This document shows, piece after piece, positions 1-64,000 of a stretch of DNA of 64,000 nt; position 1 is the first letter of the stretch, and the number at the start of each line of letters is the position of its first letter. The DNA is taken from positions 124,001-188,000 of the forward strand of contig SBGP01000082.1 of NCBI GenBank assembly GCA_006226595.1, written 5' to 3'. The translations under genes were made by a program, and so were the position numbers. The DNA is from Deltaproteobacteria bacterium (GTDB taxonomy: Bacteria; Myxococcota_A; UBA796; GCA-2862545). The notes beneath the pieces were generated by a model. It was not told the DNA's origin, did no database searches, and saw only the letters and a program-made list of their open reading frames with translations.

Positions 1-479
1 CAGAATGCATCGGTGGGCACGCCCTGGACCCAGTCGACGGACGTGGCATCCACGCCCTCGGTGGCCTCGAGCATCGCCGAGCAGTTCGCGAGGGTCTCGG
101 CTTCGGTGAAGCCGCTGCTCGCGGAGGTGAGGTACACCCAGGCGCCGGCACCGGAGCGCACGGACTCGCCGATCATGGCCATCCACATCTCGTCCCACAC
201 GTCGGGCGTGCCACCGTTGCTACAGGGCCACTCGACGATCACCGAGTCGATGGGAGCGGTCTCGTTCGCACTCATCACCGGCGCCCCCGCCGAGCGACCG
301 AGCGGCACCCGCGCGAAGCGGTCGGCGAGCGGCTGGGCGAGGAACTCGGCCTCGACCCGGAGCTCGGCATCCTGCCAGGCCTCGGTGGCGCGGGGAGCGT
401 AATCCCGCGCCACGTCGACCTCAGCAGTACAAGCCGTCAACGAGAGCAACACCAGACTCAACGAACGCACAGACATCAT
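1..479 (-). CDS. Partial lipoprotein of unknown function
   Basis: The reading frame is open on the minus strand from ATG 479 to the window edge, so the C-terminus is missing. About 159 codons are visible. The N-terminus (MMSVRSLSLVLLSLTAC) is a lipoprotein signal with lipobox LTAC, so the mature protein should be anchored by its Cys. The mature part is acidic and Trp-containing and has further Cys residues. I recognise no family. An in-frame ATG nine bases upstream (488) is an alternative start; neither has a strong ribosome binding site. The gene faces away from the lipoprotein at 745, with an AT-rich stretch between them that could hold its promoter. Confidence 0.7.
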   Translation of the reverse strand, partial: MMSVRSLSLVLLSLTACTAEVDVARDYAPRATEAWQDAELRVEAEFLAQPLADRFARVPLGRSAGAPVMSANETAPIDSVIVEWPCSNGGTPDVWDEMWMAMIGESVRSGAGAWVYLTSASSGFTEAETLANCSAMLEATEGVDATSVDWVQGVPTDAF

Positions 480-744
480 GTTCACCATCCACGCGGCGCA
501 TCCTAGCCATTCATTTTGAATGCGCAACATTCTTTTTGAAGATCTCGCATGCGGTCGTGTCTGGGTCCGCATGCAGTCCGCGTTCAAGCGATCGACGCGG
601 CGCCCCACCGCGCACCGAGCGATCGTCCCTGCGAGATCTGCATGCACCGGGCGGCAAGGCCCGGATCGCTCGCCAGGCGACTGCGCGATCTGCACGGATG
701 CCGCACACGGGCACGCCCCCGCATGCTGGAGGTGGAGGTTCCCC
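480..744. promoter_or_regulatory. 265-bp intergenic region with AT-rich promoter-like segment and hairpin
   Basis: No convincing gene is seen here. Positions 508-545 are unusually AT-rich for this genome and contain CATTC/GAATG inverted repeats, which fits a promoter region for the minus-strand lipoprotein or the plus-strand gene at 745. A perfect 8-bp inverted repeat (GCATGCGG at 547-554, CCGCATGC at 567-574, 12-nt loop) follows. The open frames across 520-744 have no coding character. Confidence 0.4.
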
Positions 745-1095
745 ATGCGCACCCTCACCCTGCTCGCCGTCCTCGCACTCACCGCGTGTGCCGGAGACGA
801 CGCGGCCCCCCAGGACAGCGGCACCGAGTCGGACACGGACACGGACACCGACGCCGATACGGACACCGACACGGATACCGACGCCGATACGGACACCGAC
901 ACGGATACCGACACCGACACCGAGCCACCACCGCGCACGGCGGCCGGGATGCTCTCACCGGTGACCGCCGCCAGCGAGCTGTCGACGGACAACTACGGGC
1001 TGTCGCTCACCGTCGGCCCCGCAGTGTCCGCACACGACCTCGCCTCCGAGAGCTACCACCTCTCGCTGGGCATTGGTCTCGCGGTTCAGCCCTAG
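745..1095 (+). CDS. Small lipoprotein with Asp-Thr linker and duplicated C-terminal motif
   Basis: The ATG at 745 is preceded by GGAGGTGGAGG. The 116-residue product starts with a lipoprotein signal (MRTLTLLAVLALTAC). A roughly 40-residue linker of alternating Asp and Thr/Ala follows (about residues 29-64). The short C-terminal domain holds two imperfect copies of a 20-residue unit ending NYGLSLTVGPAV and SYHLSLGIGLAV. DT-rich linkers recur in other lipoproteins of this window (27436-28443 and 40615-42741), so this looks like a shared way of projecting domains from the outer membrane. The linker DNA is a GACACG/GACACC/GACGCC hexamer microsatellite, so its length may vary. Function is unknown. 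Confidence 0.75.
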   Translation: MRTLTLLAVLALTACAGDDAAPQDSGTESDTDTDTDADTDTDTDTDADTDTDTDTDTDTEPPPRTAAGMLSPVTAASELSTDNYGLSLTVGPAVSAHDLASESYHLSLGIGLAVQP

Positions 1096-1164
1096 CCGCG
1101 GAATCCGTGTGAGTGCGTAGCGCGAGCGCTCTCGCGGACTTACGCTTCCTCGCTGGGAGGCGTT

Positions 1165-2397
1165 GTGCGGCATCTGGTGATCATGAGCGACATCGAGATG
1201 GGTGCCGGCGGACTCACCGACGACTTCCCGTACTCGCAGTGGCTGGGAGCCCGGCTGCTCGCCTATGCGGACCAGGCCGGTGAAGACGAGCTGTTCGTCG
1301 TCTTCAACGGCGACACCTTCGACTTCCTCAAGACCGCGGTCAACGGCGAGTACCCGACGCGCATCACGGCGCAGGTGGCGCTGGCGAAGCTGGCGCAGGT
1401 GCAGGCGGCTCATCCGCACTTCTTCCGCGCGGTGAAGGCCATCCTCGAGGACACTCGCGGCCCGCGACGCGTCGCCTTCCTGCTCGGCAACCACGACATG
1501 GAGCTGGCCTTCGCGAAGGTCCAGCGTGAGATCCGCGACGCGGTGGGCCCGGCCGAGTTTCCGGGGTTCAGCCTCGACGTCGGTGACCTGCACATCGAGC
1601 ACGGCCAGCAAGCCGACGGCATGTTCACCGTGGACCCGGAAGAGGTGTTCGTGCTCCACGATGGCGAGCCCGTCCTCTCGCTCCCCTGGGGCGCGGTGGC
1701 GCTGCTCGACGTCGCCCTGCCGCTGCAGCACCGGCTGCACGAGCTCGACCGCATCAAGCCGCGCAACAAGGTGCTCGAGATCGTGCCCGAGGTGAAGGAC
1801 CTGCTGGTCAACGCCTACTGGAACTACTGGACCCGCGACTGGTGGTCCGACTACTGGAACGGCGCCGACCCGAACAAGCGCATCAGCTGGACGATGATCC
1901 GCGACGTGACCTACCGCCTGGGCACACTGGACACGGATCTCAGCGTGGGCGACGTGCACAAGCAGCTGGTTCGGCAGGCCTTCGGCCCGAAGGTGTGCAT
2001 CATCGGCCACCTGCACCAGCCCGCGCTGTGGACCTGGCTCGACCGACGGGTGCTGTACACCGGCTGCCTCCGCGACGAGTTCGTGATGGACCCGGATGGT
2101 GGCGTGAGCCGACGCATGCCGAAGAGCTGGGCCGTGGTGCGCATGGACGGCGACAAGGTGCTCGCCGCCGACCTCGTCGAGGACGAGGGACCGCCGGTCC
2201 GTGAGGGACAGGTATTCGCGCACGTGCGAGACGTGCTGCCCCGCATCCGCGACCTGATCTGCACGCCGGAGGAACTCGCGGCGATGAACCTGGGCGAGCA
2301 GGACCAGCGCACCCGCGAGGCCGTGGCCGTCGCCGCCGGCGAGCCGCTGCCTGGTCCTCGCAGCCGCCGCGGACCCGACAGTCCGCACAGCTCGTAG
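1165..2397 (+). CDS. Calcineurin-like metallophosphoesterase
   Basis: A GTG at 1165 follows GGGAGG at 1155-1160. The 410-residue product carries the metallophosphoesterase signature motifs in order: SDIEMG (about residues 8-13, in place of the usual SDxH), FNGDTFDF (about 48), LLGNHDME (about 110), an IEHG segment (about 149) and GHLHQP (about 278). These supply ligands for a dinuclear metal centre. Spacing and the GDxxDF/GNHD pair resemble LpxH-type and related phosphoesterases, but the protein is longer than LpxH (about 240 residues). The substrate is therefore open. There is no signal peptide, so it is probably cytoplasmic. The MarR gene lies convergent immediately downstream. Confidence 0.85.
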   Translation: MRHLVIMSDIEMGAGGLTDDFPYSQWLGARLLAYADQAGEDELFVVFNGDTFDFLKTAVNGEYPTRITAQVALAKLAQVQAAHPHFFRAVKAILEDTRGPRRVAFLLGNHDMELAFAKVQREIRDAVGPAEFPGFSLDVGDLHIEHGQQADGMFTVDPEEVFVLHDGEPVLSLPWGAVALLDVALPLQHRLHELDRIKPRNKVLEIVPEVKDLLVNAYWNYWTRDWWSDYWNGADPNKRISWTMIRDVTYRLGTLDTDLSVGDVHKQLVRQAFGPKVCIIGHLHQPALWTWLDRRVLYTGCLRDEFVMDPDGGVSRRMPKSWAVVRMDGDKVLAADLVEDEGPPVREGQVFAHVRDVLPRIRDLICTPEELAAMNLGEQDQRTREAVAVAAGEPLPGPRSRRGPDSPHSS

Positions 2398-2400
2398 GGC

Positions 2401-2820
2401 CTAGGCGAGCAGCCCCTCGACTCGCTCGAGCAACTCGGCCAGCGACCCTGCATCCAGGCTGCCCTCCAGGCTCGGCCCGAGCTCGCTCGCCACCGACGGG
2501 GGAAGTGCCCTGGCCCGCTCGAGACCGTCCTGGGTGAGCACCAGCGTGACCTTGCGACGGTCAGCCTCGACGCGCTCGCGGCGCAGCAGCCCGTCGCGCT
2601 CGAGACGGTCGACGATGCCCGTGATCGTCGAGGGGCGCAGACCCATCGACTTCGCGAGAGCCACTGGTGAAGCGCATCCATCAGCGAGCAGGCGAAGCGC
2701 GCGGACCTGAGGTGCGGTCAGCTGGTGGTCTCGGGCCACGCTGCGCTCCCGCTCGTCGAGACGGGCGCCGATGCGCGCCAGTGTGGCAAGCGCGCGCTTG
2801 CCAGCTCCCTCTTCGACCAT
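2401..2820 (-). CDS. MarR-family transcriptional regulator
   Basis: The product is a winged-helix regulator of 139 residues. It has the MarR core: a dimerisation helix, then the helix-turn-helix around VALAKSMGLRPSTITGIVDR, and a wing with RRERVEADRRKVTLVLT. I place the start at ATG 2820 because GGAGGA lies about 7 bases upstream. An in-frame GTG at 2844 would add eight residues. A near-perfect 18-bp palindrome at 2863-2880, in its promoter region, is the likely operator and implies autoregulation. No efflux or catabolic partner gene is adjacent, so the ligand cannot be guessed. Confidence 0.9.
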   Translation of the reverse strand: MVEEGAGKRALATLARIGARLDERERSVARDHQLTAPQVRALRLLADGCASPVALAKSMGLRPSTITGIVDRLERDGLLRRERVEADRRKVTLVLTQDGLERARALPPSVASELGPSLEGSLDAGSLAELLERVEGLLA

Positions 2821-2862
2821 CGTTCCTCCGCGGTCACTTGACACGTATCTTATCAGGCCGTA

Positions 2863-2880
2863 TATTTAGTGCACGAAATA
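2863..2880. promoter_or_regulatory. Putative MarR operator palindrome
   Basis: TATTTAGTGCACGAAATA is an 18-bp inverted repeat with one mismatched pair, centred on GTGCAC. It lies 43-60 bp upstream of the MarR start in an AT-rich stretch. Size, symmetry and position fit a MarR dimer site. It could also affect transcription to the right, toward the infC operon. Confidence 0.55.
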
Positions 2881-3027
2881 CTCCAGCACAAACAAGCTGA
2901 CGCCTCGTGCCCGCACGCGCACGAGACTCGCTTCGCCGGAGGTCAGGTTTCAGCCGCTGGCTGATTGCGCGCCGAGGACGTCGATGGGTCGACGCCCTCG
3001 CGCTTCAACCCTACAAGGAGGCCCGCC

Positions 3028-3255
3028 ATCGAGGTCCAGACCCGTCCCAATCCGTATTCGCTGCCCACCCGACGTTACGCCGTGCACGCCGGCGGAGAGT
3101 CCGAAGTCGTCGCTGGCCGCGACGCCGCCGTTCGACGCGCCAAGGAGCTTTCCCGAGCTCGTGGACGCGCCCGAGTCGAAGGCAAGGACACCCGCATGGA
3201 GATGCACTTCACGAAGGGCTACCTCGCCAAGTTCCGCTTCGACTCGCGCCGATAG
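3028..3255 (+). CDS. Small basic DUF2188-like protein with apparent ATC start
   Basis: An AAGGAGG ribosome binding site at 3015-3021 is followed at ideal spacing by an ATC codon at 3028 opening a 75-residue frame. No ATG, GTG or TTG is suitably placed; the nearest in-frame upstream option is TTG 2965, which would add low-quality sequence. The product begins IEVQTRPNPYSLPTRRYAVH. It has the short pattern of a DUF2188-like fold: a Tyr-Val strand, a Gly turn, an Ala-rich helix with AAVRRAKELSRARGRARV, and a final strand. It heads an apparent operon with a second such protein and infC. IF3 itself rejects non-canonical starts, so an ATC cistron here could make the operon sensitive to IF3 level (inference). 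Confidence 0.55.
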   Translation: MEVQTRPNPYSLPTRRYAVHAGGESEVVAGRDAAVRRAKELSRARGRARVEGKDTRMEMHFTKGYLAKFRFDSRR

Positions 3256-3263
3256 GAGGGCAG

Positions 3264-3650
3264 ATGTTCAACAAGAGACCCTCCGCCCGCTACAGCCTTC
3301 AGGGCCTTCCGCGACTGCGAAGCCGGCGCCGCGCTGACCGCCGCAACGCGCGCCGCGAAGCCAGAGAAGATGTGCGCAGCCAGACCGCCGCCGGTCCGAT
3401 GACGCACATCACCGAGGACACGCCGCAGGAGCCGCCGACGATCGAGGCGATGCGCGTCGTACCGCACGAAGATGGATGGGCCCTCGAGGTCGACGACATC
3501 GACGAGCCCGCCTGGGTCGTGTCGACGAAGAAGACGGCCGTGGCCAGCGCCAAGGAGAACGCGCGCTTCCACCATGCCGTGCTCTCCGTGCACACCAAGG
3601 ATGGCCAGGTCCAGCGGACCTTCGACTATGGCGATGCTCATGCGTCGTAG
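3264..3650 (+). CDS. DUF2188-domain protein
   Basis: ATG 3264 lies 4 bases after AGGAGGG, only 8 bp beyond the preceding gene. The 128-residue product has an Arg-rich N-terminal 45 residues. A C-terminal DUF2188-type domain follows (about residues 58-125), with WALEVDDIDEPAWVVSTKKT, an Ala/Lys helix, and a last strand with HTKDGQVQRTFDYG. Its 3' end overlaps the start of infC, which suggests translational coupling. An internal ATG (residue 46, MTHITED) could be an alternative start that drops the basic segment. Such domains are common and functionally uncharacterised. Confidence 0.7.
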   Translation: MFNKRPSARYSLQGLPRLRSRRRADRRNARREAREDVRSQTAAGPMTHITEDTPQEPPTIEAMRVVPHEDGWALEVDDIDEPAWVVSTKKTAVASAKENARFHHAVLSVHTKDGQVQRTFDYGDAHAS

Positions 3651-4176
3651 GCGTTCCCGTCCCGTTCCCGCCCGTCGCGACGACCCGTCGGTCAACCACG
3701 GCATCCGCGCTCCGCGCGTGCTGTTGGTCGACGAAGAAGGCCGTCGCCTCGGAGAGTTCCTCACGCCGGACGCCGTCGAGCTCGCCAAGTCGCGAGAGCT
3801 CGACCTGGTGCTGGTCGCCGCCGGCGCGAGCCCGCCCGTGGCCCGCATCGCCGACTGGGGCCGCATGAAGTACGAGCGCAAGAAGAAGGCCTCGAACTCG
3901 ACCGCCCGCGAGTCCAAGCTCAAGGAACTCAAGGTCCGTCCGAAGACCGACGACCACGACCTCTCCGTGAAGATCAAGCGCGCCGAGCGCTTCCTCGCCC
4001 GCGGTGACCGCGTGAAGGTCAGCGTGTGGTTCCGAGGCCGCGAGCACGCCCACCACGAGATCGGTGCACAGCAGTGCTACCGCATCGCCGACGCGGTGGA
4101 CGAGATCGCCAGCATCGAGACCCCTCCCCGCATGGAGGGTCGACGGATGCACATGGTGCTCGCGCCCGACAGCTAG
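3628..4176 (+). CDS. infC: Translation initiation factor IF-3
   Basis: The protein aligns by eye with IF3 along its length. The N-domain has VNHGIRAPRVLLVDEEGRRL and PPVARIADWGRMKYERKKK. The C-domain has KELKVRPKTDDHDLSVKIKR, RVKVSVWFRGREHAH and PPRMEGRRMHMVLAP. IF3 binds the 30S subunit, blocks premature 50S joining and checks start codons. Three in-frame ATGs (3628, 3634, 3640) all overlap the preceding gene, so the exact start is uncertain. Unlike most bacteria, rpmI and rplT do not follow. The neighbours are small DUF2188-like genes and a gene of unknown function, so this may be a second IF3 copy or a relocated infC. There is no C-terminal extension of the Myxococcus type. Confidence 0.93.
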   Translation: MAMLMRRRRSRPVPARRDDPSVNHGIRAPRVLLVDEEGRRLGEFLTPDAVELAKSRELDLVLVAAGASPPVARIADWGRMKYERKKKASNSTARESKLKELKVRPKTDDHDLSVKIKRAERFLARGDRVKVSVWFRGREHAHHEIGAQQCYRIADAVDEIASIETPPRMEGRRMHMVLAPDS

Positions 4177-4275
4177 GCCGCAGGCCCGTCGTCATCAAGC
4201 ATCGGCGTCCCCCAGGGGACGCCTCCCCGACCGCCCACGCCGTGGTGCTGGGCCGTCGTGCAAGGAGATTCCGCC

Positions 4276-5295
4276 ATGGCCAATGCCCAAGGCAAGCAGC
4301 TCGAGCTGCCCAACCAGCTGCCGAGCCCGAACACCATGGACCCCGAAGAGCGCCTGTTCCGGCACGAGAAGAAGCCGGACTGGGGTGTCGGACTGTGGGT
4401 CCACGAAGAGAAGAAGCGCCGCCGCCTGCGATTCGAGGACGGCGAGATGCGGGCCTTCCGCAAGGGCTTCTACCACCTGCTCATCCCGGTCGACTCGACC
4501 CGCGTCGACGTGGATGCCGTGTTCGAGCGCATCGTCGCCGACCACGAGATCCTCGCCGCGGAGGCACGCGATACCAAGCCCGCGAAGCCGCCGGTCATGA
4601 GCTTCGAGGAACAGCTCCTCGTGTTCAACGAGCTCTACCCCCAGGGCTTCCAGGACCCGGACTACCTCGACGCCTACCGCTCGCCCGCCGAGGGTCGCAC
4701 CTCGCGCAAGAGCCACGTGGACGCAGCTATCGCTCGCGCCAAGGAGAACCTGGCCCAGCCGGTTCTCTCCAGAGCCCTCGAGGAAGGGCGCGGTACGGAC
4801 GTGCACCAGGCGGTCATCGCGCTGCTCGACGGCACGTCGCTCGTGAAGCCGGCGCGGCTCAAGCTGTTCGCGAACCTGCCTGAGTCCGACCACTTCGTCT
4901 TCGCCGAGTCGCTGTACCAGCTGCTTCACAGCGAGGCCCGCTACCGCGAGCGCTTCGAGCAGTGGCTGCGAAACACCCGCAAGCTCAGCGGCGCCGACGT
5001 GAGCTGGCCGCTGGCCACCGTGCTTCCAGCCCTGCTGCGCCCCGAGCGTCACGTCGTGATCAAGGCGAGGGTGTTCTCGCTGCAGGCCCGAGCTCTGGCG
5101 CCCGACCAGCGGGTGAAGAAGATCCCGAGCCGTCGCGGCTATCGCAAGGGTCGACGCATCGCGCTGGCGACGCAGAAGGCGCTGGAGAACGCGGGACTCG
5201 AGCCGCGTGACCTGTTCGACGTGTCGAACTTCATCTGGGAGACGCTGCGGCCGAAGGGCCGCAAGGTACTCGAGACGCTGAAGGGGTCCGCATGA
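4276..5295 (+). CDS. Conserved hypothetical protein in the infC-NYN cluster
   Basis: ATG 4276 follows CAAGGAGATTCC. The 339-residue soluble product starts with a short segment (about residues 28-70, WGVGLWVHEEKKRRRLRFED) resembling the small beta-barrel (DUF3553/CarD-like) used by proteins that bind polymerase or nucleic acid. The remainder is helical, and the C-terminal third is rich in basic residues (KKIPSRRGYRKGRR). Its last four bases overlap the start of the NYN gene (ATGA), so the two are translationally coupled. The company of IF3 and a NYN-domain protein suggests an RNA-linked role. I recognise no catalytic motif. Confidence 0.7.
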   Translation: MANAQGKQLELPNQLPSPNTMDPEERLFRHEKKPDWGVGLWVHEEKKRRRLRFEDGEMRAFRKGFYHLLIPVDSTRVDVDAVFERIVADHEILAAEARDTKPAKPPVMSFEEQLLVFNELYPQGFQDPDYLDAYRSPAEGRTSRKSHVDAAIARAKENLAQPVLSRALEEGRGTDVHQAVIALLDGTSLVKPARLKLFANLPESDHFVFAESLYQLLHSEARYRERFEQWLRNTRKLSGADVSWPLATVLPALLRPERHVVIKARVFSLQARALAPDQRVKKIPSRRGYRKGRRIALATQKALENAGLEPRDLFDVSNFIWETLRPKGRKVLETLKGSA

Positions 5296-6020
5296 AACCC
5301 GTGAACATCGCGGTCCTCGTGGACTTCGAGAACGTGGCCATCGGCGCCCGTGACGCGAAGCTCGAGCCCTTCGACATCGAGCGCGTGCTCGAGCGCCTGC
5401 TCGACAAGGGCAAGGTCATCGTGAAGCGCGCCTACAGCGACTGGGCGCGGTACGCGTCGTCGCGGAAGGGACTACACGAGGCGGGCTTCGAGCTCGTCGA
5501 GGTCCCTCACGTCAGCTACAGCGGCAAGAACTCTGCGGACATCCGCATGGCCGTGGATGCCGTGGACATGTCGCATGTGATGCCGCACATCGACCTGTTC
5601 GCGATCATCAGTGGTGACAGCGACTTCTCGCCCCTTGTCGGCAAGCTCCGCGCGAACGACAAGGAGGTGCTCGGCGTCGGCGTGCGCGACTCGACGAGTC
5701 GCCTGCTGGTCGAGTCCTGCGACGAGTTCTTGTTCTACGACGACCTCGTGGAGCGCCCGAAGGAACACTCCGACAAGGACCCCGCCGAGGCGCTGCAGAT
5801 GGTGCTCAACACCGCCTCTGCGCTCATCGCCGACCGGGGCGAACCGGTGTGGGGAAGCCACGTGAAGCAGGTGCTCAAGCGAAAGCGACCGCACTTCGCC
5901 GAGCGACGCTACGGCTACAAGAGCTTCAACGACCTCCTCGAGGACCTGCAGGTTCAAGGCTCGATGGAGATGCGCAAGGACGAGCGCAGCGGCGGCTACG
6001 TGGTCACCTCGGCCGCCTGA
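5292..6020 (+). CDS. NYN-domain protein with C-terminal OST-HTH/LOTUS domain
   Basis: The 242-residue product opens with the NYN/LabA (DUF88) PIN-like nuclease fold. Acidic residues sit at the expected sites: VLVDFENV (about residues 8-15), YSDWARY, NSADIRMAVDA and IISGDSDFSPLV. A C-terminal domain (about 165-240) with WGSHVKQVLKRKRPHFAERRYGYKSFNDLL fits an OST-HTH/LOTUS RNA-binding module. This architecture is known from LabA-like proteins and is thought to act on RNA. It is coupled to the preceding gene by an ATGA overlap and ends the infC-headed cluster. Confidence 0.88.
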   Translation: MKPVNIAVLVDFENVAIGARDAKLEPFDIERVLERLLDKGKVIVKRAYSDWARYASSRKGLHEAGFELVEVPHVSYSGKNSADIRMAVDAVDMSHVMPHIDLFAIISGDSDFSPLVGKLRANDKEVLGVGVRDSTSRLLVESCDEFLFYDDLVERPKEHSDKDPAEALQMVLNTASALIADRGEPVWGSHVKQVLKRKRPHFAERRYGYKSFNDLLEDLQVQGSMEMRKDERSGGYVVTSAA

Positions 6021-6098
6021 TCCAGGCATGGGGAGTTTCCCCATGCCTTTGGTGGCCGATCACGATGATACCGTATTCATCGGCATCTCAGACCCATG

Positions 6099-6250
6099 GG
6101 GTCTGACCCTCCCCTGGGGTCAGACCCCCCTGGGGGGTCAGAGCCACCTCCGGGGTCAGACCCACCTCCGGGGTCAGAGCCACCCGCGGGGTCAGACCCA
6201 CCTCCGGGGTCAGAGCCACCTCCGGGGTCAGACCCACCTGCAGGGTCAGC
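6099..6250. repeat. 18-bp tandem repeat array with palindromic core
   Basis: A unit containing GGGGTCAGAC or GGGGTCAGAG recurs at an exact 18-bp period: 6116, 6134, 6152, 6170, 6188, 6206 and 6224, with a degenerate eighth copy at about 6242. Copies mostly alternate between GACCC and GAGCC. A first unit at about 6099-6111 is inverted (GGGGTCTGACC). GGGTCAGACCC and GGGTCTGACCC are near-palindromic, so the array can fold or bind a dimeric protein repeatedly. Because 18 is a multiple of three, several frames stay open across it (for example 6028-6294 on the plus strand), but I do not regard them as genes. Confidence 0.85.
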
Positions 6251-6348
6251 CCCCCCGAACATCCCGTGCGGACCCCTTCTCCCGAGATGCGTAGCATCTG
6301 ACAACTGTTTGCACATGTTCGGTTCGAGGAGTCGCGCTAGATGAGCGC

Positions 6349-7797
6349 ATGACTCCCGCCATCGCCACGCTCCGCGTCTACTCCACCGGCGACCTCCGCG
6401 AGGACGGCGACTACGTCGTGTACTGGATGATCGCCGCACGCCGCACGCACTACAGCCACGCACTGCAGCACGCCGCGCACCTGTGCGAGGCACTCGGCAA
6501 GCCCCTGGTGGTGCTGGAGGCGATTCGCGCCGACTCCCGCTGGGCCAGCGAGCGCGTGCACCGCTACGTGATCCAGGGAATGGCCGACAACGCCGCCCGC
6601 TTCGCGGACAAGGGCGTCGCCTATCACCCCTACGTCGAGCCGAGCCACGGTGACGGCACGGGCTTGCTCGAAGCCCTCGCCGAGCGGGCGTGTCTGGTCG
6701 TCACCGACACCTTCCCCTCGCACTTCCTGCCGCGCATGGTCGCGGCCGTACGCGAACGCCTGGACGTGCGCCTCGACGAAGTCGACGGCAACGGCGTCAT
6801 CCCGCTGCGGGCGCCGGATCGCGACTTCACCGTCGCCCACAGCTTCCGCCGCTGGCTCCAGAAGAACGTCGCCGAGCTCTGGGACCCGCCGGTCGCCGAC
6901 CCGCTCACCCGAGCCACCGCCGGCGCCACGATTCCGGGCGCGGTCCGAGAGCGCTGGCCCGCCTTCGCCGACGGCTCCCCCACCGGCGACGAGCCCCTCC
7001 CCGCTCCGCTAGCCGCCTCACTCGCGGGCACACCCGGCCCCATCCCGGAGCGCGGTGGCCCCGCCGCCGCCCGCGAGGCCTGGCGCACGTTCTGGGAAGG
7101 CAAGTTCGAGCGCTATCACGAAGACCGCTCCCACCCCGACGACGGCGTACAGAGCGGGCTCTCGGGCTGGTTGCACTTCGGACACCTCGGCGTCCACGAG
7201 GTCCTCGCCGACGTCCTCGCCGACTGGGACCCAGCGACGGCCCGCAAAGCGACCGGCAAGCGCGAGGGCTGGTGGGGTCTGCCCGAGGCGTCCGAGGCCT
7301 TCCTCGACGAGATCCTCACCTGGCGTGAGATCGGCTACATCCAGGCCTTTCGCGAGGGCGAGAACTTCGCCCACTACCAGAGCCTGCCGGCTTGGGCGCG
7401 CGAGAGCCTGGCCGAGCATGCAGGCGACCCCCGCGAGGTCTACACCCTGGAGCAGCTGGCCGAATCCCGCACCGACGACGTGCTGTGGAACGCCGCCCAG
7501 CGTGAGCTCGTGCGCACGGGCCGCATCCACAATGCCCTGCGCATGCTGTGGGGCAAGAAGGTGCTCCAGTGGACCGCCTCTCCACAGCAGGCCTTCGCGT
7601 TCCTGGTGGAGCTCAACAATCGCTACGCCATCGACGGGCGCAACCCGAACTCGTACAGCGGCATCGGCTGGGTGCTCGGCCGCTTCGACCGCGCGTGGGG
7701 CCCGGAAAGGCCTATCTTCGGCAAGGTCCGCTACATGACCAGCGACTCGGCCCGCCGAAAGTGGCGGGTCAAGCAGTACCTCAGCCGCTTTGGCTGA
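6349..7797 (+). CDS. Class II CPD photolyase
   Basis: The 482-residue product matches class II deoxyribodipyrimidine photolyases. It has YWMIAARRTHYSHAL near the start, SGLSGWLHFGHLGVHEV, the FAD-region blocks WREIGYIQAF and HNALRMLWGKKVLQW, and the conserved DGRNPNSYSGIGWVLGRFDR followed by PIFGKVRYM. It uses FADH- and blue light to split cyclobutane pyrimidine dimers. Length is typical. The start is ATG 6349; a nearby ATG at 6341 is out of frame. The 18-bp repeat array lies just upstream and could affect its expression. A convergent nitroreductase gene begins 4 bp after its stop. Confidence 0.95.
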   Translation: MTPAIATLRVYSTGDLREDGDYVVYWMIAARRTHYSHALQHAAHLCEALGKPLVVLEAIRADSRWASERVHRYVIQGMADNAARFADKGVAYHPYVEPSHGDGTGLLEALAERACLVVTDTFPSHFLPRMVAAVRERLDVRLDEVDGNGVIPLRAPDRDFTVAHSFRRWLQKNVAELWDPPVADPLTRATAGATIPGAVRERWPAFADGSPTGDEPLPAPLAASLAGTPGPIPERGGPAAAREAWRTFWEGKFERYHEDRSHPDDGVQSGLSGWLHFGHLGVHEVLADVLADWDPATARKATGKREGWWGLPEASEAFLDEILTWREIGYIQAFREGENFAHYQSLPAWARESLAEHAGDPREVYTLEQLAESRTDDVLWNAAQRELVRTGRIHNALRMLWGKKVLQWTASPQQAFAFLVELNNRYAIDGRNPNSYSGIGWVLGRFDRAWGPERPIFGKVRYMTSDSARRKWRVKQYLSRFG

Positions 7798-7800
7798 TCG

Positions 7801-8388
7801 CTACTTGAGGACCTCGCCCCACTCGCCGCCGTAGACGATGAGATCGAAGGGCAGGCGCTCGCGGATGCGGCGCTCGCTCTTGCGCAGCTCCTCGTTGAGC
7901 GTGTCCGGGTCGCCGGGCCAGCCCATGGCGATCATCGCGATGGGCTCGACGTCCTCGGGCAGCCCGAGGTCACGAGCGCGCTCTGCGGAGAAGCCGCCCA
8001 TCTGGTGGACCTCGAGGCCCTCGGCCACCGCCTGCACGGTGAGCCACGCGGCCGCCTGACCCGCGTCGTAGTGCGCCGTGACGTTGGTCTTCCCGTTCTT
8101 GCGATAGCGCGTAGACGCCGCGATGAGCATCAGCACCGGGGCCTTGGCCGCCCAGGTCTGGTTCCAGTCGCTGAGCAGCGAGACGAGCCGCGCGTGGGAC
8201 TCGGGGGCACGCGCCGAGCACGCCACCAGGAAGCGCCACGGCTGCTCGTTGAAGGCAGACGGCGCCCACCGGGCCGCCTCGAGCACCCGACGCACCACCT
8301 CGAAGGGCACGATCTCGGACGAGAAGGCGCGAGGGCTCCATCGCTCGGCGACGAACGGGTGGACCGGGACGTCAGTGGGATTGCGCAT
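7801..8388 (-). CDS. Nitroreductase-family FMN protein
   Basis: The 195-residue product is a short nitroreductase-fold flavoprotein. The N-terminal RWSPRAFS supplies phosphate-binding Arg/Ser residues. Then come ARWAPSAFNEQPWRF (the FMN-binding Ser-x-x-Asn-x-Gln-Pro block), DAGQAAAWLTVQA, and a C-terminal MIAMGWPGD. Such enzymes use NAD(P)H to reduce nitro groups, quinones or similar acceptors; the physiological substrate is unknown. It is cytoplasmic and transcribed alone toward the photolyase gene. Confidence 0.88.
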   Translation of the reverse strand: MRNPTDVPVHPFVAERWSPRAFSSEIVPFEVVRRVLEAARWAPSAFNEQPWRFLVACSARAPESHARLVSLLSDWNQTWAAKAPVLMLIAASTRYRKNGKTNVTAHYDAGQAAAWLTVQAVAEGLEVHQMGGFSAERARDLGLPEDVEPIAMIAMGWPGDPDTLNEELRKSERRIRERLPFDLIVYGGEWGEVLK

Positions 8389-8486
8389 GTCGGCTCCGTG
8401 GAGGCCACGTAGTCATGGGGCTCACCGCCGTCGCCGCGACACCGCGTTGCGTGGCTGGCACTCGTCAGCAAGCCCCTCGGGGACGC

Positions 8487-9260
8487 TCATTCCCCGCGAG
8501 TGAACGCCAGCATGTAGTTCTCGGTCAGCCCCACATCGAGGACTTGCTTGCCCGTGAAGCCCGCCGCCTCGATCTCGGAGGCGAACACGTCCTGACCGCC
8601 ACGCACGTGCTCGAGGATCCACTCGCTGGAGCCCTCCTCGCGCACGAAGTCGATGACGAACAGCTTGCCGCCGGGCTTGAGCGCCGCGCGGATGCTCGCC
8701 AGCGTGGGCTCGACGTACTCGAAGTGGTGGTAGGTGTCGCAGATGAACACCGCGTCGACCGAGCCCTCGGGCAGGTTCGACGAGCGCTCGCCGGCCTCGA
8801 TGGTCTGCACCTGCGCGTAGCCGGCGTCCGACGCCATCGCGCCGAGGTGCTCGAGAAACTTCGGAGAGATGTCGACGGCGAAGACCTTGCCTTCGGCGCC
8901 GACCGCCTCGGCAAAGGGCTTCATGTACAGGCCGGTGCCCGCGCCGATGTCGGCGACCGCCGCGCCTGGCTGCAGGTTCATCGCCGCGACGATGGCCGCC
9001 TGGTTGGCGACGACCTCCCGCGACTCGGCGCCGAAGCGCTCGACCCACTTGTCCACGTCCATCTCGGGATCGAGGAAGTTGTCGTTGATGCCAGGCTTCG
9101 CGCTCGCGTTGGCCGGCGAGGCCTCCGCGGCGTCCGGCGGCTCGGCGACAGGCGCAGTCTCCGCGGGCTCGGTGACCGCGGGTTCGGCCGCCGACTCCGG
9201 GGGCGTGGTGGGTCGGCCGCAGCCGATGGCGAGAAGCAGGAAGAAGGTCGTCGTACGCAT
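8487..9260 (-). CDS. Lipoprotein-anchored class I SAM methyltransferase
   Basis: The 257-residue product begins with a lipoprotein signal (MRTTTFFLLLAIGC) and a Pro/Ala/Glu-rich linker of about 40 residues. A class I methyltransferase domain follows: motif I is VADIGAGTGLYMKPF (about residues 102-116), VFAVDIS lies about 22 residues on, then DAVFICDTYHHF and LKPGGKLFVIDF. This family methylates small molecules or proteins with S-adenosylmethionine. A lipidated, exported methyltransferase is odd because SAM is not known to be available in the periplasm. Either the signal is not processed, the fold has lost SAM chemistry, or a periplasmic SAM source exists. Confidence 0.85.
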   Translation of the reverse strand: MRTTTFFLLLAIGCGRPTTPPESAAEPAVTEPAETAPVAEPPDAAEASPANASAKPGINDNFLDPEMDVDKWVERFGAESREVVANQAAIVAAMNLQPGAAVADIGAGTGLYMKPFAEAVGAEGKVFAVDISPKFLEHLGAMASDAGYAQVQTIEAGERSSNLPEGSVDAVFICDTYHHFEYVEPTLASIRAALKPGGKLFVIDFVREEGSSEWILEHVRGGQDVFASEIEAAGFTGKQVLDVGLTENYMLAFTRGE

Positions 9261-9353
9261 GGCCGCGCATGTAGCACTGCCGATTCGCCCGGAAAAGGGC
9301 CACTCACCCAGACCTCACCAGGCCGGGAGGTCGCCACGCCCCGGCCCCTCGGA

Positions 9354-10031
9354 TCAGCCGATGCGCTCAGCGACGAGCGCGTCGAGTCGCCGGGCCAGAT
9401 CGTCGCCCGTCTCGATGGCGCCGTGCAGCGGCACCAGGGCCGACGGTGGGTCCTCGGCGAGGCGCTCGCGCACCCAGGCGGCGAAGCCTGCGCGTTGCTT
9501 GAGGCCCCCCCACTTCTGGAGCTGCGAGATCGCGAGCCCCGGCCCCGAGCGATTGACCCACATGAACGCCTTCCAGGCAGCTCGCCGCGGCGCCGGCATG
9601 TTGAAGAAGGCGTCACACACCACCCACACCGCCCCCTCGTCCGAGCGGTGCACGAGCCACACCTCGCCGCTGCGCGTGTCGGGAAGCTCGTGGATCGCGG
9701 CGTGTCCGGGGAGCAACTCCGAGATCTCGCCGACGGACACGAGCCCTTCGTGCCCCTGTTTCGCGAGCCTGGGCAGCGCATCGCGTCCGGCCACCGCCAC
9801 CGCCTCGGGAAAGCGCGCGCGCCACGCGTGCAGGCCCATGTGGTGGAAGTTGTTCGGTGCGAGCAGCACCGCGACCTCGCCGAGGTCGAAGTCCTCGGCC
9901 AGCGACTCGCCGGGCGAGCCGATCAGGAAGCGTCCATCCGCCAGCCGCAGCGCCCAGGAGCGGCACGGCAGCCCGGGCACCTTGTACGTGCAGGTCCACA
10001 GATCGTCGCGAAGCGGAGTCCAGTCGGCCAC
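9354..10031 (-). CDS. DUF4336 metallo-beta-lactamase-like protein
   Basis: I choose GTG 10031, preceded by GAGG, giving 225 residues; the frame stays open further upstream but without coding character. The sequence has the DUF4336 layout: PLRDDLWTCTYKVPGL at the N-terminus, VAVLLAPNNFHHMGLHAW, DALPRLAKQG, and WVVCDAFFNMPA. The fold resembles metallo-beta-lactamases, but the HxHxDH zinc motif is reduced to NFHHMGLH, so hydrolytic activity is doubtful. The divergent gene at 10171 starts 140 bp away. Confidence 0.7.
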   Translation of the reverse strand: MADWTPLRDDLWTCTYKVPGLPCRSWALRLADGRFLIGSPGESLAEDFDLGEVAVLLAPNNFHHMGLHAWRARFPEAVAVAGRDALPRLAKQGHEGLVSVGEISELLPGHAAIHELPDTRSGEVWLVHRSDEGAVWVVCDAFFNMPAPRRAAWKAFMWVNRSGPGLAISQLQKWGGLKQRAGFAAWVRERLAEDPPSALVPLHGAIETGDDLARRLDALVAERIG

Positions 10032-10170
10032 GGCACCCTCGTCATCGCCGCAACCTACCAGGGAATGTGGTGGACGTTCGCCCACTACTCCGCGCCGGGT
10101 CGCCGGGAGCAGATGCCGAAATCGCATTCCCGGCATAGGAGACCGCACGCTTGACTCCTCCGAGGTGTGC

Positions 10171-10863
10171 ATGAAGACTCGTCCGACCAGCGAGAAGACG
10201 AACAAGCCCCAGCAGGCTGCCCCCAAGCAGCCCGCGGCGGCGCAGTCCAACAGCGAGGCGCAGGAGCAGCTGCCCAGCGAGCAGACCCCCGAAGAGGTCG
10301 CCAGCCCCAGCCTGCTCGATCACCAGGACAGCATTGTCGCCGCCGTTGGCGAGGCGTTCACCCAGAGCGCCTCCAACGTCACCTGCTTCGCGCAGGCCCC
10401 CGGGGGCTTCGTCGGGCCGCACACGATTCGCCCCGGTGTGAGCCCGACCGCTGCCCTGCTCGTGGCGTTGCTCAACCGCGGCATCGACCCGGCCATGGCC
10501 AACGACCTCTCAGCCAACCTGGGCTCGGCCATCGAGCACTGGTTCGACGGCCTCATGCCCGGCAACGTGTTCCACGGCGGCGTCGCGGGACAGGCGACCC
10601 AGGGAATCGCGGCTCCCGGTCAGTGGGTGGCCACGATGCCCTTCCTCCCCGCGGTCGAGCTGATGATCGACGGCCAGTCGCCGTCCGACGCCCAGACCCT
10701 CGGCAATGCCATCACCGCAGCCTTCGAGTCGTGGCAGGCATCCCTGGTGCTCAACTTCGAGGGCGTCGTCACGAGCGGCCCCATGCCCGTCCCGAACGTC
10801 CAGGGCGGGCCCTTCGAGGTGTCCGTGCTCTCGGCCCAGATGCTCCACGGGCCCTGGATCTAG
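10171..10863 (+). CDS. Hypothetical protein with disordered N-terminus
   Basis: ATG 10171 opens a 230-residue frame. The first 50 residues are rich in Gln, Lys, Pro, Ser and Ala and look disordered. The folded part (about 60-230) starts LLDHQDSIVAAVGEAF. It contains two helix-rich repeats around LVALLNRGIDPAMANDLSANLGSAIEHWF and SDAQTLGNAITAAFESW, each followed by a Gly/Pro-rich strand region. No signal peptide or family is recognised. A possible link to injection or contractile particles occurred to me, but nothing in the window supports it. The next operon starts 139 bp downstream behind its own operator. Confidence 0.6.
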   Translation: MKTRPTSEKTNKPQQAAPKQPAAAQSNSEAQEQLPSEQTPEEVASPSLLDHQDSIVAAVGEAFTQSASNVTCFAQAPGGFVGPHTIRPGVSPTAALLVALLNRGIDPAMANDLSANLGSAIEHWFDGLMPGNVFHGGVAGQATQGIAAPGQWVATMPFLPAVELMIDGQSPSDAQTLGNAITAAFESWQASLVLNFEGVVTSGPMPVPNVQGGPFEVSVLSAQMLHGPWI

Positions 10864-10958
10864 GCCAGCGCGTGCCGATCCAGCGCTCTGACGCCAGGCG
10901 TCCCGCTCGTTCTCGGCGCCAGGTCCCGGCTCACCGCGATCTCACTGGCGGCCAAAAC

Positions 10959-10972
10959 TAGAACATGTTCTA
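10959..10972. promoter_or_regulatory. KstR-type palindromic operator
   Basis: TAGAACATGTTCTA is a perfect 14-bp palindrome 30 bp before echA20. It fits the consensus TnnAACnnGTTnnA known for KstR, the TetR-family repressor of cholesterol catabolism in mycobacteria and rhodococci. The downstream operon encodes steroid C/D-ring enzymes, which strengthens the match. No TetR gene is in the window. Confidence 0.7.
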
Positions 10973-11002
10973 CTTCGCCTCCCACACACCGAGGGAGGCG
11001 CC

Positions 11003-11761
11003 GTGAGCGGCATCACCACGACGGTCCACGACAGCGGCATCGCCGAGATCGTCGTCGACCGTCCCCCCGTCAACGCCCTGGACGTGGCCGGCTGGTTCGA
11101 GCTGGCGCGCCAGGTCACGGCCGCCGGTGAGAACCCGGCCGTGCGCTGCGTCGTGCTGCGCGCCGAGGGCCGCGGCTTCAACGCGGGCGTCGACATCAAG
11201 GAGATGCAGCGCACCGAGGGCTTCTCGGCGCTGATCGGCGCGAACAAGGGTTGCTTCGCCGCGTTCAAGGCGGTGTACGAGTGCCTGGTGCCCGTGGTCA
11301 GCGCGGTGAACGGCTACTGCCTCGGCGGAGGCATCGGCCTGGTCGGCAACAGCGACATCATCGTCGCGAGCGACGACGCAACCTTCGGCCTGCCCGAGGT
11401 CGACCGCGGCGCTCTTGGTGCCGCCACGCACCTCGCCCGGCTCGTGCCCCAGCACAAGATGCGCGCGATGGTGTACCTGGCGAGCACCGCGACGGCCCAG
11501 GAGCTGCACCACTACGGCTCCGTACTCGAGGTGGTGCCCCGCGCGGAACTGCGCGACGCGGCCATGCGGGTGGCCGAGCAGATCGCCGCCAAGCGCGGCA
11601 ACGTCATCCGCGCCGCCAAGCAGTCGCTCAACGGCATCGACCTGTGGGACGTGAACCGCTCCTACCGCTACGAGCAGGGCTTCACCTTCGAGCTCAACCT
11701 CGCCGGCGACGGCGACGCGGCCCGCGATGCCTTCGTCAGCCACGGCAAGGAGGCCACGTGA
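11003..11761 (+). CDS. echA20: Crotonase-family ring hydrolase, EchA20-like
   Basis: The 252-residue crotonase has the oxyanion-hole blocks AEGRGFNAGVDIKEM and VNGYCLGGGIGLVGNSDIIVAS. Its C-terminal region, NRSYRYEQGFTFELNL, is typical of EchA20 proteins. In actinobacteria EchA20 hydrolytically opens the last D-ring intermediate of cholesterol breakdown (a 5-OH-HIP/HIEC-CoA thioester), immediately before IpdAB opens ring C. The same gene order, echA20-ipdA-ipdB, is present here. A GTGA overlap couples it to ipdA. The KstR-like palindrome 30 bp upstream is the probable control point. Confidence 0.88.
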   Translation: MSGITTTVHDSGIAEIVVDRPPVNALDVAGWFELARQVTAAGENPAVRCVVLRAEGRGFNAGVDIKEMQRTEGFSALIGANKGCFAAFKAVYECLVPVVSAVNGYCLGGGIGLVGNSDIIVASDDATFGLPEVDRGALGAATHLARLVPQHKMRAMVYLASTATAQELHHYGSVLEVVPRAELRDAAMRVAEQIAAKRGNVIRAAKQSLNGIDLWDVNRSYRYEQGFTFELNLAGDGDAARDAFVSHGKEAT

Positions 11762-12540
11762 GGCAGCTCTCGGTCGACGAGGTCATCGGCGAGCTGCGCT
11801 CGGGCATGACCATCGGCATCGGCGGCTGGGGCTCGCGGCGCAAGCCCATGGCCCTGGTTTACGCACTGGCCAAGTCCGACCTCACCGACCTGACCATCGT
11901 CAGCTACGGCGGGCCCGACGTCGGCATCCTCTGCGCGCTCGGCAAGGTGAAGAAGCTCGTGTACGGCTTCGTGAGCCTCGACTCCATCCCGCTCGAGCCG
12001 CACTTCCGCGTCGCACGCCAGAAGGGCACCATTCCCGAGGTGGTCGAGCTCGACGAGGGCATGTTCCAGCTCGGTCTGCGGGCCGCCGCGTGGAACGTGC
12101 CCTTCCTGCCGACCAGAGCGGGGCTCGGGAGCGGCGTGATGGACGTGAACCCGCACCTGAAGACGGTCGAGTGCCCCTACACGGGCGAGGAGCTGGTGGC
12201 GATGCCGGCCCTGAAGCTCGACGCGGCCTTCGTGCACATGAACCGCGCCGATGCACGCGGCAACGGGCAGTACCTCGGCCCGGACCCCTACTTCGACGAC
12301 TGGTTCTGCATGGCCGCGGACAAGGCCTACATGAGCTGCGAGAAGCTCGCGCTCGAAGACGCGGCGATCCAGACGCGGCTCATCAACCGGACCATGGTCG
12401 ACGCGGTGGTGCTCGCTCCTGGCGGCGCCGGCTTCACCGAGTGTCCCCCCGACTACCCGCGGGACGAGGCGGCGCAGAAGGCGTACGCGGCGACCGCCAA
12501 GGACCCCGAGGCCTTCCGGGCCTGGCTGGAGGCGCAATGA
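11758..12540 (+). CDS. ipdA: IpdA subunit of the COCHEA-CoA ring hydrolase
   Basis: GTG 11758 overlaps the echA20 stop (GTGA). The 260-residue protein matches IpdA rather than a generic CoA-transferase alpha subunit: MTIGIGGWGSRRKPMALV, DLTIVSYGGPDVGILCALGK, YGFVSLDSIPLEPHF, LDEGMFQLGL, FLPTRAGLGSGV and ILxNR-like LINRTMVDAVVLAPGGAGFT. IpdAB has the class I CoA-transferase fold but acts as a hydrolase that opens the remaining steroid ring of COCHEA-CoA. The Glu in DEGM (about residue 100) is a plausible counterpart of the catalytic Glu reported for the Rhodococcus enzyme. Partner IpdB follows with an ATGA overlap. Confidence 0.9.
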   Translation: MRQLSVDEVIGELRSGMTIGIGGWGSRRKPMALVYALAKSDLTDLTIVSYGGPDVGILCALGKVKKLVYGFVSLDSIPLEPHFRVARQKGTIPEVVELDEGMFQLGLRAAAWNVPFLPTRAGLGSGVMDVNPHLKTVECPYTGEELVAMPALKLDAAFVHMNRADARGNGQYLGPDPYFDDWFCMAADKAYMSCEKLALEDAAIQTRLINRTMVDAVVLAPGGAGFTECPPDYPRDEAAQKAYAATAKDPEAFRAWLEAQ

Positions 12541-13232
12541 GCCTCGGAGACATCTGTGCGCTGGCCTGCGCCGAGACCTTCAAGGGCGACGGCAACGCGA
12601 TGGTCAGCCCGATGGCGCCCATCCCCAAGCTCGGCGCCAAGGTGTGCAAGGCGCTGTGGGAGCCGGATCTGGTGCTCACTGACGGGGTCGCGACGATCAT
12701 CGACCTCGACGGCGAGGTGGAAGGCTGGATGCCCTTCTCACGCGTGTTCGACACGCTGTGGAACAAGAAGCGCCACGTGATGATGGGCGCCACGCAGATC
12801 GACGCGCATGGCAACCAGAACATCAGCTGCATCGGCGACTTCGCGAAGCCCAAGGTCCAGCTGCTCGGCGTGCGCGGAGCTCCCGGCAACACCATCTGCC
12901 ATCCGACGTCGTACTGGGTGGCGAGCCACTCCGCGAAGGTCTTCGTCGAGCGCGTGGACATGATCTCGGGCATCGGCACCGACCGCGGCGCCGCCGAGAT
13001 CCGTCGCGTGGTCACCAACCTCGGCGTGTTCGACTTCCTCGGAGAGGGCGGCCGCATGCGGGTCGTCAGCCTGCATCCGGGCGTGGAGCGCGCTCAGGTC
13101 GAGGCGGCGACGGGCTTCGGCCTCGCGTGGCCCGACGAGGTGCCCGTGACCCGCGAGCCCACCGCCGACGAGCTCGCGGCGCTCGACCGCTTCGACCCCG
13201 AGCGCAAGATCCGGTCGCGCGTGGAAGCCTGA
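12537..13232 (+). CDS. ipdB: IpdB subunit of the COCHEA-CoA ring hydrolase
   Basis: The 231-residue beta subunit begins at ATG 12537, overlapping the ipdA stop. It shows the CoA-transferase beta fold: PIPKLGAKVCKALWEPDLVLTDG, a Gly-rich region MMGATQIDAHGNQNISCIGDF, and GAPGNTICHPTSYWVASHSAKVFVERVDMISGIG. I find no clear transferase-type catalytic Glu, consistent with a hydrolase. It closes the three-gene steroid C/D-ring module. The rest of a steroid pathway (ipdC, ipdF, fadD3, ring A/B genes) is not in the window. Confidence 0.9.
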   Translation: MSLGDICALACAETFKGDGNAMVSPMAPIPKLGAKVCKALWEPDLVLTDGVATIIDLDGEVEGWMPFSRVFDTLWNKKRHVMMGATQIDAHGNQNISCIGDFAKPKVQLLGVRGAPGNTICHPTSYWVASHSAKVFVERVDMISGIGTDRGAAEIRRVVTNLGVFDFLGEGGRMRVVSLHPGVERAQVEAATGFGLAWPDEVPVTREPTADELAALDRFDPERKIRSRVEA

Positions 13233-13292
13233 CAGACTGCGACTTGCGGGGAACCGCGACGCCGGCCAGTCTTCGCGCACACGGAGACGTCC

Positions 13293-13598
13293 ATGCGCCT
13301 GGCTTCCCTGCTGCTCCTGCTCACCGCCTGTGCCGATCAGCCCCTCGACGAGGAGCTGTTCGCCGAGATCGCCGCGCTCGATGGCGATGCGGAGGCCGGG
13401 GCGCTCGTGTACCCGGACTCGTGCGCGAGCTGCCACGGGGAAGACGGGACTGGCGGCCACCACGAGGACCTGCCCGGCAAGACCGCGGACCAGGCCATCG
13501 AGGCGATGCTCACCGGCCCGTGGGGCATGCCCGCCTTCGACGCGCAGTTCGACAACCAGACCATCGCCGACATCGCCGCCTTCGTCGAGACGCTGTGA
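13293..13598 (+). CDS. Lipoprotein c-type cytochrome
   Basis: The 101-residue product has a lipoprotein signal (MRLASLLLLLTAC) and one haem-binding motif, C44-A-S-C-H48, with a likely axial Met in GPWGMPAFDAQF. A terminal helix (TIADIAAFVETL) is typical of class I cytochromes c. It would sit lipid-anchored in the periplasm as a small electron carrier. A second, similar cytochrome starts within its stop codon (GTGA overlap), so the two are made together. The pair lies 60 bp after ipdB and might share its transcript. Confidence 0.88.
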   Translation: MRLASLLLLLTACADQPLDEELFAEIAALDGDAEAGALVYPDSCASCHGEDGTGGHHEDLPGKTADQAIEAMLTGPWGMPAFDAQFDNQTIADIAAFVETL

Positions 13599-13936
13599 GC
13601 CGCGTCCTCGCCGTCGCCGCGCTGCTGGTCGGGCTGACCGGCTGCCTGCTCACGCCGCACAGCGACACACCGCTCGATACCGGGCTGTACGCCGAGGTCA
13701 TGGCGCTCTCGGGGGACCCCGTCGCGGGCGAGGAACCCTACGAGGCGAACTGCCGTCGCTGCCACGGCCGCGAAGCCACCGGCACGCTCCGCGGCGTGCC
13801 CATCGCGAGCTACGACGTCGACGAGATCGTCGAGGTCATGCTCACCGGGCCCGGCCACATGCCGACCTTCGACGACCTCGAGCCGCAGGTCGTCGCCGAC
13901 ATCGCCGCGTACGTGAACAGCCTCGAGCCGCAGTAG
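13595..13936 (+). CDS. Second lipoprotein c-type cytochrome
   Basis: GTG 13595 overlaps the stop of the first cytochrome. The 113-residue product has a lipobox in LLVGLTGC, one haem motif C53-R-R-C-H57, and a likely Met ligand in GPGHMPTFDDL. It resembles its neighbour over the whole haem domain, which indicates a tandem duplication. It probably works with the first as a periplasmic electron relay; donor and acceptor are not evident. Confidence 0.87.
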   Translation: MSRVLAVAALLVGLTGCLLTPHSDTPLDTGLYAEVMALSGDPVAGEEPYEANCRRCHGREATGTLRGVPIASYDVDEIVEVMLTGPGHMPTFDDLEPQVVADIAAYVNSLEPQ

Positions 13937-15100
13937 TCAGCGCAACCACGACGCGAACAGGCTCAGCCGCAGCTCGCGCACGACCGCCTCGTCCGCGACC
14001 GGCTCGTCGCGAACCAGGGCCATCAGGGCATCGCGCCAGGCGTCGTCGAGTCCGAGCTCGGCCTGCCGGCGTTGCACGAGGGACAGCACCTGATCGATGG
14101 GCGCTCGCTCGGGGTACCACGCGGCGAGCAGCGCCTCGACCGCCGCGCGGTCCGGCGAACACAGGAGTGCACCGGCAATCTCCCGGTCTTCGACCTCGGT
14201 GAGCACCTGCCGCTGGCGCAGCAGCATGCGACGGTTCATGCGGCGACGGCCGGCGGTGGCGAGCATGTCGCCCAGCTCGTCGTCCTCCCAGGTCACACTC
14301 GCGAAGGCCCGAGCGACGGCGTCGTCCAGCGACGACAGGGACGACGGTCCCCGCGACCAGTACTCGGGAAGGACCTCGGCGAACAGCTGGTACACGAGCA
14401 GCGGGTCGGCGCCCTCACAGATCTCGGCGAGGCGATGCTGCCCGTCCTCGACCCCCGCGGACGCGAGGAAGTGCACGAGCTGCAGGCGGCGCGTGGTCAG
14501 CATCGAGAACTGGCTCGGATACTGGCCGTCGTAGGCCAATCCCGGCGCATCGAAGGAACGCTGGGGCAGCAGCTCCGGCTCGCCGTAGGTCCGCACCACG
14601 ACGGTCGCCGTGGGGTGATGCAGGTGGAACAGGCCGTGAATCAGGCCCGCACCGGGCGCAATCGGCCACACGTCCCCTGGCAGCAGACGCTCCGCACCGA
14701 GGAAGGCGAGCCTCCCGAGGCCGATGTCGCCGACCTTTCGGTCCTCGTGGAACGCGTAGCGGCTCTGGAGCGACGACCCCGCGAGCAGCTGGAACGCGCC
14801 CGTGAACGCGTGCTCGTGGATCTGCGTGCTACTCGACGCCCACAGGTTCACGTCGATGCAGAAGTCGCTCCCTCGGTACACGGTGACCGGCGGCTCGCCG
14901 AAGGTGGTGCCCATGTCGCGCTGACGCACGAAGCGGGCGTCGGCCACGGTCGAGACCCAGCGAAGCAGCTCGTCCAGCGAGGTGTGCGACGGCGACGGCC
15001 GCTGCACGAGGTGATGCACCGCGACCTCGGGAAGCGTGCGCGCATCGCCCCTGTAGTCCGCATCGATGCGGTCTCCGAGGTCCTTGAAGTATGGAATCAT
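13937..15100 (-). CDS. Cupin-like hypothetical protein
   Basis: The 387-residue soluble protein has a central beta-rich region with clustered His residues: STQIHEHAFTGAFQLLAGSS (about 93-111) and GLIHGLFHLHHPTATVVVRTYG (about 153-174). This resembles a cupin metal site. The C-terminal 200 residues are helical and Arg-rich. I recognise no specific family. Its ATG at 15100 lies only 17 bp from the start of the divergent SlyD-TylF gene, so the two promoters must overlap coding sequence, or the real start here lies further in. A link to that methyltransferase is possible from position only. Confidence 0.65.
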   Translation of the reverse strand: MIPYFKDLGDRIDADYRGDARTLPEVAVHHLVQRPSPSHTSLDELLRWVSTVADARFVRQRDMGTTFGEPPVTVYRGSDFCIDVNLWASSSTQIHEHAFTGAFQLLAGSSLQSRYAFHEDRKVGDIGLGRLAFLGAERLLPGDVWPIAPGAGLIHGLFHLHHPTATVVVRTYGEPELLPQRSFDAPGLAYDGQYPSQFSMLTTRRLQLVHFLASAGVEDGQHRLAEICEGADPLLVYQLFAEVLPEYWSRGPSSLSSLDDAVARAFASVTWEDDELGDMLATAGRRRMNRRMLLRQRQVLTEVEDREIAGALLCSPDRAAVEALLAAWYPERAPIDQVLSLVQRRQAELGLDDAWRDALMALVRDEPVADEAVVRELRLSLFASWLR

Positions 15101-15117
15101 CGCGCTCTGGAGGGCAG

Positions 15118-16500
15118 GTGCTCATCGAGGACGGCCACGTCGTAGCGTACACCTTGCGCATACAAGACCCCGCGGGCGAGGTCGTGTACGCGACCGATGC
15201 GCAGGCCCCGGACACCTGCCTCCACGGCAGGTCGCCCGTGATCGCCGCCGTGCAGCGGGCGCTCGCCGGACGCGCCGCGGGTGACCGGATCGCCGTCCGC
15301 GCCGAGCCCGAGCAGGCCTTCGGTCCACATCGTCCCGAGCTCGTGCGCGCCGTGCCGCGCTCCGAGTGGCCCGCCGAGGTCCCCGCGGTGCCGGGCCCGT
15401 TCGCGTTCGCCATCGCCCGACCCGATGCCGCACCCGCCGAGGTCCGCGGCGCCATCGTCGCGGTGGACGACGCGTACGTGCACATCGACCAGAACGCGTG
15501 GATGGCGGGTGTCGCGCTCGACCTCGAGCTCGAGGTGCTGAGCGTGCGCGAGGCGACGCCCGCCGAGCAACGCGCCGGTCAGGCCCTGGTCTTTCCGTGG
15601 GACCTGCTCGCCGAGCGGCCTGCAGACGGGCTCCTCGGGGAACGACTCGCCAAGGTCGCCGGCGACAGCATGACCCCGCCCTTTCCCTGGGGTCAGGTCC
15701 TGTTCGCGCATCTGCTACCCCGCCTCGCGCACCTCGAAGGCGACGTCGCCGAGCTCGGGGTGGGCCTCGGCGGCATGAGCATGTTCCTCGCGCTCCACCT
15801 TCCCGAGCGTACGGTCTACGCACTCGACACCTACGAGGGCCTGCCGCCCGCCGCACCCGACCAGGACAATCCGTACTTCACCGAGGGCCTGTACGGCGGC
15901 GATGACCTGCTCGCGCGCCTGCACGCGCGCCTCGATGCACTCGGCCTCCACAACGTCCGCCCGGTGAAGGGCCGCTTCGCGGACACCGTCGACCAGCTGC
16001 CGCCGCGCCTGTGCTTCGCGCACCTCGACTCCGACCTCTACGCCTCGGTCCTCGACTCGCTGGAGGCCACCTGGGACCGTCTCGAAGACGGCGGCATCCT
16101 CGGCATCGACGACTTCTTCCACCCGAGTCAGGGCGCCGCCCGGGCGCTGGCGACCTTCTGCAACCGGCGCGGGCTGAACCCGGTCGTGCACGTGGTGTTC
16201 CCCTACTCCGTGTTCCTCGTGAAGGGCGGGCCGCAAGCCCCACGCGGCAGCCGCTGCCACGACGGCTTCGCGTACAGCTTCAACTGGCTGCGCACCGAGC
16301 CCCGCCTGCGCGCCGCCGTGACCGCCTCGGTCGCGCGCGCCTGGCCCGGCACCGCTCCCCACCGCGACGCATGCACGCTGCTGGCTGTGCTCGATGCGCC
16401 CCACGACAGGCCCGAGGACATCTACGACTACTGGCGCGCGATGAGCGGGTTCTGGCAGCAGATCGCGGCGGGCTTCTTCCATCCGGACCGCATCGGGTAG
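15118..16500 (+). CDS. SlyD-type FKBP prolyl isomerase fused to a TylF-type O-methyltransferase
   Basis: GTG 15118 follows GGAGGGCAG. An ATG at 15091 is in frame but would overlap the divergent gene. Residues about 1-155 follow SlyD: GHVVAYTLRIQDPAGEVV, LHGRSPVIAAVQRALAG, AEPEQAFGPHRPELVRAVPR, and a chaperone-loop-like insert ending VHIDQNAWMAGVALDLELEV. Residues about 190-400 are a macrocin/TylF O-methyltransferase: DVAELGVGLGGMSMFLAL (SAM site), VYALDTYEGLPPA, LCFAHLDSDLYASVLDSLEA and GGILGIDDFFH (metal-binding Asp pair). Such enzymes methylate sugar hydroxyls. The total length, 460 residues, fits one continuous fusion. I know of no described SlyD-TylF protein. Confidence 0.85.
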   Translation: MLIEDGHVVAYTLRIQDPAGEVVYATDAQAPDTCLHGRSPVIAAVQRALAGRAAGDRIAVRAEPEQAFGPHRPELVRAVPRSEWPAEVPAVPGPFAFAIARPDAAPAEVRGAIVAVDDAYVHIDQNAWMAGVALDLELEVLSVREATPAEQRAGQALVFPWDLLAERPADGLLGERLAKVAGDSMTPPFPWGQVLFAHLLPRLAHLEGDVAELGVGLGGMSMFLALHLPERTVYALDTYEGLPPAAPDQDNPYFTEGLYGGDDLLARLHARLDALGLHNVRPVKGRFADTVDQLPPRLCFAHLDSDLYASVLDSLEATWDRLEDGGILGIDDFFHPSQGAARALATFCNRRGLNPVVHVVFPYSVFLVKGGPQAPRGSRCHDGFAYSFNWLRTEPRLRAAVTASVARAWPGTAPHRDACTLLAVLDAPHDRPEDIYDYWRAMSGFWQQIAAGFFHPDRIG

Positions 16501-16590
16501 GCGACGCCCGACACCGCCGATCTCCCCGCTTGATCCGCCCTGCCCATCTGGGTACCGTCTCCGTCGACCTGGCGTCGATCTGGAGGGCAG

Positions 16591-17310
16591 GTGAGCGTGT
16601 GGAAGTCCGTGGGACGGCTGTTTGTGATTCCCGACGAGGAGGGCCAGGGCGGCGCGCCATCCGGCGATGTCGACCTCGACAAGCTGCTCGCCGAGACCCG
16701 CGCCATGGCCGGGGACATTCCGGATGACCTGCCGGAAGCGAGCGAGGCGCCGCCCGCCGCTCCGCCGATGCCTCCACCGCCGACCGTCGTCCCCGAGGTC
16801 GACGAAGGCGCGCCGCTCGCGGACCTGTACAGCGAGGCTGGCGTTCCCGCGTCACCGTACACGGCCGAGAAGTTGCTCAAGGTGATGGACGGCCTCGCCG
16901 CCCTCGCCCCCAACGTGCGCCACGCGGCGATCGCCGCCATGGATGCCGCCGAGGACAGCTGGACCATCGAGGACGCGGTGCTCGACGCACAACGCAAGTC
17001 CGACGTCCTCAAGTCCGAGGCCAAGCGCCTGACCGAGGTCGAGCGCGCCGCCGAGGCCAGTGCCGCCGCGAAGACCGCGGACGCCGAGAAGCACCTGTCC
17101 GAGGCCACCGAGACCATCCGCCAGCAGATCGCCGAGATGGAGCAGCTGCTCCAGGCCGAGGCCGCGTCCGTCGCGAGCCTCAAGGCCGACATCGCCGCCG
17201 AGCTGGAGAACACGCGCCAGGCCTGCCGCCGACGCGCTCAGACCCTTCGCAGCGAGCTGGACCGCCTCTCCATCGTGGTTACCTCGTTCGCCTCTACTTC
17301 CCAGGACTGA
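16591..17310 (+). CDS. Coiled-coil protein, first gene of the ABC-OmpA operon
   Basis: GTG 16591 follows GGAGGGCAG. The 239-residue product has an acidic N-terminus, a Pro-rich linker (about residues 50-70), a small helical segment PYTAEKLLKVMDGLAALAPNVRHAAIAAM, and a long coiled coil from about 125 to 235 rich in Ala, Glu, Lys and Gln. There is no signal peptide or membrane segment, so it is probably cytoplasmic. It sits 5 bp before the solute-binding/OmpA gene and leads a tightly coupled six-gene operon. No enzymatic motif is seen; a scaffold or stress-envelope role is possible. Confidence 0.72.
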   Translation: MSVWKSVGRLFVIPDEEGQGGAPSGDVDLDKLLAETRAMAGDIPDDLPEASEAPPAAPPMPPPPTVVPEVDEGAPLADLYSEAGVPASPYTAEKLLKVMDGLAALAPNVRHAAIAAMDAAEDSWTIEDAVLDAQRKSDVLKSEAKRLTEVERAAEASAAAKTADAEKHLSEATETIRQQIAEMEQLLQAEAASVASLKADIAAELENTRQACRRRAQTLRSELDRLSIVVTSFASTSQD

Positions 17311-17315
17311 CCCCC

Positions 17316-18971
17316 ATGGCCAAGCTCACCACCCTGTCCAAGGTCCTCATCGGCGTCGCGGTGATCTCCGTCGCCTGCGCCGGTTCCTACGGCCTCGCGC
17401 GCATCGGCGGCCTGCTCGACGGCGACGGCGGCGTCGCGACCCCCGGCAAGCCCGGCGGTGGACTCGCCGGACTCGTCGGCGGCGGCGCCACGGGCCCCCT
17501 CGGCTCGCCTGGCAACCCGCTCAAGGTCAGCATCGTCTCGTTCCACGGCTATGCGCCCGCCCTCGTGGCCAACGGCAACAGCCTGACCACGACCCAGGGC
17601 TCCATCTACGAGAAGGAGGGCCTGAACGTCGAGTTCGTCATCCAGGACGACATCCCGACCCTGCCCACCATCTTCGAGTCCGGCGCCGCCCACTGCGCGT
17701 GGCGTACCAGCGACTTCTGGGCCCAGGAGCATCCCTCGCTCCGCGGCAACGGCCTCGATGCCAAGGCCGTGATGGTCGTCGACAACACCCGCGGCGGTGA
17801 CGCCATCATCGCCAAGGACCCGAGCATCCAGTCCGTCGAGGACCTGCCGGGTCACAGCGTCGCGCTGCTCCAGTTCACGCCCTCCGACGGCCTGTTCATC
17901 GACGCCGTCGCGAACTCGTCCCTCTCGGGTCGCAAGAAGCAGCAGATCGAGACCGTGTACATCAACCCGGACGAGGGCACCGCCGGCGTGCGCGCCGCGT
18001 TCGAGAGCGGCCAGGCCGATGCCGCCGTGCTCTGGGACCCGGACCTCTCCCTGGCCCTGCGCGCCCCGGGCGCTCACGTCGTGTACTCGACGGCGACCGC
18101 GACCAACCTCATCTACGACGTCATGGTCTGCGACACGAAGTACCTCAACGATCCGCAGCACGAGGACGTGTTCCAGGACTTCGTCACCGGCTGGATGAAG
18201 GGCGTCGAGGCCGCCGAGGCCAACCCCGACCAGGCCGTCGAAGCGCTCAAGAACACCGAGGAGTTCTTCGCGCTGCTCGCCAAGGACGAGGGCGACGACT
18301 TCGTGAAGGGCCTGTTCAAGAACGTGAAGTGGACGGGCCTCGAGGAGAACGCCCGCATCCTCGGTCGCGCTGGCGGCATGAACCACTTCGAGCGCGTGTA
18401 CCGCGAGTTCGACCGCATCTACCGGGCCGCCGGCTACATCGCCGACCCGAACGCGCCGGTCATCAACCCGTCCGATGCCTTCGACTACCGCTTCATCGAC
18501 AAGCTGCTCGCTGACGACGCCGCCGCCAAGGAAGCCGCGGCCAAGCCCGAGTTCACGTTCACCGAGGCCGAGCGCGACAAGGTCGCCGGCAAGAAGGCCG
18601 ACGTGACCAAGGCCGTCGAGGTCAACTTCTCCAGCGGCTCCGCGGAGCTCAGCAAGCGCGCGATGCAGACCATCGACAACGAGATGATCCCGCTCATCGA
18701 CAGCATGGGCAACGCGTACTTCGAGGTCAGCGGCAACACCGACTCGACCGGCTCGAACGCCGCGAACAAGGCCCTGTCGCTGAAGCGCGCCAAGGCGGTC
18801 ACCGACTACCTCACCCAGCAGTGGGAGGTCGATGCGGCCCGCCTCATCGTCGTCGGCAACGGCGAGGAGAGCCCGATCTGCGACGAGTCGAAGCCCGAGA
18901 GCGAAGGCGTCGACCTCGAGGGCTGCCGCGCGATGAACCGCACCACCCGCGTCGCGGTCCTCGCGCGCTGA
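17316..18971 (+). CDS. ABC solute-binding protein fused to OmpA domain
   Basis: The 551-residue product has an N-terminal hydrophobic signal or anchor (about residues 9-28). A type II periplasmic binding domain of the nitrate/taurine/thiamine-precursor kind follows (about 65-400: SIYEKEGLNVEFVIQDD, GGDAIIAKDPSIQSVEDLPG, VALLQFTPSDGLFIDAV). The C-terminal OmpA/MotB domain (about 430-551) has VNFSSGSAELS, NTDSTGSNAANKALSLKRAK and NRTTRVAV, which carry the peptidoglycan-contacting Asp and Arg. So the receptor for the importer encoded downstream should be tethered to the cell wall. The permease gene starts inside its stop codon (TGATG). Confidence 0.88.
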   Translation: MAKLTTLSKVLIGVAVISVACAGSYGLARIGGLLDGDGGVATPGKPGGGLAGLVGGGATGPLGSPGNPLKVSIVSFHGYAPALVANGNSLTTTQGSIYEKEGLNVEFVIQDDIPTLPTIFESGAAHCAWRTSDFWAQEHPSLRGNGLDAKAVMVVDNTRGGDAIIAKDPSIQSVEDLPGHSVALLQFTPSDGLFIDAVANSSLSGRKKQQIETVYINPDEGTAGVRAAFESGQADAAVLWDPDLSLALRAPGAHVVYSTATATNLIYDVMVCDTKYLNDPQHEDVFQDFVTGWMKGVEAAEANPDQAVEALKNTEEFFALLAKDEGDDFVKGLFKNVKWTGLEENARILGRAGGMNHFERVYREFDRIYRAAGYIADPNAPVINPSDAFDYRFIDKLLADDAAAKEAAAKPEFTFTEAERDKVAGKKADVTKAVEVNFSSGSAELSKRAMQTIDNEMIPLIDSMGNAYFEVSGNTDSTGSNAANKALSLKRAKAVTDYLTQQWEVDAARLIVVGNGEESPICDESKPESEGVDLEGCRAMNRTTRVAVLAR

Positions 18972-19762
18972 TGTTCAATCCGCACGAGGTCATCTCCACA
19001 CGGACGCGCCAGGCGCTCGGCGCCGTCGCCATCCTCGGCGTGCTCGCCGTGTGGAGTGCGCTCGCCGGTCTCGACATCGTCAGCCAGGCCAAGCTCCCCG
19101 CGCCGTGGGAAGTCGCGAGCGCGCTCGGGAACCTGGCGATGCCCAACGACAAGGGCGAGAGCCTGCTGTTCGCGGCCACCTGGGCCTCGCTGCAGCGCGT
19201 GGTGCTCGCCGGCGTGCTCGTGGTCGTCACCGGCGTGCCGCTCGGCGTGCTCATGGGCGCCAGCCCGCGCATCAACGCCCTGCTCTCGCCGCTCGTCGAC
19301 CCGTTTCGCAGCGCGCCCATCGTCGCCGTCCTCCCCATCCTCGTGATGTGGCTGGGCATCGGCGAGCTGATGAAGACGACGTTCCTGTGGGCTGGCGCCG
19401 TCGTGTTCCTCGTGCCCATGGTCCGCGACGCCATCCAGGCGGTGCCGCGCACCTACTACGTGAAGGCCAAGGACCTCGGGGCGAGCGACTTCGAGGCCAT
19501 CTGGCACTCGGTGTTCCCGATGGCCAAGCCGCGCATCGCCGACGCGATGATCACCGCGGTCAGCGTCGAGTGGACCTACATCACCGTCGCCGAGTACGTG
19601 AACGCCAAGGTCGGCCTCGGGCAGCTCATCCAGAACGCCCGGCGCTTCTCGGCGATGGACCAGGTGTTTGCCGGCATCTTCGTGATCATCGTGCTCGCGC
19701 TGATCACCTACCAGAGCATGGTCGCCATCAAGCGCTGGCGCTACCCGTGGGAGACCGAGTGA
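18971..19762 (+). CDS. ABC transporter permease, NitT/TauT type
   Basis: The 263-residue membrane protein has about six hydrophobic segments. The permease EAA loop is YYVKAKDLGASDFEAIWHSVFPMAKPRI (about residues 158-185), where it docks on the ATPase. The BPD_transp_1 region resembles SsuC/TauC/NrtB permeases. It starts in the stop of the solute-binding/OmpA gene and overlaps the ATPase gene by 4 bp, so all three transporter parts are co-translated. The substrate is unknown; small oxyanions or organosulfur compounds are typical of relatives. Confidence 0.9.
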   Translation: MFNPHEVISTRTRQALGAVAILGVLAVWSALAGLDIVSQAKLPAPWEVASALGNLAMPNDKGESLLFAATWASLQRVVLAGVLVVVTGVPLGVLMGASPRINALLSPLVDPFRSAPIVAVLPILVMWLGIGELMKTTFLWAGAVVFLVPMVRDAIQAVPRTYYVKAKDLGASDFEAIWHSVFPMAKPRIADAMITAVSVEWTYITVAEYVNAKVGLGQLIQNARRFSAMDQVFAGIFVIIVLALITYQSMVAIKRWRYPWETE

Positions 19763-20586
19763 GCGTCCGCGTCGAGCTCAAGGACATCGTCCAGGAGTAC
19801 CCCTCCGCCGACGGCGAGGGCATCGTCCGGGTCGTCGACGGGGTCAACCTCGTCTACGACAAGCCGGGCATCCACATGCTGCTCGGCCCGTCCGGCTGCG
19901 GAAAGTCCACCGTGCTCAAGCTCATGGGCGGCGTGCGCCCGGACGGCGTGGTGTCGCCGAGCTCGGGCGAGGTGCTCATCGACGGCAAGCCGTGCGACGG
20001 ACCGCATGACGACGCGGTGATGGTGTTCCAGCAGTACGCCAACTTCCCGCACCTCTCCGCCTACGACAACGTCGCCTTCCCGTTCAAGCTCAAGCTGTGG
20101 AAGAACCGCGTGCCGGCTGGCGAGCGCGATGCGCGCATCAAGGAGGTGCTCACCGCCGTCGGACTTGGCGACAAGCTGCACCACCGCCCCTCACAGCTCT
20201 CCGGTGGCCAGAACCAGCGACTCGCGCTCGCCCAGGCCCTGGTCCTGCGCCCGCGCATCCTGCTCATGGACGAGCCTTTCGGCGCCCTCGACGCCCAGAC
20301 CCGGGCCGAGATGCAGGACCTGCTCGTCGACCTGTGGCGCGAGCAGCAGTGCCTGATCGTGTTCGTGACCCACGACATCACCGAGGCCTTGCTGCTCGGC
20401 GACCGGGTCACCATCCTCTCGACCAAGCCTGCCCGCGTGGCCCGCGAGTTCGACATCACCGAGCCCCGGCCGCGCAGCGACCTGTGGCTGCGAAGCACCG
20501 AAGCCAACCGCCTCGAGAGCGAGATCCTCGACCTGCTCAAGGAAGGCAACGTGCGCGGCGGCGGCCAGGTGCGAGTGACGATCTGA
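19759..20586 (+). CDS. ABC transporter ATP-binding protein
   Basis: GTG 19759 overlaps the permease stop (GTGA). The 275-residue ATPase has Walker A LLGPSGCGKST, a Q-loop VFQQYANFPHL, the ABC signature LSGGQNQRLALAQAL, Walker B ILLMDEPFGALDAQT and the switch His in VFVTHDITEAL. It is close to SsuB/TauB/NrtD ATPases. It energises uptake through the permease at 18971 with the OmpA-tethered binding protein. The next gene starts within its stop codon (TGATG). Confidence 0.95.
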   Translation: MSVRVELKDIVQEYPSADGEGIVRVVDGVNLVYDKPGIHMLLGPSGCGKSTVLKLMGGVRPDGVVSPSSGEVLIDGKPCDGPHDDAVMVFQQYANFPHLSAYDNVAFPFKLKLWKNRVPAGERDARIKEVLTAVGLGDKLHHRPSQLSGGQNQRLALAQALVLRPRILLMDEPFGALDAQTRAEMQDLLVDLWREQQCLIVFVTHDITEALLLGDRVTILSTKPARVAREFDITEPRPRSDLWLRSTEANRLESEILDLLKEGNVRGGGQVRVTI

Positions 20587-21479
20587 TGGGCGACGCCCGC
20601 AGCGAATGGGACCGCATCTCCGGGCTGTCGGACGAGCAGCAGGAGGCGGTGTCCTACCTCAGGGAGATGGTCACCCACGAGGTCAGCCAGGTCGGCTTCC
20701 TCGGGTCGGTCATCCTCGGGAGTGCGCTGTCGATTCCCTTCGGCTTCGCGGTCGCCGCGATTCCCCTGGTCGGCTTCGTCGGCGCGGGCACCGTCGCGGC
20801 CCTGTTCATTCCCGAGTCCCCGGTGTTCCGCCACCGCGTCGACCAGCGCAAGAAGCGCGAGCGCCGCACCGCCGTTCGCGAGGCCCTGATCGACAAGATC
20901 CAGGCCGCCGGCGAGAAGCTCCACGGGCGCCGCAAGGACGACCTCATGCGCTATGGCGAGGACCACGCCCGCATGATGGAGCGCGTGAAGGCGCTGAAGA
21001 AGATCGCCGCGAGCAGCCGCAGCCAGCTCTCGGACGTCGACGTCGATCGCCTCGACGAGGCCACCGTCGACTACCTGCGGCTCGTGTACTCGCGCCTGGT
21101 GCTCTGGGACCGGCTCGACGCCTCCCGCACCCACGAGGTCGAGGAGCAGCTGGAGACCATCGAGACCCAGCTCGAGAAGACGACCTACGCCTCGGACAAG
21201 AAGAGCCTCGAGCGCGCCAAGGCCGACCTCGAGCGCATCCTCGAGCGCCGCTCGCGCCTGCCCGCCCAGGATGCAGCGACCGCCGCGCAGCTCACCGCGA
21301 TGGCGGAGACCTTCGAGGACCTGTACCACCGTATCCAGACCGACCCGAACGCCGGCGTCTCCGACTACCTGTCCGAGGCCACCGAGCGACTCAACATCGA
21401 GGATGAGCTCCAGTACGCCGTCGAAGACGAGCTGGCCGAGCTCACCCGCAAGCGCCAGGCGCGGAGAGTGTCCCAATGA
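20586..21479 (+). CDS. Membrane-anchored helical protein of the ABC-OmpA operon
   Basis: The 297-residue product has one long hydrophobic hairpin (about residues 37-75, VGFLGSVILGSALSIPFGF then VAAIPLVGFVGAGTVAALFI). About 200 residues of charged helix with coiled-coil character follow (KKRERRTAVREALIDKIQAAG; TIETQLEKTTYASDKKSLERAKADLERIL). The helical part should face the cytoplasm. It is locked into the operon by overlaps on both sides. No family is recognised. It may link the importer or the coiled-coil protein at 16591 to the inner membrane (inference). Confidence 0.7.
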   Translation: MGDARSEWDRISGLSDEQQEAVSYLREMVTHEVSQVGFLGSVILGSALSIPFGFAVAAIPLVGFVGAGTVAALFIPESPVFRHRVDQRKKRERRTAVREALIDKIQAAGEKLHGRRKDDLMRYGEDHARMMERVKALKKIAASSRSQLSDVDVDRLDEATVDYLRLVYSRLVLWDRLDASRTHEVEEQLETIETQLEKTTYASDKKSLERAKADLERILERRSRLPAQDAATAAQLTAMAETFEDLYHRIQTDPNAGVSDYLSEATERLNIEDELQYAVEDELAELTRKRQARRVSQ

Positions 21480-22339
21480 CGACGATGACCACGGAGGAGA
21501 CCCGCGCCCTGCTTGGGAAGGAGCAGCTCGACGCCGCCTTCCCGATCGCCGAGGCGAACGCGCACGCCCGCGCCGCCATCGAACACGCGGCCCAGGCCGG
21601 AGGCGAGACGCTGCTCCGCTTCCTGATGCGCTACACCTCGTGGAATGGACTGTTCGGCGCCGGCGTGGCCACGCTCTCCGGCAAGGTCGGCCGAAGCCAG
21701 GGCCTGTTCCTCGACCCCGAAGAGACCGTGCCCTACGTCGCCGACCGCAGCGTGTACATCGCGAGCTTCTTGTTCGACGCCGCCCGCGACGAGTTCGACG
21801 ACAGCGCCACCGACCACCGCGACACCCACCGCTGCCTGGCCCAGGCCACGCTCAAGGGCGCCATCGACGTGCTCGGCATCGACGTGAGCAGCCCCGAGTG
21901 GGCCGAGATGCCTCTGTGGCTCGAGGCCGTGCGCGGCCGCGTCGCCACCGGCTACGGCGCCGCCAGCGCGGACAGCCGCGACGCGATGTTCCGAGCCATG
22001 GGCTACCACCTCGGCTCCGAAGTGCTCGCTGACGCCGAGTTCTCGATGATCGACCAGGCCCTGCGTCGCCATCAGCCCGACTTCGTGACCGCGCTCGAGA
22101 ACCGCACCGTGCGTATCGTGAAGAAGGACCACAACGCCTACTACTGGGTCGCCATCCACTCCGGGCACGGCGGCGGCGTCGAGGCCGACCACTTCAAGTG
22201 GGCGGTGCGCGGCGTGCGTGTCGCCCTGCGCTACACGCCCGAGAAGCGCCGCGAGCGCGCCCGCGAGGCCATCTACGACGGCTTCCGCGCATTCGGCGCC
22301 GACCACCACCTGTTCTTCCGCCACGTGAACGACGCCTAG
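21476..22339 (+). CDS. Hypothetical helical protein, possibly haem-oxygenase-like diiron fold
   Basis: ATG 21476 overlaps the previous stop (ATGA). The 287-residue protein is soluble, helical, and rich in His, Asp and Glu. The block FRAMGYHLGSEVLADAEFSMID (about 165-185), together with DHRDTHRC (about 117-124) and VAIHSGHGGGVEADHFKWA (about 221-239), recalls the spaced His/Glu/Asp ligands of haem-oxygenase-like diiron proteins. This is only a by-eye resemblance. It ends the six-gene operon. Its stop overlaps that of the convergent XRE regulator by 4 bp. An enzyme acting on the imported compound is an attractive guess. Confidence 0.65.
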   Translation: MTTMTTEETRALLGKEQLDAAFPIAEANAHARAAIEHAAQAGGETLLRFLMRYTSWNGLFGAGVATLSGKVGRSQGLFLDPEETVPYVADRSVYIASFLFDAARDEFDDSATDHRDTHRCLAQATLKGAIDVLGIDVSSPEWAEMPLWLEAVRGRVATGYGAASADSRDAMFRAMGYHLGSEVLADAEFSMIDQALRRHQPDFVTALENRTVRIVKKDHNAYYWVAIHSGHGGGVEADHFKWAVRGVRVALRYTPEKRRERAREAIYDGFRAFGADHHLFFRHVNDA

Positions 22340-23130
22340 ACGTCGAGCGCGGGCACCACGACCTGGCGGACGAACGCCTCGGTCTCCGGGGTCGCTGGGA
22401 AGTAGCTCTCGATGCGCAGCTCCGAGAGCGTGACGTCCACTGGCGTCCCGAGCGTGGTCACGGTCGTGAACATCGACAGCTCCTGGCCCATCACCCGCAG
22501 GTTCATCGGCACGACAAGCGCACTCGCCTCCTCCGGGTCGTCGCGACGCCACGACGCCGGCACGCCCGGGACCGCGAGCAGCTCCTCGAAGAGCGCGAAC
22601 AGCGCCTCGTCCTGGGTGATGATCGCCTCGCGATGCAGCCGCTGCAGGGTGTCGCGGGCCAGCTCCTCCCAGTTCGTGATCACCTCGCGCAGGCCCTTGC
22701 CCGTGAACAGAAGGCGCAGCAGGTTGTCGCCGGGCAGCACGGGCGAGCCGAGCATCACGCCGAGCAGCTCGAAGGCGCGATTGACCTGAATCACGTGCCA
22801 GGTGCGGTCGAGCACCACCGCGCCGTAGGGCTCGGCCTGCTTGAGCAGGAAGTCCAGAGCGAGCCGCACCGAGGCCATCTCCGGCGCGTCGAGGTCGTGC
22901 TGGCGGTAGGCGGGCGCAAAGCCTGCCGCCATGAGCAGCGTGTTCCGGGCGCGCAGCGGCATGTCCATCGCCGAGCCCAGCACGAGCACCATCTCCTGGC
23001 TCGGCCGCGCCTTGCCCGTCTCCAGGCAGGACAGATGGCGGGTCGAGACCTCCGCCGCCTCGGCGAGGTCCTGCTGGGTCATGCGGCGCTTGCGGCGCCA
23101 GCCGCGGATCAGGCCTCCGACGTCGGGCAT
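22336..23130 (-). CDS. XRE-family regulator with MmyB ligand-binding domain
   Basis: The 264-residue product starts with an XRE helix-turn-helix (about residues 7-65: RRKRRMTQQDLAEAAEVSTRHLSCLETGKARPS region). A MmyB-like PAS-type ligand-binding domain follows (about 100-264: PYGAVVLDRTWHVIQVNRAF, LPGDNLLRLLF, WEELARDTLQRLHREAI). Relatives bind fatty acid-like ligands and control an adjacent divergent gene. Here the divergent neighbour is the DUF2834 protein at 23241. The 111-bp gap between them holds two palindromes (23174-23204) that should be its operators. Confidence 0.9.
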   Translation of the reverse strand: MPDVGGLIRGWRRKRRMTQQDLAEAAEVSTRHLSCLETGKARPSQEMVLVLGSAMDMPLRARNTLLMAAGFAPAYRQHDLDAPEMASVRLALDFLLKQAEPYGAVVLDRTWHVIQVNRAFELLGVMLGSPVLPGDNLLRLLFTGKGLREVITNWEELARDTLQRLHREAIITQDEALFALFEELLAVPGVPASWRRDDPEEASALVVPMNLRVMGQELSMFTTVTTLGTPVDVTLSELRIESYFPATPETEAFVRQVVVPALDV

Positions 23131-23173
23131 GGAACCTCCTGTCCGCAGTATGCCTGCCGGGGGTCGCGCGGAA

Positions 23174-23204
23174 CATGACCTCGGAGGTCATGGAGGTCAT
23201 GACC
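23174..23204. promoter_or_regulatory. Double palindromic operator between XRE regulator and DUF2834 gene
   Basis: Positions 23174-23192 form a perfect 9-bp inverted repeat with a one-base centre (CATGACCTC / GAGGTCATG). It is followed by GGTCATGACC at 23195-23204, a 10-bp palindrome that reuses the GAGGTCATG half. Three GGTCAT half-sites are thus packed in 31 bp in the divergent promoter region. This is a strong candidate binding site for the MmyB-type regulator. Confidence 0.65.
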
Positions 23205-23240
23205 CCAGCAGAGGAAGGAGAGGACAGACAAGGAGTCCTC

Positions 23241-23567
23241 ATGAACCGCACCACGCTCTCTGCCGTCCTCCTCGCCGCGCTCACCGCGATGTCCACCGTC
23301 GCGATGGTCCAGCACGGCTACCTCGCGATCTTCGAGGCCGCGTTCACCAGCAGCTCCGCCATGCAGCTCGGACTCGACCTGGTGTGCGCGCTGAGTCTCG
23401 TCGGCCTGTGGATGGTCGAGGACGCCCGCGAGAAGGGCCTCAGCGTCTGGCCATGGCTGGTCGCCATCCCCTTCCTCGGCTCGCTCGCGCCCCTCGCCTA
23501 CGTGGTGTACGCGCACTTCGCGGCGCCGCACGGTGCCTCGGCGCGGACGAGCTCGTCCCCGGCGTGA
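23241..23567 (+). CDS. DUF2834-family small membrane protein
   Basis: ATG 23241 follows AAGGAGTCCTC. The 108-residue product has about three hydrophobic segments (residues 6-28, 42-60 and 70-90). The pattern is typical of DUF2834: a small N-terminal loop GYLAIFEAAF, an Asp in LGLDLVCALSLVGLWM, and a last helix WLVAIPFLGSLAPLAYVVYAHF. Function is unknown. It is probably controlled by the divergent XRE/MmyB regulator through the operator at 23174-23204. Confidence 0.75.
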   Translation: MNRTTLSAVLLAALTAMSTVAMVQHGYLAIFEAAFTSSSAMQLGLDLVCALSLVGLWMVEDAREKGLSVWPWLVAIPFLGSLAPLAYVVYAHFAAPHGASARTSSSPA

Positions 23568-23622
23568 GCCGAGACCCCAGGCCGGCCCGGGCTGGTCAAC
23601 GCCCGAGCCGGCTCAACATGGG

Positions 23623-24135
23623 TCAGGAGCCTTCCTTGGGGGGCGCGGAAGGCTTTGCAGGGGTGCCAGGGGTGGCAGGGGGTGCCGGAGGAGCCGGGGG
23701 CGCCTTGGCCGGGGGAGGCGTGACCTTCACCGCCGGAGGGGCCTTGGTCGCCGGAGGGGCCGCCTTCGGAGGGGCCTTGGCCGGCGGCGGGGCCTTGGCC
23801 GCGGGCGCCCCGCCCGAGGAGGCCGCACAGCGAAGCTCGAGTCGCTGCTCGCCCGAGAGCCCCTCGGCCACGGGCTTGCCCTCCGGATGCTTCACCGTGG
23901 CCTCGACCGCGAACAGCGACATCGCCGGATCCGTGCTCGTGAAGCGCTTCTTCGTGTCCTCGTGCCACGCCACGTCGAGCTTGCCCTGGTCGGTGAGCAC
24001 ACTGCCGCTGTGCACGACGCGCCAGGTGCTCCCGCCGTCGGTGGTGTGCACGCGCCAGGCGTAGTCCGTGGTCACACAGTCACGATCATCGGCCTGCGCG
24101 GTCGACAACAGGAGAGAAGCGAGAACGAGCCACAT
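23623..24135 (-). CDS. Secreted protein with Pro-Ala-Lys repeat tail
   Basis: ATG 24135 follows GGAGGTCTC. The 170-residue product has a cleavable signal peptide (MWLVLASLLLSTAQA), then a compact domain of about 85 residues with two likely disulfide Cys. It ends in a tail of roughly 65 residues made of PPAKAPP-like repeats (about 105-170). The folded domain has beta-rich segments such as YAWRVHTTDGGSTWRVVHSG. The tail could span or bind cell wall. The encoding DNA is correspondingly repetitive (CCGGAGGGGCC units at about 23690-23815). The family is unknown. Confidence 0.68.
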   Translation of the reverse strand: MWLVLASLLLSTAQADDRDCVTTDYAWRVHTTDGGSTWRVVHSGSVLTDQGKLDVAWHEDTKKRFTSTDPAMSLFAVEATVKHPEGKPVAEGLSGEQRLELRCAASSGGAPAAKAPPPAKAPPKAAPPATKAPPAVKVTPPPAKAPPAPPAPPATPGTPAKPSAPPKEGS

Positions 24136-24477
24136 GAGACCTCCAGGTCGTCTCTCGACGCTACCAGCCCACACCCCGGAGAGAGAACCCAGGGAGGACC
24201 ACGACTTTGCCGCCAAGGCCGTCGAGCGGCTCTCGGTGCGGGTTCACGCCTCGGTCAAGAGGCTGTGAGCGCATTCGGAACAAAGCTCCACAAATTCGCC
24301 AAACGGAGCCGCACTCGCAACGCTCACGCCGGGGTGCTCTCCCTCCAGTGGTCGCCCGCTCGAACGGGCGGAACACGGGGGCCACGTCCGCCTCGGACAT
24401 GCGGGGCCCCGTGTCGCGAATGCAGAACACCCGCAGGCCGCGCGCGGGTTACGGCAGGCAGCCGAAAAGGAGATGCC
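24136..24477. other. 342-bp intergenic stretch without a convincing intact gene
   Basis: No frame here has a good start, ribosome binding site and coding character together. The minus strand at 24338-24430 carries a short piece resembling a histidine-kinase ATPase motif (separate entry). The right end (24460-24477) is the leader of the phosphatase gene. Confidence 0.5.
24338..24430 (-). pseudogene. Possible histidine-kinase HATPase remnant
   Basis: A 31-codon stretch on the minus strand reads MFCIRDTGPRMSEADVAPVF followed by RPFER. This matches the G1-F box region of sensor kinases (normally D-x-G-x-G-M ... F.PF.R), with the second Gly changed to Arg. No kinase sequence is recognisable on either side in any frame, so if real it is a decayed fragment. 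The resemblance is short and could be chance. Confidence 0.3.
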
Positions 24478-25254
24478 GTGCATCGCGAGCTCGAAGTCGC
24501 CCGAGAGGCCGCCACCAAGGCCGCCGCAGCCGTGAAGGCCATCTACGAGAGCCAGGACTTCACCGTCCAGCAGAAGAAGGGCGACAAGGGCCCGCTGACC
24601 GAAGCGGACCTGCGCGCCAACCAGATCCTCCACGAGGTCATCCAGGCGGCGTTTCCCGACGACGCCATCCTCTCGGAAGAGACCAAGGACTCGGGCGAGC
24701 GCCTGGCGAAGTCCCGCGTGTGGATCATCGACCCGGTCGACGGCACCCGGGAGTTCACCCTCGGCATTCCAGAGTTCTGCGTGTCCGTCGGCTTCGTGGT
24801 CGACGGCCAGGCGGTCGTCGGCGTGCTCGCGAACCCGGCCACCGGCCAGGTCATCGCCGGTCTGGTCGGCGAGGGCGTGACCCTCGACGGCGAGCCCGTG
24901 AAGACCACCGACCTCGACAGCTTCGAGGGCGCGCGCCTGCTCGTCAGCCGCTCCGAGTACGAGAAGGGCTGGTTCGACGACCTCAAGGGCGAGGCCGAGT
25001 TCACCCCGATGGGCTCCGTGGCCTGGAAGTTCGGCCTGGTGGCCGCCGGCCTCGCGGAGGCGAGCTTCACCCCCAAGCCGCGCAACGAGTGGGACCTGTG
25101 CGCCGGCGTGGCGTGCATCCTCGCCGCCGGCGGCGAGGCGACGGACGGCAGCGGCACCCGCTACACGTTCAACCGTCCCGACCCCCTGCACATCGGTGTG
25201 TGCGGCACCAACGGCGCGCTGCACGCCCGTTGTCTGGCGCTCATTCAGCGCTGA
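24478..25254 (+). CDS. Inositol monophosphatase/CysQ-family phosphatase
   Basis: GTG 24478 follows AAAAGGAGATGCC. The 258-residue protein carries the family metal sites: E67 in ILSEETKD, WIIDPVDGTREF with D85 and D88, and NEWDLCAGVACI near residue 205. Insertion of REF after the DGT motif favours 3'(2'),5'-bisphosphate nucleotidase (CysQ) over inositol monophosphatase. CysQ hydrolyses PAP/PAPS in sulfur metabolism using Mg2+. No sulfate genes flank it, so the substrate assignment is only probable. Confidence 0.85.
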   Translation: MHRELEVAREAATKAAAAVKAIYESQDFTVQQKKGDKGPLTEADLRANQILHEVIQAAFPDDAILSEETKDSGERLAKSRVWIIDPVDGTREFTLGIPEFCVSVGFVVDGQAVVGVLANPATGQVIAGLVGEGVTLDGEPVKTTDLDSFEGARLLVSRSEYEKGWFDDLKGEAEFTPMGSVAWKFGLVAAGLAEASFTPKPRNEWDLCAGVACILAAGGEATDGSGTRYTFNRPDPLHIGVCGTNGALHARCLALIQR

Positions 25255-25310
25255 TCGACTCGGACAGCGATGTCGCACTCCACCGCGTCCGTGGTGGGGC
25301 ATCCTGGAGA

Positions 25311-25403
25311 GTGAACGCGCTCGATGCGCTGCTCGTCGACCTTCGCGGGGACGAGCGCGCGATGGCACGTGCCTTGCTTGAACGCGGGCAGGAGGATTCA
25401 TGA
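25311..25403 (+). CDS. Possible 30-residue leader peptide
   Basis: A GTG at 25311, after GGAGA, opens a 30-codon frame (VNALDALLVDLRGDERAMAR...). Its stop overlaps the ATG of the lipoprotein gene at 25400 (ATGA). The ribosome binding site of that gene, AGGAGG, lies inside this frame. The composition suits an amphipathic helix. Coupling geometry like this is used throughout the window, so it may be a real small gene. With no homologue in view it remains tentative. Confidence 0.3.
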   Translation: MNALDALLVDLRGDERAMARALLERGQEDS

Positions 25404-26047
25404 CCCAGCTCCGCTTCGTTGCCGCGGCCGCTCTGATGCTGACCGGCTGCCGCGAGTACCCCATGGCCTGCACCACCGAGGCCCGCTCGTCGGTGATCGT
25501 GTTCGTCGAGGACAGCGGTGGCACCCCGGTCGCCGACGCCGAGGTCGTGTTCACCGTCGACGGCGGCGCCGAAGAGGCGTGCATGGACAACGACGGTGGC
25601 GAGTTCGTGTGCGGCTTCGAGCAGGACGGCCACTTCGCGATCACCGGCGACGGCTGGGGATTCGCACCGACGACCGTCGAGGTCGACGTCGACGCCGACG
25701 CCTGCCACGTGATCACCGAGACGGTGACGCTCGTGCTCGAGCCGGTCGGGTGCACCGAGGAAGAGGTGCCGAGCGTGCAGGTCACCGTGACCGACAGCCA
25801 GGGCACCGCGATCACCAGCGCCGACGTCGCGTGGAACATGGCCGACGAGGACGACCTGCCCGAGGCCTGCGAGTCCCTCGGCGGCAACCAGTGGGTGTGC
25901 GCCTACGAGACCGCGGGCGACCTGCGCATCGACATCGACAATGCCGGTCCCTACGAGCCGTACACCACCGTCGTCACCGTCGCCGAGGACGAGTGCCACG
26001 TGATCACCGAGCAGCTGTCGGCGGTCCTGCAGTTCCTGCCGGACTAG
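25400..26047 (+). CDS. Lipoprotein with two tandem Ig/carboxypeptidase-regulatory-like repeats
   Basis: The 215-residue product has a lipobox in LMLTGC. Two homologous domains follow, at about residues 30-115 and 122-213. Both run through a strand (SVIVFVEDSGGTPVADAEVV / SVQVTVTDSQGTAITSADVA), a Cys-x(8-11)-Cys segment ending FVCGFE / WVCAYE, and the block CHVITE followed by a last strand. The regular Cys suggest one disulfide per domain plus CHV pairing. The fold looks like carboxypeptidase-regulatory or invasin-type beta sandwiches. It is an outer-surface protein of unknown role. Its stop codon lies within the inverted repeat at 26044-26106. Confidence 0.8.
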   Translation: MTQLRFVAAAALMLTGCREYPMACTTEARSSVIVFVEDSGGTPVADAEVVFTVDGGAEEACMDNDGGEFVCGFEQDGHFAITGDGWGFAPTTVEVDVDADACHVITETVTLVLEPVGCTEEEVPSVQVTVTDSQGTAITSADVAWNMADEDDLPEACESLGGNQWVCAYETAGDLRIDIDNAGPYEPYTTVVTVAEDECHVITEQLSAVLQFLPD

Positions 26048-26106
26048 CAGGCTGCTGAAAAAGTCGGACCGAGTGGTCTGAGGGCCGTTTCTCGGCAGCC
26101 TGCTAG
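26044..26106. repeat. 63-bp element with perfect 12-bp terminal inverted repeats
   Basis: CTAGCAGGCTGC (26044-26055) is exactly repeated in inverse at 26095-26106, enclosing 39 bp. The left arm supplies the TAG stop of the lipoprotein gene. The right arm ends 8 bp before the stop of the convergent FG-GAP gene. The start of the element (CAGGCTGCTGAAAAAG) resembles terminal repeats of some IS families, so it may be a tiny MITE or IS remnant. Alternatively it is a bidirectional terminator hairpin; no T-run follows the long stem. Confidence 0.55.
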
Positions 26107-26113
26107 CGGTCGG

Positions 26114-27439
26114 CTAGAACCCGCGGCTGCGGGTCGCGAGCACCAGCCCGCCTTCGTGGAAGACCATCGCGCTCCCGAGTCGCTGGAACGCGTGGTCGGG
26201 CTGCAGCGACCAGTCCTCGTCCTCACCGAGCACGAGGTTGGCGCCGAGACGGGTGGTGCTCCCCCGCCACACCCCCACCCAGCCGGCATCGAAGTCGTCG
26301 CCGTCCACCCGGTCCTCGGCGCCGACGATCAGCTCGTCGAGGCCGTCTCCGTCGAGATCGGCGAACAGCAGGGAGCGTCCGAGGTGCGTCGGCTCGTCCG
26401 CCGACTGCGGCTCGATGACCGTGCGCGGCACCACCATGTCGGGGCCGTAGTGCACCGCCACCTCGCCCTGGCCACGCGCCGCGCCCGCGGCACCCACGGC
26501 CAGGTCGCCGATGCCGTCCCCGTCGAGATCCCCCACCGCCAGCGAGCTGCCGAGCCACGCGGAGTCCGAGCTGCCCTCGCGGGTCGGCGTCCCGAGCCCC
26601 CCCGATGCGGGAAGGTTCGCGCCGTCGAGGATCCAGATGCCGCCCTGACGTGCCGTTCCGTGACCCGGCGCGCCGATCACCACGTCGGGAACGCCATCTC
26701 CGGTGAGATCCTCGCCACAGGCAAGAGCCGAGCCCGCCGCGGCGCCCTCCTCCTCGCCGTGCCAGCTCGGGACCTCCGCGGCCCAGCTGGTGAACGAGAG
26801 GATGCCGCGCTGCTCGAACTCCGAAGGCACGAGGAACACCCGTCCCCCGCGCTCGGGCACGCTGCCTCCCGTGAAGTGCGGGGCCGCGACGATCAGGTCG
26901 TTCACGCCGTCCCCGGTGAGATCCGGGCAGTAGACCATCGCCTCGCCGAGGCGGTCCGAGGGCGACGCCCCTTCGAGGATGCGGTCGGACAGACCCGCGC
27001 GAATTCCCTGGCGCGCCGCCTCCCACACGACCACCGCGCCCGCATCGAGCTCGGCCCCAGGAGCCGAGGCCATCAGGGTGGCGAGGCCGTTGCCATCGGG
27101 ATCGCCCGCAATGACCACCGCGCCGAGCTCACGCAGGTTGCCGGGCCAGTTCTCGAGCTGCTCGACCGAAGCCGGATCCTCTTCGGGCGACCACCGAACG
27201 ATGCGCTGGACCTCGGGCATGCCGACGTACACGTCGTCATTGAGCACCGACAGCGACCACTGCGCGCCGTGGTCGACGGTCCCGGACAGATCGAAGGCCG
27301 CCGTCGCTTCACGCGCGACCGCGGCCTCGAACGGATTCATCACCAGGACCTGCCCCGCCGGCCACACGTCCTCGCAGCCCGGCCCACGGCACAGGCTGCC
27401 GATGCAACCAGAGAGCAGGAGGAGGGGCAGGAGCCTCAC
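26114..27439 (-). CDS. FG-GAP beta-propeller lipoprotein
   Basis: GTG 27439 overlaps the stop of the upstream lipoprotein gene (GTGA). The 441-residue product has a lipobox (LLLLSGC) and about six FG-GAP/integrin-alpha type blades. Each has a Ca2+-binding loop such as DLTGDGVNDLIVAAP, DLTGDGVPDVVIGAP, DLDGDGIGDLAVGAA and DLDGDGLDELIVGAE. The propeller would sit on the cell surface. Partner and function are unknown; adhesion or a structural role is typical. Co-transcription with the DT-linker lipoprotein at 27436-28443 suggests they act together. Confidence 0.85.
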   Translation of the reverse strand: MRLLPLLLLSGCIGSLCRGPGCEDVWPAGQVLVMNPFEAAVAREATAAFDLSGTVDHGAQWSLSVLNDDVYVGMPEVQRIVRWSPEEDPASVEQLENWPGNLRELGAVVIAGDPDGNGLATLMASAPGAELDAGAVVVWEAARQGIRAGLSDRILEGASPSDRLGEAMVYCPDLTGDGVNDLIVAAPHFTGGSVPERGGRVFLVPSEFEQRGILSFTSWAAEVPSWHGEEEGAAAGSALACGEDLTGDGVPDVVIGAPGHGTARQGGIWILDGANLPASGGLGTPTREGSSDSAWLGSSLAVGDLDGDGIGDLAVGAAGAARGQGEVAVHYGPDMVVPRTVIEPQSADEPTHLGRSLLFADLDGDGLDELIVGAEDRVDGDDFDAGWVGVWRGSTTRLGANLVLGEDEDWSLQPDHAFQRLGSAMVFHEGGLVLATRSRGF

Positions 27440-28443
27440 TGGACGGGGGACAGCCCCGTGTAGCCGGTGAGCTCCCGGGTCTCGATGATGTCGCCGCCGG
27501 CCTCGGTGAGGATGTCCTCCTTCACCACGCCCAGGCCCGGCACGTAGTAGGCGGTGATCACGCCGGTGCTGTTGCCGCTGGGGTCGAGGCCAAAGCCGCT
27601 GAGCAGGTCGAAGGTGCTCGCGTCGAAGCCGAAGAGCTCGAACAGAGCCATCATCTCGGGCGGGAAGGCACCGTTGAGCCCGTTGGCCGCGCTCCAGTCC
27701 TCGGTGAAGGAACCGGTGATGCGAATGGCCGTGAACGATCCGGCGGGCACGGTGACCGGGTAGGCACCCCAGGCCGTGAACGAGCCCTCGGCGGGCACCT
27801 GGAACGACCGCACGCCGGTGTCTTCGGACATCTCGACGTCGATCGTGATGTTGTAGGTCCAGTCGGCGCCGGCCTCGAGGGAGGCAAAGTCCGCGAGGTA
27901 GGTCTTCGGCGGGTAGGTCATCGTGACGTCGAAGGACTGCGGGATGTCACCGATGCCGCCGAAGTTGGTGGAGCTGTAGCGGGTGCCCTGCCACTCGATG
28001 AGCTGAGCCTCGCCGCTGCTGCAGTTGCGGGTGATCGCTGCGTTCCAGCCGTGGGCAGGGCCGCCGCCGGTCAGGCCGCCGCCGCCGATCTCGACCACGC
28101 TGTCGTACACGTACGGGCCGCTGCCGCCGCGACCCGTGTGGGTCTCGGTGCCGGTCTGCTCGGTGCCGTTGGACACGAAGGTCGTGTTGTACGTACGGGT
28201 CCAGCCCGTGCCGCCCATCGGATCGACCGCGTGACAGCCGCTGCCCGGGTTGATGTCCGTGTCCGTATCCGTGTCCGCGTCCGAGTCACTGTCCGTATCG
28301 GTATCGGTATCGGTGTCGGTATCGGTATCGGTATCGGTATCGGTGTCCGTCTCATCGGTGGACCGACACTCGTCGGCCTGACAGAAACGGTTGGTCTGGG
28401 GCGTACACGCCGCCAGGAGCAGCACGAGCGGGAGGAGACGCAT
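27436..28443 (-). CDS. Lipoprotein with Asp-Thr linker, unknown domain
   Basis: ATG 28443 follows GCGAGGTACCC. The 335-residue product has the lipobox LLLAAC. An alternating Asp-Thr/Asp-Ser linker follows (about residues 31-63), and then a folded domain of about 270 residues starting GCHAVDPMGGTGWTRTYNTT. This domain is beta-rich, with segments FDVTMTYPPKTYLADFASLE, FQVPAEGSFTAWGAYPVTVP and a terminal YYVPGLGVVKEDILT. That looks like an extracellular sandwich. The DT linker is encoded by TCGGTA/TCCGTG hexamers on the plus strand. It lies upstream of, and is translationally coupled to, the FG-GAP lipoprotein. Confidence 0.78.
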   Translation of the reverse strand: MRLLPLVLLLAACTPQTNRFCQADECRSTDETDTDTDTDTDTDTDTDTDTDSDSDADTDTDTDINPGSGCHAVDPMGGTGWTRTYNTTFVSNGTEQTGTETHTGRGGSGPYVYDSVVEIGGGGLTGGGPAHGWNAAITRNCSSGEAQLIEWQGTRYSSTNFGGIGDIPQSFDVTMTYPPKTYLADFASLEAGADWTYNITIDVEMSEDTGVRSFQVPAEGSFTAWGAYPVTVPAGSFTAIRITGSFTEDWSAANGLNGAFPPEMMALFELFGFDASTFDLLSGFGLDPSGNSTGVITAYYVPGLGVVKEDILTEAGGDIIETRELTGYTGLSPVQ

Positions 28444-28541
28444 GGGTACCTCGCAAATAGAGGCCGGGGCAGCCCCGGAAGAATAGAAAAGCCGTTCGTA
28501 CCTAGCACGCAACTTCCGGCAACGGCAACAGGAGATCCGCT

Positions 28542-29747
28542 GTGGACCTTGCAATTCGCGGGATTCAGACCTTGCTCACCATGGACGAGGACGGGGGCCT
28601 GGGTCGTGTGAACGCAGCAGCCATCGCGTTTTCCGACGGGTGTGTGGCTTGGGTCGGACCCGATGCCGAGGCCCCCGACGCCGCCCAGATCGTCGATGGA
28701 TCTGGCCTGATCGGATTGCCCGGTCTGGTCGACTGCCACACGCACGCGGCGTGGGCCGGCTCTCGCGCACCGGAGTTCGAGCAGCGGCTCGCCGGCGCCG
28801 ACTACTCCGCGATCCTCGAGGCGGGCGGCGGCATCCTGTCGACGGTCCGGGCCACCCGCGAGGCCAGCGAGGACGCGCTCGTGGCGCATACGACGGCTCG
28901 CCTGCTCGCGATGCGCGATCGCGGCGTGACCACGGTCGAGGTGAAGAGCGGCTACGGCCTGTCCCCCGAGCACGAGACCAAGCAGCTCCGCGCGGCCCGC
29001 CGCGCCGGTGACGCCGCTGGCATGCGGGTGATCCCCACCTGGCTCGGCGCCCACACCGTGCCCGCCGAGCATCGCGCCGACCGGGCGCGCTACCTCGCCC
29101 AGCTCGTCGACGAACAGCTACCGGCGGTTGCGGGACTGGCGCGCTTCGCAGATGCGTATGTCGACCGCGGCGCGTTCACCGTCGACGAGGCCCGCACCCT
29201 GTTCACCGCCGCCAAGGCCGCCGGGCTGTCGCTGCGCATCCACGCCGAGCAGGTGGTCCACACCGGGGCTGCGGCCCTCGCCGCCGAGCTCGGAGCTGCC
29301 TCCGCGGATCACCTCGAGCGCATCGACGACGCGGGCATCGCCGCCATGGCCAAGGCCGGCACCGTGGGCGTGCTGCTCCCGGGCGCCATGCTGTACCTGC
29401 GCGACCCCGCACCGCCGGTCGCCGACCTGCGGGCCGCAGGCGTGCGCATGGCCGTGGCCACCGACTACAACCCAGGCACCTCGCCGGTCATCGACCTGTG
29501 GACCGCCGCGACCCTGGCGACCGTGACCATGCGCCTCACCGTCACCGAGGCCCTTCGCGGCATCACCGTGGAGGCCGCTCGCGCCCTCGAGCTCGACGAC
29601 GTCGGCGTGATCCGGCCGGGCGCCGCCGGCGACGTGGTCCTCGTGCGCCCACCGGCCGGCGAGCCCTGCGAGCCCTCGGTCCTCGTGCAGCACCTCGGCG
29701 CGCACCGGGCCGCGCATCTGGTGATCGGCGGCCGTCTCGTCCACTGA
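28542..29747 (+). CDS. hutI: Imidazolonepropionase
   Basis: GTG 28542 follows CAGGAGATCCGCT. The 401-residue product is an amidohydrolase with metal motif LVDCHTHAAWAG, the family block EVKSGYGLSPEHETKQLRA, AHTVPAEHR, HAEQVVHTGAA, and ATDYNPGTSPV near the C-terminal metal Asp. HutI hydrolyses 4-imidazolone-5-propanoate to N-formimino-L-glutamate in histidine breakdown. hutH, hutU and hutG are not adjacent, so the pathway is dispersed in this genome. A terminator hairpin lies just downstream. Confidence 0.95.
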   Translation: MDLAIRGIQTLLTMDEDGGLGRVNAAAIAFSDGCVAWVGPDAEAPDAAQIVDGSGLIGLPGLVDCHTHAAWAGSRAPEFEQRLAGADYSAILEAGGGILSTVRATREASEDALVAHTTARLLAMRDRGVTTVEVKSGYGLSPEHETKQLRAARRAGDAAGMRVIPTWLGAHTVPAEHRADRARYLAQLVDEQLPAVAGLARFADAYVDRGAFTVDEARTLFTAAKAAGLSLRIHAEQVVHTGAAALAAELGAASADHLERIDDAGIAAMAKAGTVGVLLPGAMLYLRDPAPPVADLRAAGVRMAVATDYNPGTSPVIDLWTAATLATVTMRLTVTEALRGITVEAARALELDDVGVIRPGAAGDVVLVRPPAGEPCEPSVLVQHLGAHRAAHLVIGGRLVH

Positions 29748-29761
29748 GGCCACAAACGAAA

Positions 29762-29785
29762 AGAGCCCGCTCGAGGGCGGGCTCT
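29762..29785 (-). terminator. Rho-independent terminator between tatA and hutI
   Basis: AGAGCCCGC (29762-29770) pairs perfectly with GCGGGCTCT (29777-29785) across a 6-nt loop. Read on the minus strand it is followed by TTTTCGTTT, so it terminates tatA. It may also stop hutI transcripts arriving from the left. Confidence 0.85.
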
Positions 29786-29807
29786 GACGAACAGGCGACG
29801 TGGAACG

Positions 29808-30044
29808 TCAGGCCATTTCCTTGGCCTTGTGCACCTCGTGCGCATCCTCGGTCGGCGGCAGCTCGCGGGTGACGTCCTTCACGCTCTCCTCGCCTTCCTT
29901 GGCGGCATCGCGGAACGACTTCAGTCCCTGACCCAGCGACTTGAAGACCTGGGGCAGCTTGCCGGGCCCGAAGATCACCAGCACGATCAGGAGCACGACG
30001 CCGAGCTCCCAGGCGCTGGGCATTCCGATGGCGAAGACGGGCAT
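29808..30044 (-). CDS. tatA: Sec-independent translocase protein TatA/E
   Basis: The 78-residue product has a single N-terminal membrane helix (WELGVVLLIVLVIF), the Tat hinge FGPGKLPQVFKSLGQGLKSFR, and a charged amphipathic tail. It would form the pore-like oligomer of the twin-arginine translocase. tatB and tatC are not adjacent. A GGAGATCCTCC leader precedes the ATG, and a perfect 14-bp palindrome lies about 30 bp upstream. Confidence 0.93.
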   Translation of the reverse strand: MPVFAIGMPSAWELGVVLLIVLVIFGPGKLPQVFKSLGQGLKSFRDAAKEGEESVKDVTRELPPTEDAHEVHKAKEMA

Positions 30045-30074
30045 GGAGATCCTCCGGTGCGCCGTACTTATCCG

Positions 30075-30088
30075 GTTGCCCGGGCAAC
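30075..30088. promoter_or_regulatory. Perfect 14-bp palindrome upstream of tatA
   Basis: GTTGCCCGGGCAAC is fully self-complementary. It lies between the ppk2 stop (30139) and the tatA start (30044). It could be an operator for tatA or a hairpin ending ppk2 transcripts; no T-run follows on either strand. Function is not established. Confidence 0.4.
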
Positions 30089-30138
30089 AGCCACGGTGCA
30101 GCGCTGTGAGGCGGGATCTTCGCGCCGCCGAGACGGCC

Positions 30139-31023
30139 CTATTCGCTGTCGAGGAGCGCCCGCATCTCCGCGAAACGACTCGCCTCAGCGGGCGAGACCT
30201 CCGGGTAGTGCATGTCCAGCGACTCGAGCGCCGAGACGATGGCCTGAGCCACCTTCACGCGCATGTAGGGCTTGTTGTCGGCAGGGATCGCCAGCCACGG
30301 CGCCCACGGCCGGCTCGTCGCGTTGAGCGCATGCTCGTAGGCCTGCATGTACTTCGGCCAGTGCTGACGCTCCTGCACGTCGCCCACCGCGAACTTCCAG
30401 TTCTTTTCGGGCTCGTCGAGGCGCGACAGGAAGCGCGCCTTCTGCTCGGCGTGGCTCACGTTGAGCCAGAACTTGAGGATCAGCGTGCCATTTCGCGCGA
30501 GATGCGCCTCGTGCTCGCGGATCGAGTGCAGGCGCTCCTCCCAGATGTGGTCCGGGTCGTTGTACGGCAGGCGCTGGTAGCCGAGGTACTCGGGGTGCAC
30601 GCGGACGACGAGCACCTCCTCGTAGTAGCTGCGGTTGAAGATGCCGATGCGACCGCGCTCGGGCAGGCGCTTCGCGGTGCGCCACAGGAAGTCGTGGTCG
30701 AGGTCCTCGCTCGACGGCTTCTTGAAGCTGTGCACCTGGCAGCCAGCGGGGTTCACGCCGCTCATCACTGCGCGCACCGTGCCGTCCTTGCCCGCCGCGT
30801 CCATGGCCTGGAACACGAGCAGCACGCTGTGGTGGTCGTGGGCGTAGAGCACGCGCTGCAGGTCGGAGAGCTGGTCCTGGAGGCGGCAGAGCTCCTTCTT
30901 GAGCTCCTTCTTGCTCAGCGGTGCCGTGGGTCCCGTCGCGGCGTCCTCCACCGAGAACGAGCCATCGAACGGCACGACGTAGGGACTGTTCACGTGGACG
31001 ACGGGCGGCTCGGGCAACGACAT
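30139..31023 (-). CDS. ppk2: PPK2-family polyphosphate kinase
   Basis: The 294-residue protein has the PPK2 P-loop-like motif LLVFQAMDAAGKDGTVRAV (about residues 68-86). It also has the lid/catalytic segments GRIGIFNRSYYEEVLVVRV and WEERLHSIREHE, and the late DNKPYMRVKVAQAIV. PPK2 enzymes transfer phosphate between polyphosphate and nucleoside mono- or diphosphates. The single domain and length fit class I/III; I cannot choose between them by eye. It is cytoplasmic and transcribed before tatA on the same strand. Confidence 0.93.
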   Translation of the reverse strand: MSLPEPPVVHVNSPYVVPFDGSFSVEDAATGPTAPLSKKELKKELCRLQDQLSDLQRVLYAHDHHSVLLVFQAMDAAGKDGTVRAVMSGVNPAGCQVHSFKKPSSEDLDHDFLWRTAKRLPERGRIGIFNRSYYEEVLVVRVHPEYLGYQRLPYNDPDHIWEERLHSIREHEAHLARNGTLILKFWLNVSHAEQKARFLSRLDEPEKNWKFAVGDVQERQHWPKYMQAYEHALNATSRPWAPWLAIPADNKPYMRVKVAQAIVSALESLDMHYPEVSPAEASRFAEMRALLDSE

Positions 31024-31129
31024 GACACCTCCGCGCTCATCCTACCCAACGAGGAGGGTGCGAGGACGGGCCGTCGGGAAGGTGTCGATGCCAGGCCGTC
31101 GGGCTATCGAAGGGCCTCGGAGGTCGCCT

Positions 31130-31927
31130 TTGTCCGACTGGATTCGCGTGGAGCGAGACGCGCACGTCGCGGTGCTCACTCTCGATCGACAGCAGCGAAA
31201 GAACGCGATGCACGACGCCATCTGGCGCGGGCTGCGCGAGACCGCCGAGTCCCTCGCCGCGGACCCGCCGCGCGCCCTCGTCGTCACTGGCGCGGGCGGC
31301 CACTTCTCCTCCGGCATGGACCTCGCGATGGACAACCCGCTCGTGATGCGGCTGATGCCGCTGATCCAGGGCGGCGACGAGCAGGGTCTGCGCGAGTTGA
31401 TCGCCGAGCTCCAGAGCACGATGAGCGCGTTCGCCGACTTCCCGGTGCCGGTCATCGCGGCAGTCGAGGGCGCGTGCATCGGTGGAGGGCTCGAGTGGGC
31501 CCTCGCCTGCGACCTCATCGTCGCCAGCGACACCGCGGTGTTCGCGCTCCCCGAGACCCGCTACGGCATGATCCCGGACGTCGGCGGCAGCACGCGGCTC
31601 TCGCGCCGCGTCGGACGTGCGCGTGCCACGGACCTCATCCTCACCGGTCGTCAGATCGGCATCGACGAGGCCGAGCGCTGGGGCCTGGTCGACCGCCGCA
31701 CCGCCGCCGGCGAGGCCCTGACCACCGCGAAGTCCCTGGCGCTGGCGATCTGCAAGGGCTCGCCCGCCGCGACCCGCGAGGCCCTCACCGTGCTCAAGGA
31801 CCTCGAGAACAACGACCCGAGCCTCGCCCGCGAACAGGCCGCCGGCTGCCGCACCCTGCTCTCGGGTGAGGTGCTCGAGGGCGTGACCGCCTTCGCCTCG
31901 AAGCGCGCGCCGAAGTGGGCCCCATGA
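31130..31927 (+). CDS. Enoyl-CoA hydratase/isomerase family protein
   Basis: I place the start at TTG 31130, because CTCGGAGG lies 8 bases upstream and the result (265 residues, LSDWIRVERDAHVAVLTLDR) has the usual crotonase length. ATG 31088 is an alternative that adds 14 residues. The oxyanion-hole blocks are VTGAGGHFSSGMDLAM and VEGACIGGGLEWALACDLIVAS. A Glu at the catalytic site follows in FALPETRYGMIPDVGGSTRL. The substrate is unknown. It overlaps lnt by ATGA, an unexpected pairing of fatty acyl-CoA chemistry with lipoprotein acylation. Confidence 0.85.
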   Translation: MSDWIRVERDAHVAVLTLDRQQRKNAMHDAIWRGLRETAESLAADPPRALVVTGAGGHFSSGMDLAMDNPLVMRLMPLIQGGDEQGLRELIAELQSTMSAFADFPVPVIAAVEGACIGGGLEWALACDLIVASDTAVFALPETRYGMIPDVGGSTRLSRRVGRARATDLILTGRQIGIDEAERWGLVDRRTAAGEALTTAKSLALAICKGSPAATREALTVLKDLENNDPSLAREQAAGCRTLLSGEVLEGVTAFASKRAPKWAP

Positions 31928-33489
31928 GCGCATCTCCGGCCCCCCACATCGGCGTGCGCATCGCCGTCGTGCTCGCCGCGGCCGCGACCCTGTCGATCCT
32001 CGCGCCGCCGGTGAACCTGCACTGGCTGCACTGGGTCGCGTACCTGCCCATGTTCTGGGCGCTTCGGGCCGAGACGCCCCGCGCGAACCGCTGGCTGGCG
32101 TTCCTGTACGGCACCTTCGGCGTCGGGCTGATCTTCCGGTGGATCATGGAGTCCATCCTCCACTTCAGCAACCTGCCCACGCCCGTCGCGTGGTTCACGC
32201 TCCTGCTGTTCTCGGTGGTGTTCGGACTCACCCACCTCGTGCTGTGGCCGAGTGTGCATCCGCTGCGCAAGTGGCTCGGCGACTGGTGGATGGTCGTGAT
32301 CCCGAGCCTGCAGGTCGGGCTCGAGCTGCTGTCGATGTACGTGTTCCTGTTTCCGTACAACCACGGCGTCAGCCAGTACCGCTTTCCTTACACGTGGCAG
32401 CTCGCGAGCGTCACCGGCGTGTGGGGGCTGACCTGGCTCGTGTTCTTCGTGAACTGCACCCTCGCCGAGGCCATGTACCGACGCCGCGAGGGCAACAAGG
32501 AGCTGCCGATCCCGTGGATGAGCGCCGCCGCGACCCTGCTCGCGCTGGTGATCGCCTTCGGTGCCTGGCGTTTCCACCGGCTCGAGAGCGAGCTGCAGGC
32601 CGCTCCCGAGATCAAGGTCGCGCAGATCCAGACCGACATCACGATGCAGCATCGGATGAGCGAGGGCCGCAAGAAGGCCTTCGACATCTGGGTCAGCGAG
32701 ACCGAGACGCTCATCGACCAGACCGAGCCAGGGGACGTCGACCTCGTGGTGTGGTCCGAGGGCTCGAGTCCGTACAACGTCCACGAAGGTCGCGCGAACC
32801 GCATCATCAGCGACCTCGCGTCGCGCGGCGGCTTCGAGCTCATCGTCGGCGGCGGCACCTTCGAGCGCGGCGCGACGCCCGACGACTACACCGCCTACAA
32901 CTCGCTGTACCTGTTCGGCCGCGAGGGCGACATCCTCGGGCGCTACGACAAGAACGTGCCCCTGCCCTTCGGCGAGTACCTGCCGCTGGCCAACGTGTTC
33001 CCGATCCTCCGCGAGTGGATCAAGGGTCCGGGCAACTTCCGGGCCGGTGAGGGCGCGGAGGTCGTCGTCGGCAAGACGATCCGCTACGCGCCGCCCATCT
33101 GCTACGAGGCGATCCTGCCGTACATGTGCGCGCGCTTCGACCGCCCGGACCTGTTCATCAACGTCACCAACGACGCGTGGTTCGGCGACACCGCAGCGCC
33201 CCACCAGCACGCCATGCTTGCCGCGGTGCGCTCCGTCGAGCTCGGCGTGCCCATGGTTCGCGCCGGCTACACCGGGATCTCGATGGTCATCGAGCCCCAC
33301 GGCGTCATCCACTCCGAGACCCGCCCGTTCGAGCGGGAAAACCGCGTGATCGGCGTGCGCATGAAGACCTTCCCGACGCTGTACTCCCGCCTGGGGGACT
33401 GGTTCGCGTGGCTCAGCGCCGTGGTCGCCGTGGCCGGAATCGTGATCGCGCGTCGAAGAAGTCTGGACACGGCGAAGGACGTCAGTTAG
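31924..33489 (+). CDS. lnt: Apolipoprotein N-acyltransferase
   Basis: The 521-residue protein has an N-terminal block of about six membrane helices, a C-terminal nitrilase domain and a final anchoring helix. The catalytic triad is visible: E279 in WSEGSS, K343 in YDKNVPLPFGEY and C393 in ICYEAILP, spaced as in the E. coli enzyme. Lnt adds the third acyl chain to lipoproteins in the inner membrane. This fits the many lipoproteins encoded nearby. It is coupled to the preceding crotonase gene and followed by a structured non-coding region. Confidence 0.94.
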   Translation: MSASPAPHIGVRIAVVLAAAATLSILAPPVNLHWLHWVAYLPMFWALRAETPRANRWLAFLYGTFGVGLIFRWIMESILHFSNLPTPVAWFTLLLFSVVFGLTHLVLWPSVHPLRKWLGDWWMVVIPSLQVGLELLSMYVFLFPYNHGVSQYRFPYTWQLASVTGVWGLTWLVFFVNCTLAEAMYRRREGNKELPIPWMSAAATLLALVIAFGAWRFHRLESELQAAPEIKVAQIQTDITMQHRMSEGRKKAFDIWVSETETLIDQTEPGDVDLVVWSEGSSPYNVHEGRANRIISDLASRGGFELIVGGGTFERGATPDDYTAYNSLYLFGREGDILGRYDKNVPLPFGEYLPLANVFPILREWIKGPGNFRAGEGAEVVVGKTIRYAPPICYEAILPYMCARFDRPDLFINVTNDAWFGDTAAPHQHAMLAAVRSVELGVPMVRAGYTGISMVIEPHGVIHSETRPFERENRVIGVRMKTFPTLYSRLGDWFAWLSAVVAVAGIVIARRRSLDTAKDVS

Positions 33490-33501
33490 TCTTGGAACAT
33501 C

Positions 33502-33687
33502 GCTGGTTCGCCAGCAAGCGGTCCATGGAGAAGACGGGGCCTTCGGGTCCTCTCCAACATCTCCACTCCCGCCCCCGTGTGTGGCCACTCTATGTAAAGA
33601 GAGGCGGCCATATGAGGAGCACGGTGGGCGGGAGCATGGACCCGCCGCCGCAAGGCGGTTTTTTTTTGCCCACCGCCTGCGGCGGTG
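33502..33687 (+). ncRNA. Structured RNA or leader with UUCG tetraloops and terminator
   Basis: Between lnt and the receiver gene the plus strand holds a run of hairpins: GCTGG-TTCG-CCAGC (33502-33515); TGGAG/CTCCA closing a GGGGCC-TTCG-GGTCCT stem (33526-33556); TGGCC/GGCCA with inner CTCT/AGAG (33582-33610); GGCGGG/CCCGCC (33627-33646); then CCGCC-GCAA-GGCGG followed by nine T (33645-33667); then CACCGCC-TGC-GGCGGTG (33671-33687). The fourth and fifth stems share bases, as in an antiterminator/terminator pair. No coding frame fits. It may be a small RNA or an attenuator. I do not recognise a known family. Confidence 0.55.
33645..33667 (+). terminator. Rho-independent terminator with GCAA loop and nine-T tail
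   Basis: The CCGCC stem, GCAA tetraloop, GGCGG stem and uninterrupted T9 form a canonical intrinsic terminator. It ends either the lnt transcript or the structured RNA upstream of it. The left arm also pairs with GGCGGG at 33627-33632, so termination could be conditional. Confidence 0.85.
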
Positions 33688-33857
33688 TGGCGTCGTGCCG
33701 TTCTAGCAAAGCCGGCGACGCGCGCCCGGCAGGTGTGAGGTGGCGGAACCGCAGCCCTCTTCCACGGCGTGTCCGCGACGGCCCACGGCGTCCCCATGCC
33801 CGCGCATCCGACGGTCTGGTGCCTGAACGCGGTGTCCGCGATGGGTATGCTCCCCCC

Positions 33858-34217
33858 GTGAGTACGATCCTGCTGGTCGAAGACGACGTGGACCTTGCCG
33901 AGATCTGGGCCGAGCTGCTCGAGATCCAGGGCCACGACGTGCGTGTCGCGCGGACGGTCTCCATGGCCCGAGGCCTGGACGTGCACGACGTCGACGTGGC
34001 GGTGATCGACTGGACGCTGCCCGACGGCTCGGGTGCCGAGGTGATCGCGAACATGCGGCAACGCGGCTTCGACGCCAAGCTCGTGATCACCACGGGGCAT
34101 GGCGGAGACGAAGTGCCAGAGGGCACTTCCGGCGCGGACGTCGTGATGCGCAAGCCCTTTCGGGTCCGTGAACTACGCCAGGTGATCGGGGATTTGACAA
34201 GTTCCCAGGCCGATTAG
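33858..34217 (+). CDS. Single-domain response regulator (receiver only)
   Basis: GTG 33858 opens a 119-residue receiver domain: TILLVEDDVDLAEIWAELLE, phosphoacceptor D51 in VIDWTLPDGSG, TTGHGG, and K99 in VMRKPF. There is no output domain, so it would act as a CheY/Spo0F-type phosphorelay or by protein contact. No histidine kinase is adjacent. The ribosome binding site is weak. It is flanked on both sides by structured non-coding DNA, which suggests post-transcriptional control. Confidence 0.88.
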   Translation: MSTILLVEDDVDLAEIWAELLEIQGHDVRVARTVSMARGLDVHDVDVAVIDWTLPDGSGAEVIANMRQRGFDAKLVITTGHGGDEVPEGTSGADVVMRKPFRVRELRQVIGDLTSSQAD

Positions 34218-34286
34218 GATCCCCATCAGCAGCGGATCGTGGCACCCGTGTCGCGCAACTGGCACCGGGACCCGACAAAAAGTGTT

Positions 34287-34446
34287 GATGCGAAGGTCGG
34301 TAGCCCCGCATACTAAAAACCTGTAGCGGAAGATTCTTCTTCCGTCGCAACCCGAGAACAGCCCCCTTCGCCGGTGCCATCACGCAAAGCTTTTGCGTCT
34401 CCTCCATCTCTTGCGGTGGCAACTGCGCGAAGGGGGCTTTCGGGTT
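34287..34446 (+). ncRNA. Long structured RNA element downstream of the receiver gene
   Basis: Several stems are visible: ATGCG/CGCAT (34288-34292 with 34307-34311); CGGAAGA-TTCT-TCTTCCG (34327-34344); then an extended helix. That helix consists of AACCCGA/TCGGGTT (34349-34355 with 34440-34446), an internal loop, a perfect 12-bp stem AGCCCCCTTCGC/GCGAAGGGGGCT (34360-34371 with 34427-34438), TGCCA/TGGCA, and a terminal ACGCAAA-GCT-TTTGCGT hairpin (34382-34398). No gene is present. It could be a cis leader for the gene at 34532 or a stable small RNA. I do not recognise a known riboswitch. Confidence 0.55.
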
Positions 34447-34531
34447 CGCAGACGACCTTCGCCGAGCATGGTGAGGGGTTCGCTGCGTCCGACGCGCCCG
34501 ACCTGGTGGCCGACGACGCCGAGGGGTCCGG

Positions 34532-35134
34532 GTGCTGAACGAGCTGTTGAAGGGCAAGTCTCCGCGGGACTTCTCCGCCTACGATCTGGCCTCCAAGGCG
34601 CACTTCCGCAGTTCCCGCAAGCAGCCCCTCGAGGCGGCCGTCCTGTTCGACGCCGCCGCCGTCCGCGCCCAGGAGGAGTTCGACGCTGGCTCCGAGAAGC
34701 GCAACGAGGCCGGCGTGCGCATCAACCAGTCCCTGAACCACCGCGCCCGTGCCGGATTCGCGTTCTACAAGGCTGGTGAAGTCGCACGGGCACTGCCGAT
34801 GTTCGAGGTGTGCGTCGCCGCGGACTGGCTGGCGGCGGGCCTGAACCACGACCTGCACACCGTCGCCATGTGCTGGGCCTACCTCGTCCGCGAGCGGGCC
34901 CGCGAAGGACGCGAGGCCTTCGAGGCCGCCTTCGCCGAGGCCGTGGCCGCCTGCCACACCGTCGGTGCCGAGTTTCCCTGGGCGCACCCCACCCGCAAGG
35001 AGATGGCCGAGCTCGCGCGCACCCACGGCAACGAGGCGCTGGCCCAGGCCATCGTCGCCCCCCTGCGCACGACGCGCCCCATGAAGCGCGACCTTCGCAC
35101 CTGGCTGAAGGACTTCGACGCCGACGCTCCCTGA
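34532..35134 (+). CDS. Hypothetical helical protein, TPR-like
   Basis: GTG 34532 follows GAGGGGTCCGG. The 200-residue soluble protein is almost entirely helical. Repeated aromatic/Ala patterns such as HRARAGFAFYKAGEVARALPMFEVCVAADW and AFEAAFAEAVAACHTVGAEF resemble tetratricopeptide-type hairpins. No catalytic motif or signal peptide is seen. The structured element at 34287-34446 may be in its 5' leader. mtnA follows 48 bp later with its own ribosome binding site. Confidence 0.7.
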   Translation: MLNELLKGKSPRDFSAYDLASKAHFRSSRKQPLEAAVLFDAAAVRAQEEFDAGSEKRNEAGVRINQSLNHRARAGFAFYKAGEVARALPMFEVCVAADWLAAGLNHDLHTVAMCWAYLVRERAREGREAFEAAFAEAVAACHTVGAEFPWAHPTRKEMAELARTHGNEALAQAIVAPLRTTRPMKRDLRTWLKDFDADAP

Positions 35135-35181
35135 CCCGTGGCCCCTGCCGGGGTAGAGGCTGTGCCTGACCGGAGGACGCG

Positions 35182-36141
35182 ATGGGCGTGGACGCCATTC
35201 GCTTCGTGGACGGAGCCCTCGAGCTGATCGATCAGCGGGTGCTGCCTCACGAGGAAACCTGGATTCGATGCACGAACGCGACCGAGACCGCCGACGCCAT
35301 CCGCGACATGGTCGTCCGCGGCGCGCCGGCCATCGGCATCACCGCCGCCTACGGCTACGCACTCGAGGTCATGGCGGGCGGCGATCGCGCCGCCGCGCAC
35401 GAGGTGCTCTACGCCGCTCGGCCCACTGCCGTGAACCTGCGCTGGGCCCTCGAAGAGCTCGCCGAGGTCCCGACCGACGCGCTGCTCGACGCCGCGAAGC
35501 GCATGCACGCCGAGGACATCGCGATCAACCAGGCCATGGGCGGCCACGGCGCGGCCCTGCTCCCGAAGGGGGCGCAGCTCTACCACCACTGCAACACGGG
35601 CGCGCTGGCGACCGGCGGCTGGGGCACCGCACTCGGCATCGTGCGCTCCGCGGCCGCCGCGGATCCGAGCGTGCACGTGTGGGTCGGCGAGACCCGCCCG
35701 TACCTGCAGGGAGCGCGCCTCACGGCCTGGGAGCTGCTCCAGGAGGGCATCGACTGCACCCTCGTCGCCGACAGCGTCGCCGCGACGCTGATGGCCGCCG
35801 GCAAGGTCGACGCGGTGCTCGTCGGCTGTGACCGTGTCGCGGCCAATGGCGACGTCGCGAACAAGGTGGGCACGCTGATGCTCGCCGTGCTCGCGAAGCG
35901 CTACGACGTGCCCGTGTACGTCGGCATGCCGATGTCCACGCTCGACACTCGCTGCCCGACGGGCGCCGACATCCCGATCGAGGAGCGCGACGCGAGCGAG
36001 GTCCGCGGTCACCGCGGCGTCGAGTGGGCGGCGGACGTGCCCGTCTACAACCCGGCCTTCGACGTCACGCCCGCCGAGCTCATCGCCGGCTGGGTCACCG
36101 AGAACGGCCTGTGGTGGCCGCCGGGACACGCCAGGTCCTGA
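35182..36141 (+). CDS. mtnA: S-methyl-5-thioribose-1-phosphate isomerase
   Basis: The 319-residue product matches MtnA: MVVRGAPAIGITAAYGYAL, LYHHCNTGALATGGWGTALG (catalytic Cys region), VGETRPYLQGARLTAWEL, and VGCDRVAANGDVANKVGT with the catalytic Asp. It isomerises methylthioribose-1-phosphate to methylthioribulose-1-phosphate in methionine salvage. The GGAGGACGCG leader supports ATG 35182. No other salvage gene is adjacent. Confidence 0.96.
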   Translation: MGVDAIRFVDGALELIDQRVLPHEETWIRCTNATETADAIRDMVVRGAPAIGITAAYGYALEVMAGGDRAAAHEVLYAARPTAVNLRWALEELAEVPTDALLDAAKRMHAEDIAINQAMGGHGAALLPKGAQLYHHCNTGALATGGWGTALGIVRSAAAADPSVHVWVGETRPYLQGARLTAWELLQEGIDCTLVADSVAATLMAAGKVDAVLVGCDRVAANGDVANKVGTLMLAVLAKRYDVPVYVGMPMSTLDTRCPTGADIPIEERDASEVRGHRGVEWAADVPVYNPAFDVTPAELIAGWVTENGLWWPPGHARS

Positions 36142-36147
36142 CGCGGG

Positions 36148-36285
36148 TCAGCGCGCCTCGGCGGTCAGCTCGACCGACGGGGCCGGGACGGCGCGAAGCC
36201 CCTCGTGCATACGCTGCTGCGTGAGCTGGGCGACGCCGAAGCCGACGGTGAAGATCAGGATGCGGAGGAGGTTGTCGCGAAGCAT
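36148..36285 (-). CDS. Possible 45-residue single-pass membrane protein
   Basis: ATG 36285, preceded by GAAGGGAAC, opens a 45-codon frame: MLRDNLLRILIFTVGFGVAQ then a polar tail ending ELTAEAR. It has one hydrophobic segment flanked by Arg, as in small membrane proteins or assembly factors. It is convergent with mtnA, 6 bp from its stop. With so short a frame, coding status is uncertain. Confidence 0.4.
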   Translation of the reverse strand: MLRDNLLRILIFTVGFGVAQLTQQRMHEGLRAVPAPSVELTAEAR

Positions 36286-36396
36286 GTTCCCTTCTCGCAC
36301 GCGGGCACGCGCGCGACGATTACCGACCATGACGCCACCGATGACTCGCGGACCAAGAGGACGTTTTCTGGCTCCCGCCGCTGGTAGCCTCCCGGC

Positions 36397-37680
36397 ATGA
36401 GCAACGACCGCCGCCGCTTCCAGCGCGAGTTCTTCCGAGCCCTGGCCGACCGCCCGCTCGATCTGATGAACCCCGACCATGCCGCCCTCTACGAGCCGCT
36501 ACACGAGCTCGACGACGATCCGGTGGTGCGCCTGCACGACACCATCGACTTCTCCGCCGAAGAGAGCGTGCAGATCGTCGCGGGCTTCCGCGGCACGGGC
36601 AAGACCACCGAGTTCTCCCGCCTCGAGAAGATGCTGTGGGAGTCGGACTACTTCGTGGTTCGCGTGGATCTCGACGAGTACCTCGACCTGCACTCCCCCG
36701 TGCACATCACCGAGTTCCTGCTCGTGCTCTCCGGCGCGATCAACGAGCGTATGTCGGACGAGAAGCTGCTCGGAAAGGGCAACGCGCCGAGCTTCTGGGA
36801 GCGCGTGACAGGCCTGCTCGGCAGCGAGGTGCGCCTGTCCGACCTCGAGACCAGCGTCGGCCCCTTCGGCATGCGCCTCGGCCTCAAGGTCGAGTCGAGC
36901 GTGCGCGAGCGCGTGCGCGGGGCACTCCAGGGTCAGCTTCCGCGGCTGGTCCACGAGGTGCGCACCCATCACGAGACCCTGCTCAAGGCGCTGCGCGAGC
37001 GGTGGCAGGACGATGCCCGGCTGGTGGTCATCGTCGACTCCCTCGAGCACATCCGCGGCCAGGGTAGCCAGACCGAGGTCTTCCGCGCGATTCAGGACCT
37101 CTTCTTCGGACACGCGCGCGACCTGCAGCTACCGGGCACGCACATGGTGCTCTCCGTGCCCGCCTCCCTTGCGCTGCAAGCCGACAACCTCGCCGCGCAG
37201 TTCTCGAACGGTGCGGTCCAGGCGTGGTCCTCGTGTCGCGTGCGGCACCGAGACGGCACGCCGGATACCGACACCATCGAGCGCCTCACCCACCTCGTCG
37301 AGCGGCGTGGAGACTGGCGCAAGCTGCTCTCCCCCGACCAGATGCAGGAGCTCGTGCTCGCGAGCGGCGGCTACCTCCGCGATCTGCTGAACATGATGGT
37401 CGAGGCCATCCACCTGTACGGCCAGAACGTGCCCGAAGCCGAGCGGCTCGAGCGCCTCGTCGCAACCCAGTCCCGGGCCTACTCGCCGCTGTACGCCGAC
37501 CACATCCGCGTGCTCAAGGCCGTGGCCGAGCACCGCTCGCTGCGCGCCGTCGAGCTCGAAGACCAGGAGCTGGTGGTGCGCTTCCTCGACTCGCACCTGG
37601 TGCTCTGCTACCTCGACGACGACTTCTGGTACGACGTGCACCCGCTGGTCCGGGACCGGGTACTCAGCCCAGATGCTTGA
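36397..37680 (+). CDS. P-loop ATPase of AAA/STAND type
   Basis: The 427-residue cytoplasmic protein has Walker A GFRGTGKTTEF (K69) and Walker B LVVIVDSLEHI (D214). The rest of the ATPase core shows LSVPASLALQA and a C-terminal winged-helix-like segment (HIRVLKAVAEHRSLRAVE). It has no recognisable effector or repeat domain at either end, unlike full STAND proteins. A standalone signalling ATPase or part of a split system is possible. The last 17 bp overlap the convergent AlkD gene. Confidence 0.78.
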   Translation: MSNDRRRFQREFFRALADRPLDLMNPDHAALYEPLHELDDDPVVRLHDTIDFSAEESVQIVAGFRGTGKTTEFSRLEKMLWESDYFVVRVDLDEYLDLHSPVHITEFLLVLSGAINERMSDEKLLGKGNAPSFWERVTGLLGSEVRLSDLETSVGPFGMRLGLKVESSVRERVRGALQGQLPRLVHEVRTHHETLLKALRERWQDDARLVVIVDSLEHIRGQGSQTEVFRAIQDLFFGHARDLQLPGTHMVLSVPASLALQADNLAAQFSNGAVQAWSSCRVRHRDGTPDTDTIERLTHLVERRGDWRKLLSPDQMQELVLASGGYLRDLLNMMVEAIHLYGQNVPEAERLERLVATQSRAYSPLYADHIRVLKAVAEHRSLRAVELEDQELVVRFLDSHLVLCYLDDDFWYDVHPLVRDRVLSPDA

Positions 37681-38341
37681 GCGCCTCGCGGCGTGACAAG
37701 CCCGAGAGCCGGTCGCCCATGCGGTCGACGAAGGCCCGCACCGCATCGGGCTCGGTGCGCCCGTACTGACGCAGCGCCCAGCCAATGGCCTTGCGCATGA
37801 AGAACTCCTTCTCGTGGGCGCGGGCCTCGCAGTAGGCAAACAGCCGAACCTGGTCGGTGTCCGTCTTGTGGCGCAGCTGGCCGATCACCGCGATGCGGCG
37901 AACCCACAGGTCCTCGTCCGAGATCCACGCGTCGGCTTGCGGCGACACCGCCTCCCGCTCGCGCAGCCACACCTCGCCGACCAGATGCACCGCCGTCTCG
38001 TCGACCAGGTCCCACCATGCCCCGTCACGCACGATGTCGAGGTACAGCGGCAGCGCATCGAGACCGATGAACGACTTGTGGGTTCGTGCCCAGGCGAGGG
38101 CCACGTACTTCTCTTCGCGGTGAGGCTGCTCCCACAGCGCCCGCACGCCGGTCGCGTACTCCGCGGCGCTCCTGGGGCGGTGCCCACGCGCCAGGCGAAA
38201 CACATCGCGCAGTGCCGGCCGCTTCACCCCGTAGAACGGCATGTCCGTCTTCAGGTAGGCCTGCATCGCGGCCACGTTGGCGGGCTCCGCGCGGGCTTCG
38301 AGCGCGTCGCGAACCTCCGCGACCAGGGTCGCCGCTTGCAT
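37664..38341 (-). CDS. DNA alkylation repair protein, AlkD type
   Basis: ATG 38341 follows GAGGAGGGGAGCG. The 225-residue HEAT-like repeat protein has AlkD features: MPFYGVKRPALRDVFRLA near the start, WDLVDETAVHLVG, WISDEDLWVRRIAVIGQL (the conserved Trp-x-Arg-Arg element that packs against DNA), and FFMRKAIGWALRQYGRTEPDAV. AlkD glycosylases remove positively charged alkyl bases such as 3-methyladenine and 7-methylguanine without base flipping. With the photolyase at 6349 it is the second DNA repair gene here. Confidence 0.92.
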   Translation of the reverse strand: MQAATLVAEVRDALEARAEPANVAAMQAYLKTDMPFYGVKRPALRDVFRLARGHRPRSAAEYATGVRALWEQPHREEKYVALAWARTHKSFIGLDALPLYLDIVRDGAWWDLVDETAVHLVGEVWLREREAVSPQADAWISDEDLWVRRIAVIGQLRHKTDTDQVRLFAYCEARAHEKEFFMRKAIGWALRQYGRTEPDAVRAFVDRMGDRLSGLSRREALKHLG

Positions 38342-38401
38342 CGCTCCCCTCCTCACACAAGCCTACCTTGCGGCTCGCCGGAGGTTGGCTAGACCGGAGC
38401 G

Positions 38402-39436
38402 ATGCTACTTCCCGACGGCCGCACCGCCACCATCCGCCCCGTGGTGTTCAAGGACTCCGAGGCGCTCAACCGCGTCGAGGCAGCGATCGTGCGCGCCGGA
38501 GACGGCGTCGTCATCGGTCCGGACGAGATCCGCGACGTGCGCAGCACCATGGACCGGGTCGGCGCCTTCCTCGATGCCGGCGATCTGCTGCTCGTCGCCG
38601 AGGTCGACGGCGTGATCGTCGGCTCGATCGACGTGCGCCGCATCCCCCTGCTCGGGCTGCGCCACAACGGCGACCTCACGATGGGTCTCGTCCCCGAAGT
38701 CCAGGGCCTGGGGCTCGGCCGAGCCCTGCTCCACGAGGCACTGCTGTGGTGCCGTCGCGAGGGCGTGACGCGGGTGCAGCTCGCCTGCCTCGCCGACAAC
38801 CCGCGCGCCCTGCGACTGTACGAGGGTGCCGGCTTCCAGACCGTCCACGTCCGCGAGGCCTTCCTGCGCTGGCCCGACGGACGCGAGATCGACGACGTGA
38901 TGATGGAGCTGCGCCTGGACACGCCGCTCGTCGTGTGTCGACCCTCACGGACAGCGGATGCAGCGCGCATCCATGCCATTCACGCCGCTGCCTTCCCGAC
39001 CGACGCCGAGGCCCGGCTCGTCGATGCCCTGGTCGCCGACGGCGCCGACGAGCTCTCCCGCGTGCTCACCGTCGACGGCGAGGTCGTCGCTCACGCCCTG
39101 TTCACCGCGCTCACCCACGAGCCGACCGAGGGTGCGCCGGTCGAGGGCATCCTCGGGCTCGCGCCCATCGCCGTCGATCCCGCGCATCAGCGACGCGGAC
39201 ACGGCTCGCGGCTGATCCGCGACTGCCTCGCAGCCCTCGCCCGTCGCGACGTGCCCGCTGTGGCCCTGCTCGGGGACCCCGCCTACTACCCGCGCTTCGG
39301 CTTCACACCGGCAGCCGACCGCGGCATCCGCTGGACCCACGACGTGGACCCCGCCGCGTTCATGGTCCTCGAGCTCGCCGAGGGCAGCCTCGCCCCCGGG
39401 CTGCTTCGCTACCACCGCCTGATCGAGGGCCTGTAG
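38402..39436 (+). CDS. Tandem GNAT acetyltransferase fusion
   Basis: The 344-residue protein joins two GNAT domains. The first (about residues 8-172) has GLVPEVQGLGLGRALLHEAL (acetyl-CoA pyrophosphate loop) and NPRALRLYEGAGFQ. The second (about 178-344) has LGLAPIAVDPAHQRRGHGSRL, LGDPAYYPRFGFTPA and the YhbS-like end. Each loop follows the Q/RxxGxG/A rule, so both may be active. An ElaA-type GNAT follows directly at 39437, giving three acetyltransferase modules in a row. Substrates are unknown. Confidence 0.88.
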   Translation: MLLPDGRTATIRPVVFKDSEALNRVEAAIVRAGDGVVIGPDEIRDVRSTMDRVGAFLDAGDLLLVAEVDGVIVGSIDVRRIPLLGLRHNGDLTMGLVPEVQGLGLGRALLHEALLWCRREGVTRVQLACLADNPRALRLYEGAGFQTVHVREAFLRWPDGREIDDVMMELRLDTPLVVCRPSRTADAARIHAIHAAAFPTDAEARLVDALVADGADELSRVLTVDGEVVAHALFTALTHEPTEGAPVEGILGLAPIAVDPAHQRRGHGSRLIRDCLAALARRDVPAVALLGDPAYYPRFGFTPAADRGIRWTHDVDPAAFMVLELAEGSLAPGLLRYHRLIEGL

Positions 39437-39880
39437 ATGATCGCGTGGCACTGGCTGACCTTCGAGGAGCTCGGCGTACACCGCTTGTATGCCGTGCTCG
39501 CCCTGCGGCAGGCCGTGTTCGTCGTCGAGCAGGAGTGCGCCTACCTCGACGCCGACGGCGACGACGCCGACGCCATGCACCTGCTCGGGGAGCTCGATGG
39601 CGAGCTGGTCGCGTATGTGCGCGCCTTCGCGCCCGGTCGTGTGTACGACGAGGCGTGCATCGGACGCGTGATCACCGCGGAGCGCATCCGCGGCACGGGA
39701 CAGGGCCGACCGCTCATGCTCGAGGCCATTCGCCAGGTCGAGGCGACCTGGGGTCCGGGCCCGATCAAGCTCTCCGCGCAGTCCCACCTGCGGGCGTACT
39801 ACGAGAGCCTGGGCTTCGCCGTGTGCGGCGAGGGCTACCTCGAAGATGGCATCCCTCACCTGCCGATGCGCCGGGCCTGA
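39437..39880 (+). CDS. ElaA-family GNAT acetyltransferase
   Basis: The gene begins at the base after the preceding stop. The 147-residue protein matches ElaA: WHWLTFEELGVHRLYAVLALRQAVFVVEQECAYLDADG at the N-terminus, IGRVITAERIRGTGQGRPLM (acetyl-CoA loop) and LRAYYESLGFAVCGEGYLEDGIPH at the C-terminus. ElaA proteins are N-acetyltransferases of uncertain substrate. The immediate spacing implies co-translation with the tandem GNAT. Confidence 0.92.
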   Translation: MIAWHWLTFEELGVHRLYAVLALRQAVFVVEQECAYLDADGDDADAMHLLGELDGELVAYVRAFAPGRVYDEACIGRVITAERIRGTGQGRPLMLEAIRQVEATWGPGPIKLSAQSHLRAYYESLGFAVCGEGYLEDGIPHLPMRRA

Positions 39881-40618
39881 CTACTCCGAGAGCACCGCGT
39901 GCATCTCGGCTTCGGCCATGAGCCCTGCGAGCGCGGCATTCGCTGCTGTCCGCGAGTCCGCGGGCAAGCTCACCGCCTCCACCGCGGCCGCCGTGCGCAA
40001 CACGAGCTCGATGTCCGCATGGTCGCCCGCGCCCCACCCACGCAGCTCGTCCTCCGCGAACTGCCGCTCATAGGGCTCGTGCGACAGCCACTCGAAGGGC
40101 GTGCCGTCCTCGAGCACGCCGGCCAGGTACATCGAGGTCCAGGTGACCGCCTCGTTGTCGGGCAGGCCCGCGGTGAACGGATCGCTGCGGAACACGTAGG
40201 CCTCGGCCGAGCAGTAGAACGCCCCGCCGAAGCTGACGCTGCCCAGCTCCACCGGCTCCCAGCCCAGCGGGAACACCGTGCTCTCCGGGATGCCGGACGG
40301 GTCGAAGCTGGGATCGTGGCGCAGGTTCTCGCAGGGAAGCAGGGCCATCCCGCCCATGGTCACCCAGGCCTCGCGGACCTCGACCACCTCACCGGTTGCC
40401 GCCACAGCGCGCCACGCACCGCTCGCATCCGGGTCCAGACCGTCGAAGGTGAAGCGAACCCGCCAGCTCGCCGAGAGCAGGCCCCAGGGCGGCGGCGCCT
40501 CCTCGACGGGAAGCGCGACGGCATCCAGGCTCGGCGCCTGGAACTCGAAGGCACGGGTGGCCTCGGGGGGCTCGGAGCACCCCGCGAGGACCACCGCGAG
40601 CAGCGCGCCTCGGATCAC
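39881..40618 (-). CDS. Lipoprotein of unknown function paired with YHYH lipoprotein
   Basis: GTG 40618 overlaps the stop of the upstream YHYH gene (GTGA). The 245-residue product has the lipobox AVVLAGC and a mixed alpha/beta domain with AWVTMGGMALLPCENLRHDP, VSFGGAFYCSAEAYVF and VTWTSMYLAGVLEDG. This resembles the second chain commonly encoded beside YHYH-domain proteins, though I cannot name a family. Coupling implies joint function at the cell surface. Confidence 0.75.
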   Translation of the reverse strand: MIRGALLAVVLAGCSEPPEATRAFEFQAPSLDAVALPVEEAPPPWGLLSASWRVRFTFDGLDPDASGAWRAVAATGEVVEVREAWVTMGGMALLPCENLRHDPSFDPSGIPESTVFPLGWEPVELGSVSFGGAFYCSAEAYVFRSDPFTAGLPDNEAVTWTSMYLAGVLEDGTPFEWLSHEPYERQFAEDELRGWGAGDHADIELVLRTAAAVEAVSLPADSRTAANAALAGLMAEAEMHAVLSE

Positions 40619-42741
40619 GGACCCGACTGGATGAGCGAGTCCCCACACTGCGCCAGCGAGTTCGACTCGAGCTCGCCGTAGTAGGTCGGTCCCACGTTGT
40701 ACGGGAAGGTCTGGGTCACGTGGTAGTGGTAGCCCAGCCCGTCGTGGTCGTGCCCGTTGTGCTCGTCGAGGTACTTGCCGCCCTGCGCGGTGCAGGTGCC
40801 GTCGTAGTAGTAGTCCTCGACGTAGTGGCCGCTGGTCACCACGAACGGGTTGCCGGACATGCTGTACACGGTCGCGTCCGTGTCTGGCCCTGCGCTCGAC
40901 GTCGCCACCGTGCCCTGGCTCGCGTCCCACTGGTCGACGAGCAGGCAGGTGCGCTTGTTGTCGGTGCCGCAGCCCGTCGCCGAGCCCGCCGAGTAGTCGC
41001 GGGTCTTCCAGCAGCTCTCGGCGAACTCGCCCGCCGCGTAGTACGGCCCGTAGATCGGGTAGCCATCGGCGGCGAAGCCGTACACCGGGGAGTGACCGGT
41101 GCCATCGTCACCGAGCTGATCACCGAGGCAGGTCGGGTCGAGGTGCTGGTGGTAGTCGCCATCCTGGGTCGCGTGGCCGAGGCACAGGTCCAGGTCGTAG
41201 ACCTCGAACTTCGCCGCGAGGTTGGCCCACACCCCGCTGTTGTAGGTCGCGCCGTCCGACCAGTTGTAGATGTGCACGCCGTTCACAGCGAGGCCGATGG
41301 CGCCCAGGCGCGTGTAGCAGGTGCGGGTCGCGACGGTCGGGTCGAGGGGCAGGTAGTGGTCGTTGCCCATGTCCTCGGGGCACTGCGGACCCGGCGGCCA
41401 CCAGCCGTTGCCACCGAGCCCGGCACCGCAGATGTTGTCGTAGTTGAGGTCGTAGCCCCAGTCGACGACCTGGCCGACGGTGAGCGAGGTCGGCGAGCCG
41501 TTGCCGCCAGGCCCGCGGAAGTCGGCGCCCCCGAGCGGCCGGTTGTTCAGGAAGTCGATGTGGTCCTGGGTGATGGTCACCGCGTAGTTCGGGATGTTGG
41601 TCGACTCGACCCGCGCGTAGCCCGAGGTCGCGAAGGTCACGCTCTGCACGTTCACCAGCGGGCTGACGCCGGTGCTCGTCTCGAACACGGCGGCCCGCTC
41701 GTCGGTGGTGTTCATCATCCACACCCCGCAGTCCGGGTCGTGCAGGCCGTAGGTGCTGTTGCACGGGTCGGTGTCGGTATCGGTGTCCGCGTCGGTGTCC
41801 GTGTCGGTGTCCGCGTCCGCATCGGTATCCGCATCGCCGCCGCCTCCGAAGGACACGGACATCGTGTAGGTCGACACCGCATCGACCGGCGCCGAGTCGC
41901 CGTGTTCGACGCGAATCCAGATCGGCACTTCCATGGGCGGCGTCGTCGCGGTGGTCAGCGAGCAGACGTCGTTCGCGCTGACGTCGTCGTTGGACGACAG
42001 CAGCTGATCGCCCTGGGGACCGGCGTAGATGCCCACCTTCGTGTCCGCGAGCGGCGGAGAGCCCGGGTCGCAGGCATATCCGCCGGAGCCGAAGGTCTCG
42101 ACGCTGAGCTCCGTCGAGGCGGGCACCGTGATCACGTAGTAGTCGACGTCGCCTTCGCACAGCGTGAACGGCCCGGACGCGCCCGTGCTCGTCGAGCTCG
42201 CCGTGCCCACCGCGTCATTGAGCTCGTCGGCGTCATCGACGCACACCGGGCTCGTGTCCGTGTCCGTGTCCGCGTCGGTATCGGCGTCCGCGTCGGTATC
42301 GGCATCCGCGTCGGTATCGGCATCCGCGTCGGTGTCGGCGTCCGCATCGGTGTCGGCATCCGCGTCCGTGTCGGCATCCGCATCGGTATCGGCATCCGCG
42401 TCGGTATCGGCATCCGCGTCGGTATCGGCATCCGCGTCGGTGTCGGCGTCCGCGTCCGTGTCGGCGTCCGCGTCCGTGTCGGCGTCCGCATCCGTGTCGG
42501 CATCCGCGTCCGTGTCGGCATCCGCGTCCGTGTCGGCATCCGCATCCGTGTCGGCGTCCGCATCCGTGTCGGCATCCGCATCCGTGTCGGCATCCGCGTC
42601 CGTGTCGGCGTCCGCGTCGGTATCCGTGTCCGTGTCGGTCTCGGATGCCGTGTCGGGGTCATCGACAGGGTCGTCCTTGCCGGTACACGCGTTGAGCGCC
42701 AGGGCGAGCACGAGCAGGAGCTGTGGGCGGATGATGGACAT
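40615..42741 (-). CDS. YHYH-domain lipoprotein with PPC-like domain and very long Asp-rich linker
   Basis: ATG 42741 follows GGAGGCTCC. The 708-residue product has a lipobox (LALNAC) and then about 130 residues of Asp-Thr-Asp-Ala repeats (about 33-165). A pre-peptidase-C-like domain follows (about 170-310, with [20 protein letters not shown]). After a second short DT linker comes a C-terminal YHYH domain (about 340-708). Its diagnostic motif is [13 protein letters not shown], and it also has [12 protein letters not shown] and [18 protein letters not shown] proteins are secreted and uncharacterised, with His-rich probable metal sites. It is coupled to the lipoprotein at 39881. Confidence 0.88.
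42252..42646. repeat. Hexamer/12-mer microsatellite coding the Asp linker
   Basis: About 390 bp are built from six-base units (GTCGGC, GTCGGT, ATCCGC, GTCCGC, GTCCGT on the plus strand), mostly in a 12-bp GTCGGCATCCGC-type order. On the minus strand they encode the Asp-Ala-Asp-Thr linker. Being in-frame, gain or loss of units would change linker length without breaking the gene. Confidence 0.9.
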
Positions 42742-42941
42742 GGAGCCTCCTGGGCCCCGGCGATGCGAGATCCTTGCCAGATCGCTCGATCGGCCAGACA
42801 AGCTGATCTGCGATGTGATGTCCGCGATGGACGTGCCAATGCCGCACCGCGAGCATGCGGTAACGGCACGCGCGGTAAGCGCGCGAAAGCGACAGCCGAG
42901 GCGCTGCCACGCACTATGCCTGGCCGCGACCAGGAGAGCCC
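42742..42941. other. 200-bp divergent intergenic region
   Basis: No gene is seen between the YHYH lipoprotein and the hydroxylase. It should hold the two divergent promoters. GCGAGATC/GATCTGC-like words recur at about 42770-42815, similar to those upstream of the lipoprotein at 745. No clear palindrome above 12 bp was found. Confidence 0.35.
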
Positions 42942-43586
42942 ATGCTGCGCGCCACCCCCGAGTCCCCCCGCATGTTCGACAGCGACCTCGTCGACTTCTT
43001 CTCTCGCGTGCCCTGGTTCGCCGTGCCCATCGTGTTCGTTCCGATCATCACCGCGCTGCTCCTGTGGCCCGCGGCGAGCGGCGTGGGCACGGCCGCCATC
43101 GTCGGCCAGTTCGTCCTCGGCTGGGTGGTGTGGACGCTCACCGAGTACTGGCTGCACCGCACCCTGTTCCACTGGCAGCCGAAGACGAGCTGGGGCCCGC
43201 GCTTCCACTTCATCCTCCACGGCGTGCACCACCAGTGGTTTCAGGACCGGCTGCGCCTCGTGATGCCGCCGGCAGCGAGCCTCGGTCTCGGCGTTCTCTT
43301 CTTCGGCCTGTACTACGCCCTCGCCCAGGCGCTGGCGCCCACCGTCGACCCGAGCTGGGTGTACGCCTTCTTCGCCGGCAAGGTCAGCGGCTACGTCGTC
43401 TACGACCTCACGCACTACTACCTGCACCACGCGCGCCCGAAGACCCGCGTCGGCAAGTGGCTGCGCGCGCACCACAACAAGCACCACCACAACCGCGCCT
43501 ACAAGGACCTCAAGTTCGGCGTATCCACCACCGTGTGGGACCACGTGTTCGGTACCTACGAGCTTCCAGCACGCCCCCACCGCTGA
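42942..43586 (+). CDS. Fatty acid hydroxylase/sterol desaturase family membrane enzyme
   Basis: The 214-residue integral membrane protein has the eight-His diiron signature of the superfamily: [29 protein letters not shown] and [12 protein letters not shown], between about four membrane helices. Order and size resemble FA2H-type fatty acid 2-hydroxylases, which hydroxylate sphingolipid acyl chains. That is plausible in bacteria that make sphingolipids. ATG 42942 follows GGAGAGCCC. Confidence 0.92.
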
Positions 43587-43657
43587 GCGCCCTGCCCTCT
43601 TTCGTCGACGCGCCGTGATCCGCTATCCTCCCTGTCCAACCACCACGGGGGTGAACA

Positions 43658-44128
43658 GTGGGTAGTGGTGATGCACGAGAGCTCTCCTCTGGCGTCCAGG
43701 CCAGCCACGAGCTGAACGGGCAACTCTCGGAGCGGCTCGGTGCCGCCCTGTCCAAGCTCGACCAGATGGACCCGCAGTTCAAGCAGGGTCGCGACGACGA
43801 GCGCCTGCAGCAGCAGTCCAAGCTCTGGAAAGCGCTGTGCAAGGACATGGACGCCATGATGCGCGAGCTGGCCTTCCTGCTCATCAACAAGCATCAGGTC
43901 GCCCTCGACGTCGGCAGTGCGGGCGGTGGCCGCGACACCAAGCCCTTCTTCGAGGAGCTGTCCGGCAAGTTCCCGCGTCTCGAGTTCCGTCTGCAGGGCG
44001 ACAAGGTCATCGCGGTGTGCAACAACCGCGGCATCGCCCAGACCGAGATCGAGGGCGTGAGCTTCGAGTGGCTCGAGCAGTCGACCGTCACCTGGCTCGT
44101 GTGGCTCATCGAGCAGGGCGGACAGTGA
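43658..44128 (+). CDS. Hypothetical soluble protein
   Basis: GTG 43658 follows CACGGGGGTGA. The 156-residue product has a long N-terminal helix region (VQASHELNGQLSERLGAALSKLDQMDPQ) and a C-terminal alpha/beta part (FPRLEFRLQGDKVIAVCNNRGIAQTEIEGVSFEWLEQ). I recognise no family. It overlaps the SnoaL-like gene by GTGA, so the two are coupled. Confidence 0.65.
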   Translation: MGSGDARELSSGVQASHELNGQLSERLGAALSKLDQMDPQFKQGRDDERLQQQSKLWKALCKDMDAMMRELAFLLINKHQVALDVGSAGGGRDTKPFFEELSGKFPRLEFRLQGDKVIAVCNNRGIAQTEIEGVSFEWLEQSTVTWLVWLIEQGGQ

Positions 44129-44493
44129 GCGAGGCCGAAGCCGCCGTTCGCGCCGTGATCGAGGCCCAGTGCGCGGCCTGGAACGCGGGCGATCTGGAGG
44201 GCTTCGTGGCGCACGTCGGCGAGGACGTCGTGTACGTCACCGGTCGCGGACTGGTCCAGGGCCGCGAGGCGCTCCTCGAGGCGTATCGCGGAGACTGGCG
44301 CGACAAGGGCGGACGCCTCACCGTGTCCGTCGAGCGGGTCATGGACCACGGCGATGCGGCCACGGCCATCGTGCAGTTCTGGCTGGCTGAGTCCCGCGCG
44401 GACCGCCAGGGCTGGAGCCTGCTCACCTTCGCGCGCCAGGGCGAGCGGTGGGAGCTCGTGGCCGACGCCACCTTGCGTGATCCGACCCGCTGA
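44125..44493 (+). CDS. SnoaL/DUF4440-like NTF2-fold protein
   Basis: GTG 44125 overlaps the previous stop. The 122-residue product shows the NTF2-like pattern: IEAQCAAWNAGDLEGFVAHV (first helices), VVYVTGRGLVQGREALLEAYRG, and closing strands with DHGDAATAIVQFWLAE and GWSLLTFARQGERWELV. DUF4440/SnoaL-like folds can be enzymes or ligand binders; no substrate is evident. Confidence 0.85.
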   Translation: MSEAEAAVRAVIEAQCAAWNAGDLEGFVAHVGEDVVYVTGRGLVQGREALLEAYRGDWRDKGGRLTVSVERVMDHGDAATAIVQFWLAESRADRQGWSLLTFARQGERWELVADATLRDPTR

Positions 44494-44536
44494 GCCAATC
44501 GCGGCTCACCGCCGTACACTCGGTGGAGGAGACGCC

Positions 44537-45298
44537 ATGCCCCACCCGCTCCGCGCCCTGACGTGGGTCCCGCTGCTCGTGCTCACCGCCTGCAAGGGCG
44601 ACGGTCCGGGAGGCAGCGACGACCCGGTCGACCAGGTGTTCTCCGCGACGACCGTGGCCCTCGAGATCGACTACGTCGCCGGAGCCGAGCCCTACACGGG
44701 CGGCGTGGGCGGCGGGGACTGGGAGCTGTTCCGGACCAATGCCGAGGCCCTGTTCGGCGAGGGCATGACGGTCGATGTGCCGACCGCGCTGGCCGACATG
44801 TCCGAGGTGGCAGTCGACGCCGGGCCGTACACCGCAGCCGAGATCCTCGCGATCGCCGACGAGCACCGCGATGCCGTGGACGACGGCGACACCGTGCACT
44901 TCTACGTCGTGTGGCTCGACGGCTACCTCGAAGACGACGACGGCAGCGCCAACGAGAGCGTGCTCGGCGTGTCGATCGGCGACACCCGGGTGATCGCGAT
45001 GTTCAAGCCCGTCATCGAGGGCAGCTCGCTGCTCGACCAGGTCCGGCGGTTCAGCGAGCAGCTCGTGCTCACGCACGAGTTCGGCCACGCCGTCGGCCTG
45101 GTGAACAATGGGATCCCGAACCTCGCGGAGCACCACGACGCCGAGCACGGCGCCCACTGCACCAACGACCGCTGCGTCATGTACTGGGCCCTTGAGGGCG
45201 CGGGCGAGGTCGCGCAGTTCGCGCAGAACTACGTGACCACCGGCAGCACCGTGGTCTTCGACCAGGACTGCCTCGACGACGCCGCCGCCGTGCGCTGA
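44537..45298 (+). CDS. Metzincin-like zinc protease lipoprotein
   Basis: ATG 44537 follows GGAGGAGACGCC. The 253-residue product has the lipobox LLVLTAC and a zinc protease motif QLVLTHEFGHAVGLVNNG (HExxHxxGLxN). The usual third His or Asp of HExxHxxGxxH is Asn here, and HDAEHGAHCTNDRCVMYW follows, with a C-x5-C-x-M Met-turn similar to archaemetzincins. The His residues of that loop may complete the zinc site. An N-terminal acidic domain of about 150 residues precedes it. It is probably an outer-membrane-anchored peptidase. The next gene starts in its stop codon. Confidence 0.83.
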   Translation: MPHPLRALTWVPLLVLTACKGDGPGGSDDPVDQVFSATTVALEIDYVAGAEPYTGGVGGGDWELFRTNAEALFGEGMTVDVPTALADMSEVAVDAGPYTAAEILAIADEHRDAVDDGDTVHFYVVWLDGYLEDDDGSANESVLGVSIGDTRVIAMFKPVIEGSSLLDQVRRFSEQLVLTHEFGHAVGLVNNGIPNLAEHHDAEHGAHCTNDRCVMYWALEGAGEVAQFAQNYVTTGSTVVFDQDCLDDAAAVR

Positions 45299-46200
45299 TG
45301 GGGCTCGACCACCGCGAGTTCGCCGCCCGTCGACTGGAGCCCCGCCCGGTCGCGACACTGGTCGTACTCGCGCTGATCGCCGCTCTCGGTGCCCCCGCCC
45401 TGTTCGCCCACCACCTGTCCCGCATCCCGACGCTGCCGGAGATGCCGGCGGTGAGCTGCACGGCCTACGAGGTGCCGCAGGTGTGCGCCGACAAGGCTCC
45501 CGAGCTCGCCGCGAGCCCCACGGTGGCCGAGGCATACCGCGGTCTCCGACGCGCGCTCCCCGCACCGCCGGATGCCGACGTCGATGCCTCCTGGGGTGAC
45601 CTCTCCCCGAGCGAGCGGGCGCTGGTGTACCAGGTCCTGCGCGATGCCCCCGCGGCACCGGACGCCGCCCTCCCGGCCGAGCTCACCCCTGCGGACGCGA
45701 CCTACGAGACGGCCGTCGCGGACCGTGGTCGCGCCGAGGCCTATGGCGAGCTTCGCCAGGACGCGCTCCGCAGGGTGCAGTTCCAGATCGAGCAGGACCA
45801 GCGCGTGCTCCGCGACCAGCACGCACTGTACGCCGCCGACGTGCTTCACAGCGCGCGGATCTCGGCCTTCGCGTCCGCGCTTGCGGCGCTGGTCCTCGCG
45901 CTCGCCGCCGCCGCGACCGCGTGGATCGGCGGAGCCGTGACCGTGCGTCTCACCCCCCACCACCTCGAGCTCGGTGAGGAGCGGCTTCCCTGGGAACAGC
46001 TCCAGGTCCTCGTGTTCGCGCCGCGCTCGGTCTCCTGGCGCCTGCGGGACGGAAGCGGCGGGCGCGCCCGCGTGTGGATGAGCGACGAGCAACGCGACGA
46101 GCTCGAGCGCGAGTCCCGCCGGCTGCGCGCGGCCGCCGGCACCGGCGAAGAGGACGAACAGGCACGTCGCGCGGTGGAGACCTTGCTCCAGCGCAGTTGA
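45298..46200 (+). CDS. Two-helix membrane protein of unknown function
   Basis: ATG 45298 overlaps the protease stop (TGATG). The 300-residue product has membrane helices at about residues 18-38 and 187-210. A periplasmic loop of about 145 residues with a Cys pair (SCTAYEVPQVC) lies between them. A cytoplasmic tail of about 85 residues looks like a small beta domain (VTVRLTPHHLELGEERLPWEQLQVLVF). No family is recognised. Its stop codon lies inside the conserved 16-mer upstream of the formate dehydrogenase beta gene. Confidence 0.68.
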   Translation: MGLDHREFAARRLEPRPVATLVVLALIAALGAPALFAHHLSRIPTLPEMPAVSCTAYEVPQVCADKAPELAASPTVAEAYRGLRRALPAPPDADVDASWGDLSPSERALVYQVLRDAPAAPDAALPAELTPADATYETAVADRGRAEAYGELRQDALRRVQFQIEQDQRVLRDQHALYAADVLHSARISAFASALAALVLALAAAATAWIGGAVTVRLTPHHLELGEERLPWEQLQVLVFAPRSVSWRLRDGSGGRARVWMSDEQRDELERESRRLRAAAGTGEEDEQARRAVETLLQRS

Positions 46201-46230
46201 ACGGCCCCTCAGCCGCGCCCGGGCTACCCT
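46198..46230 (+). promoter_or_regulatory. Conserved upstream motif of formate dehydrogenase beta gene
   Basis: TGAACGGCCCCTCAGC (46198-46213) is identical to 51085-51100 upstream of the alpha gene. In both places GGCTAC-C-CT or GGCTACACT (here 46222-46230) follows about 10 bp later and resembles a -10 region. The 16-mer is a candidate activator site shared by the two subunit genes. Confidence 0.55.
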
Positions 46231-46247
46231 GCCCGGACGGAGTCCCG

Positions 46248-47735
46248 ATGGAGAAGCACGGAGCCCAGCGCCACCGCATCCTCGCCCTGCTCAAGGAGCG
46301 TGGAGGCCTCACGCGCGAGAACGCCGCCGCGGTCAGCCGCGAGACCGGCATCCCCGAAGCCGACGTGTTCGGAGCCGGCGCGTTCTACGAGCTGCTCTCG
46401 CACCCGGACGTCGACCGCCGCGTGTGCCAGGGCCTGAGCTGCCAGCTCGCCGGCGCCTCCGAGATCGAGGGCATGGGCGTGTCGTGCCTCGGGCAGTGCG
46501 ACCGCGCGCCCGTCGCCATCGGCAAGGACCTGCACGTCGTGCACTACGGCCGCGCCCGCGGCGGCATCACCCCCGACGACCCGTCCCTGCCGATGAACCT
46601 CGGCGGTGAGGACCGCGCCGACTACGCCGCCCTGCACAAGGCGCGCGCGCTCGGCACCGACGGCGTCATCGCCGAGCTCAAGGCCTCGGGGCTGCAGGGT
46701 CGCGGCGGTGCCGGCTTCCCGGCACACCTCAAGTGGGCCTCGGTCGCCAGCCAGCCCGAGACCGAGCGCTACGTCGTGTGCAACGCCGACGAGGGCGAGC
46801 CCGGCACGTTCAAGGACCGCGAGGTCATGCTCCGGCGGCCCCACCTGCTGGTCGAGGGCCTGGCCATCGCCGCCGAGGCCGTTGGCGCGAAGACCCTCTT
46901 CGTGTACGTGCGCGGCGAGTTTCCCGAGGAGCGCGCCAGCTTCGAGCAGGCACTCGACGCCGCCTCCGAGCACGTGGGTCACCTCGACTGGCGCCTCATC
47001 GACGGCCACGGCGCCTACATCTGCGGCGAAGAGACCGCGCTCATCGAGTCCATCGAGGGTCGCCGCGGCATGCCGCGCCACAAGCCCCCCTACCCGACCG
47101 TCGCCGGTCTGTGGGGCAAGCCGACGCTGATGAACAACGTCGAGACCCTCGCCTGCGTGCCGGACATCGTGCTTCGCGGTGGTCAGCGCTTCCGCGACCT
47201 CGGCCGCACCGAGGCCGGCACCAAGCTGTACTGCATCAGCGGACACGTGCAGGAGCCGGGGGTGTACGAGCTTCCCCTCGGCATCACGCTCACCGAGCTG
47301 GTCGAGGCCGCCGGCGGCTACCTCGGCACGCCCAGGGCCTTCTCGCCCGGTGGCGCGAGCAGCGGCTTCCTGCCGATGTCCTTCGCGGACACCCCGCTCG
47401 ACTTCGGCACCCTAGGCAAGCTCGGCTCGATGCTCGGCAGCGCCGGCGTGGTCGTGCTCGACGACAGCGTGGACATGGCCGAGGCCGCACGCTGGCAGGC
47501 CGTGTTCTACGAGGACGAGTCCTGCGGCCAGTGCGCGCCCTGCCGACTCGGGACCCAGCTCGTGCGCAAGGCCCTCGACACCTACCTGGTGAGCGGCGAC
47601 CCCGCCGATCTCGGTCACATCGACGACGTGGCCTGGGAGATGGAGGAAGGCTCGATCTGCGGCCTGGGCATGATCGCGGCGCTGCCGCTGCAGACGGCCC
47701 GCAAGCACTTCCCCGAAGACTTCGGCCCGCGGTAG
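46248..47735 (+). CDS. fdsB: Formate dehydrogenase beta subunit, NuoE-NuoF fusion
   Basis: The 495-residue protein fuses a compact NuoE-like domain to a NuoF-like diaphorase. Its 2Fe-2S ligands are in VCQGLSC (Cys-x4-Cys) and SCLGQC (Cys-x3-Cys). The diaphorase has NADH/FMN segments GRGGAGFPAHLKW, CNADEGEPGTFKDR and GAYICGEETALIESIEG, and a 4Fe-4S site ESCGQCAPCR plus a later Cys in SICGLG. It passes electrons from the molybdenum subunit to NAD+. FdsB with fused NuoE/F is typical of soluble NAD-dependent formate dehydrogenases. Its catalytic partner lies at 51128, separated by five unrelated genes but sharing an upstream motif. A hydrogenase or complex I role is less likely because no other Nuo genes are near. 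Confidence 0.87.
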   Translation: MEKHGAQRHRILALLKERGGLTRENAAAVSRETGIPEADVFGAGAFYELLSHPDVDRRVCQGLSCQLAGASEIEGMGVSCLGQCDRAPVAIGKDLHVVHYGRARGGITPDDPSLPMNLGGEDRADYAALHKARALGTDGVIAELKASGLQGRGGAGFPAHLKWASVASQPETERYVVCNADEGEPGTFKDREVMLRRPHLLVEGLAIAAEAVGAKTLFVYVRGEFPEERASFEQALDAASEHVGHLDWRLIDGHGAYICGEETALIESIEGRRGMPRHKPPYPTVAGLWGKPTLMNNVETLACVPDIVLRGGQRFRDLGRTEAGTKLYCISGHVQEPGVYELPLGITLTELVEAAGGYLGTPRAFSPGGASSGFLPMSFADTPLDFGTLGKLGSMLGSAGVVVLDDSVDMAEAARWQAVFYEDESCGQCAPCRLGTQLVRKALDTYLVSGDPADLGHIDDVAWEMEEGSICGLGMIAALPLQTARKHFPEDFGPR

Positions 47736-47853
47736 TCGACCGACGACGAGCTGTCGTCGAACGTGGACACACCACAGCCCCAAACACGGACGAACCGGCA
47801 CTTTCGCGTGGCACGGTGGGTGCATTCCAGGAGGACATCACCTCGGAGTGCCC

Positions 47854-48555
47854 ATGCCCCGCATCCTGTTCCTGCTCGTCCTCCCGACCACCGCCTTCGC
47901 CACCGACGTGTGCCACGTCGCCGGTGACGGCCACACCGAGCGCCTCACCGTCGCCGAGGCCGCCGTGGCGGCCCATGTCGCCCACGGGGACTGGCGGGCG
48001 AGTGCGACCGACGCCACTGCCGATGGCCGCGACGACGACTGCGACGGTCAGATCGACGAAGATGCCAGCTGCTCGCTGTTCGACGAGGCCGACCTCGACG
48101 CGCTGCTCGCGGTGCTCCCCGCTCCGTCGGACTGGGCCTCCTTCGAGGCCTCGGTCGAGTGGCAGCGCTTCGACCGGGACTTCGACGCCCACGTCGACAA
48201 CGGCTCGTGGTGCGACGGCTTCTCGGGGACGCAGCACCAGGAGTGGTTCGAGCTCGACGTGCGCTGGCGGGGAAACCTCGCCGAGGCGAACCCCGACGCC
48301 TCGGGCTTCGCGGCCTTCACCTACGACCTGAACCTCCAGTCCATCACCTACGAGGGCCAGACCTACGAGGCGAACCGGGAGGAATGGTGGGACGCGACCG
48401 GCGGAGACGGCATCGCCGAGACCCGCAACATCGAGACCATTCGCGGCGTGAACGTCTCGGCATGCGGGGCCCTGCTCGTGGCGTGGGCCGAGTCCAAGGG
48501 CTTCGCCACCAAGGTGCATCTCGTCACCGAGGTCGAGGACTGCGTCGTCCCCTGA
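47854..48555 (+). CDS. Secreted protein with MopE-type Asp/Cys motif
   Basis: I choose ATG 47854; GTG 47848 is also possible. The 233-residue product has a signal peptide (MPRILFLLVLPTTAFA), a short metal-binding motif DGRDDDCDGQIDED like those repeated in the MopE-type protein at 55129, and a domain with six further Cys. Segments include DNGSWCDGFSGTQHQEWFEL and FTYDLNLQSITYEGQTYEANR. It is extracellular and of unknown function. It follows fdsB by 118 bp, probably as a separate unit. Confidence 0.72.
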   Translation: MPRILFLLVLPTTAFATDVCHVAGDGHTERLTVAEAAVAAHVAHGDWRASATDATADGRDDDCDGQIDEDASCSLFDEADLDALLAVLPAPSDWASFEASVEWQRFDRDFDAHVDNGSWCDGFSGTQHQEWFELDVRWRGNLAEANPDASGFAAFTYDLNLQSITYEGQTYEANREEWWDATGGDGIAETRNIETIRGVNVSACGALLVAWAESKGFATKVHLVTEVEDCVVP

Positions 48556-48611
48556 CCCCACGGTCACCGGCTGAAATCGTCGGTGGCTACGCCCACACGT
48601 ACCGTTCGCAA

Positions 48612-48836
48612 ATGGAGGTGCGCGTGTTTCTCGCGACCATCGTCACCGCCGCCATCCTGCTCCTCCTCGCCACCGGCGTGGAGGTCTGCGTTCGCTTGCG
48701 ACGCGAGGAAGACGATCAGCCGATGGGATTGGCCCACACCAGGGGCGCCTCGGGGTGCACGCCGTCCACGGCGACCTCGCGCACGGACGGGTCCGGGTCG
48801 TCGACCAGGGACGCGAGCACGCCCTCGTTCCCGTAG
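48612..48836 (+). CDS. Possible small membrane protein overlapping a convergent gene
   Basis: ATG 48612 opens a 74-codon frame: MEVRVFLATIVTAAILLLLA then TGVEVCVRLRREEDDQ. It gives one convincing membrane helix with a basic flank. The last 40 codons run antisense to the end of the gene at 48716-49747 and are probably not under selection. No ribosome binding site is obvious. Coding status is doubtful. Confidence 0.3.
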   Translation: MEVRVFLATIVTAAILLLLATGVEVCVRLRREEDDQPMGLAHTRGASGCTPSTATSRTDGSGSSTRDASTPSFP

Positions 48837-49747
48837 GTATGCGCCGCGATTGCCGCGGAGCGACGGACCAGCGGCACCGGGTGCGCCGCGTAGGTCGCGA
48901 GTTCCGCGTCGAGCGCCGGCGTGCCGTAGATCACCGCGGCGAGAAGAGTCAGCAGCGGGCCGAACTGGGTGTCCTCCTCGCCCGCGTCGGCGGCGCGCGC
49001 GAAGACCTCGCGCAGCTCGTCGGCCTCGAGGTAGTGGAAGCCGAGCAGGCACGCGACGAGGTCGACCGGCATGTCGAGCGGGTAGGCGCAGTGCCCGAGG
49101 GCATCGTTCACCGCCTGGACCGCGGCCGCGTGCGGCGCGGGCACGTAGGACAGCGTCCACACCCAGGCCTCGCCGAAGTGCATCTCGAGGCCCGCGAAGC
49201 TCGCGGTGCAGCGCGTGTAGGCGCCCATCGACGTGCCGCCGCGGAACGGGTTGAACAGCCAGTAGTTGGTGAGCTGGTCCACCGTCGAGTGGGTGAGCTC
49301 ACCGCTGTACACGTTTGGGACCAGGACCTCGTCGGTGTAGCCGGCCCAGGCGCGACGCTCGGTGCGCGCGGCCTCCTCTGCTGCGGGACGCACACTGGCG
49401 ATCGCCGCGCGGAGGGCGTCGACCGTCGGCTCCACCGGGATCCACAGCAGCGGGCTGATCTCCGCGGTGGCCGCGAACCACAGGGTCGAGGGCTGCTCCG
49501 CGTCGACGAACCAGGCACCTTCGGCCTCGAGCTCGGTCCCCGCGTGGAACACCGGGCCACGGGCCACGAGGCGCTTGCCCTGCGCGCGCTCCACCGAGCG
49601 CATCCACGTCTCTCCTGGCCACAGCGTGCCCATGGGCAGGGTCTCGCCGTCGAAGCGCTCGGCCAACGTACGGCCCCCCTGCTCGGCCTCCGGGGGCGTG
49701 GTCGGCACGAGCCCCGCGGCGGCGAAGTCGACGACGGGCCAGGACAT
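48716..49747 (-). CDS. Hypothetical protein with C-terminal HEAT-like repeats
   Basis: ATG 49747 follows GGAGGTTCC. The 343-residue soluble protein has a mixed N-terminal domain (MGTLWPGETWMRSVERAQGK, a beta-rich region, WAGYTDEVLVPNVYSGELTH). The helical C-terminal portion includes EEDTQFGPLLTLLAAVIYG, HPVPLVRRSAAIAAHTYG and DDPDPSVREVAVDGVH, the last resembling HEAT/PBS-lyase repeats. No family name can be given. Confidence 0.7.
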   Translation of the reverse strand: MSWPVVDFAAAGLVPTTPPEAEQGGRTLAERFDGETLPMGTLWPGETWMRSVERAQGKRLVARGPVFHAGTELEAEGAWFVDAEQPSTLWFAATAEISPLLWIPVEPTVDALRAAIASVRPAAEEAARTERRAWAGYTDEVLVPNVYSGELTHSTVDQLTNYWLFNPFRGGTSMGAYTRCTASFAGLEMHFGEAWVWTLSYVPAPHAAAVQAVNDALGHCAYPLDMPVDLVACLLGFHYLEADELREVFARAADAGEEDTQFGPLLTLLAAVIYGTPALDAELATYAAHPVPLVRRSAAIAAHTYGNEGVLASLVDDPDPSVREVAVDGVHPEAPLVWANPIG

Positions 49748-49860
49748 GGAACCTCCGAGTCGGCAATACCGACACCGACCTCTCACACGCCGACGCGACC
49801 GCCGCACCGCGCACTGACCTGTTGCAGCGCACCGACGCCCGGGAGCGGATAGCGGAACCC

Positions 49861-50418
49861 GTGCTCGCCGCCCTCCAGACCTTCGCGCTCATCGCGCTCG
49901 CCGAGCTCGGCGACAAGTCCCAGCTCGTGTGCCTCGCACTCGCTGGTCGCTACCGCCCGCGCGACGTGCTCCTCGGCGCCGTGCTCGCGTTCAGCGTACT
50001 CAACGGCCTGGCCGTCACCGTGGGCGCCGCGCTCACCGCTGCGATCGGCCCCGAGCCCTTGCGCTGGCTCGCGGCCGCGGGATTCGCGTTCTTCGGGATC
50101 AGCGCGCTGCTCGCCTCCCCCGAGGACGAGGACGAGGACGAGATCGATACCGGCGGTGGCCGGGGTCCCGTGCTGGTCACCGCGGCCCTGCTCGGTGCCG
50201 CCGAGATCGGCGACAAGACCCAGCTGTCGGTGGCCCTGCTGTCCACCGTGCACGAGCCGGTCGGCGTGTGGCTCGGAGCGACCCTGGCCCTGTGCGCGAC
50301 CTCGGCCGTCGCGGCTTACGCCGGAAGCCTGGTCCTCGCGAAGCTGCCCGTGGCTTGGACTCAGCGCGCAGCCGGCGTGCTCTTCCTGCTCGCGGCGGTC
50401 GCGCTGGTCCTCACGTAG
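49861..50418 (+). CDS. GDT1/TMEM165 (UPF0016) cation transporter
   Basis: The product has two copies of the family signature, ALAELGDKSQL and GAAEIGDKTQL, each opening a three-helix half, with an acidic loop EDEDEDEID between halves. The family exports Mn2+ or Ca2+ in exchange for protons. I place the start at GTG 49861, giving 185 residues. A TTG at 49822 would add 13 polar residues ahead of the first helix. The gene is divergent from the HEAT-like gene, with 113 bp between. Confidence 0.9.
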   Translation: MLAALQTFALIALAELGDKSQLVCLALAGRYRPRDVLLGAVLAFSVLNGLAVTVGAALTAAIGPEPLRWLAAAGFAFFGISALLASPEDEDEDEIDTGGGRGPVLVTAALLGAAEIGDKTQLSVALLSTVHEPVGVWLGATLALCATSAVAAYAGSLVLAKLPVAWTQRAAGVLFLLAAVALVLT

Positions 50419-50457
50419 ACCCCGTGGCATGCTCCTCCGGCCCAACCCGGAGGCCCC

Positions 50458-51015
50458 ATGCTGTGGATGCTCGCCCTCGCCTGTTCCCAGGCCCCCGCGC
50501 CCGAGGCGCCGCCGGCGCCGGCAGACGTCGAGCCCGCACCGGTCGAGGCCCCCGCGCCCGAAGTGGCCGCCACACCCCCGTCCGCACCGACGTTGCCCGC
50601 GATGCCGACGCACTGCGCCGAGGGTGAGACGGTGCACTTCGCGTGCGCGGTGAAGGGCGACAAGGTGGTGAGCCTGTGTGGCGTGGGCGATGCGATGCAG
50701 TACCGCTTCGGAAAGCTCGGCGCCGTCGAGCTCGCGGCCCCCGCGAAGCCTTCGAAGGAGGCCTTCGGATATGCCCACGAGGCCTGGGTGCGCGCCGAGG
50801 CGGACGCCGTGCGCATGGTCAACGAGGGCGTGTCCTACTGGCTCGTCGACAAGATCGGCGGCGGTGCCTTCGGCGAGGGCGACATGAACAACTTCACCGG
50901 CGTGGTCGTCGTCGAGGACGGCAAGGAGCTCGCACGGCTGCCCTGCGTGGGTCCGACGGAGACGCGGATCAGCGGCCTCGAGAGCCAGCTCGCGAAGATC
51001 GGCTACCTCGAGTAG
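50458..51015 (+). CDS. Secreted or lipoprotein of unknown function
   Basis: The 185-residue product starts with MLWMLALAC, a very short lipoprotein-like signal, and a Pro/Ala/Glu linker (about residues 11-50). A folded domain follows with four Cys: CAEGETVHFACAVKGDKVVSLC, YRFGKLGAVEL, GVSYWLVDKIGG and LPCVGP. A similar layout (short signal, acidic Pro-rich linker, small domain) occurs in the lipoprotein methyltransferase. Function is unknown. The ATG follows GGAGGCCCC. Confidence 0.7.
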   Translation: MLWMLALACSQAPAPEAPPAPADVEPAPVEAPAPEVAATPPSAPTLPAMPTHCAEGETVHFACAVKGDKVVSLCGVGDAMQYRFGKLGAVELAAPAKPSKEAFGYAHEAWVRAEADAVRMVNEGVSYWLVDKIGGGAFGEGDMNNFTGVVVVEDGKELARLPCVGPTETRISGLESQLAKIGYLE

Positions 51016-51084
51016 CGGCGCGAACCTCCGTCGCAAGCCCCACACCCGAGAGGGGTCGAGCGCTCGAGACGCGGGACATGCCGC

Positions 51085-51119
51085 TGAACGGCCCCTCAGC
51101 GACGAGACCAGGCTACACT
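51085..51119 (+). promoter_or_regulatory. Conserved upstream motif of formate dehydrogenase alpha gene
   Basis: TGAACGGCCCCTCAGC (51085-51100) repeats the 16-mer found before fdsB at 46198-46213. GGCTACACT at 51111-51119 resembles a -10 element and lies just before the ATG at 51128, implying a very short leader. Likely a shared regulator site for the formate dehydrogenase genes. Confidence 0.55.
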
Positions 51120-51127
51120 TCGAGTCC

Positions 51128-53851
51128 ATGGCTGACACCTTCACCGTGACTGTCGACGGCATCGCCGTCCCCGCCGAGCCAGGCGAGACCGTGCTCGACG
51201 CCTGCGCTCGCGCCGGTGTCGACGTGCCCACCCTGTGCCACGACCCCCGCCTCGACCCCACCGGCGCCTGCCGTATGTGCCTGGTCGAGGTGAGCGGGCA
51301 GCGACGCCTGCAGCCGGCCTGCGCGTTCAAGGCCACGCCCGACATGACCGTGAACACGGCATCCGAGCGGGTCGAGCGCCACCGGGCCCTGCTGTTGTCG
51401 ATGTACCTCGCCGACCAGGCGGTACACGATGCAGACGGCCTGCCCGTGGACCACGCGGTCAAGAACGACCTGCGAAGCCACATGGCCGAGCGCGACGACC
51501 TCGTCGCCATGCCGACCATCGGCTCGCCCCGCGCCGCCCGCGAGGACGCGAACCCCTACGTCGGCTTCGACCCGGACAAGTGCATCCTCTGTGCGCGCTG
51601 CACCCGCTACTGCGACGAGATCGAGGGCGTGTCGGCGATTCAGCTCGTGAACCGGGGCGGCAAGACGACCATCGGCACCTCGGGCATGACCGGGCTGCTC
51701 GACACGACGTGCGAGCTGTGCGGCGGGTGCATCGCCACCTGCCCGACCGGCGCGATGCACGAGAAGAAGGCGCCGGTCGACGCGTCCCCCGCCGACGCGA
51801 TGACCCGCACCACCTGCAACTTCTGCGGGGTCGGCTGCCAGTTCGACCTGCGCAGCCGCGATGGCAAGGTGGTCGCCGTCGAGGCGCCCAAGCCGGGTAC
51901 CACCGTCAACGACGGCAACCTGTGCGTGAAGGGGCGCTTCGCCTACGACTTCATCCACCACGAAGACCGCCTCACGGTCCCGCTCGTCCGCGACAACGGA
52001 CGGCTCCGCGAGGCGACCTGGCCCGAAGCCATCGAGCGGGCCGCCAAGGGACTCAACGCCATCCGCGACGCCCATGGGAGCGACGCACTGGGGTTTGTGT
52101 CGTCCAGCCGCTGCACCGGGGAGGAGAACTACCTGATGCAGAAGCTCGCCCGCGCGGCGTTCGGGACGAACAACTGCCACCAGTGCGCGGCCACCTGACA
52201 CGCTCCCACCGTGGCCGGTCTGGTCACCACCTTCGGCGCAGGCGCGATGACGAACAGCATTCCGGAGATCCGGGATGCCGACTTCCTGTTCGTGATCGGG
52301 AGCAACACCACCGAGGCCCATCCCATCATCGCGATGGAGATGAAGCGGGCCGTGCGTAGCGGTGCGACCATGGTCGTCGCCGATCCGCGAGCGATCTGGC
52401 TCACGGACATTGCCGCCACGCACCTGCAGCTGCGTCCGGGCACCGACGTGTGGCTGCTCAACGCCATGGCTCACGTGATCATCGAGGAAGACCTCGTCGA
52501 CTGGGACTTCGTGAACGCGAAGTGCGAGAACTTCGACGACGTGATCGCCGCGGTGAAGGCCTACACCCCCGAGGCCGCCGAAGAGGTCACCGGGGTCTCC
52601 GCCGAGCAGATCCGCTGGGTGGCGCGCCAGTACGCGACCACCGAGAAGGCCGGCATCTACTACACGCTGGGCATCACCGAGCACACGCACGGCACCGACA
52701 ACGTGTACGCGCTCGCGAACCTCGTGCTCATGACCGGGCACCTCGGCAAGAAGAGCGCGGGCATGAACCCGCTTCGCGGCCAGAACAACGTCCAGGGCGC
52801 GAACGACGCCGGCGCGAGCCCCGTGTACTACCCGGGCTACCAGAAGGTCAGCGACCCCGCCGCCCGCGAGAAGTTCGAGGCCGCGTGGGGCGTGCCGCTG
52901 TCGCCCATGGACGGCATGAAGCTCCCGGTGATGATGGACGCCGTCATGCACGGAGAGCTCAAGGGCCTGTACATCATGGGTGAGGACCTGCTGCTCTCCG
53001 AGCCGGACGTCGCCAAGCTCGAAGAGGGCTTCAACAAGCTCGACTTCGTGATCGTGCAGGACATCTTCTTCAACGAGACCTGCCGCTTCGCCGACGTGGT
53101 GTTCCCAGCCGCCTGCTTCGCCGAGAAGGAGGGCGTGTTCACCAACTCGGACCGCCGCGTGCAGCGCGTGCGCAAGAGCGTCGAGCCGCCCGGACAGGCG
53201 CGTGCCGACTGGGAGATCTTGTGCGACGTCGCGCGGGCGAGCGGCTACCCGATGCCGAACTACGCGCATCCTCGCGAGGTCTACGCCGAGATGGCGGCGC
53301 TGTGCGACAAGTTCGCCGGCATCAGCCACGAGCGCATCGAGCGCGAGGGCGGCCTGCAGTGGCCGTGCCCGACGCCGGACCATCCGGGCACGCCGACCCT
53401 GCACATGGACGGCCCGATGCGCGGAAAGGCGTTGTTCGTGGCGGTGCACTACCGTCCCAGTGCCGAGTCGCCGGACAGTGAGTACCCGCTGATCCTGTCG
53501 ACCGGCCGCACGCTGTATCACTACAACTCGGCCACCCAGACCCGTCGCGACGCGGGCCCGAACCACAAGCAGCCCGAGAACTTCATCCAGATCCACCCGC
53601 GCGATGCGCGGCGGCTGGGCATCGACCACGGCGATGCGGTGAAGGTCTCGAGCCGTCGCGGCGAGATCGTCGCGCGAGCGCGGGTGACCAAGGACGTGAA
53701 GCGAGGCTGCGTATGGATGCCGCTGCACTTCGCCGAGTCCCGCGCGAACCTGCTCACCAACGCGGCCGGCGACGCCGTGACCGGCACCGCCGAGTACAAG
53801 GTGTGCGCGGTGCGCGTCGAGAAGGCCGCGGGCAGCGTCGCCGCGAAGTAG
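51128..53851 (+). CDS. fdhA: Selenocysteine-containing formate dehydrogenase alpha subunit
   Basis: This is one 907-residue gene read through an in-frame TGA at 52196-52198 (residue 357). Reading before and after the TGA gives NNCHQCAAT-Sec-HAPTVAGL, the active-site loop of formate dehydrogenases where Sec or Cys ligates Mo/W. The N-terminus is NuoG-like, with a 2Fe-2S domain (CHDPRLDPTGACRMC) and two 4Fe-4S motifs (CILCARCTRYC, CELCGGCIATC). The bis-MGD oxidoreductase follows (CNFCGVGC, GNLCVKGRF, GQNNVQGANDAG). A SECIS hairpin follows the TGA. It oxidises formate and passes electrons to the NuoEF-type subunit at 46248. A frameshift or nonsense mutation is unlikely, since the frame and motif are intact across the codon. 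Confidence 0.95.
52196..52227 (+). promoter_or_regulatory. Bacterial SECIS element
   Basis: Downstream of the TGA (52196-52198), GTGGCC (52211-52216) pairs with GGTCAC (52222-52227, one G-U pair), presenting the five-base loop GGTCT. The loop sequence and its position at +22 to +26 from the U of UGA are the same as in E. coli fdhF, where SelB binds. This directs selenocysteine insertion. Confidence 0.9.
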
Positions 53852-53947
53852 CTAGCTCACGGGCCAGCGAAAGCGCTCCTTGAGCGCGTGCGTGACCAAC
53901 TTCGTGAGGCTCGGGCAAGACGCCACCAAAGCGCCCGACCCAACGGA

Positions 53948-54220
53948 CTAGCACTGCTCCGCGTTGCAACGCGCGAGATCGACGTCGCACTCGTCCGGAC
54001 ACACCGCCAGGTCGGTGTCGCACTCCGCCTCGCACGCCGGCTGATCCGCCGCGTCCTCGGCGGCGCATTCGAGAAGGCAGGTGTCGTAATCGGGCTCGCA
54101 CTCGGCGCGGCACACCTCGTCGGCTTGTCCGCAGACGTCGCACTCGGCGCGGATATCGGGTCCGTCGCCGCCACAGGCACTGAGCGCGAAAGCCAGGATC
54201 AGAAAGATGGCTCGGGTCAT
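53948..54220 (-). CDS. Small cysteine-rich lipoprotein
   Basis: The 90-residue product has the lipobox FALSAC and a mature part with thirteen further Cys in spaced pairs: CDVCGQADEVCRAECEPDYD, CLLECAAEDAADQPACEAEC, CPDEC and CNAEQC. This suggests tight disulfide cross-linking or metal binding. Similar short Cys-rich, acidic lipoproteins are common in myxobacteria. The function is unknown. GAGGAGACC lies before the ATG. Confidence 0.75.
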   Translation of the reverse strand: MTRAIFLILAFALSACGGDGPDIRAECDVCGQADEVCRAECEPDYDTCLLECAAEDAADQPACEAECDTDLAVCPDECDVDLARCNAEQC

Positions 54221-54322
54221 GGTCTCCTCCTCTCGATCGAACGCGCGAGGGGCCCCTCCGCGGACATTCGACTTTCAACATACCCAAAAGGGTGGACGAG
54301 CCGCGATCCAGACGCGCTTGCC

Positions 54323-55132
54323 CTACACCGCAAGCGCGGCCGCAGGTCGAAGGATGCTTCGGGTGTACAACACCTCGAAACCCGCCCTCAGCGCGTTGCG
54401 CTCGGTCCCGATCGCAGGCTCGCTCTGGATGGTGACGAGCTTCGCGCCAGCATCCCGTGCCATGCGAACACGGGCCTCGATCAGGGCCTGCTGGACGCCC
54501 CGACGACGCGCCGCGGCACGCACCGAGGTGGCCATCAGCGCCGCGATCTCGCCATAGACCTCGAGGGCTGCTCCTCCCACGACTTCCCCGTGAAGTTCGG
54601 CGAGCAGCCCCGTCACATGCGGGTCTGCGAGCATGCGGAGGCTGCCGTCACGGAGTAGCTCGGGCACCGGTTCGCCCTCCGGACGAAAGCCGCAGGTGGA
54701 GGCATCGAGCCAGGCCTCGACCTGTTCCGGGTCCGCTGCATCCACCTCGCGGATCACGAGGCCCTCCGGAACGTTCCCAGGCACGTCCCTGCCGTCGACC
54801 CCGCGGCCGAGTACGTGCTCGAAGCCGGTGAGCACGTAGCCGCGCCTGCCGAGTCCGAGGGCGAGGCTCGGATCCGCGTAGGGGCAGACGAGCACCTCGG
54901 GGTTTCCGCCCCGCTCCGCGTAGAAGGCGTCGAGGACGTCGAGGTCGGACTCGGACACGGTCGCGCCTATGCCCAGACCTACCGCCTGGTTGAGCCACGA
55001 GCCCGCGGGGCCGCCGCTGAGCCAACCTCCAGCGAGCGCGAGCGACGCATGCGCGATGCGCGCGACACCGACCGCCTGCCGCTCCTCCTCGAGGGCCGCC
55101 GCACGAGAGCGATCCATGCCCAGCCCACTCAT
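54323..55132 (-). CDS. GNAT-family acetyltransferase
   Basis: ATG 55132 overlaps the stop of the preceding MopE/FG-GAP gene (ATGA). The 269-residue protein has an N-terminal half like the first module of double-GNAT proteins. The C-terminal GNAT domain shows GLVIREVDAADPEQVEAWL, LHGEVVGGAALEVYGEIAAL, ATSVRAAARRRGVQQALIEARV (acetyl-CoA loop, with RRRG) and IGTERNALRAGFEVLYTRSIL. The substrate is unknown. Coupling to a giant surface lipoprotein is unusual for a cytoplasmic acetyltransferase. Confidence 0.85.
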   Translation of the reverse strand: MSGLGMDRSRAAALEEERQAVGVARIAHASLALAGGWLSGGPAGSWLNQAVGLGIGATVSESDLDVLDAFYAERGGNPEVLVCPYADPSLALGLGRRGYVLTGFEHVLGRGVDGRDVPGNVPEGLVIREVDAADPEQVEAWLDASTCGFRPEGEPVPELLRDGSLRMLADPHVTGLLAELHGEVVGGAALEVYGEIAALMATSVRAAARRRGVQQALIEARVRMARDAGAKLVTIQSEPAIGTERNALRAGFEVLYTRSILRPAAALAV

Positions 55133-57948
55133 GGCACCCCGTAGAGGACCCACAGTCGTCCGCGGTTGTCGCCGTGCGTGGGCGCCCGGACCACGAGGTC
55201 CTCGCGACCGTCGTCGTTCACATCGGCGCCACTGTGGAACAGCAGCCCTTCCGGGGTCTCCGCGTCGAGCGTGGCGAGCAGCCTGCCAGACACGGCCTGG
55301 GTGCCGACGACGATGGCGTCGCCGTCGAGCACGTACGCGCGCCCCTGCACCGGGTTCGCGACCACGAGGTCGGCGGTGCCGTCCCCGCTGAGGTCTCCGG
55401 GCATGGCGACCTGCTGGCCAAAGCCGATGCTGTCGTTGAGCACCGCCCGACTCTCCCGCGCCTCCAGGTCGTACAGCGTCACCTGTCCCACATCCGGCGC
55501 GCCCACCGCGAGCACGGTGGTTCCCGCCCACGCGCCGACAGCGATGCCCTGGCCGAAGCTGCCGGTGGTCGCCGCCGAGATCGTGTACTCCCGAGGGTTC
55601 GCGAGGCCCGCCGCAAGCTTGGCGCCGTTGAACACGTACACGAGCTCCTGATCGGGCAGGCCGGCGACGAGCTCGTCCGCGCCGTCGCCCGTGAGGTCGG
55701 GCACCGTCGCGAGGTGCCCGCACACCGAGCCGCTCAGCGGCAGCGTGTAGCCTCCCGACAGCGAGGACAGCGTCGTCGTGCCCGTGTGGGGACCCGCCAC
55801 GAACCACAGGCGGCCCGTGCTCACGACGCCGCCGTTGTCGACGACCACCGAGCCCGTGCCGTTCGACGCGCAGACGATGAGATCGTCCTCGCCGTCCCCG
55901 TTGAAGTCGCCGACGGCGAGCCCAGAACCCGCGTAGCTGCCCGTCGGTCCCTGGATGGTCGCGGTCGCCTGGGCCGAGGCGTCTCGCGGCAGCGCCACGT
56001 CCGCCGGCACGAGGTAGACGAGGCTGTCGTTGGCGTCGCCGATCGCGATGCTGTCGCGGTCGACCGTGACCATGCTCACGCCGAAGTTGCCCGCTCCGAC
56101 GTAGCCAGCGCCGATGGCGCGCAGCGTCGTCTCGCCCTGAGCGATCGGCAGGTGGTGCGAGCGCGCCGCACCCGGCGAGCCGATCGCGAGCTCGTTGCCG
56201 TTGGCCCCGGCGTAGTCGGCGACCGCGACGCCCGCGAAGTGGGACAGGGCCTGGCCGCTCACCGCCGTGGCCAGCTCGTCGAGCGACACGATGCCCGACG
56301 GCATGCACAGGTCATTGCCGGTGCCATTGCACGAGTTCTCGCGACCGTCCTGGCAGCGCTCCGGGGCAGCCGGAAACGTGTACAGGTCGCTGTCGTCACA
56401 GTCGCCGCCGAGCAGTGCCCAGCTCCCCACCGGCGGAGGATCGGGCTCGTCGCACTGCTCGACGCGGGTGCTGTCGTCGCCGTAGCGGTCACCGTCCGCA
56501 TCGACGAACCACTCCCCGGACGGAAACTCGTCCCAGGTCCCGTCGTCGCAGTCCGCACAGTTGGCGGCGTAGGTTCCGCCGGGGGACGCGCACTGCACCG
56601 TGGGGGACGCGGTGTTGTCGCCCCAACCGTCCTGGTCGAGGTCCGGGCACCAGTTGGTCGCCGGGTGGATCAGCGGGTCGGCATCGTCGCAGTCGCCATC
56701 CTGGCTCGCCGTGCCGGGGATGGGATCGCACGAGGTCGTGCCCGTGCTGCCCGCGAGGCCCCAACCGTCGCCATCCGCGTCCGGATACAGCGTAAGCACG
56801 CCTTGCGAGTCGGGGTCGTCGGCATTGGCGAATCCGTCGCAGTCCTCGTCCGCGCCGCCGTCGTCGCAGACCTCGGTGGCTCCGGGGTTCACGGCAGCGT
56901 CGGCGTCGTCGCAGTCCCCACCGTCGAGCACCCAGTCACCGCCCGGGTCGGTGCAGTACACCGTGGCGGACAGCTCGGCGCCGTAGCCATCCCCGTCCTC
57001 GTCCAGGTAGTAGACCTGCTCGCCGCTGGCGCCCTCGGGATCGGCCTCGTTCGCTGCGCCGTCGCAGTCCTCGTCGACCGCACCGACATCGCAGACCTCG
57101 ATGGCACCCGGATGGCGCGTGTCATCGCTGTCCGCGCAGTCTCCGTCCCGCGGAGCGGCGGAGCCCGGGTCGCTGCAGCCGGTACTGCCCGTCGCCGTCG
57201 TGCCGTAGCCATCCCCGTCGCCGTCGACGTACCACTGGGTGTCCGGATGCAAGGCGGGATCGGTGTCGTCGCAGTCCGCCTCGCCGGAGGCATAGCCACT
57301 ACCGGGCGAGTCGCAGGCCTCGGTCGCGGTCCCCGCCCCGTAGCCATCGCCATCGGCGTCGACGCGCCACAGCACCGCGCCCGCGGCGCCGTCGGGGTCG
57401 GCGTCGTCCGCGAACCCGTCGCAGTCTTCGTCGACGTTGTTCACGTCACAGGTCTCGGTGCCTTCCGGGGAGACCTCAGCCGTGGAGTCGTCGCAGTCGG
57501 TGCCGTCCCGCAGCCAGCCCTCCGGCGGATCGCAGGTGCTCACGCCGCTGCGGCTGTCGCCGTAGCCGTCGCCATCGTCGTCCGGGTACCACAGCTCCGC
57601 CGAGGAGATGCTCGCGTCCCCATCGTTGCAGTCGCCGGTCGTGGTGACGTAGCCATCCGGCGGATCGCAGCCCTGGTACGGGTCTTCCGTCGCACCCACG
57701 CCGTCTTCGTCGACGTCCGGGTACCACACGGACGGCAGGTCCTCGTCGACGCGTCCATCGCAGTCCTCGTCTTCGCCGTTGCACACCTCGTCGGCATCCG
57801 GCGAGATCGCGGCGTTGCCGTCGTCACAGTCCTCGGCGCCGACAAAGCCGTCGAGGTCACCGTCGATCAGCGCCGGGGGGCGCTCGAGCGCGGGGAAGCA
57901 GCCGACGAGGAGGAGTGCGGTGAGGCCGATGGGGGGCAGGCGGAGCAT
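55129..57948 (-). CDS. Large lipoprotein with MopE-type metal-binding repeats and FG-GAP propeller
   Basis: The 939-residue product has a lipobox (LLLVGC). About ten MopE-type repeats (about residues 28-525) follow, each with a DxDxDG loop, a GDCDD step and a CD-x(n)-DEDCDG element (for example DADGDGYG, EADCDDTDPALHP, VDEDCDGFADD). An FG-GAP propeller (about 560-939) comes next, with DFNGDGEDDLIVCAS, DLTGDGADELVAGLP, DLSGDGTADLVVANP and DVNDDGREDLVVRAP. The repeats probably bind Ca2+ or Cu. It would be a long, rigid, outer-surface protein. Role unknown; adhesion or metal acquisition are candidates. Confidence 0.88.
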   Translation of the reverse strand: MLRLPPIGLTALLLVGCFPALERPPALIDGDLDGFVGAEDCDDGNAAISPDADEVCNGEDEDCDGRVDEDLPSVWYPDVDEDGVGATEDPYQGCDPPDGYVTTTGDCNDGDASISSAELWYPDDDGDGYGDSRSGVSTCDPPEGWLRDGTDCDDSTAEVSPEGTETCDVNNVDEDCDGFADDADPDGAAGAVLWRVDADGDGYGAGTATEACDSPGSGYASGEADCDDTDPALHPDTQWYVDGDGDGYGTTATGSTGCSDPGSAAPRDGDCADSDDTRHPGAIEVCDVGAVDEDCDGAANEADPEGASGEQVYYLDEDGDGYGAELSATVYCTDPGGDWVLDGGDCDDADAAVNPGATEVCDDGGADEDCDGFANADDPDSQGVLTLYPDADGDGWGLAGSTGTTSCDPIPGTASQDGDCDDADPLIHPATNWCPDLDQDGWGDNTASPTVQCASPGGTYAANCADCDDGTWDEFPSGEWFVDADGDRYGDDSTRVEQCDEPDPPPVGSWALLGGDCDDSDLYTFPAAPERCQDGRENSCNGTGNDLCMPSGIVSLDELATAVSGQALSHFAGVAVADYAGANGNELAIGSPGAARSHHLPIAQGETTLRAIGAGYVGAGNFGVSMVTVDRDSIAIGDANDSLVYLVPADVALPRDASAQATATIQGPTGSYAGSGLAVGDFNGDGEDDLIVCASNGTGSVVVDNGGVVSTGRLWFVAGPHTGTTTLSSLSGGYTLPLSGSVCGHLATVPDLTGDGADELVAGLPDQELVYVFNGAKLAAGLANPREYTISAATTGSFGQGIAVGAWAGTTVLAVGAPDVGQVTLYDLEARESRAVLNDSIGFGQQVAMPGDLSGDGTADLVVANPVQGRAYVLDGDAIVVGTQAVSGRLLATLDAETPEGLLFHSGADVNDDGREDLVVRAPTHGDNRGRLWVLYGVP

Positions 57949-57980
57949 GGACGCACTCTAGCCACTCCGACGCGCTGCCG

Positions 57981-58247
57981 TCAGCGGCTGTCGTCTTCCT
58001 CGAGGCACACCTCGACGACATCGCCGTCTCCCTTGTCGCCGCGAATCGCCTTCGGAACGGCAAGCAGGCAGCCGTGGGTGCGGTCGTGCCACACACTCGT
58101 GGCCCACCGCTGTCCGTCGACCGTGGCGATCACCGGCACGCGCCCCCACGGGCCGTTGCGCAGCGGGGCATGCTCGGGCGGTACGGGCGCGAAGGTCCAG
58201 CCCCCCTTGCCGGGCACCTTGAACAGGACGGCGGAGAACGCGCTCAC
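57981..58247 (-). CDS. DUF1905-domain protein
   Basis: GTG 58247 overlaps the stop of the Rieske fusion gene (GTGA). The 88-residue product fits the DUF1905 beta-barrel: FSAVLFKVPGKGGWTFAPVP, WGRVPVIATVDGQRWATSVW and the closing AVPKAIRGDKGDGDVVEVCLEED, where the RxxxGKxxGDxVxVxLE pattern is characteristic. Function is unknown. It is translationally coupled to the Rieske/glutamate-synthase-type protein. Confidence 0.82.
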   Translation of the reverse strand: MSAFSAVLFKVPGKGGWTFAPVPPEHAPLRNGPWGRVPVIATVDGQRWATSVWHDRTHGCLLAVPKAIRGDKGDGDVVEVCLEEDDSR

Positions 58248-59857
58248 GGCGCGCCGACCCCGCCGTACGCCACTCCCGTGAGCGCGGCGATGTCGCGGTC
58301 GAACGTCGTCAGGTCCGACAGCGTGAAGTCGCCGAGGCGGCGGTGCCCACAAGCACGCGCGAGGACGGTCATCAGCTCGGTGGTCGCCTCGAACCAGTTC
58401 TGGAGCCGCTTCGCGGACGCCGCGATGACCAGGCGTTCCCGAAGGTGACCCTTCTGCGTCGCAATGCCCACGGGGCAGTTGTTCGTGTGACACGCCCGCA
58501 TACCGAGGCAGCCGATGGCCTGGAGCGCCGAGTTCGCGACGGCCACGCCATCCGCGCCGAGCGCCAACGCCTTGCAGAAGTCCGCCTCGGTCCGCAGTCC
58601 GCCCGTCGCAATCAACGTCACCTGGCCAGCGCCGCGGGCGTCGAGGTGCCGGCGGGCACGCGCGAGAGCCGGCATGGTCGGCACGCTGATGTGGTCGCGG
58701 AAGAGCAGCGGCGCGGCGCCGGTCGCGCCCCCTCGCCCGTCGAGGATCAGGTAGTCGCAGCCGACGTCGAGGCAGAAGTCGATGTCCTTCTCGATGTGCT
58801 GGGCGGACAGCTTGAACCCGATGGGAATGCCACCCGTCGCCTCGCGCACCTCGTCCGCCACCCGGCGGTAGTCGTCGACGGTCTCGAGGTCCGGGAAGCG
58901 CGGTGGACTGATCGCGGGCTGTCCCTCGCGCAGCCCGCGGACCTCCGCGATCTTCCTGCTCACCTTGTGCCCGGGAAGGTGGCCGCCGGTGCCGGTCTTC
59001 GCCCCCTGCCCGGCCTTGAAGTGGAAGGCCTGGCACCGCTTCACCTTGTCCAGGGACCAGCCGAAGCGCCCGCTGGCCAGCTCGTAGAAGTAGCGCTGGT
59101 TCGCCGCCTGTTCCTCGGGAAGCATGCCGCCCTCGCCCGAGCAGATGCCGGTCCCGGCGAGCTCGGCGCCGCGCGCGAGCGCGACCTTGGCCTCTTCGGA
59201 CAGCGCGCCGTAGCTCATGTCGCTGACGAACAGCGGTCGAGCCAGCTCGAGGGGCTTGTCCGCACCGGGACCGATGACCAGGGTCGTGTCGACGGGCACG
59301 TCCTCCATCAACGGCAGGGTGTGCAGCTGAGCGGTGACGAACTGGAGCTTGTCCCAGCTCGGCAGCTCGGTGCGTGGCACGCCCATCGCCGACACCGGTC
59401 CGTGGTGGCCCAGCTTGGAGAGGCCCTCGCGCGCGAGCTGCTGGATGTGCGCGTTGTGCGGCTCGAGCTCGGTGCCGTGGACGTCGGCATACAGGCCCAG
59501 GTAGGCCTCGCGATCGTAGGGCTGCGGGTGGTCCTTGGCCCAGGCCCCGACGGCCTCCGCGTCGACCAGGACGCGGTCGTCGTCGACCCAGGCCTCGAAG
59601 CGATGCAGTGCTTCGCTGTGGTTGTACTCGCTGACCCCGGTGTCGAGGCGGTAGTCCCAGCCGTGCAGGCCGCAGATCAGGTTCTTGCCCTCGACGTGCC
59701 CGTCCGCCATGAGCGCGCCGCGGTGGTGACACCGTCCGTAGAACACGCGGATCTGGTCGTCGAAGCGCACCACCACGAGGTCCACGCTGGCGACCAGCGC
59801 GTAGGCCGGGGCGCGGTCCACGAGCTTCGAGAATCGGGCCACTTCGACCGGCTTCAT
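58244..59857 (-). CDS. Rieske 2Fe-2S domain fused to FMN glutamate-synthase-type domain
   Basis: ATG 59857 follows GTGGAGGTACG. Residues about 1-110 are a Rieske ferredoxin with ligands C43, H45, C62 and H65 (RCHHRG, CGLHGW). Residues about 150-537 are the GltB central/FMN TIM barrel: FVSDMSYGALSEEAKVALARG, GEGGMLPEE, FHFKAGQGAKTGTGGHLPG, IGFKLSAQHIEKDIDFC, LILDGRGGATGAAP and CHTNNCPVGIATQ. It lacks the glutaminase domain, so it is not a full glutamate synthase. The Rieske centre may feed or drain electrons at the FMN. The substrate is unknown. Confidence 0.9.
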   Translation of the reverse strand: MKPVEVARFSKLVDRAPAYALVASVDLVVVRFDDQIRVFYGRCHHRGALMADGHVEGKNLICGLHGWDYRLDTGVSEYNHSEALHRFEAWVDDDRVLVDAEAVGAWAKDHPQPYDREAYLGLYADVHGTELEPHNAHIQQLAREGLSKLGHHGPVSAMGVPRTELPSWDKLQFVTAQLHTLPLMEDVPVDTTLVIGPGADKPLELARPLFVSDMSYGALSEEAKVALARGAELAGTGICSGEGGMLPEEQAANQRYFYELASGRFGWSLDKVKRCQAFHFKAGQGAKTGTGGHLPGHKVSRKIAEVRGLREGQPAISPPRFPDLETVDDYRRVADEVREATGGIPIGFKLSAQHIEKDIDFCLDVGCDYLILDGRGGATGAAPLLFRDHISVPTMPALARARRHLDARGAGQVTLIATGGLRTEADFCKALALGADGVAVANSALQAIGCLGMRACHTNNCPVGIATQKGHLRERLVIAASAKRLQNWFEATTELMTVLARACGHRRLGDFTLSDLTTFDRDIAALTGVAYGGVGAP

Positions 59858-59958
59858 CGTACCTCCACGGCGGCACCGTACACCGGGCTGTCGACCCACT
59901 GGCGCAACGCCCCGTTCACGGTGTGGTTAGTTGGACCTCGCCTCGATCCCAGGTCCCC

Positions 59959-61398
59959 GTGCGTCACCTCCTGCCCATCCTCCTCGCGTTCCTCGCCGTC
60001 GCCCTCGGTGCGGTGATGCTGTCGCGCACCCTCGACCCGCGCGAGGCCCCAGACGTCGTGTTCATCGTCATCGACACGACCCGCGCCGACCGCCTGTCGA
60101 CCTATGGCTGGTCGCGCCCGACCTCCCCGAACCTCGACGCACTCGCGGCGGAGGGCGTGCGCTTCGACGCGCACCACGCGAACAGCTCGTGGACGCGGTC
60201 GTCGATGGGCACACTGCTCACCGGCCGCTACGCCCGCGAGCTCGGCGTGTACGAGGAGCGCTACGACCGACTGCCGGACGACGCGCGCACCCTCCCCGAG
60301 ATCCTCCACGACGCCGGCTACACGACCCTCGGCCTCACGAGCAACCCGAACATCAACGCGGTGTTCGGCTTCGACCAGGGCTTCGACGTGTGGGAGGACT
60401 CCGCCGTCGTGTTCAAGTTCATGGAGGCCGAGGACGACGCGAGGCACTTCCACCCCAAGCGCCGTCCCATGGTGGACGCCGACACCGTGGCCCGGCGCGC
60501 ACTCGCGCTGGTCGACGCGCACAAGAGCGACAAGCCCCTGTACCTGCAGGTGCTATTCGTCGACCCGCACTACCCCTACGATCCGCCTGACTCGGCCCTC
60601 GAAGCGCTCGGGGACGGCGCGGCACCCTACGAAGGCGAGATCCGCCAGGCGGATGCCGGCGTCGGTCGCCTGCTCGCGGGTCTCGCCGACCGCGGCATCG
60701 ACGAGCAGGCCCTGATCGTGGTGACCAGCGACCACGGCGAGGGGCTGCGCGACCACCCGCGCGTGCCGCGAGCCGAGGCTCACGGCTACACGCTCTACGA
60801 CAGCGTCACCCATGTGCCCCTCATCGTCCGGCACCCGGATCTGCCGCGTGGCGCCGAGGTCTCCGCGCTGTCCTCGCACATCGACGTGCTCCCCACCGTG
60901 CTCGACCTCGTGGGCGTGCCCTCCCCCGAGGGCCCCGGCGACTCGCTCCTGCCGCGTATACACGGGAAGGCTGGCCCGGATGCCGTGTTCATGGAGACCG
61001 ACTGGCGCTACTGCGAGAAGACGTCGATCCGCACCGCGACCCACCGGTTCAACGACAACCCGGACCATCGACGCTACCGCGAGGGTGTGCACGAGCAGGG
61101 CTCGCTGCCGGCTGCCGACGTCGCCTTCTTGCGGGTCCTCCCCGGAACCGAGGCCTACGCCGTCGGTGAGGTGCCCGAGGGCCCCAAGCGCGGGGTCGAT
61201 GCCACCGCCGAAGGCCTGGCGCCACGCCTCGCCGAGTGGAACGCCCAGGTTCCGCGCCGGCCACCCGAGGGGCGCGACATCCACGACCGCATCACCCTCG
61301 CGGACGGCACCATCGTGCCCGACCCGTGGGCCCAGGAGGACGTCACCCTCGACGAGGGCACCGCGGAGACCCTCAAGGCCCTCGGCTACCTCGAGTAG
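59959..61398 (+). CDS. Membrane-anchored sulfatase-fold hydrolase with atypical active site
   Basis: I choose GTG 59959 because it places a signal-anchor (RHLLPILLAFLAVALGAVML) at the N-terminus; GTG 59923 adds 12 residues. The 479-residue product has the alkaline phosphatase/sulfatase metal motifs VVFIVIDTTRADRLSTYGW and VTSDHGEGLRDH. The catalytic segment reads ANSSWTRSSMGTLLTGRY. The sulfatase signature [CS]-x-P-x-R is absent, so formylglycine formation is doubtful; Ser or Thr there could serve as nucleophile as in phosphatase relatives. It faces the periplasm. It is divergent from the Rieske fusion. Confidence 0.82.
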   Translation: MRHLLPILLAFLAVALGAVMLSRTLDPREAPDVVFIVIDTTRADRLSTYGWSRPTSPNLDALAAEGVRFDAHHANSSWTRSSMGTLLTGRYARELGVYEERYDRLPDDARTLPEILHDAGYTTLGLTSNPNINAVFGFDQGFDVWEDSAVVFKFMEAEDDARHFHPKRRPMVDADTVARRALALVDAHKSDKPLYLQVLFVDPHYPYDPPDSALEALGDGAAPYEGEIRQADAGVGRLLAGLADRGIDEQALIVVTSDHGEGLRDHPRVPRAEAHGYTLYDSVTHVPLIVRHPDLPRGAEVSALSSHIDVLPTVLDLVGVPSPEGPGDSLLPRIHGKAGPDAVFMETDWRYCEKTSIRTATHRFNDNPDHRRYREGVHEQGSLPAADVAFLRVLPGTEAYAVGEVPEGPKRGVDATAEGLAPRLAEWNAQVPRRPPEGRDIHDRITLADGTIVPDPWAQEDVTLDEGTAETLKALGYLE

Positions 61399-61476
61399 CG
61401 CAAAGCCCGCGTCACTTCCGCACGCCAGGCACGGCATGCCCCCACGGCGTCGATATGCGGGAGTGCCGGAGGCCGC

Positions 61477-64000
61477 ATGCTCACCGCTCTCGCCCTGCTC
61501 CCCGCTCTCGCTGGCCCGCTCGACCCGCCAGGTCTGCGCATCGACCGCATCACGCCCACCGCCTACGAGGCGGCGCTGCGCGTGGACCCCGGCGAGCCGC
61601 GCTTCTCGGGCACCGCCAAGATCAGCCTTACGCTGGAAGGCAAGCACAAGGTGATCTGGCTCAATGCGCTGGACATCGAGGTCAGCGAGGCGACGATGAC
61701 CGCGGGCGGCAAGACGGTGCCGCTCACCGTGGTCGAGGGCGACGCGCACCACCTCGGCTTCCGACCCAAGAAGCCCGCCAAGGGCGACGTCGTGCTCGAC
61801 CTGACGTACACCGGCGGGATTCGCGACGAGGCCACCGAAGGCGCCTTCGCCCAGGAAGAGGGCGGACGACACTACGTGCTCACCCAGTTCGAGGCCACCG
61901 ACGCGCGCCGAGTGTTTCCCTCGGTCGACGATCCGCGCCACAAGCTCCCGTGGACGCTGACCCTCGACGTGCCCGAGGGTCTCGGCGCATACGCGAACAC
62001 CCCCGCCGTGGACGAGCAAGTGGCGGAGGGCCGCAAGGTCGTGCACTTCGCGACGTCCAAGCCCATGCCCTCGTACCTGGTGGCCTTCGCAGTCGGTCCG
62101 TTCGACGAGGTCGACGCGGGCACCGCCGGTCGCGAGGACGTGCCCGTGCGCATCCTCGTGCCCGAGGGTCGCGCCGAGCACGCCGCCTGGGCGGCGGAGG
62201 CGACCGGTCCGGTGCTCGAGACGCTCGAGGACTACTTCGACCGCCCGTACCCCTACGAGAAGCTCGACGTGATCACCATCCCCCAGGCCGTGCAGTTCGG
62301 CGCGATGGAGAACCCCGGGCTCATCACCTTCACCCAGAGCCTGGTCATCGCCCGACCCGAGGACGACACCGAGGGACGCCGCCGCAGCTTCGCGCAGGTC
62401 CAGGCCCACGAGCTCGGTCACCAGTGGTTCGGCAACCTGGTGACGCCGGAGTGGTGGGACGACATCTGGCTCAACGAGTCCTTCGCGAGCTGGATCGAGC
62501 ACCGGGCCACGGACACGCGCTGGCCCGAGTGGAACGTCGGGGCGGGTCGTGTGAGCAGTCGCAATGGCGCCCTGAACCTCGACGCGCGCGAGAGCAGCCG
62601 CCAGATCCGCGAGCCCATCGTCGAGTTCGACGACATCGACGCCGCCTTCGACGGCATCACCTACTCCAAGGGTCAGGCGGTGCTCGAGATGGCCGAAGCC
62701 TGGCTCGGCACAGAGGTCTTCCGATCCGGCGTGAAGCTGTACATGGAGCGCCACGCGTGGGGGAACGCCACGGCCGACGACTTCCTCGACGCGCTGAGCA
62801 CCGCGGCCAATCAGGACGTGAGCACCACCCTGCGCACGTTCCTCGATCAGCCAGGCGCCCCGGTGGTGTCGATGGCGGTGTCCTGCGAGGGAAGCCCAGA
62901 TCTGAGCCTGTCGCAGCAGCGACTGCTGTCCTCGGGCGAGGCCGACGCCAGCCTCTGGCAGGTGCCCGTGTGCGTGCGGCACGAGGGCGGACGCGAGTGC
63001 TTCCTGCTCACCGACCGCGAGCAGACCTTCCCGCTGTCCGCGTGCCCGGAGACCCTGGTCCCCAACGACGCTTACACCGGATACTACCGGTCGGACCTCG
63101 GCGCGGATGCGACGCGCGCCCTGCTCGACAGCGAGGCCCTGAGCTCCGAGGAGCGCCTCGGTCTCATCGGCGACACCGCCGCGCTCATCGAGACCGGTCG
63201 CCTGCCTCCGACCCTGCTCCTCGATCAGGTCGCCTCACTCGCGAAGAGCGACGACCCGCTGGTGGTGAGCAGCGCCGTGAGCGTCGTGGCCGGCATCTCC
63301 ACGCGTCTGGTGAGCGACGCGCAGCGCCCGACATACGCGGCGTTCGTGCGCGAGCACTTCGCTCCCGTGGCCGCCGAGCTCGGCTGGGAACCGGTCGAGG
63401 GCGAGGCCGAGGAGGTCGTCGACCTCCGGCGGAACGTGCTCGGCCTGCTCGGGAGCGAGGGCGAGGATCCCGAGGTCATCGCCGAAGCCCAGCGCCGCGC
63501 AACCCAGTGGCTCGAGACCCGCGATGGCACCGACGCCACCCTGGTGGGCACCGCCCTCGGCCTGGCCGCGGAGAACGGCGACAAGGCCCTGTTCGACACG
63601 CTCTCGCAGCAGGCCCTCGCCGAGGAGGACCGCAAGCGACGAGGCATGTTGCTCGACGCCATCGGCGCCTTCGAGGACCCGGCCATCGTGCCCGACGTGC
63701 TCATCCTCGCGGGTGACGAGAGCCTCGGCATTCGCGAGCGCGCACCACTGCTGTTCTCACCGCTGATGCGGCCGTCGACCCAGGCGATGGGCTGGAGCTA
63801 CGTCACCGAGAACATCGATGCCATCGAGAAGAGCGTGCCCGGCCTCGCACGCGCTTACATCGTATACCTGGCCGGCGGCTTCTGTTCCGAGGACGGCGCC
63901 AGGACCACCGAGGACTTCTTCGCCGAGCGCGCCAAGAAGTACCTCACCGGCAAACGCGCGCTGGCGACGGTGACCGAGCAGATCCGCTTGTGTGAGGGCA
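61477..64000 (+). CDS. M1-family zinc aminopeptidase, C-terminus beyond window
   Basis: ATG 61477 follows GCCGGAGGCCGC, and the frame is open to the window end (841 codons seen). The protein has a signal peptide (MLTALALLPALAG), the M1 beta-saddle, the exopeptidase motif GAMEN (about residue 275), zinc site HELGHQWFGN (about 311-320) with the distal Glu in NESFA, and Tyr in FDGITYSKG. A C-terminal helical ERAP-like region follows from about 540. It removes N-terminal residues from peptides, here outside the cytoplasm. M1 enzymes are usually 850-900 residues, so little is missing. Confidence 0.93.
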   Translation, partial: MLTALALLPALAGPLDPPGLRIDRITPTAYEAALRVDPGEPRFSGTAKISLTLEGKHKVIWLNALDIEVSEATMTAGGKTVPLTVVEGDAHHLGFRPKKPAKGDVVLDLTYTGGIRDEATEGAFAQEEGGRHYVLTQFEATDARRVFPSVDDPRHKLPWTLTLDVPEGLGAYANTPAVDEQVAEGRKVVHFATSKPMPSYLVAFAVGPFDEVDAGTAGREDVPVRILVPEGRAEHAAWAAEATGPVLETLEDYFDRPYPYEKLDVITIPQAVQFGAMENPGLITFTQSLVIARPEDDTEGRRRSFAQVQAHELGHQWFGNLVTPEWWDDIWLNESFASWIEHRATDTRWPEWNVGAGRVSSRNGALNLDARESSRQIREPIVEFDDIDAAFDGITYSKGQAVLEMAEAWLGTEVFRSGVKLYMERHAWGNATADDFLDALSTAANQDVSTTLRTFLDQPGAPVVSMAVSCEGSPDLSLSQQRLLSSGEADASLWQVPVCVRHEGGRECFLLTDREQTFPLSACPETLVPNDAYTGYYRSDLGADATRALLDSEALSSEERLGLIGDTAALIETGRLPPTLLLDQVASLAKSDDPLVVSSAVSVVAGISTRLVSDAQRPTYAAFVREHFAPVAAELGWEPVEGEAEEVVDLRRNVLGLLGSEGEDPEVIAEAQRRATQWLETRDGTDATLVGTALGLAAENGDKALFDTLSQQALAEEDRKRRGMLLDAIGAFEDPAIVPDVLILAGDESLGIRERAPLLFSPLMRPSTQAMGWSYVTENIDAIEKSVPGLARAYIVYLAGGFCSEDGARTTEDFFAERAKKYLTGKRALATVTEQIRLCEG

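Follow-up and report, generated by a model that had tools for sequence, protein, structure and literature searches.

The six genes A to F, encoded on the plus strand at positions 16591-22339 of a 64,000-nucleotide stretch of DNA (the window) from a 7.2-Mb Myxococcota genome, form an operon that is real, conserved and partly described before. We read genes A to E, with moderate confidence, as that half of an envelope-maintenance machine which comprises transporter and receptor; the second half would consist of PspA and an AAA+ ATPase, often with TerB, and F would act on the solute. This reading was adopted because the genes for PspA and the ATPase adjoin the operon in most relatives and are present, rearranged, in a distant version.

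Gene A (16591-17310, 239 aa) has a GTG start codon preceded by GGAGG and is separated by 5 nt from gene B (17316-18971, 551 aa). All following genes overlap: B and C (18971-19762, 263 aa) by 1 nt, C and D (19759-20586, 275 aa, GTG start) by 4 nt, D and E (20586-21479, 297 aa) by 1 nt, and E and F (21476-22339, 287 aa) by 4 nt. These coordinates agree with the preliminary description of this DNA, in which the six genes were said to be joined by overlaps or a 5-bp gap. No consensus promoter or terminator exceeding shuffle level was found around the operon, and no riboswitch or other Rfam match was obtained within the window. Upstream, a TylF-like methyltransferase gene (15091-16500, plus strand), with a weak FKBP-like N-terminal part, ends 90 nt before A; it is not a repeated neighbour at related loci. 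Downstream, a gene for an MmyB-type HTH regulator (22336-23130, minus strand; PF17765, E = 1e-31) is convergent and shares 4 nt with the end of F. Elsewhere in the window, two small c-type cytochrome-like frames with CASCHG and CRRCHG motifs, apparently in tandem, were noted at 13293-13936 (plus strand), and a short ORF at 6028-6294 (plus strand) consists mostly of an RGQ(T/S)H(L/P) repeat.

Protein B is composed of an N-terminal hydrophobic segment (residues 10-28), an NMT1/SsuA-like solute-binding domain (approximately residues 60-400; PF09084, E = 2.3e-8, 34.6 bits at a cut-off of 20.5) and a C-terminal OmpA domain (PF00691, E = 7e-16, 58.7 bits). C is a permease of the NitT/TauT type, TauC-like (BPD_transp_1, PF00528, E = 9e-23, 81.4 bits), and D is an ATPase of the same type, NrtCD-like (ABC_tran, PF00005, E = 2e-27, 96.8 bits), in which both the Walker A motif GPSGCGKST and the LSGGQ motif are intact. 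By these profile matches, B, C and D are assigned to a NitT/TauT-type ABC importer, a class in which permease and ATPase are each present in two copies. The importer-type ABC system with an OmpA-fused receptor that had been proposed earlier was thus recovered.

The families of the solute-binding protein, permease and ATPase are shared with the NitT/TauT importers SsuABC, TauABC and NrtABCD. The operon differs from these in the OmpA domain and N-terminal anchor on the binding protein, in the constant partners A and E, and in scores far under the substrate cut-offs. No substrate-specific equivalog model (taurine, nitrate, sulfonate, urea/guanidine) was reached at its cut-off by B, C or D: bit scores were 72 against 163.5 for TIGR01728, 61 against 334 for TIGR03427, 135 against 342 for TauC, and 184 against 292 for NrtCD. 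The matches therefore did not resolve into a known nitrate or taurine system, the outcome that the preliminary description had named as adverse to its view. An ordinary NitT/TauT-type importer for a sulfonate, an amine, a guanidine-like compound or similar was nevertheless weighed, in which the receptor is immobilised, F oxidises the nutrient, A and E are assembly factors, and the link to PspA and the AAA+ ATPase reflects co-expression under membrane load. The profiles nearest to B, C and D, namely SsuA, TauC, NrtCD and the urea-carboxylase-associated binding protein, speak for it, as does the occurrence of F's fold in several small-molecule oxidases; the missed equivalog cut-offs, which extend to every known substrate, speak against it, and we consider it unlikely.

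In OmpA structures, diaminopimelate is bound by an Asp and an Arg 15 residues apart, the peptidoglycan-binding pair. D476 and R491 of B, which we take to be this pair, are retained by 97% or more of the 65 core B sequences and by 90% of the 10 distant ones. Pocket-type residues (T131, D133, D156, T188-P189, W240-x-P242, S258-T259 and D268) are likewise kept, even in the distant group. Because both sets are conserved in distant B as well, ligand binding and wall binding by B are probably both ancient and shared.

Relatives were collected by scanning 84,980 species genomes with the alignment of B, resulting in 69 loci. One of these, from a Spartobacteria genome (L098), matched at 31% over 90 residues and was dropped as a false relative. 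Carriers found in the scan include Accumulibacter, Propionivibrio, Acidovorax and other Comamonadaceae, Lysobacteraceae, Tahibacter, Panacagrimonas, Desulfuromonadales and Myxococcota, among others. The conserved order is not due to chance, since other genera, families and phyla show it again with proteins that are approximately 35-65% identical. Linkage was counted at the 50 loci for which 4.5 kb or more of sequence was available downstream of E. Genes A to E were present in the order A-B-C-D-E at all 50, which belong to Myxococcota, Pseudomonadota and Thermodesulfobacteriota; restriction to one strain, the other adverse outcome considered beforehand, was accordingly not observed. At almost every locus A directly precedes B; in Ca. 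Propionivibrio aalborgensis (L041) it was found after TerB and not before B. Within Myxococcota the operon is sporadic: of 237 genomes sampled, 5, including that of the window, encode a strong B, and every one of these carries A-F or A-E in unchanged order. Neither catabolic genes nor a transcription regulator were repeated beside the operon at related loci, and the former result again argues against a plain nutrient importer.

In Pseudomonadota and Desulfuromonadales, neighbour clustering and profile searches revealed up to three further genes on the same strand after E (or F). Their products matched PspA/IM30 (PF04012, 4e-17), AAA+ (PF00004, 6e-24) and TerB (PF05099, 2e-10) in Pfam, and the solved structures nearest to the AAA+ ATPase are those of p97/Cdc48. 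The genes for PspA and the ATPase came next at 43 of the 50 long-flank loci, and TerB was present at 33. Acidovorax soli and Tahibacter aquaticus, for example, carry the series A-B-C-D-E-F-PspA-AAA. The seven loci without PspA and AAA+ genes are from Myxococcota or unassigned bins, and six of them are the same contigs as those of the Myxococcota sample genomes. In the tree of B, all PspA-linked loci were grouped in a single 52-row clade, and the Myxococcota members, including the window, branched outside it. A distant version, with the order PspA-B'-C'-D'-E'-AAA-TerB and a B' approximately 35% identical to B, is carried by three genomes (L111-L113) from a different Myxococcota family; other genomes carry TerB-PspA-AAA alone or A'-B'-C'-D'-E' alone. 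As two distinct gene orders hold the same parts, a functional link of A-E with PspA and the ATPase is far more probable than a frozen accident. The two orders also count against a nutrient importer that is merely co-expressed with PspA.

PspA and AAA+ genes are absent from the neighbourhood of the operon in the window. Orthologues were found elsewhere in the same genome, for the ATPase on contig C1 (C1:219551-221341, 554 bits to the profile of the operon AAA+ proteins) and for PspA on contig C2 (C2:20020-20736, scoring 235 bits with the profile of the operon PspA proteins). Ten diverse TerB matches were obtained in this genome, none of which was assigned as orthologue. Nearly all members of the window's order have PspA and the ATPase, whether they carry A-E or not, so their presence in the genome is permissive and does not prove a partnership. 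One genome (G217), which also counts against the envelope-machine reading, has A-F with no such PspA or AAA+ ATPase at the thresholds used. About 4 kb upstream of the AAA+ orthologue, two proteins are encoded, one flotillin/band-7-like and the other a YqiJ/NfeD-like membrane protein, another membrane-maintenance pair (L108, G000:C1:212000-230000; pair at positions 299-3765 of that region, AAA+ orthologue at 7549-9345). Directly after PspA, a gene for a 133-aa protein without assigned family was noted (L109, G000:C2:12000-28000; PspA and this gene together within positions 7937-9141 of that region).

These data bear on the possibility that A-F of Myxococcota works alone, untied to PspA, and that the linkage is relevant to Pseudomonadota and neighbours alone. 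The absence of adjacent PspA and AAA+ genes from the Myxococcota main-clade members with enough flank, as well as the position of the Myxococcota members outside the 52-row clade, are in line with it. Against it stand the distant version, which has PspA and the ATPase in the operon, and the finding that, of the five sampled Myxococcota genomes with a strong B, four encode both. On this evidence, independence from PspA is judged highly improbable.

Operons consisting of an ABC ATPase, a permease, PBPB-OmpA, PspA and AAA were briefly described by Ravi et al. 2024 in a survey of PSP systems (PMC11237479), with OGG56892.1 as example, and membrane remodelling was suggested to be linked with solute transport. 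'Snf7 homologs with a TM segment', reported there in such operons, may correspond to E. The window's relatives and the published operons have in common the ABC ATPase, permease, SBP-OmpA, PspA, a TM-bearing helical protein and the AAA+ ATPase; in the window the ABC ATPase, permease and SBP-OmpA stand together in one operon, but PspA and AAA+ genes are not adjacent. The main text of the survey contains neither gene A, F (no 'oxygenase') nor the stand-alone Myxococcota form, and no experimental study of the system was found in the literature searched, which included few subscription papers and no supplementary files. The preliminary remark that the operon could not be matched to a described system was hence correct in part only, as a few sentences of PMC11237479 do describe such operons. 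What is new beyond that paper is the constant gene A, the optional oxidase-like F, the usual presence of TerB, the split Myxococcota arrangement, the second gene order, and the conservation of the pocket-type and predicted wall-binding residues.

Gene A encodes a soluble, charged, coiled-coil-like helical protein whose conserved central block reads IY..AGVP.SP(Y/F)PAEKLL..LdgL.A...R..A..AMDAAD..W.I.D...DA.RK. E has an N-terminal pair of hydrophobic segments (residues 41-59 and 57-75) followed by long helices, predicted to form an elongated helical bundle. The A, E and F proteins of the window matched no Pfam or NCBIfam family, and Pfam searches with every family member of A, E and F returned matches at chance level only. 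Pairwise hhalign comparison among A, E, PspA, AAA, TerB and F gave no relation, E against the operon PspA reaching a probability of 1.8%, and PspA/Snf7 was absent among the 25 Pfam families listed for 51 E members. The model of E (pLDDT 84) yielded BAR-type helical bundles as top structural matches, with Z scores of 8-10 that lie within helical-protein noise; no PspA, Vipp1 or Snf7 chain was among the listed structural matches, and a PDB sequence search with the E profile returned chance-level matches only. Assignment of E as an ESCRT-III/Snf7 protein was dropped, sequence giving no support and the fold match being non-specific. A phage-defence role of A, E and F was also discarded: they had no match in PADLOC, and B matches ZorB via its OmpA domain only. 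By sequence, A and E are classed as two unnamed protein families that are constant companions of B-C-D, which bears out the two structural-looking partners of the earlier account.

F was modelled by AlphaFold (pLDDT 86). All top Foldseek matches were heme-oxygenase-like proteins (UndA, CADD, PolF, HamA), at weak E values of approximately 3e-3 and above, and VIA-align superposed the model on HrmI, CADD and PolF with Z scores of 17-19 across 210-240 residues (HrmI: Z 18.9, 3.1 Å, 220 residues; CADD: Z 18.2, 3.0 Å, 213 residues). F is therefore predicted to have the seven-helix heme-oxygenase-like fold. Residues E106, H118, E182, H228, E236 and H239 are invariant in 22 of 22 F sequences and follow the order E-H-E-H-(D/E)-H, the metal motif that in heme-oxygenase-like di-metal oxidases sits on three core helices (PMC11363339). 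While fold and residue order resemble those of CADD, UndA, HrmI, PolF, BesC and SznF, F differs in its identity of approximately 8-13%, in the lack of a Pfam match and in an insert between candidate ligands 4 and 5, where H228-x7-E236-x2-H239 replaces the usual H-x3-(D/E)-x2-H. A PDB sequence search with the F profile returned nothing. Judging from model and candidate motif, F is probably an O2-dependent di-metal oxidase with an accessory function, and the possible diiron protein of the preliminary description is supported in this form. A TenA/thiamine-salvage enzyme was rejected: the fold is common to both, but Pfam gave no match to TENA and the window yielded no riboswitch.

F was present at 17 of the 50 long-flank loci and thus missing at most of them. 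Besides its position after E, it was found before A (L073, Rhodoferax), after TerB (L068, Rubrivivax) and 1-5 kb away (L031, L075); because of this varying position, its association with the operon is regarded as real but optional. In L068 and L073, F lacks the His at position 114 and retains the six candidate metal ligands. The suggested uptake-and-processing machine is consequently upheld for the importer and not for F as a core component, the usual partners being PspA and the AAA+ ATPase, which the preliminary description could not take in because their genes are on other contigs here. That A and E are constant, yet F is missing at most loci, does not suit a nutrient importer either.

In the preferred model, an envelope-maintenance machine, B would be anchored in the inner membrane by its predicted N-terminal segment and grip the wall with its OmpA domain, which would give the receptor a fixed position between the two. 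E, with its membrane hairpin and long helices, and A would dock PspA at the membrane patch of B, and the AAA+ ATPase would recycle PspA, perhaps also E, like Vps4 with ESCRT-III. Membrane remodelling or repair would in this way depend on a small solute being bound or imported, and F, as accessory O2-dependent metal oxidase, would probably act on the imported solute or its product. In an alternative model, B-C-D would sense flux or ligand, comparable to BceAB-type transporters, and signal damage of wall and membrane through E and A to PspA, while transporting little on balance. The presumed fixation of the receptor to the wall, the PspA and TerB neighbours and the constant helical partners fit such a stress sensor, but the ATPase D and permease C are both complete and the neighbourhood is without a repeated transcription regulator; we consider it quite unlikely. 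For the envelope-maintenance machine, a more specific form can be put forward tentatively, as a possible but doubtful proposal: the transporter, with its receptor fixed between inner membrane and wall, gates remodelling by PspA and the AAA+ ATPase, the solute or the distance between wall and membrane controls local repair, and F, representing a new heme-oxygenase-like oxidase clade, makes or destroys the signalling solute.

PspA is a homologue of ESCRT-III, and to our knowledge the control of its assembly is not understood in most bacteria. The linked loci resemble ESCRT-III/Vps4 and PspA-AAA pairs in that a p97/Vps4-type AAA+ ATPase is paired with an ESCRT-III homologue, and differ from them by the addition of an ABC transporter with a predicted wall-binding receptor. 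With PspA, a p97/Vps4-like ATPase and an ABC transporter that is presumably bound to the wall, this conserved gene set represents a concrete, testable complex in many bacteria, and its carriers include the polyphosphate-accumulating Accumulibacter of wastewater plants as well as the cultivable Acidovorax, Tahibacter and Lysobacteraceae. A and E emerge as protein families without a name, and the F clade would constitute a new, unnamed group of probable di-metal oxidases. Taken together, the operon looks more like a little-noticed machine for envelope maintenance than a usual pump for nutrients.

Follow-up and report, generated by a model that had tools for sequence, protein, structure and literature searches.

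At class II activator-dependent promoters, such as those of the CRP or MarA/SoxS type, the protein site overlaps the −35 region and there is no good −35 box, and in proteobacteria a single regulator such as LiuR or PsrA serves the genes for branched-chain amino-acid or fatty-acid breakdown. A regulon with a shared operator is a known kind of thing. The 16-bp element described here resembles class II sites in that it overlaps the −35 region, lacks a good −35 box beside it and keeps a constrained distance to the −10 box, and it resembles the LiuR and PsrA systems in that one regulator would preside over a set of catabolic genes. However, its dyad centre lies at an estimated −33 or −35 rather than at −41.5, its spacing to the −10 box is 11 or 13 nt, and its sequence differs from the CRP and mar boxes. 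Similarly, it bears no resemblance to the LiuR palindrome, and its target set adds glutamate dehydrogenase (GDH), purine nucleoside phosphorylase (PNP) and formate dehydrogenase to what LiuR or PsrA governs. Motif and target set together match no site known to us, and no description of the motif was found in the titles and abstract openings of the open-licence papers searched, a search that cannot match motifs by similarity. We propose, with a probability of roughly 0.6, that the element is the binding site of one putative regulator, probably dimeric and with activation favoured, of a catabolic regulon. That this would be a new, Myxococcota-type regulator of mixed amino-acid, nucleoside and formate catabolism, whose partly dyadic 16-bp site replaces the −35 box and functions at a spacing of either 11 or 13 bp from the −10 box, though never at 12, is a more tentative suggestion.

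The element was noticed as an exact repeat within the window, the 64,000-nucleotide stretch of DNA analysed here. The 16-mer TGAACGGCCCCTCAGC occurs on the plus strand at 46198-46213, where its first three bases double as the stop codon of an upstream open reading frame (45298-46200), and again, identically and on the same strand, at 51085-51100. The first copy is followed after 8 nt by GGCTACCCT (46222-46230) and the second after 10 nt by GGCTACACT (51111-51119). Within these lie predicted −10 boxes, TACCCT at 46225-46230, 11 nt past the element and 17 nt before the ATG of fdhB at 46248, and TACACT at 51114-51119, 13 nt past the element and 8 nt before the ATG of fdhA at 51128, all on the plus strand. 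Because the fdhA −10 box ends so close to the start codon, the predicted fdhA transcript has little or no leader. The fdhB gene (46248-47735, plus strand) encodes the NADH-oxidising or diaphorase subunit, with a thioredoxin-like 2Fe-2S domain and a NuoF-type FMN/4Fe-4S part (Pfam thioredoxin-like 2Fe-2S, Complex1_51K and NADH_4Fe-4S), and fdhA (51128-53851, plus strand) joins a NuoG-like 2Fe-2S/4Fe-4S N-terminus to the molybdopterin-containing catalytic part of formate dehydrogenase (Fer2, Molybdop_Fe4S4, Molybdopterin and Molydop_binding). A gap of 3,392 bp separates the two genes, and Pfam searches of four genes that lie in it found nothing related to formate dehydrogenase, one of the four being a GDT1 transporter. 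Thus the initial annotation was accurate in placing both copies of the 16-mer, in reporting GGCTAC(A/C)CT about 10 bp further on and then the start codon, and in describing the subunit genes as 3.4 kb apart with unrelated genes between them.

A separate feature of fdhA is an in-frame TGA at 52196-52198 (context CAAT-U-HAPTVAG), which we read as a probable selenocysteine codon. A stop codon occupies this position in all 33 orthologue matches read, whose records include ones under Myxococcales/Deltaproteobacteria, Planctomycetota and Acidobacteria, and it is TGA in 31 of 31 distinct sequences. This clade of formate dehydrogenases looks, from its codons, obligately selenocysteine-dependent.

The exact pair alone proves little, because a G+C-rich window such as this one holds many repeated 16-mers. 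When the stretch from 38 to 43.5 kb was left out, 22 direct repeats of at least 16 bp were counted, against an average of 2.95 in 20 first-order Markov simulations, which bears out the earlier caution that a 16-mer match in 64 kb is not rare by chance. The omitted stretch holds low-complexity tandem sequence (about 40.7-43.3 kb) in which overlapping frames encode long Val-Arg-Val-Gly or Ser-Ala runs. With up to three mismatches the 16-mer pattern was found at three places in the window, against an average of 1.12 in shuffles. Across the whole 7.23-Mb genome (G000) the exact 16-mer occurs twice only, at the two fdh genes, so that a mobile repeat could be rejected and the unrelated exact copies that would have told against the idea did not appear; with up to two mismatches it occurs at 15 places, against three for a reversed control pattern, and several of the 15 stand immediately ahead of catabolic genes.

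A degenerate form, TGAASNGCSCCTCAGC, was composed after the first sites had been seen, and its six zero-mismatch places in the genome are accordingly no independent sample. Each of the six is followed by a TA at 11 or 13 nt and by an ATG at 27-43 nt. Allowing up to two mismatches gave 96 places, of which 94 were read individually; since the control gave 66, most of the two-mismatch places are background. A TA at 11 or 13 nt was present at two of seven one-mismatch places, upstream of an acyl-CoA dehydrogenase and of an HU-like gene, while among 81 two-mismatch places it stood at 10-14 nt in six and at 11 or 13 nt in five. Two of these last have an ATG 40-41 nt downstream, and the FAD oxidoreductase and the piperideine-6-carboxylate dehydrogenase that follow are probable members of the regulon. 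The copy at the HU-like gene (L009, one mismatch, TA at 13) was not counted, its start codon being 126 nt away, nor were related elements near the starts of genes at L121, L149, L154, L268 and L272, which have no −10 box at 11 or 13. One of them, in the congeneric genome G001 (L268, C146:41793), is a one-mismatch copy, TGAGTGGCCCCTCAGC, upstream of an acyl-CoA dehydrogenase, with the nearest TAnnn box about 35 nt off. Another (L149, G000 C52:109504) contains a perfect palindrome inside TGAACCGCGGTTCAGC, two mismatches from the motif and upstream of an lspA-like gene, and is possibly the site of another regulator.

The six zero-mismatch targets are fdhB, fdhA, IcmF (a fused isobutyryl-CoA mutase, equivalog match), an NAD-glutamate dehydrogenase (Bac_GDH_CD match), PNP (equivalog match, nucleoside breakdown) and a Zn-dependent dehydrogenase related to threonine dehydrogenase that scores below that family's cut-off. 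Weaker copies add three more, namely the acyl-CoA dehydrogenase, the FAD oxidoreductase, which is of the DAO type, and the L-piperideine-6-carboxylate dehydrogenase (equivalog match, lysine breakdown). Most of these enzymes catalyse oxidative or mutase steps in the breakdown of amino acids, acyl-CoAs or one-carbon compounds, and the set may constitute one physiological programme. Within this genome the same site stands before several transcription units of related function, as is characteristic of a regulon. The proposal that the 16-mer is an operator of the fdh pair was supported for both fdh genes but proved too narrow, for the element is not specific to them and about nine promoters carry it in all. 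By eye alone, we also noticed that the ribosome-binding site just before the ATG is covered by a short inverted repeat, CTTCCC(C)..GGGG(G), in several leaders: those of GDH in G000 and G001, of the Zn-dehydrogenase and the piperideine-6-carboxylate dehydrogenase in G000, and of the acyl-CoA dehydrogenase in G001 (L193, L194, L329, L341 and L268).

Promoter architecture was compared in 14 predicted promoters, nine from G000 and five orthologues of those. The distance from the motif to the TA of the −10 box is 11 nt in eight, 13 nt in six and 12 nt in none; because the set comprises nine promoters and their own orthologues, the absence of a spacing of 12 is suggestive of a rule but not proof of one. 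The element takes the position of a −35 box, and no TTGACA-like box is present there, matches to TTGACA at spacers of 16-19 reaching at most three of six bases in all 14 promoters. As examples rather than a survey, the rpsP promoter of G001 and the lexA promoter of G000 have TTGAC at a spacer of 17. An ordinary sigma-70 promoter with a −35 box was thus rejected, as was a sigma-54 promoter, since the GG −24/GC −12 signature is missing and the 14 promoters share, on inspection, a sigma-70-type −10 TA. By sequence these promoters have the class II arrangement, with no −35 box and a site at a fixed distance from the −10 box. The best dyad centre falls between motif positions 7 and 8, and the right half, CCTCAGC, is stronger than the left; the partial dyad TGA-N8-TCA is the reason for expecting a dimer. 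A regulator would dock on the 16-mer in the −35 region, presumably by direct protein binding, and work with the −10 box 11 or 13 bp downstream, activating by bringing the housekeeping form of RNA polymerase to promoters in which a −35 box is missing. The inducing signal may be nutritional, such as amino acids, nucleosides, acyl-CoAs or formate.

We scanned 38 genomes for the element, the organism's own and 37 of its family and order, and found the zero-mismatch form at 12 places in six genomes. The congener G001 has exactly two, at GDH and IcmF, and G013, which belongs to another genus, has a single place, at GDH; the matches in G015, G024 and G037 (L140, L137, L141) look intragenic. When upstream regions were read directly, the element was present at three of 21 GDH loci (25 genomes have a GDH match, and 21 of them were read) and at two of 24 IcmF loci. 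Nine orthologues of the remaining five targets were read in G001 and G013, and eight lack it; the exception is the G001 Zn-dehydrogenase, whose copy is diverged but keeps the spacing of 13 found in G000. No fdhB match was found in G001 or G013, and only one of 41 distinct fdhB upstream regions, that of G012, has the element, in a diverged and weaker copy 13 nt from TAGACT; this site scores 12.3, and in 40,000 stretches of 230 nt taken at random from the relatives' loci no score as high as 9 occurred. Between G000 and G001 the GDH motifs are identical at 15 of 16 positions, against 23 of 60 in the 60 nt upstream, and the IcmF pair gives 16 of 16 against 18 of 60 over the same length. For the Zn-dehydrogenase (11/16 against 24/60) and fdhB (12/16 against 19/60) the contrast is smaller. 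The motif is hence conserved beyond its flanks at GDH in three genomes and at IcmF, Zn-dehydrogenase and fdhB in two each, and it is absent from the orthologous promoters of most other genomes. The comparison of orthologous upstream regions that had been proposed as a check accordingly came out in favour of the operator for GDH (G001, G013), for IcmF (G001) and weakly for fdhB (G012), but not for fdhB in the other 40 regions.

Wider searches gave little more. A sequence-only covariance model, with 150 candidates scored per genome, recovered the sites it was built from in G000 and G001 and no convincing new one, and the loose pattern CCTCAGC-N11-13-TAnnnT showed no excess in three genomes (14 matches, six of them known sites, against 41 for the reversed control). 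An order-wide scan of 63 genomes with TGAANNNCNCCTCAN{13,15}TANNNT gave 11 matches in six genomes, against four for the control; seven are promoters already listed and four (L389, L390, L393, L394) look intragenic. This pattern had been loosened after the G012 site was seen, so its G012 match is no independent test.

In reverse complement the element also resembles an SOS box. The LexA box of Myxococcus xanthus is CTRHAMRYBYGTTCAGS (PMC9705874). By hand count, 14 of its 17 positions are matched when the fdhA copy and its flank are reverse-complemented; in the fdhB copy the C that this box requires before TGAAC is missing. A LexA/SOS box was rejected, since the targets are not DNA-repair genes and the lexA promoter of G000 itself has no element.

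The same operator might instead serve a repressor that sits over the −35 region, obstructing RNA polymerase until a breakdown product of amino acids or nucleosides releases the protein. Many catabolic regulons are run by repressor release, the element overlaps the expected polymerase footprint, and a TetR-family gene (L385), codirectional with the piperideine-6-carboxylate dehydrogenase target, is found three genes ahead of it. Yet that gene has no copy of the element upstream of it, a repressor site can usually lie at varied positions but all 14 promoters keep one of two distances, and these promoters have no recognisable −35 box of their own to block; we consider a repressor unlikely, though it is the second-ranked reading. 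Less likely again, and ranked third, is that the element is what an alternative sigma factor recognises as its −35 sequence. The near-fixed distance to the −10 box and the lack of TTGACA would suit such a factor, but the conserved positions outnumber the usual contacts of sigma region 4, the start of the conserved TGAA, 27 or 29 nt before the −10 box, is further out than a −35 hexamer at about 23, two spacings 2 bp apart would be odd for a sigma factor, and fdhB orthologues without the element have similar −10 boxes. An activator is the best supported reading, preferred to a repressor for two reasons only: the element keeps a restricted distance from the −10 box, and no −35 box is present. The neighbours of seven G000 target promoters were listed and include the TetR-family gene and a histidine kinase near targets, but the cognate regulator gene was not identified among them.

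Two readings would dispense with a wider regulon. In nearly all relatives fdhA starts from a few to some hundred bases past the end of fdhB, and fdhBA is an operon in most relatives and split in G000; in G014, G015 and G046 the two genes lie on different contigs, which in draft genomes is no proof of a split, and neither has the motif in the stretch read. One promoter could thus have been duplicated when the operon came apart, as the 16/16 identity of the two elements would suggest. However, the fdhB and fdhA promoters share the motif and the −10 box but not their flanks (17 of 60 positions upstream, five of 20 in the leader), so that no simple recent copy of a segment produced them, and the spacings differ; with unrelated genes on other contigs carrying the same kind of element, duplication was rejected as very improbable. 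Least credible of all is a chance repeat in a G+C-rich genome, for although 16-mer repeats are common in the window, this one recurs position-specifically at promoters and is conserved at orthologous ones. The shared operator originally suggested for the fdh genes is supported by degenerate copies at other catabolic promoters, at the same −10 distances, and by conservation at GDH and IcmF.

We know of no regulons described for this lineage. What began as a two-copy repeat becomes a testable regulon in an uncultured lineage, one that would tie formate oxidation to the breakdown of amino acids and nucleosides. Its spacing of 11 or 13 poses a small mechanistic puzzle for the geometry of activator and polymerase. 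With an operator on each half, the two subunits of formate dehydrogenase would stay coordinated despite the split, illustrating how an operon may be divided while its parts remain under one switch.
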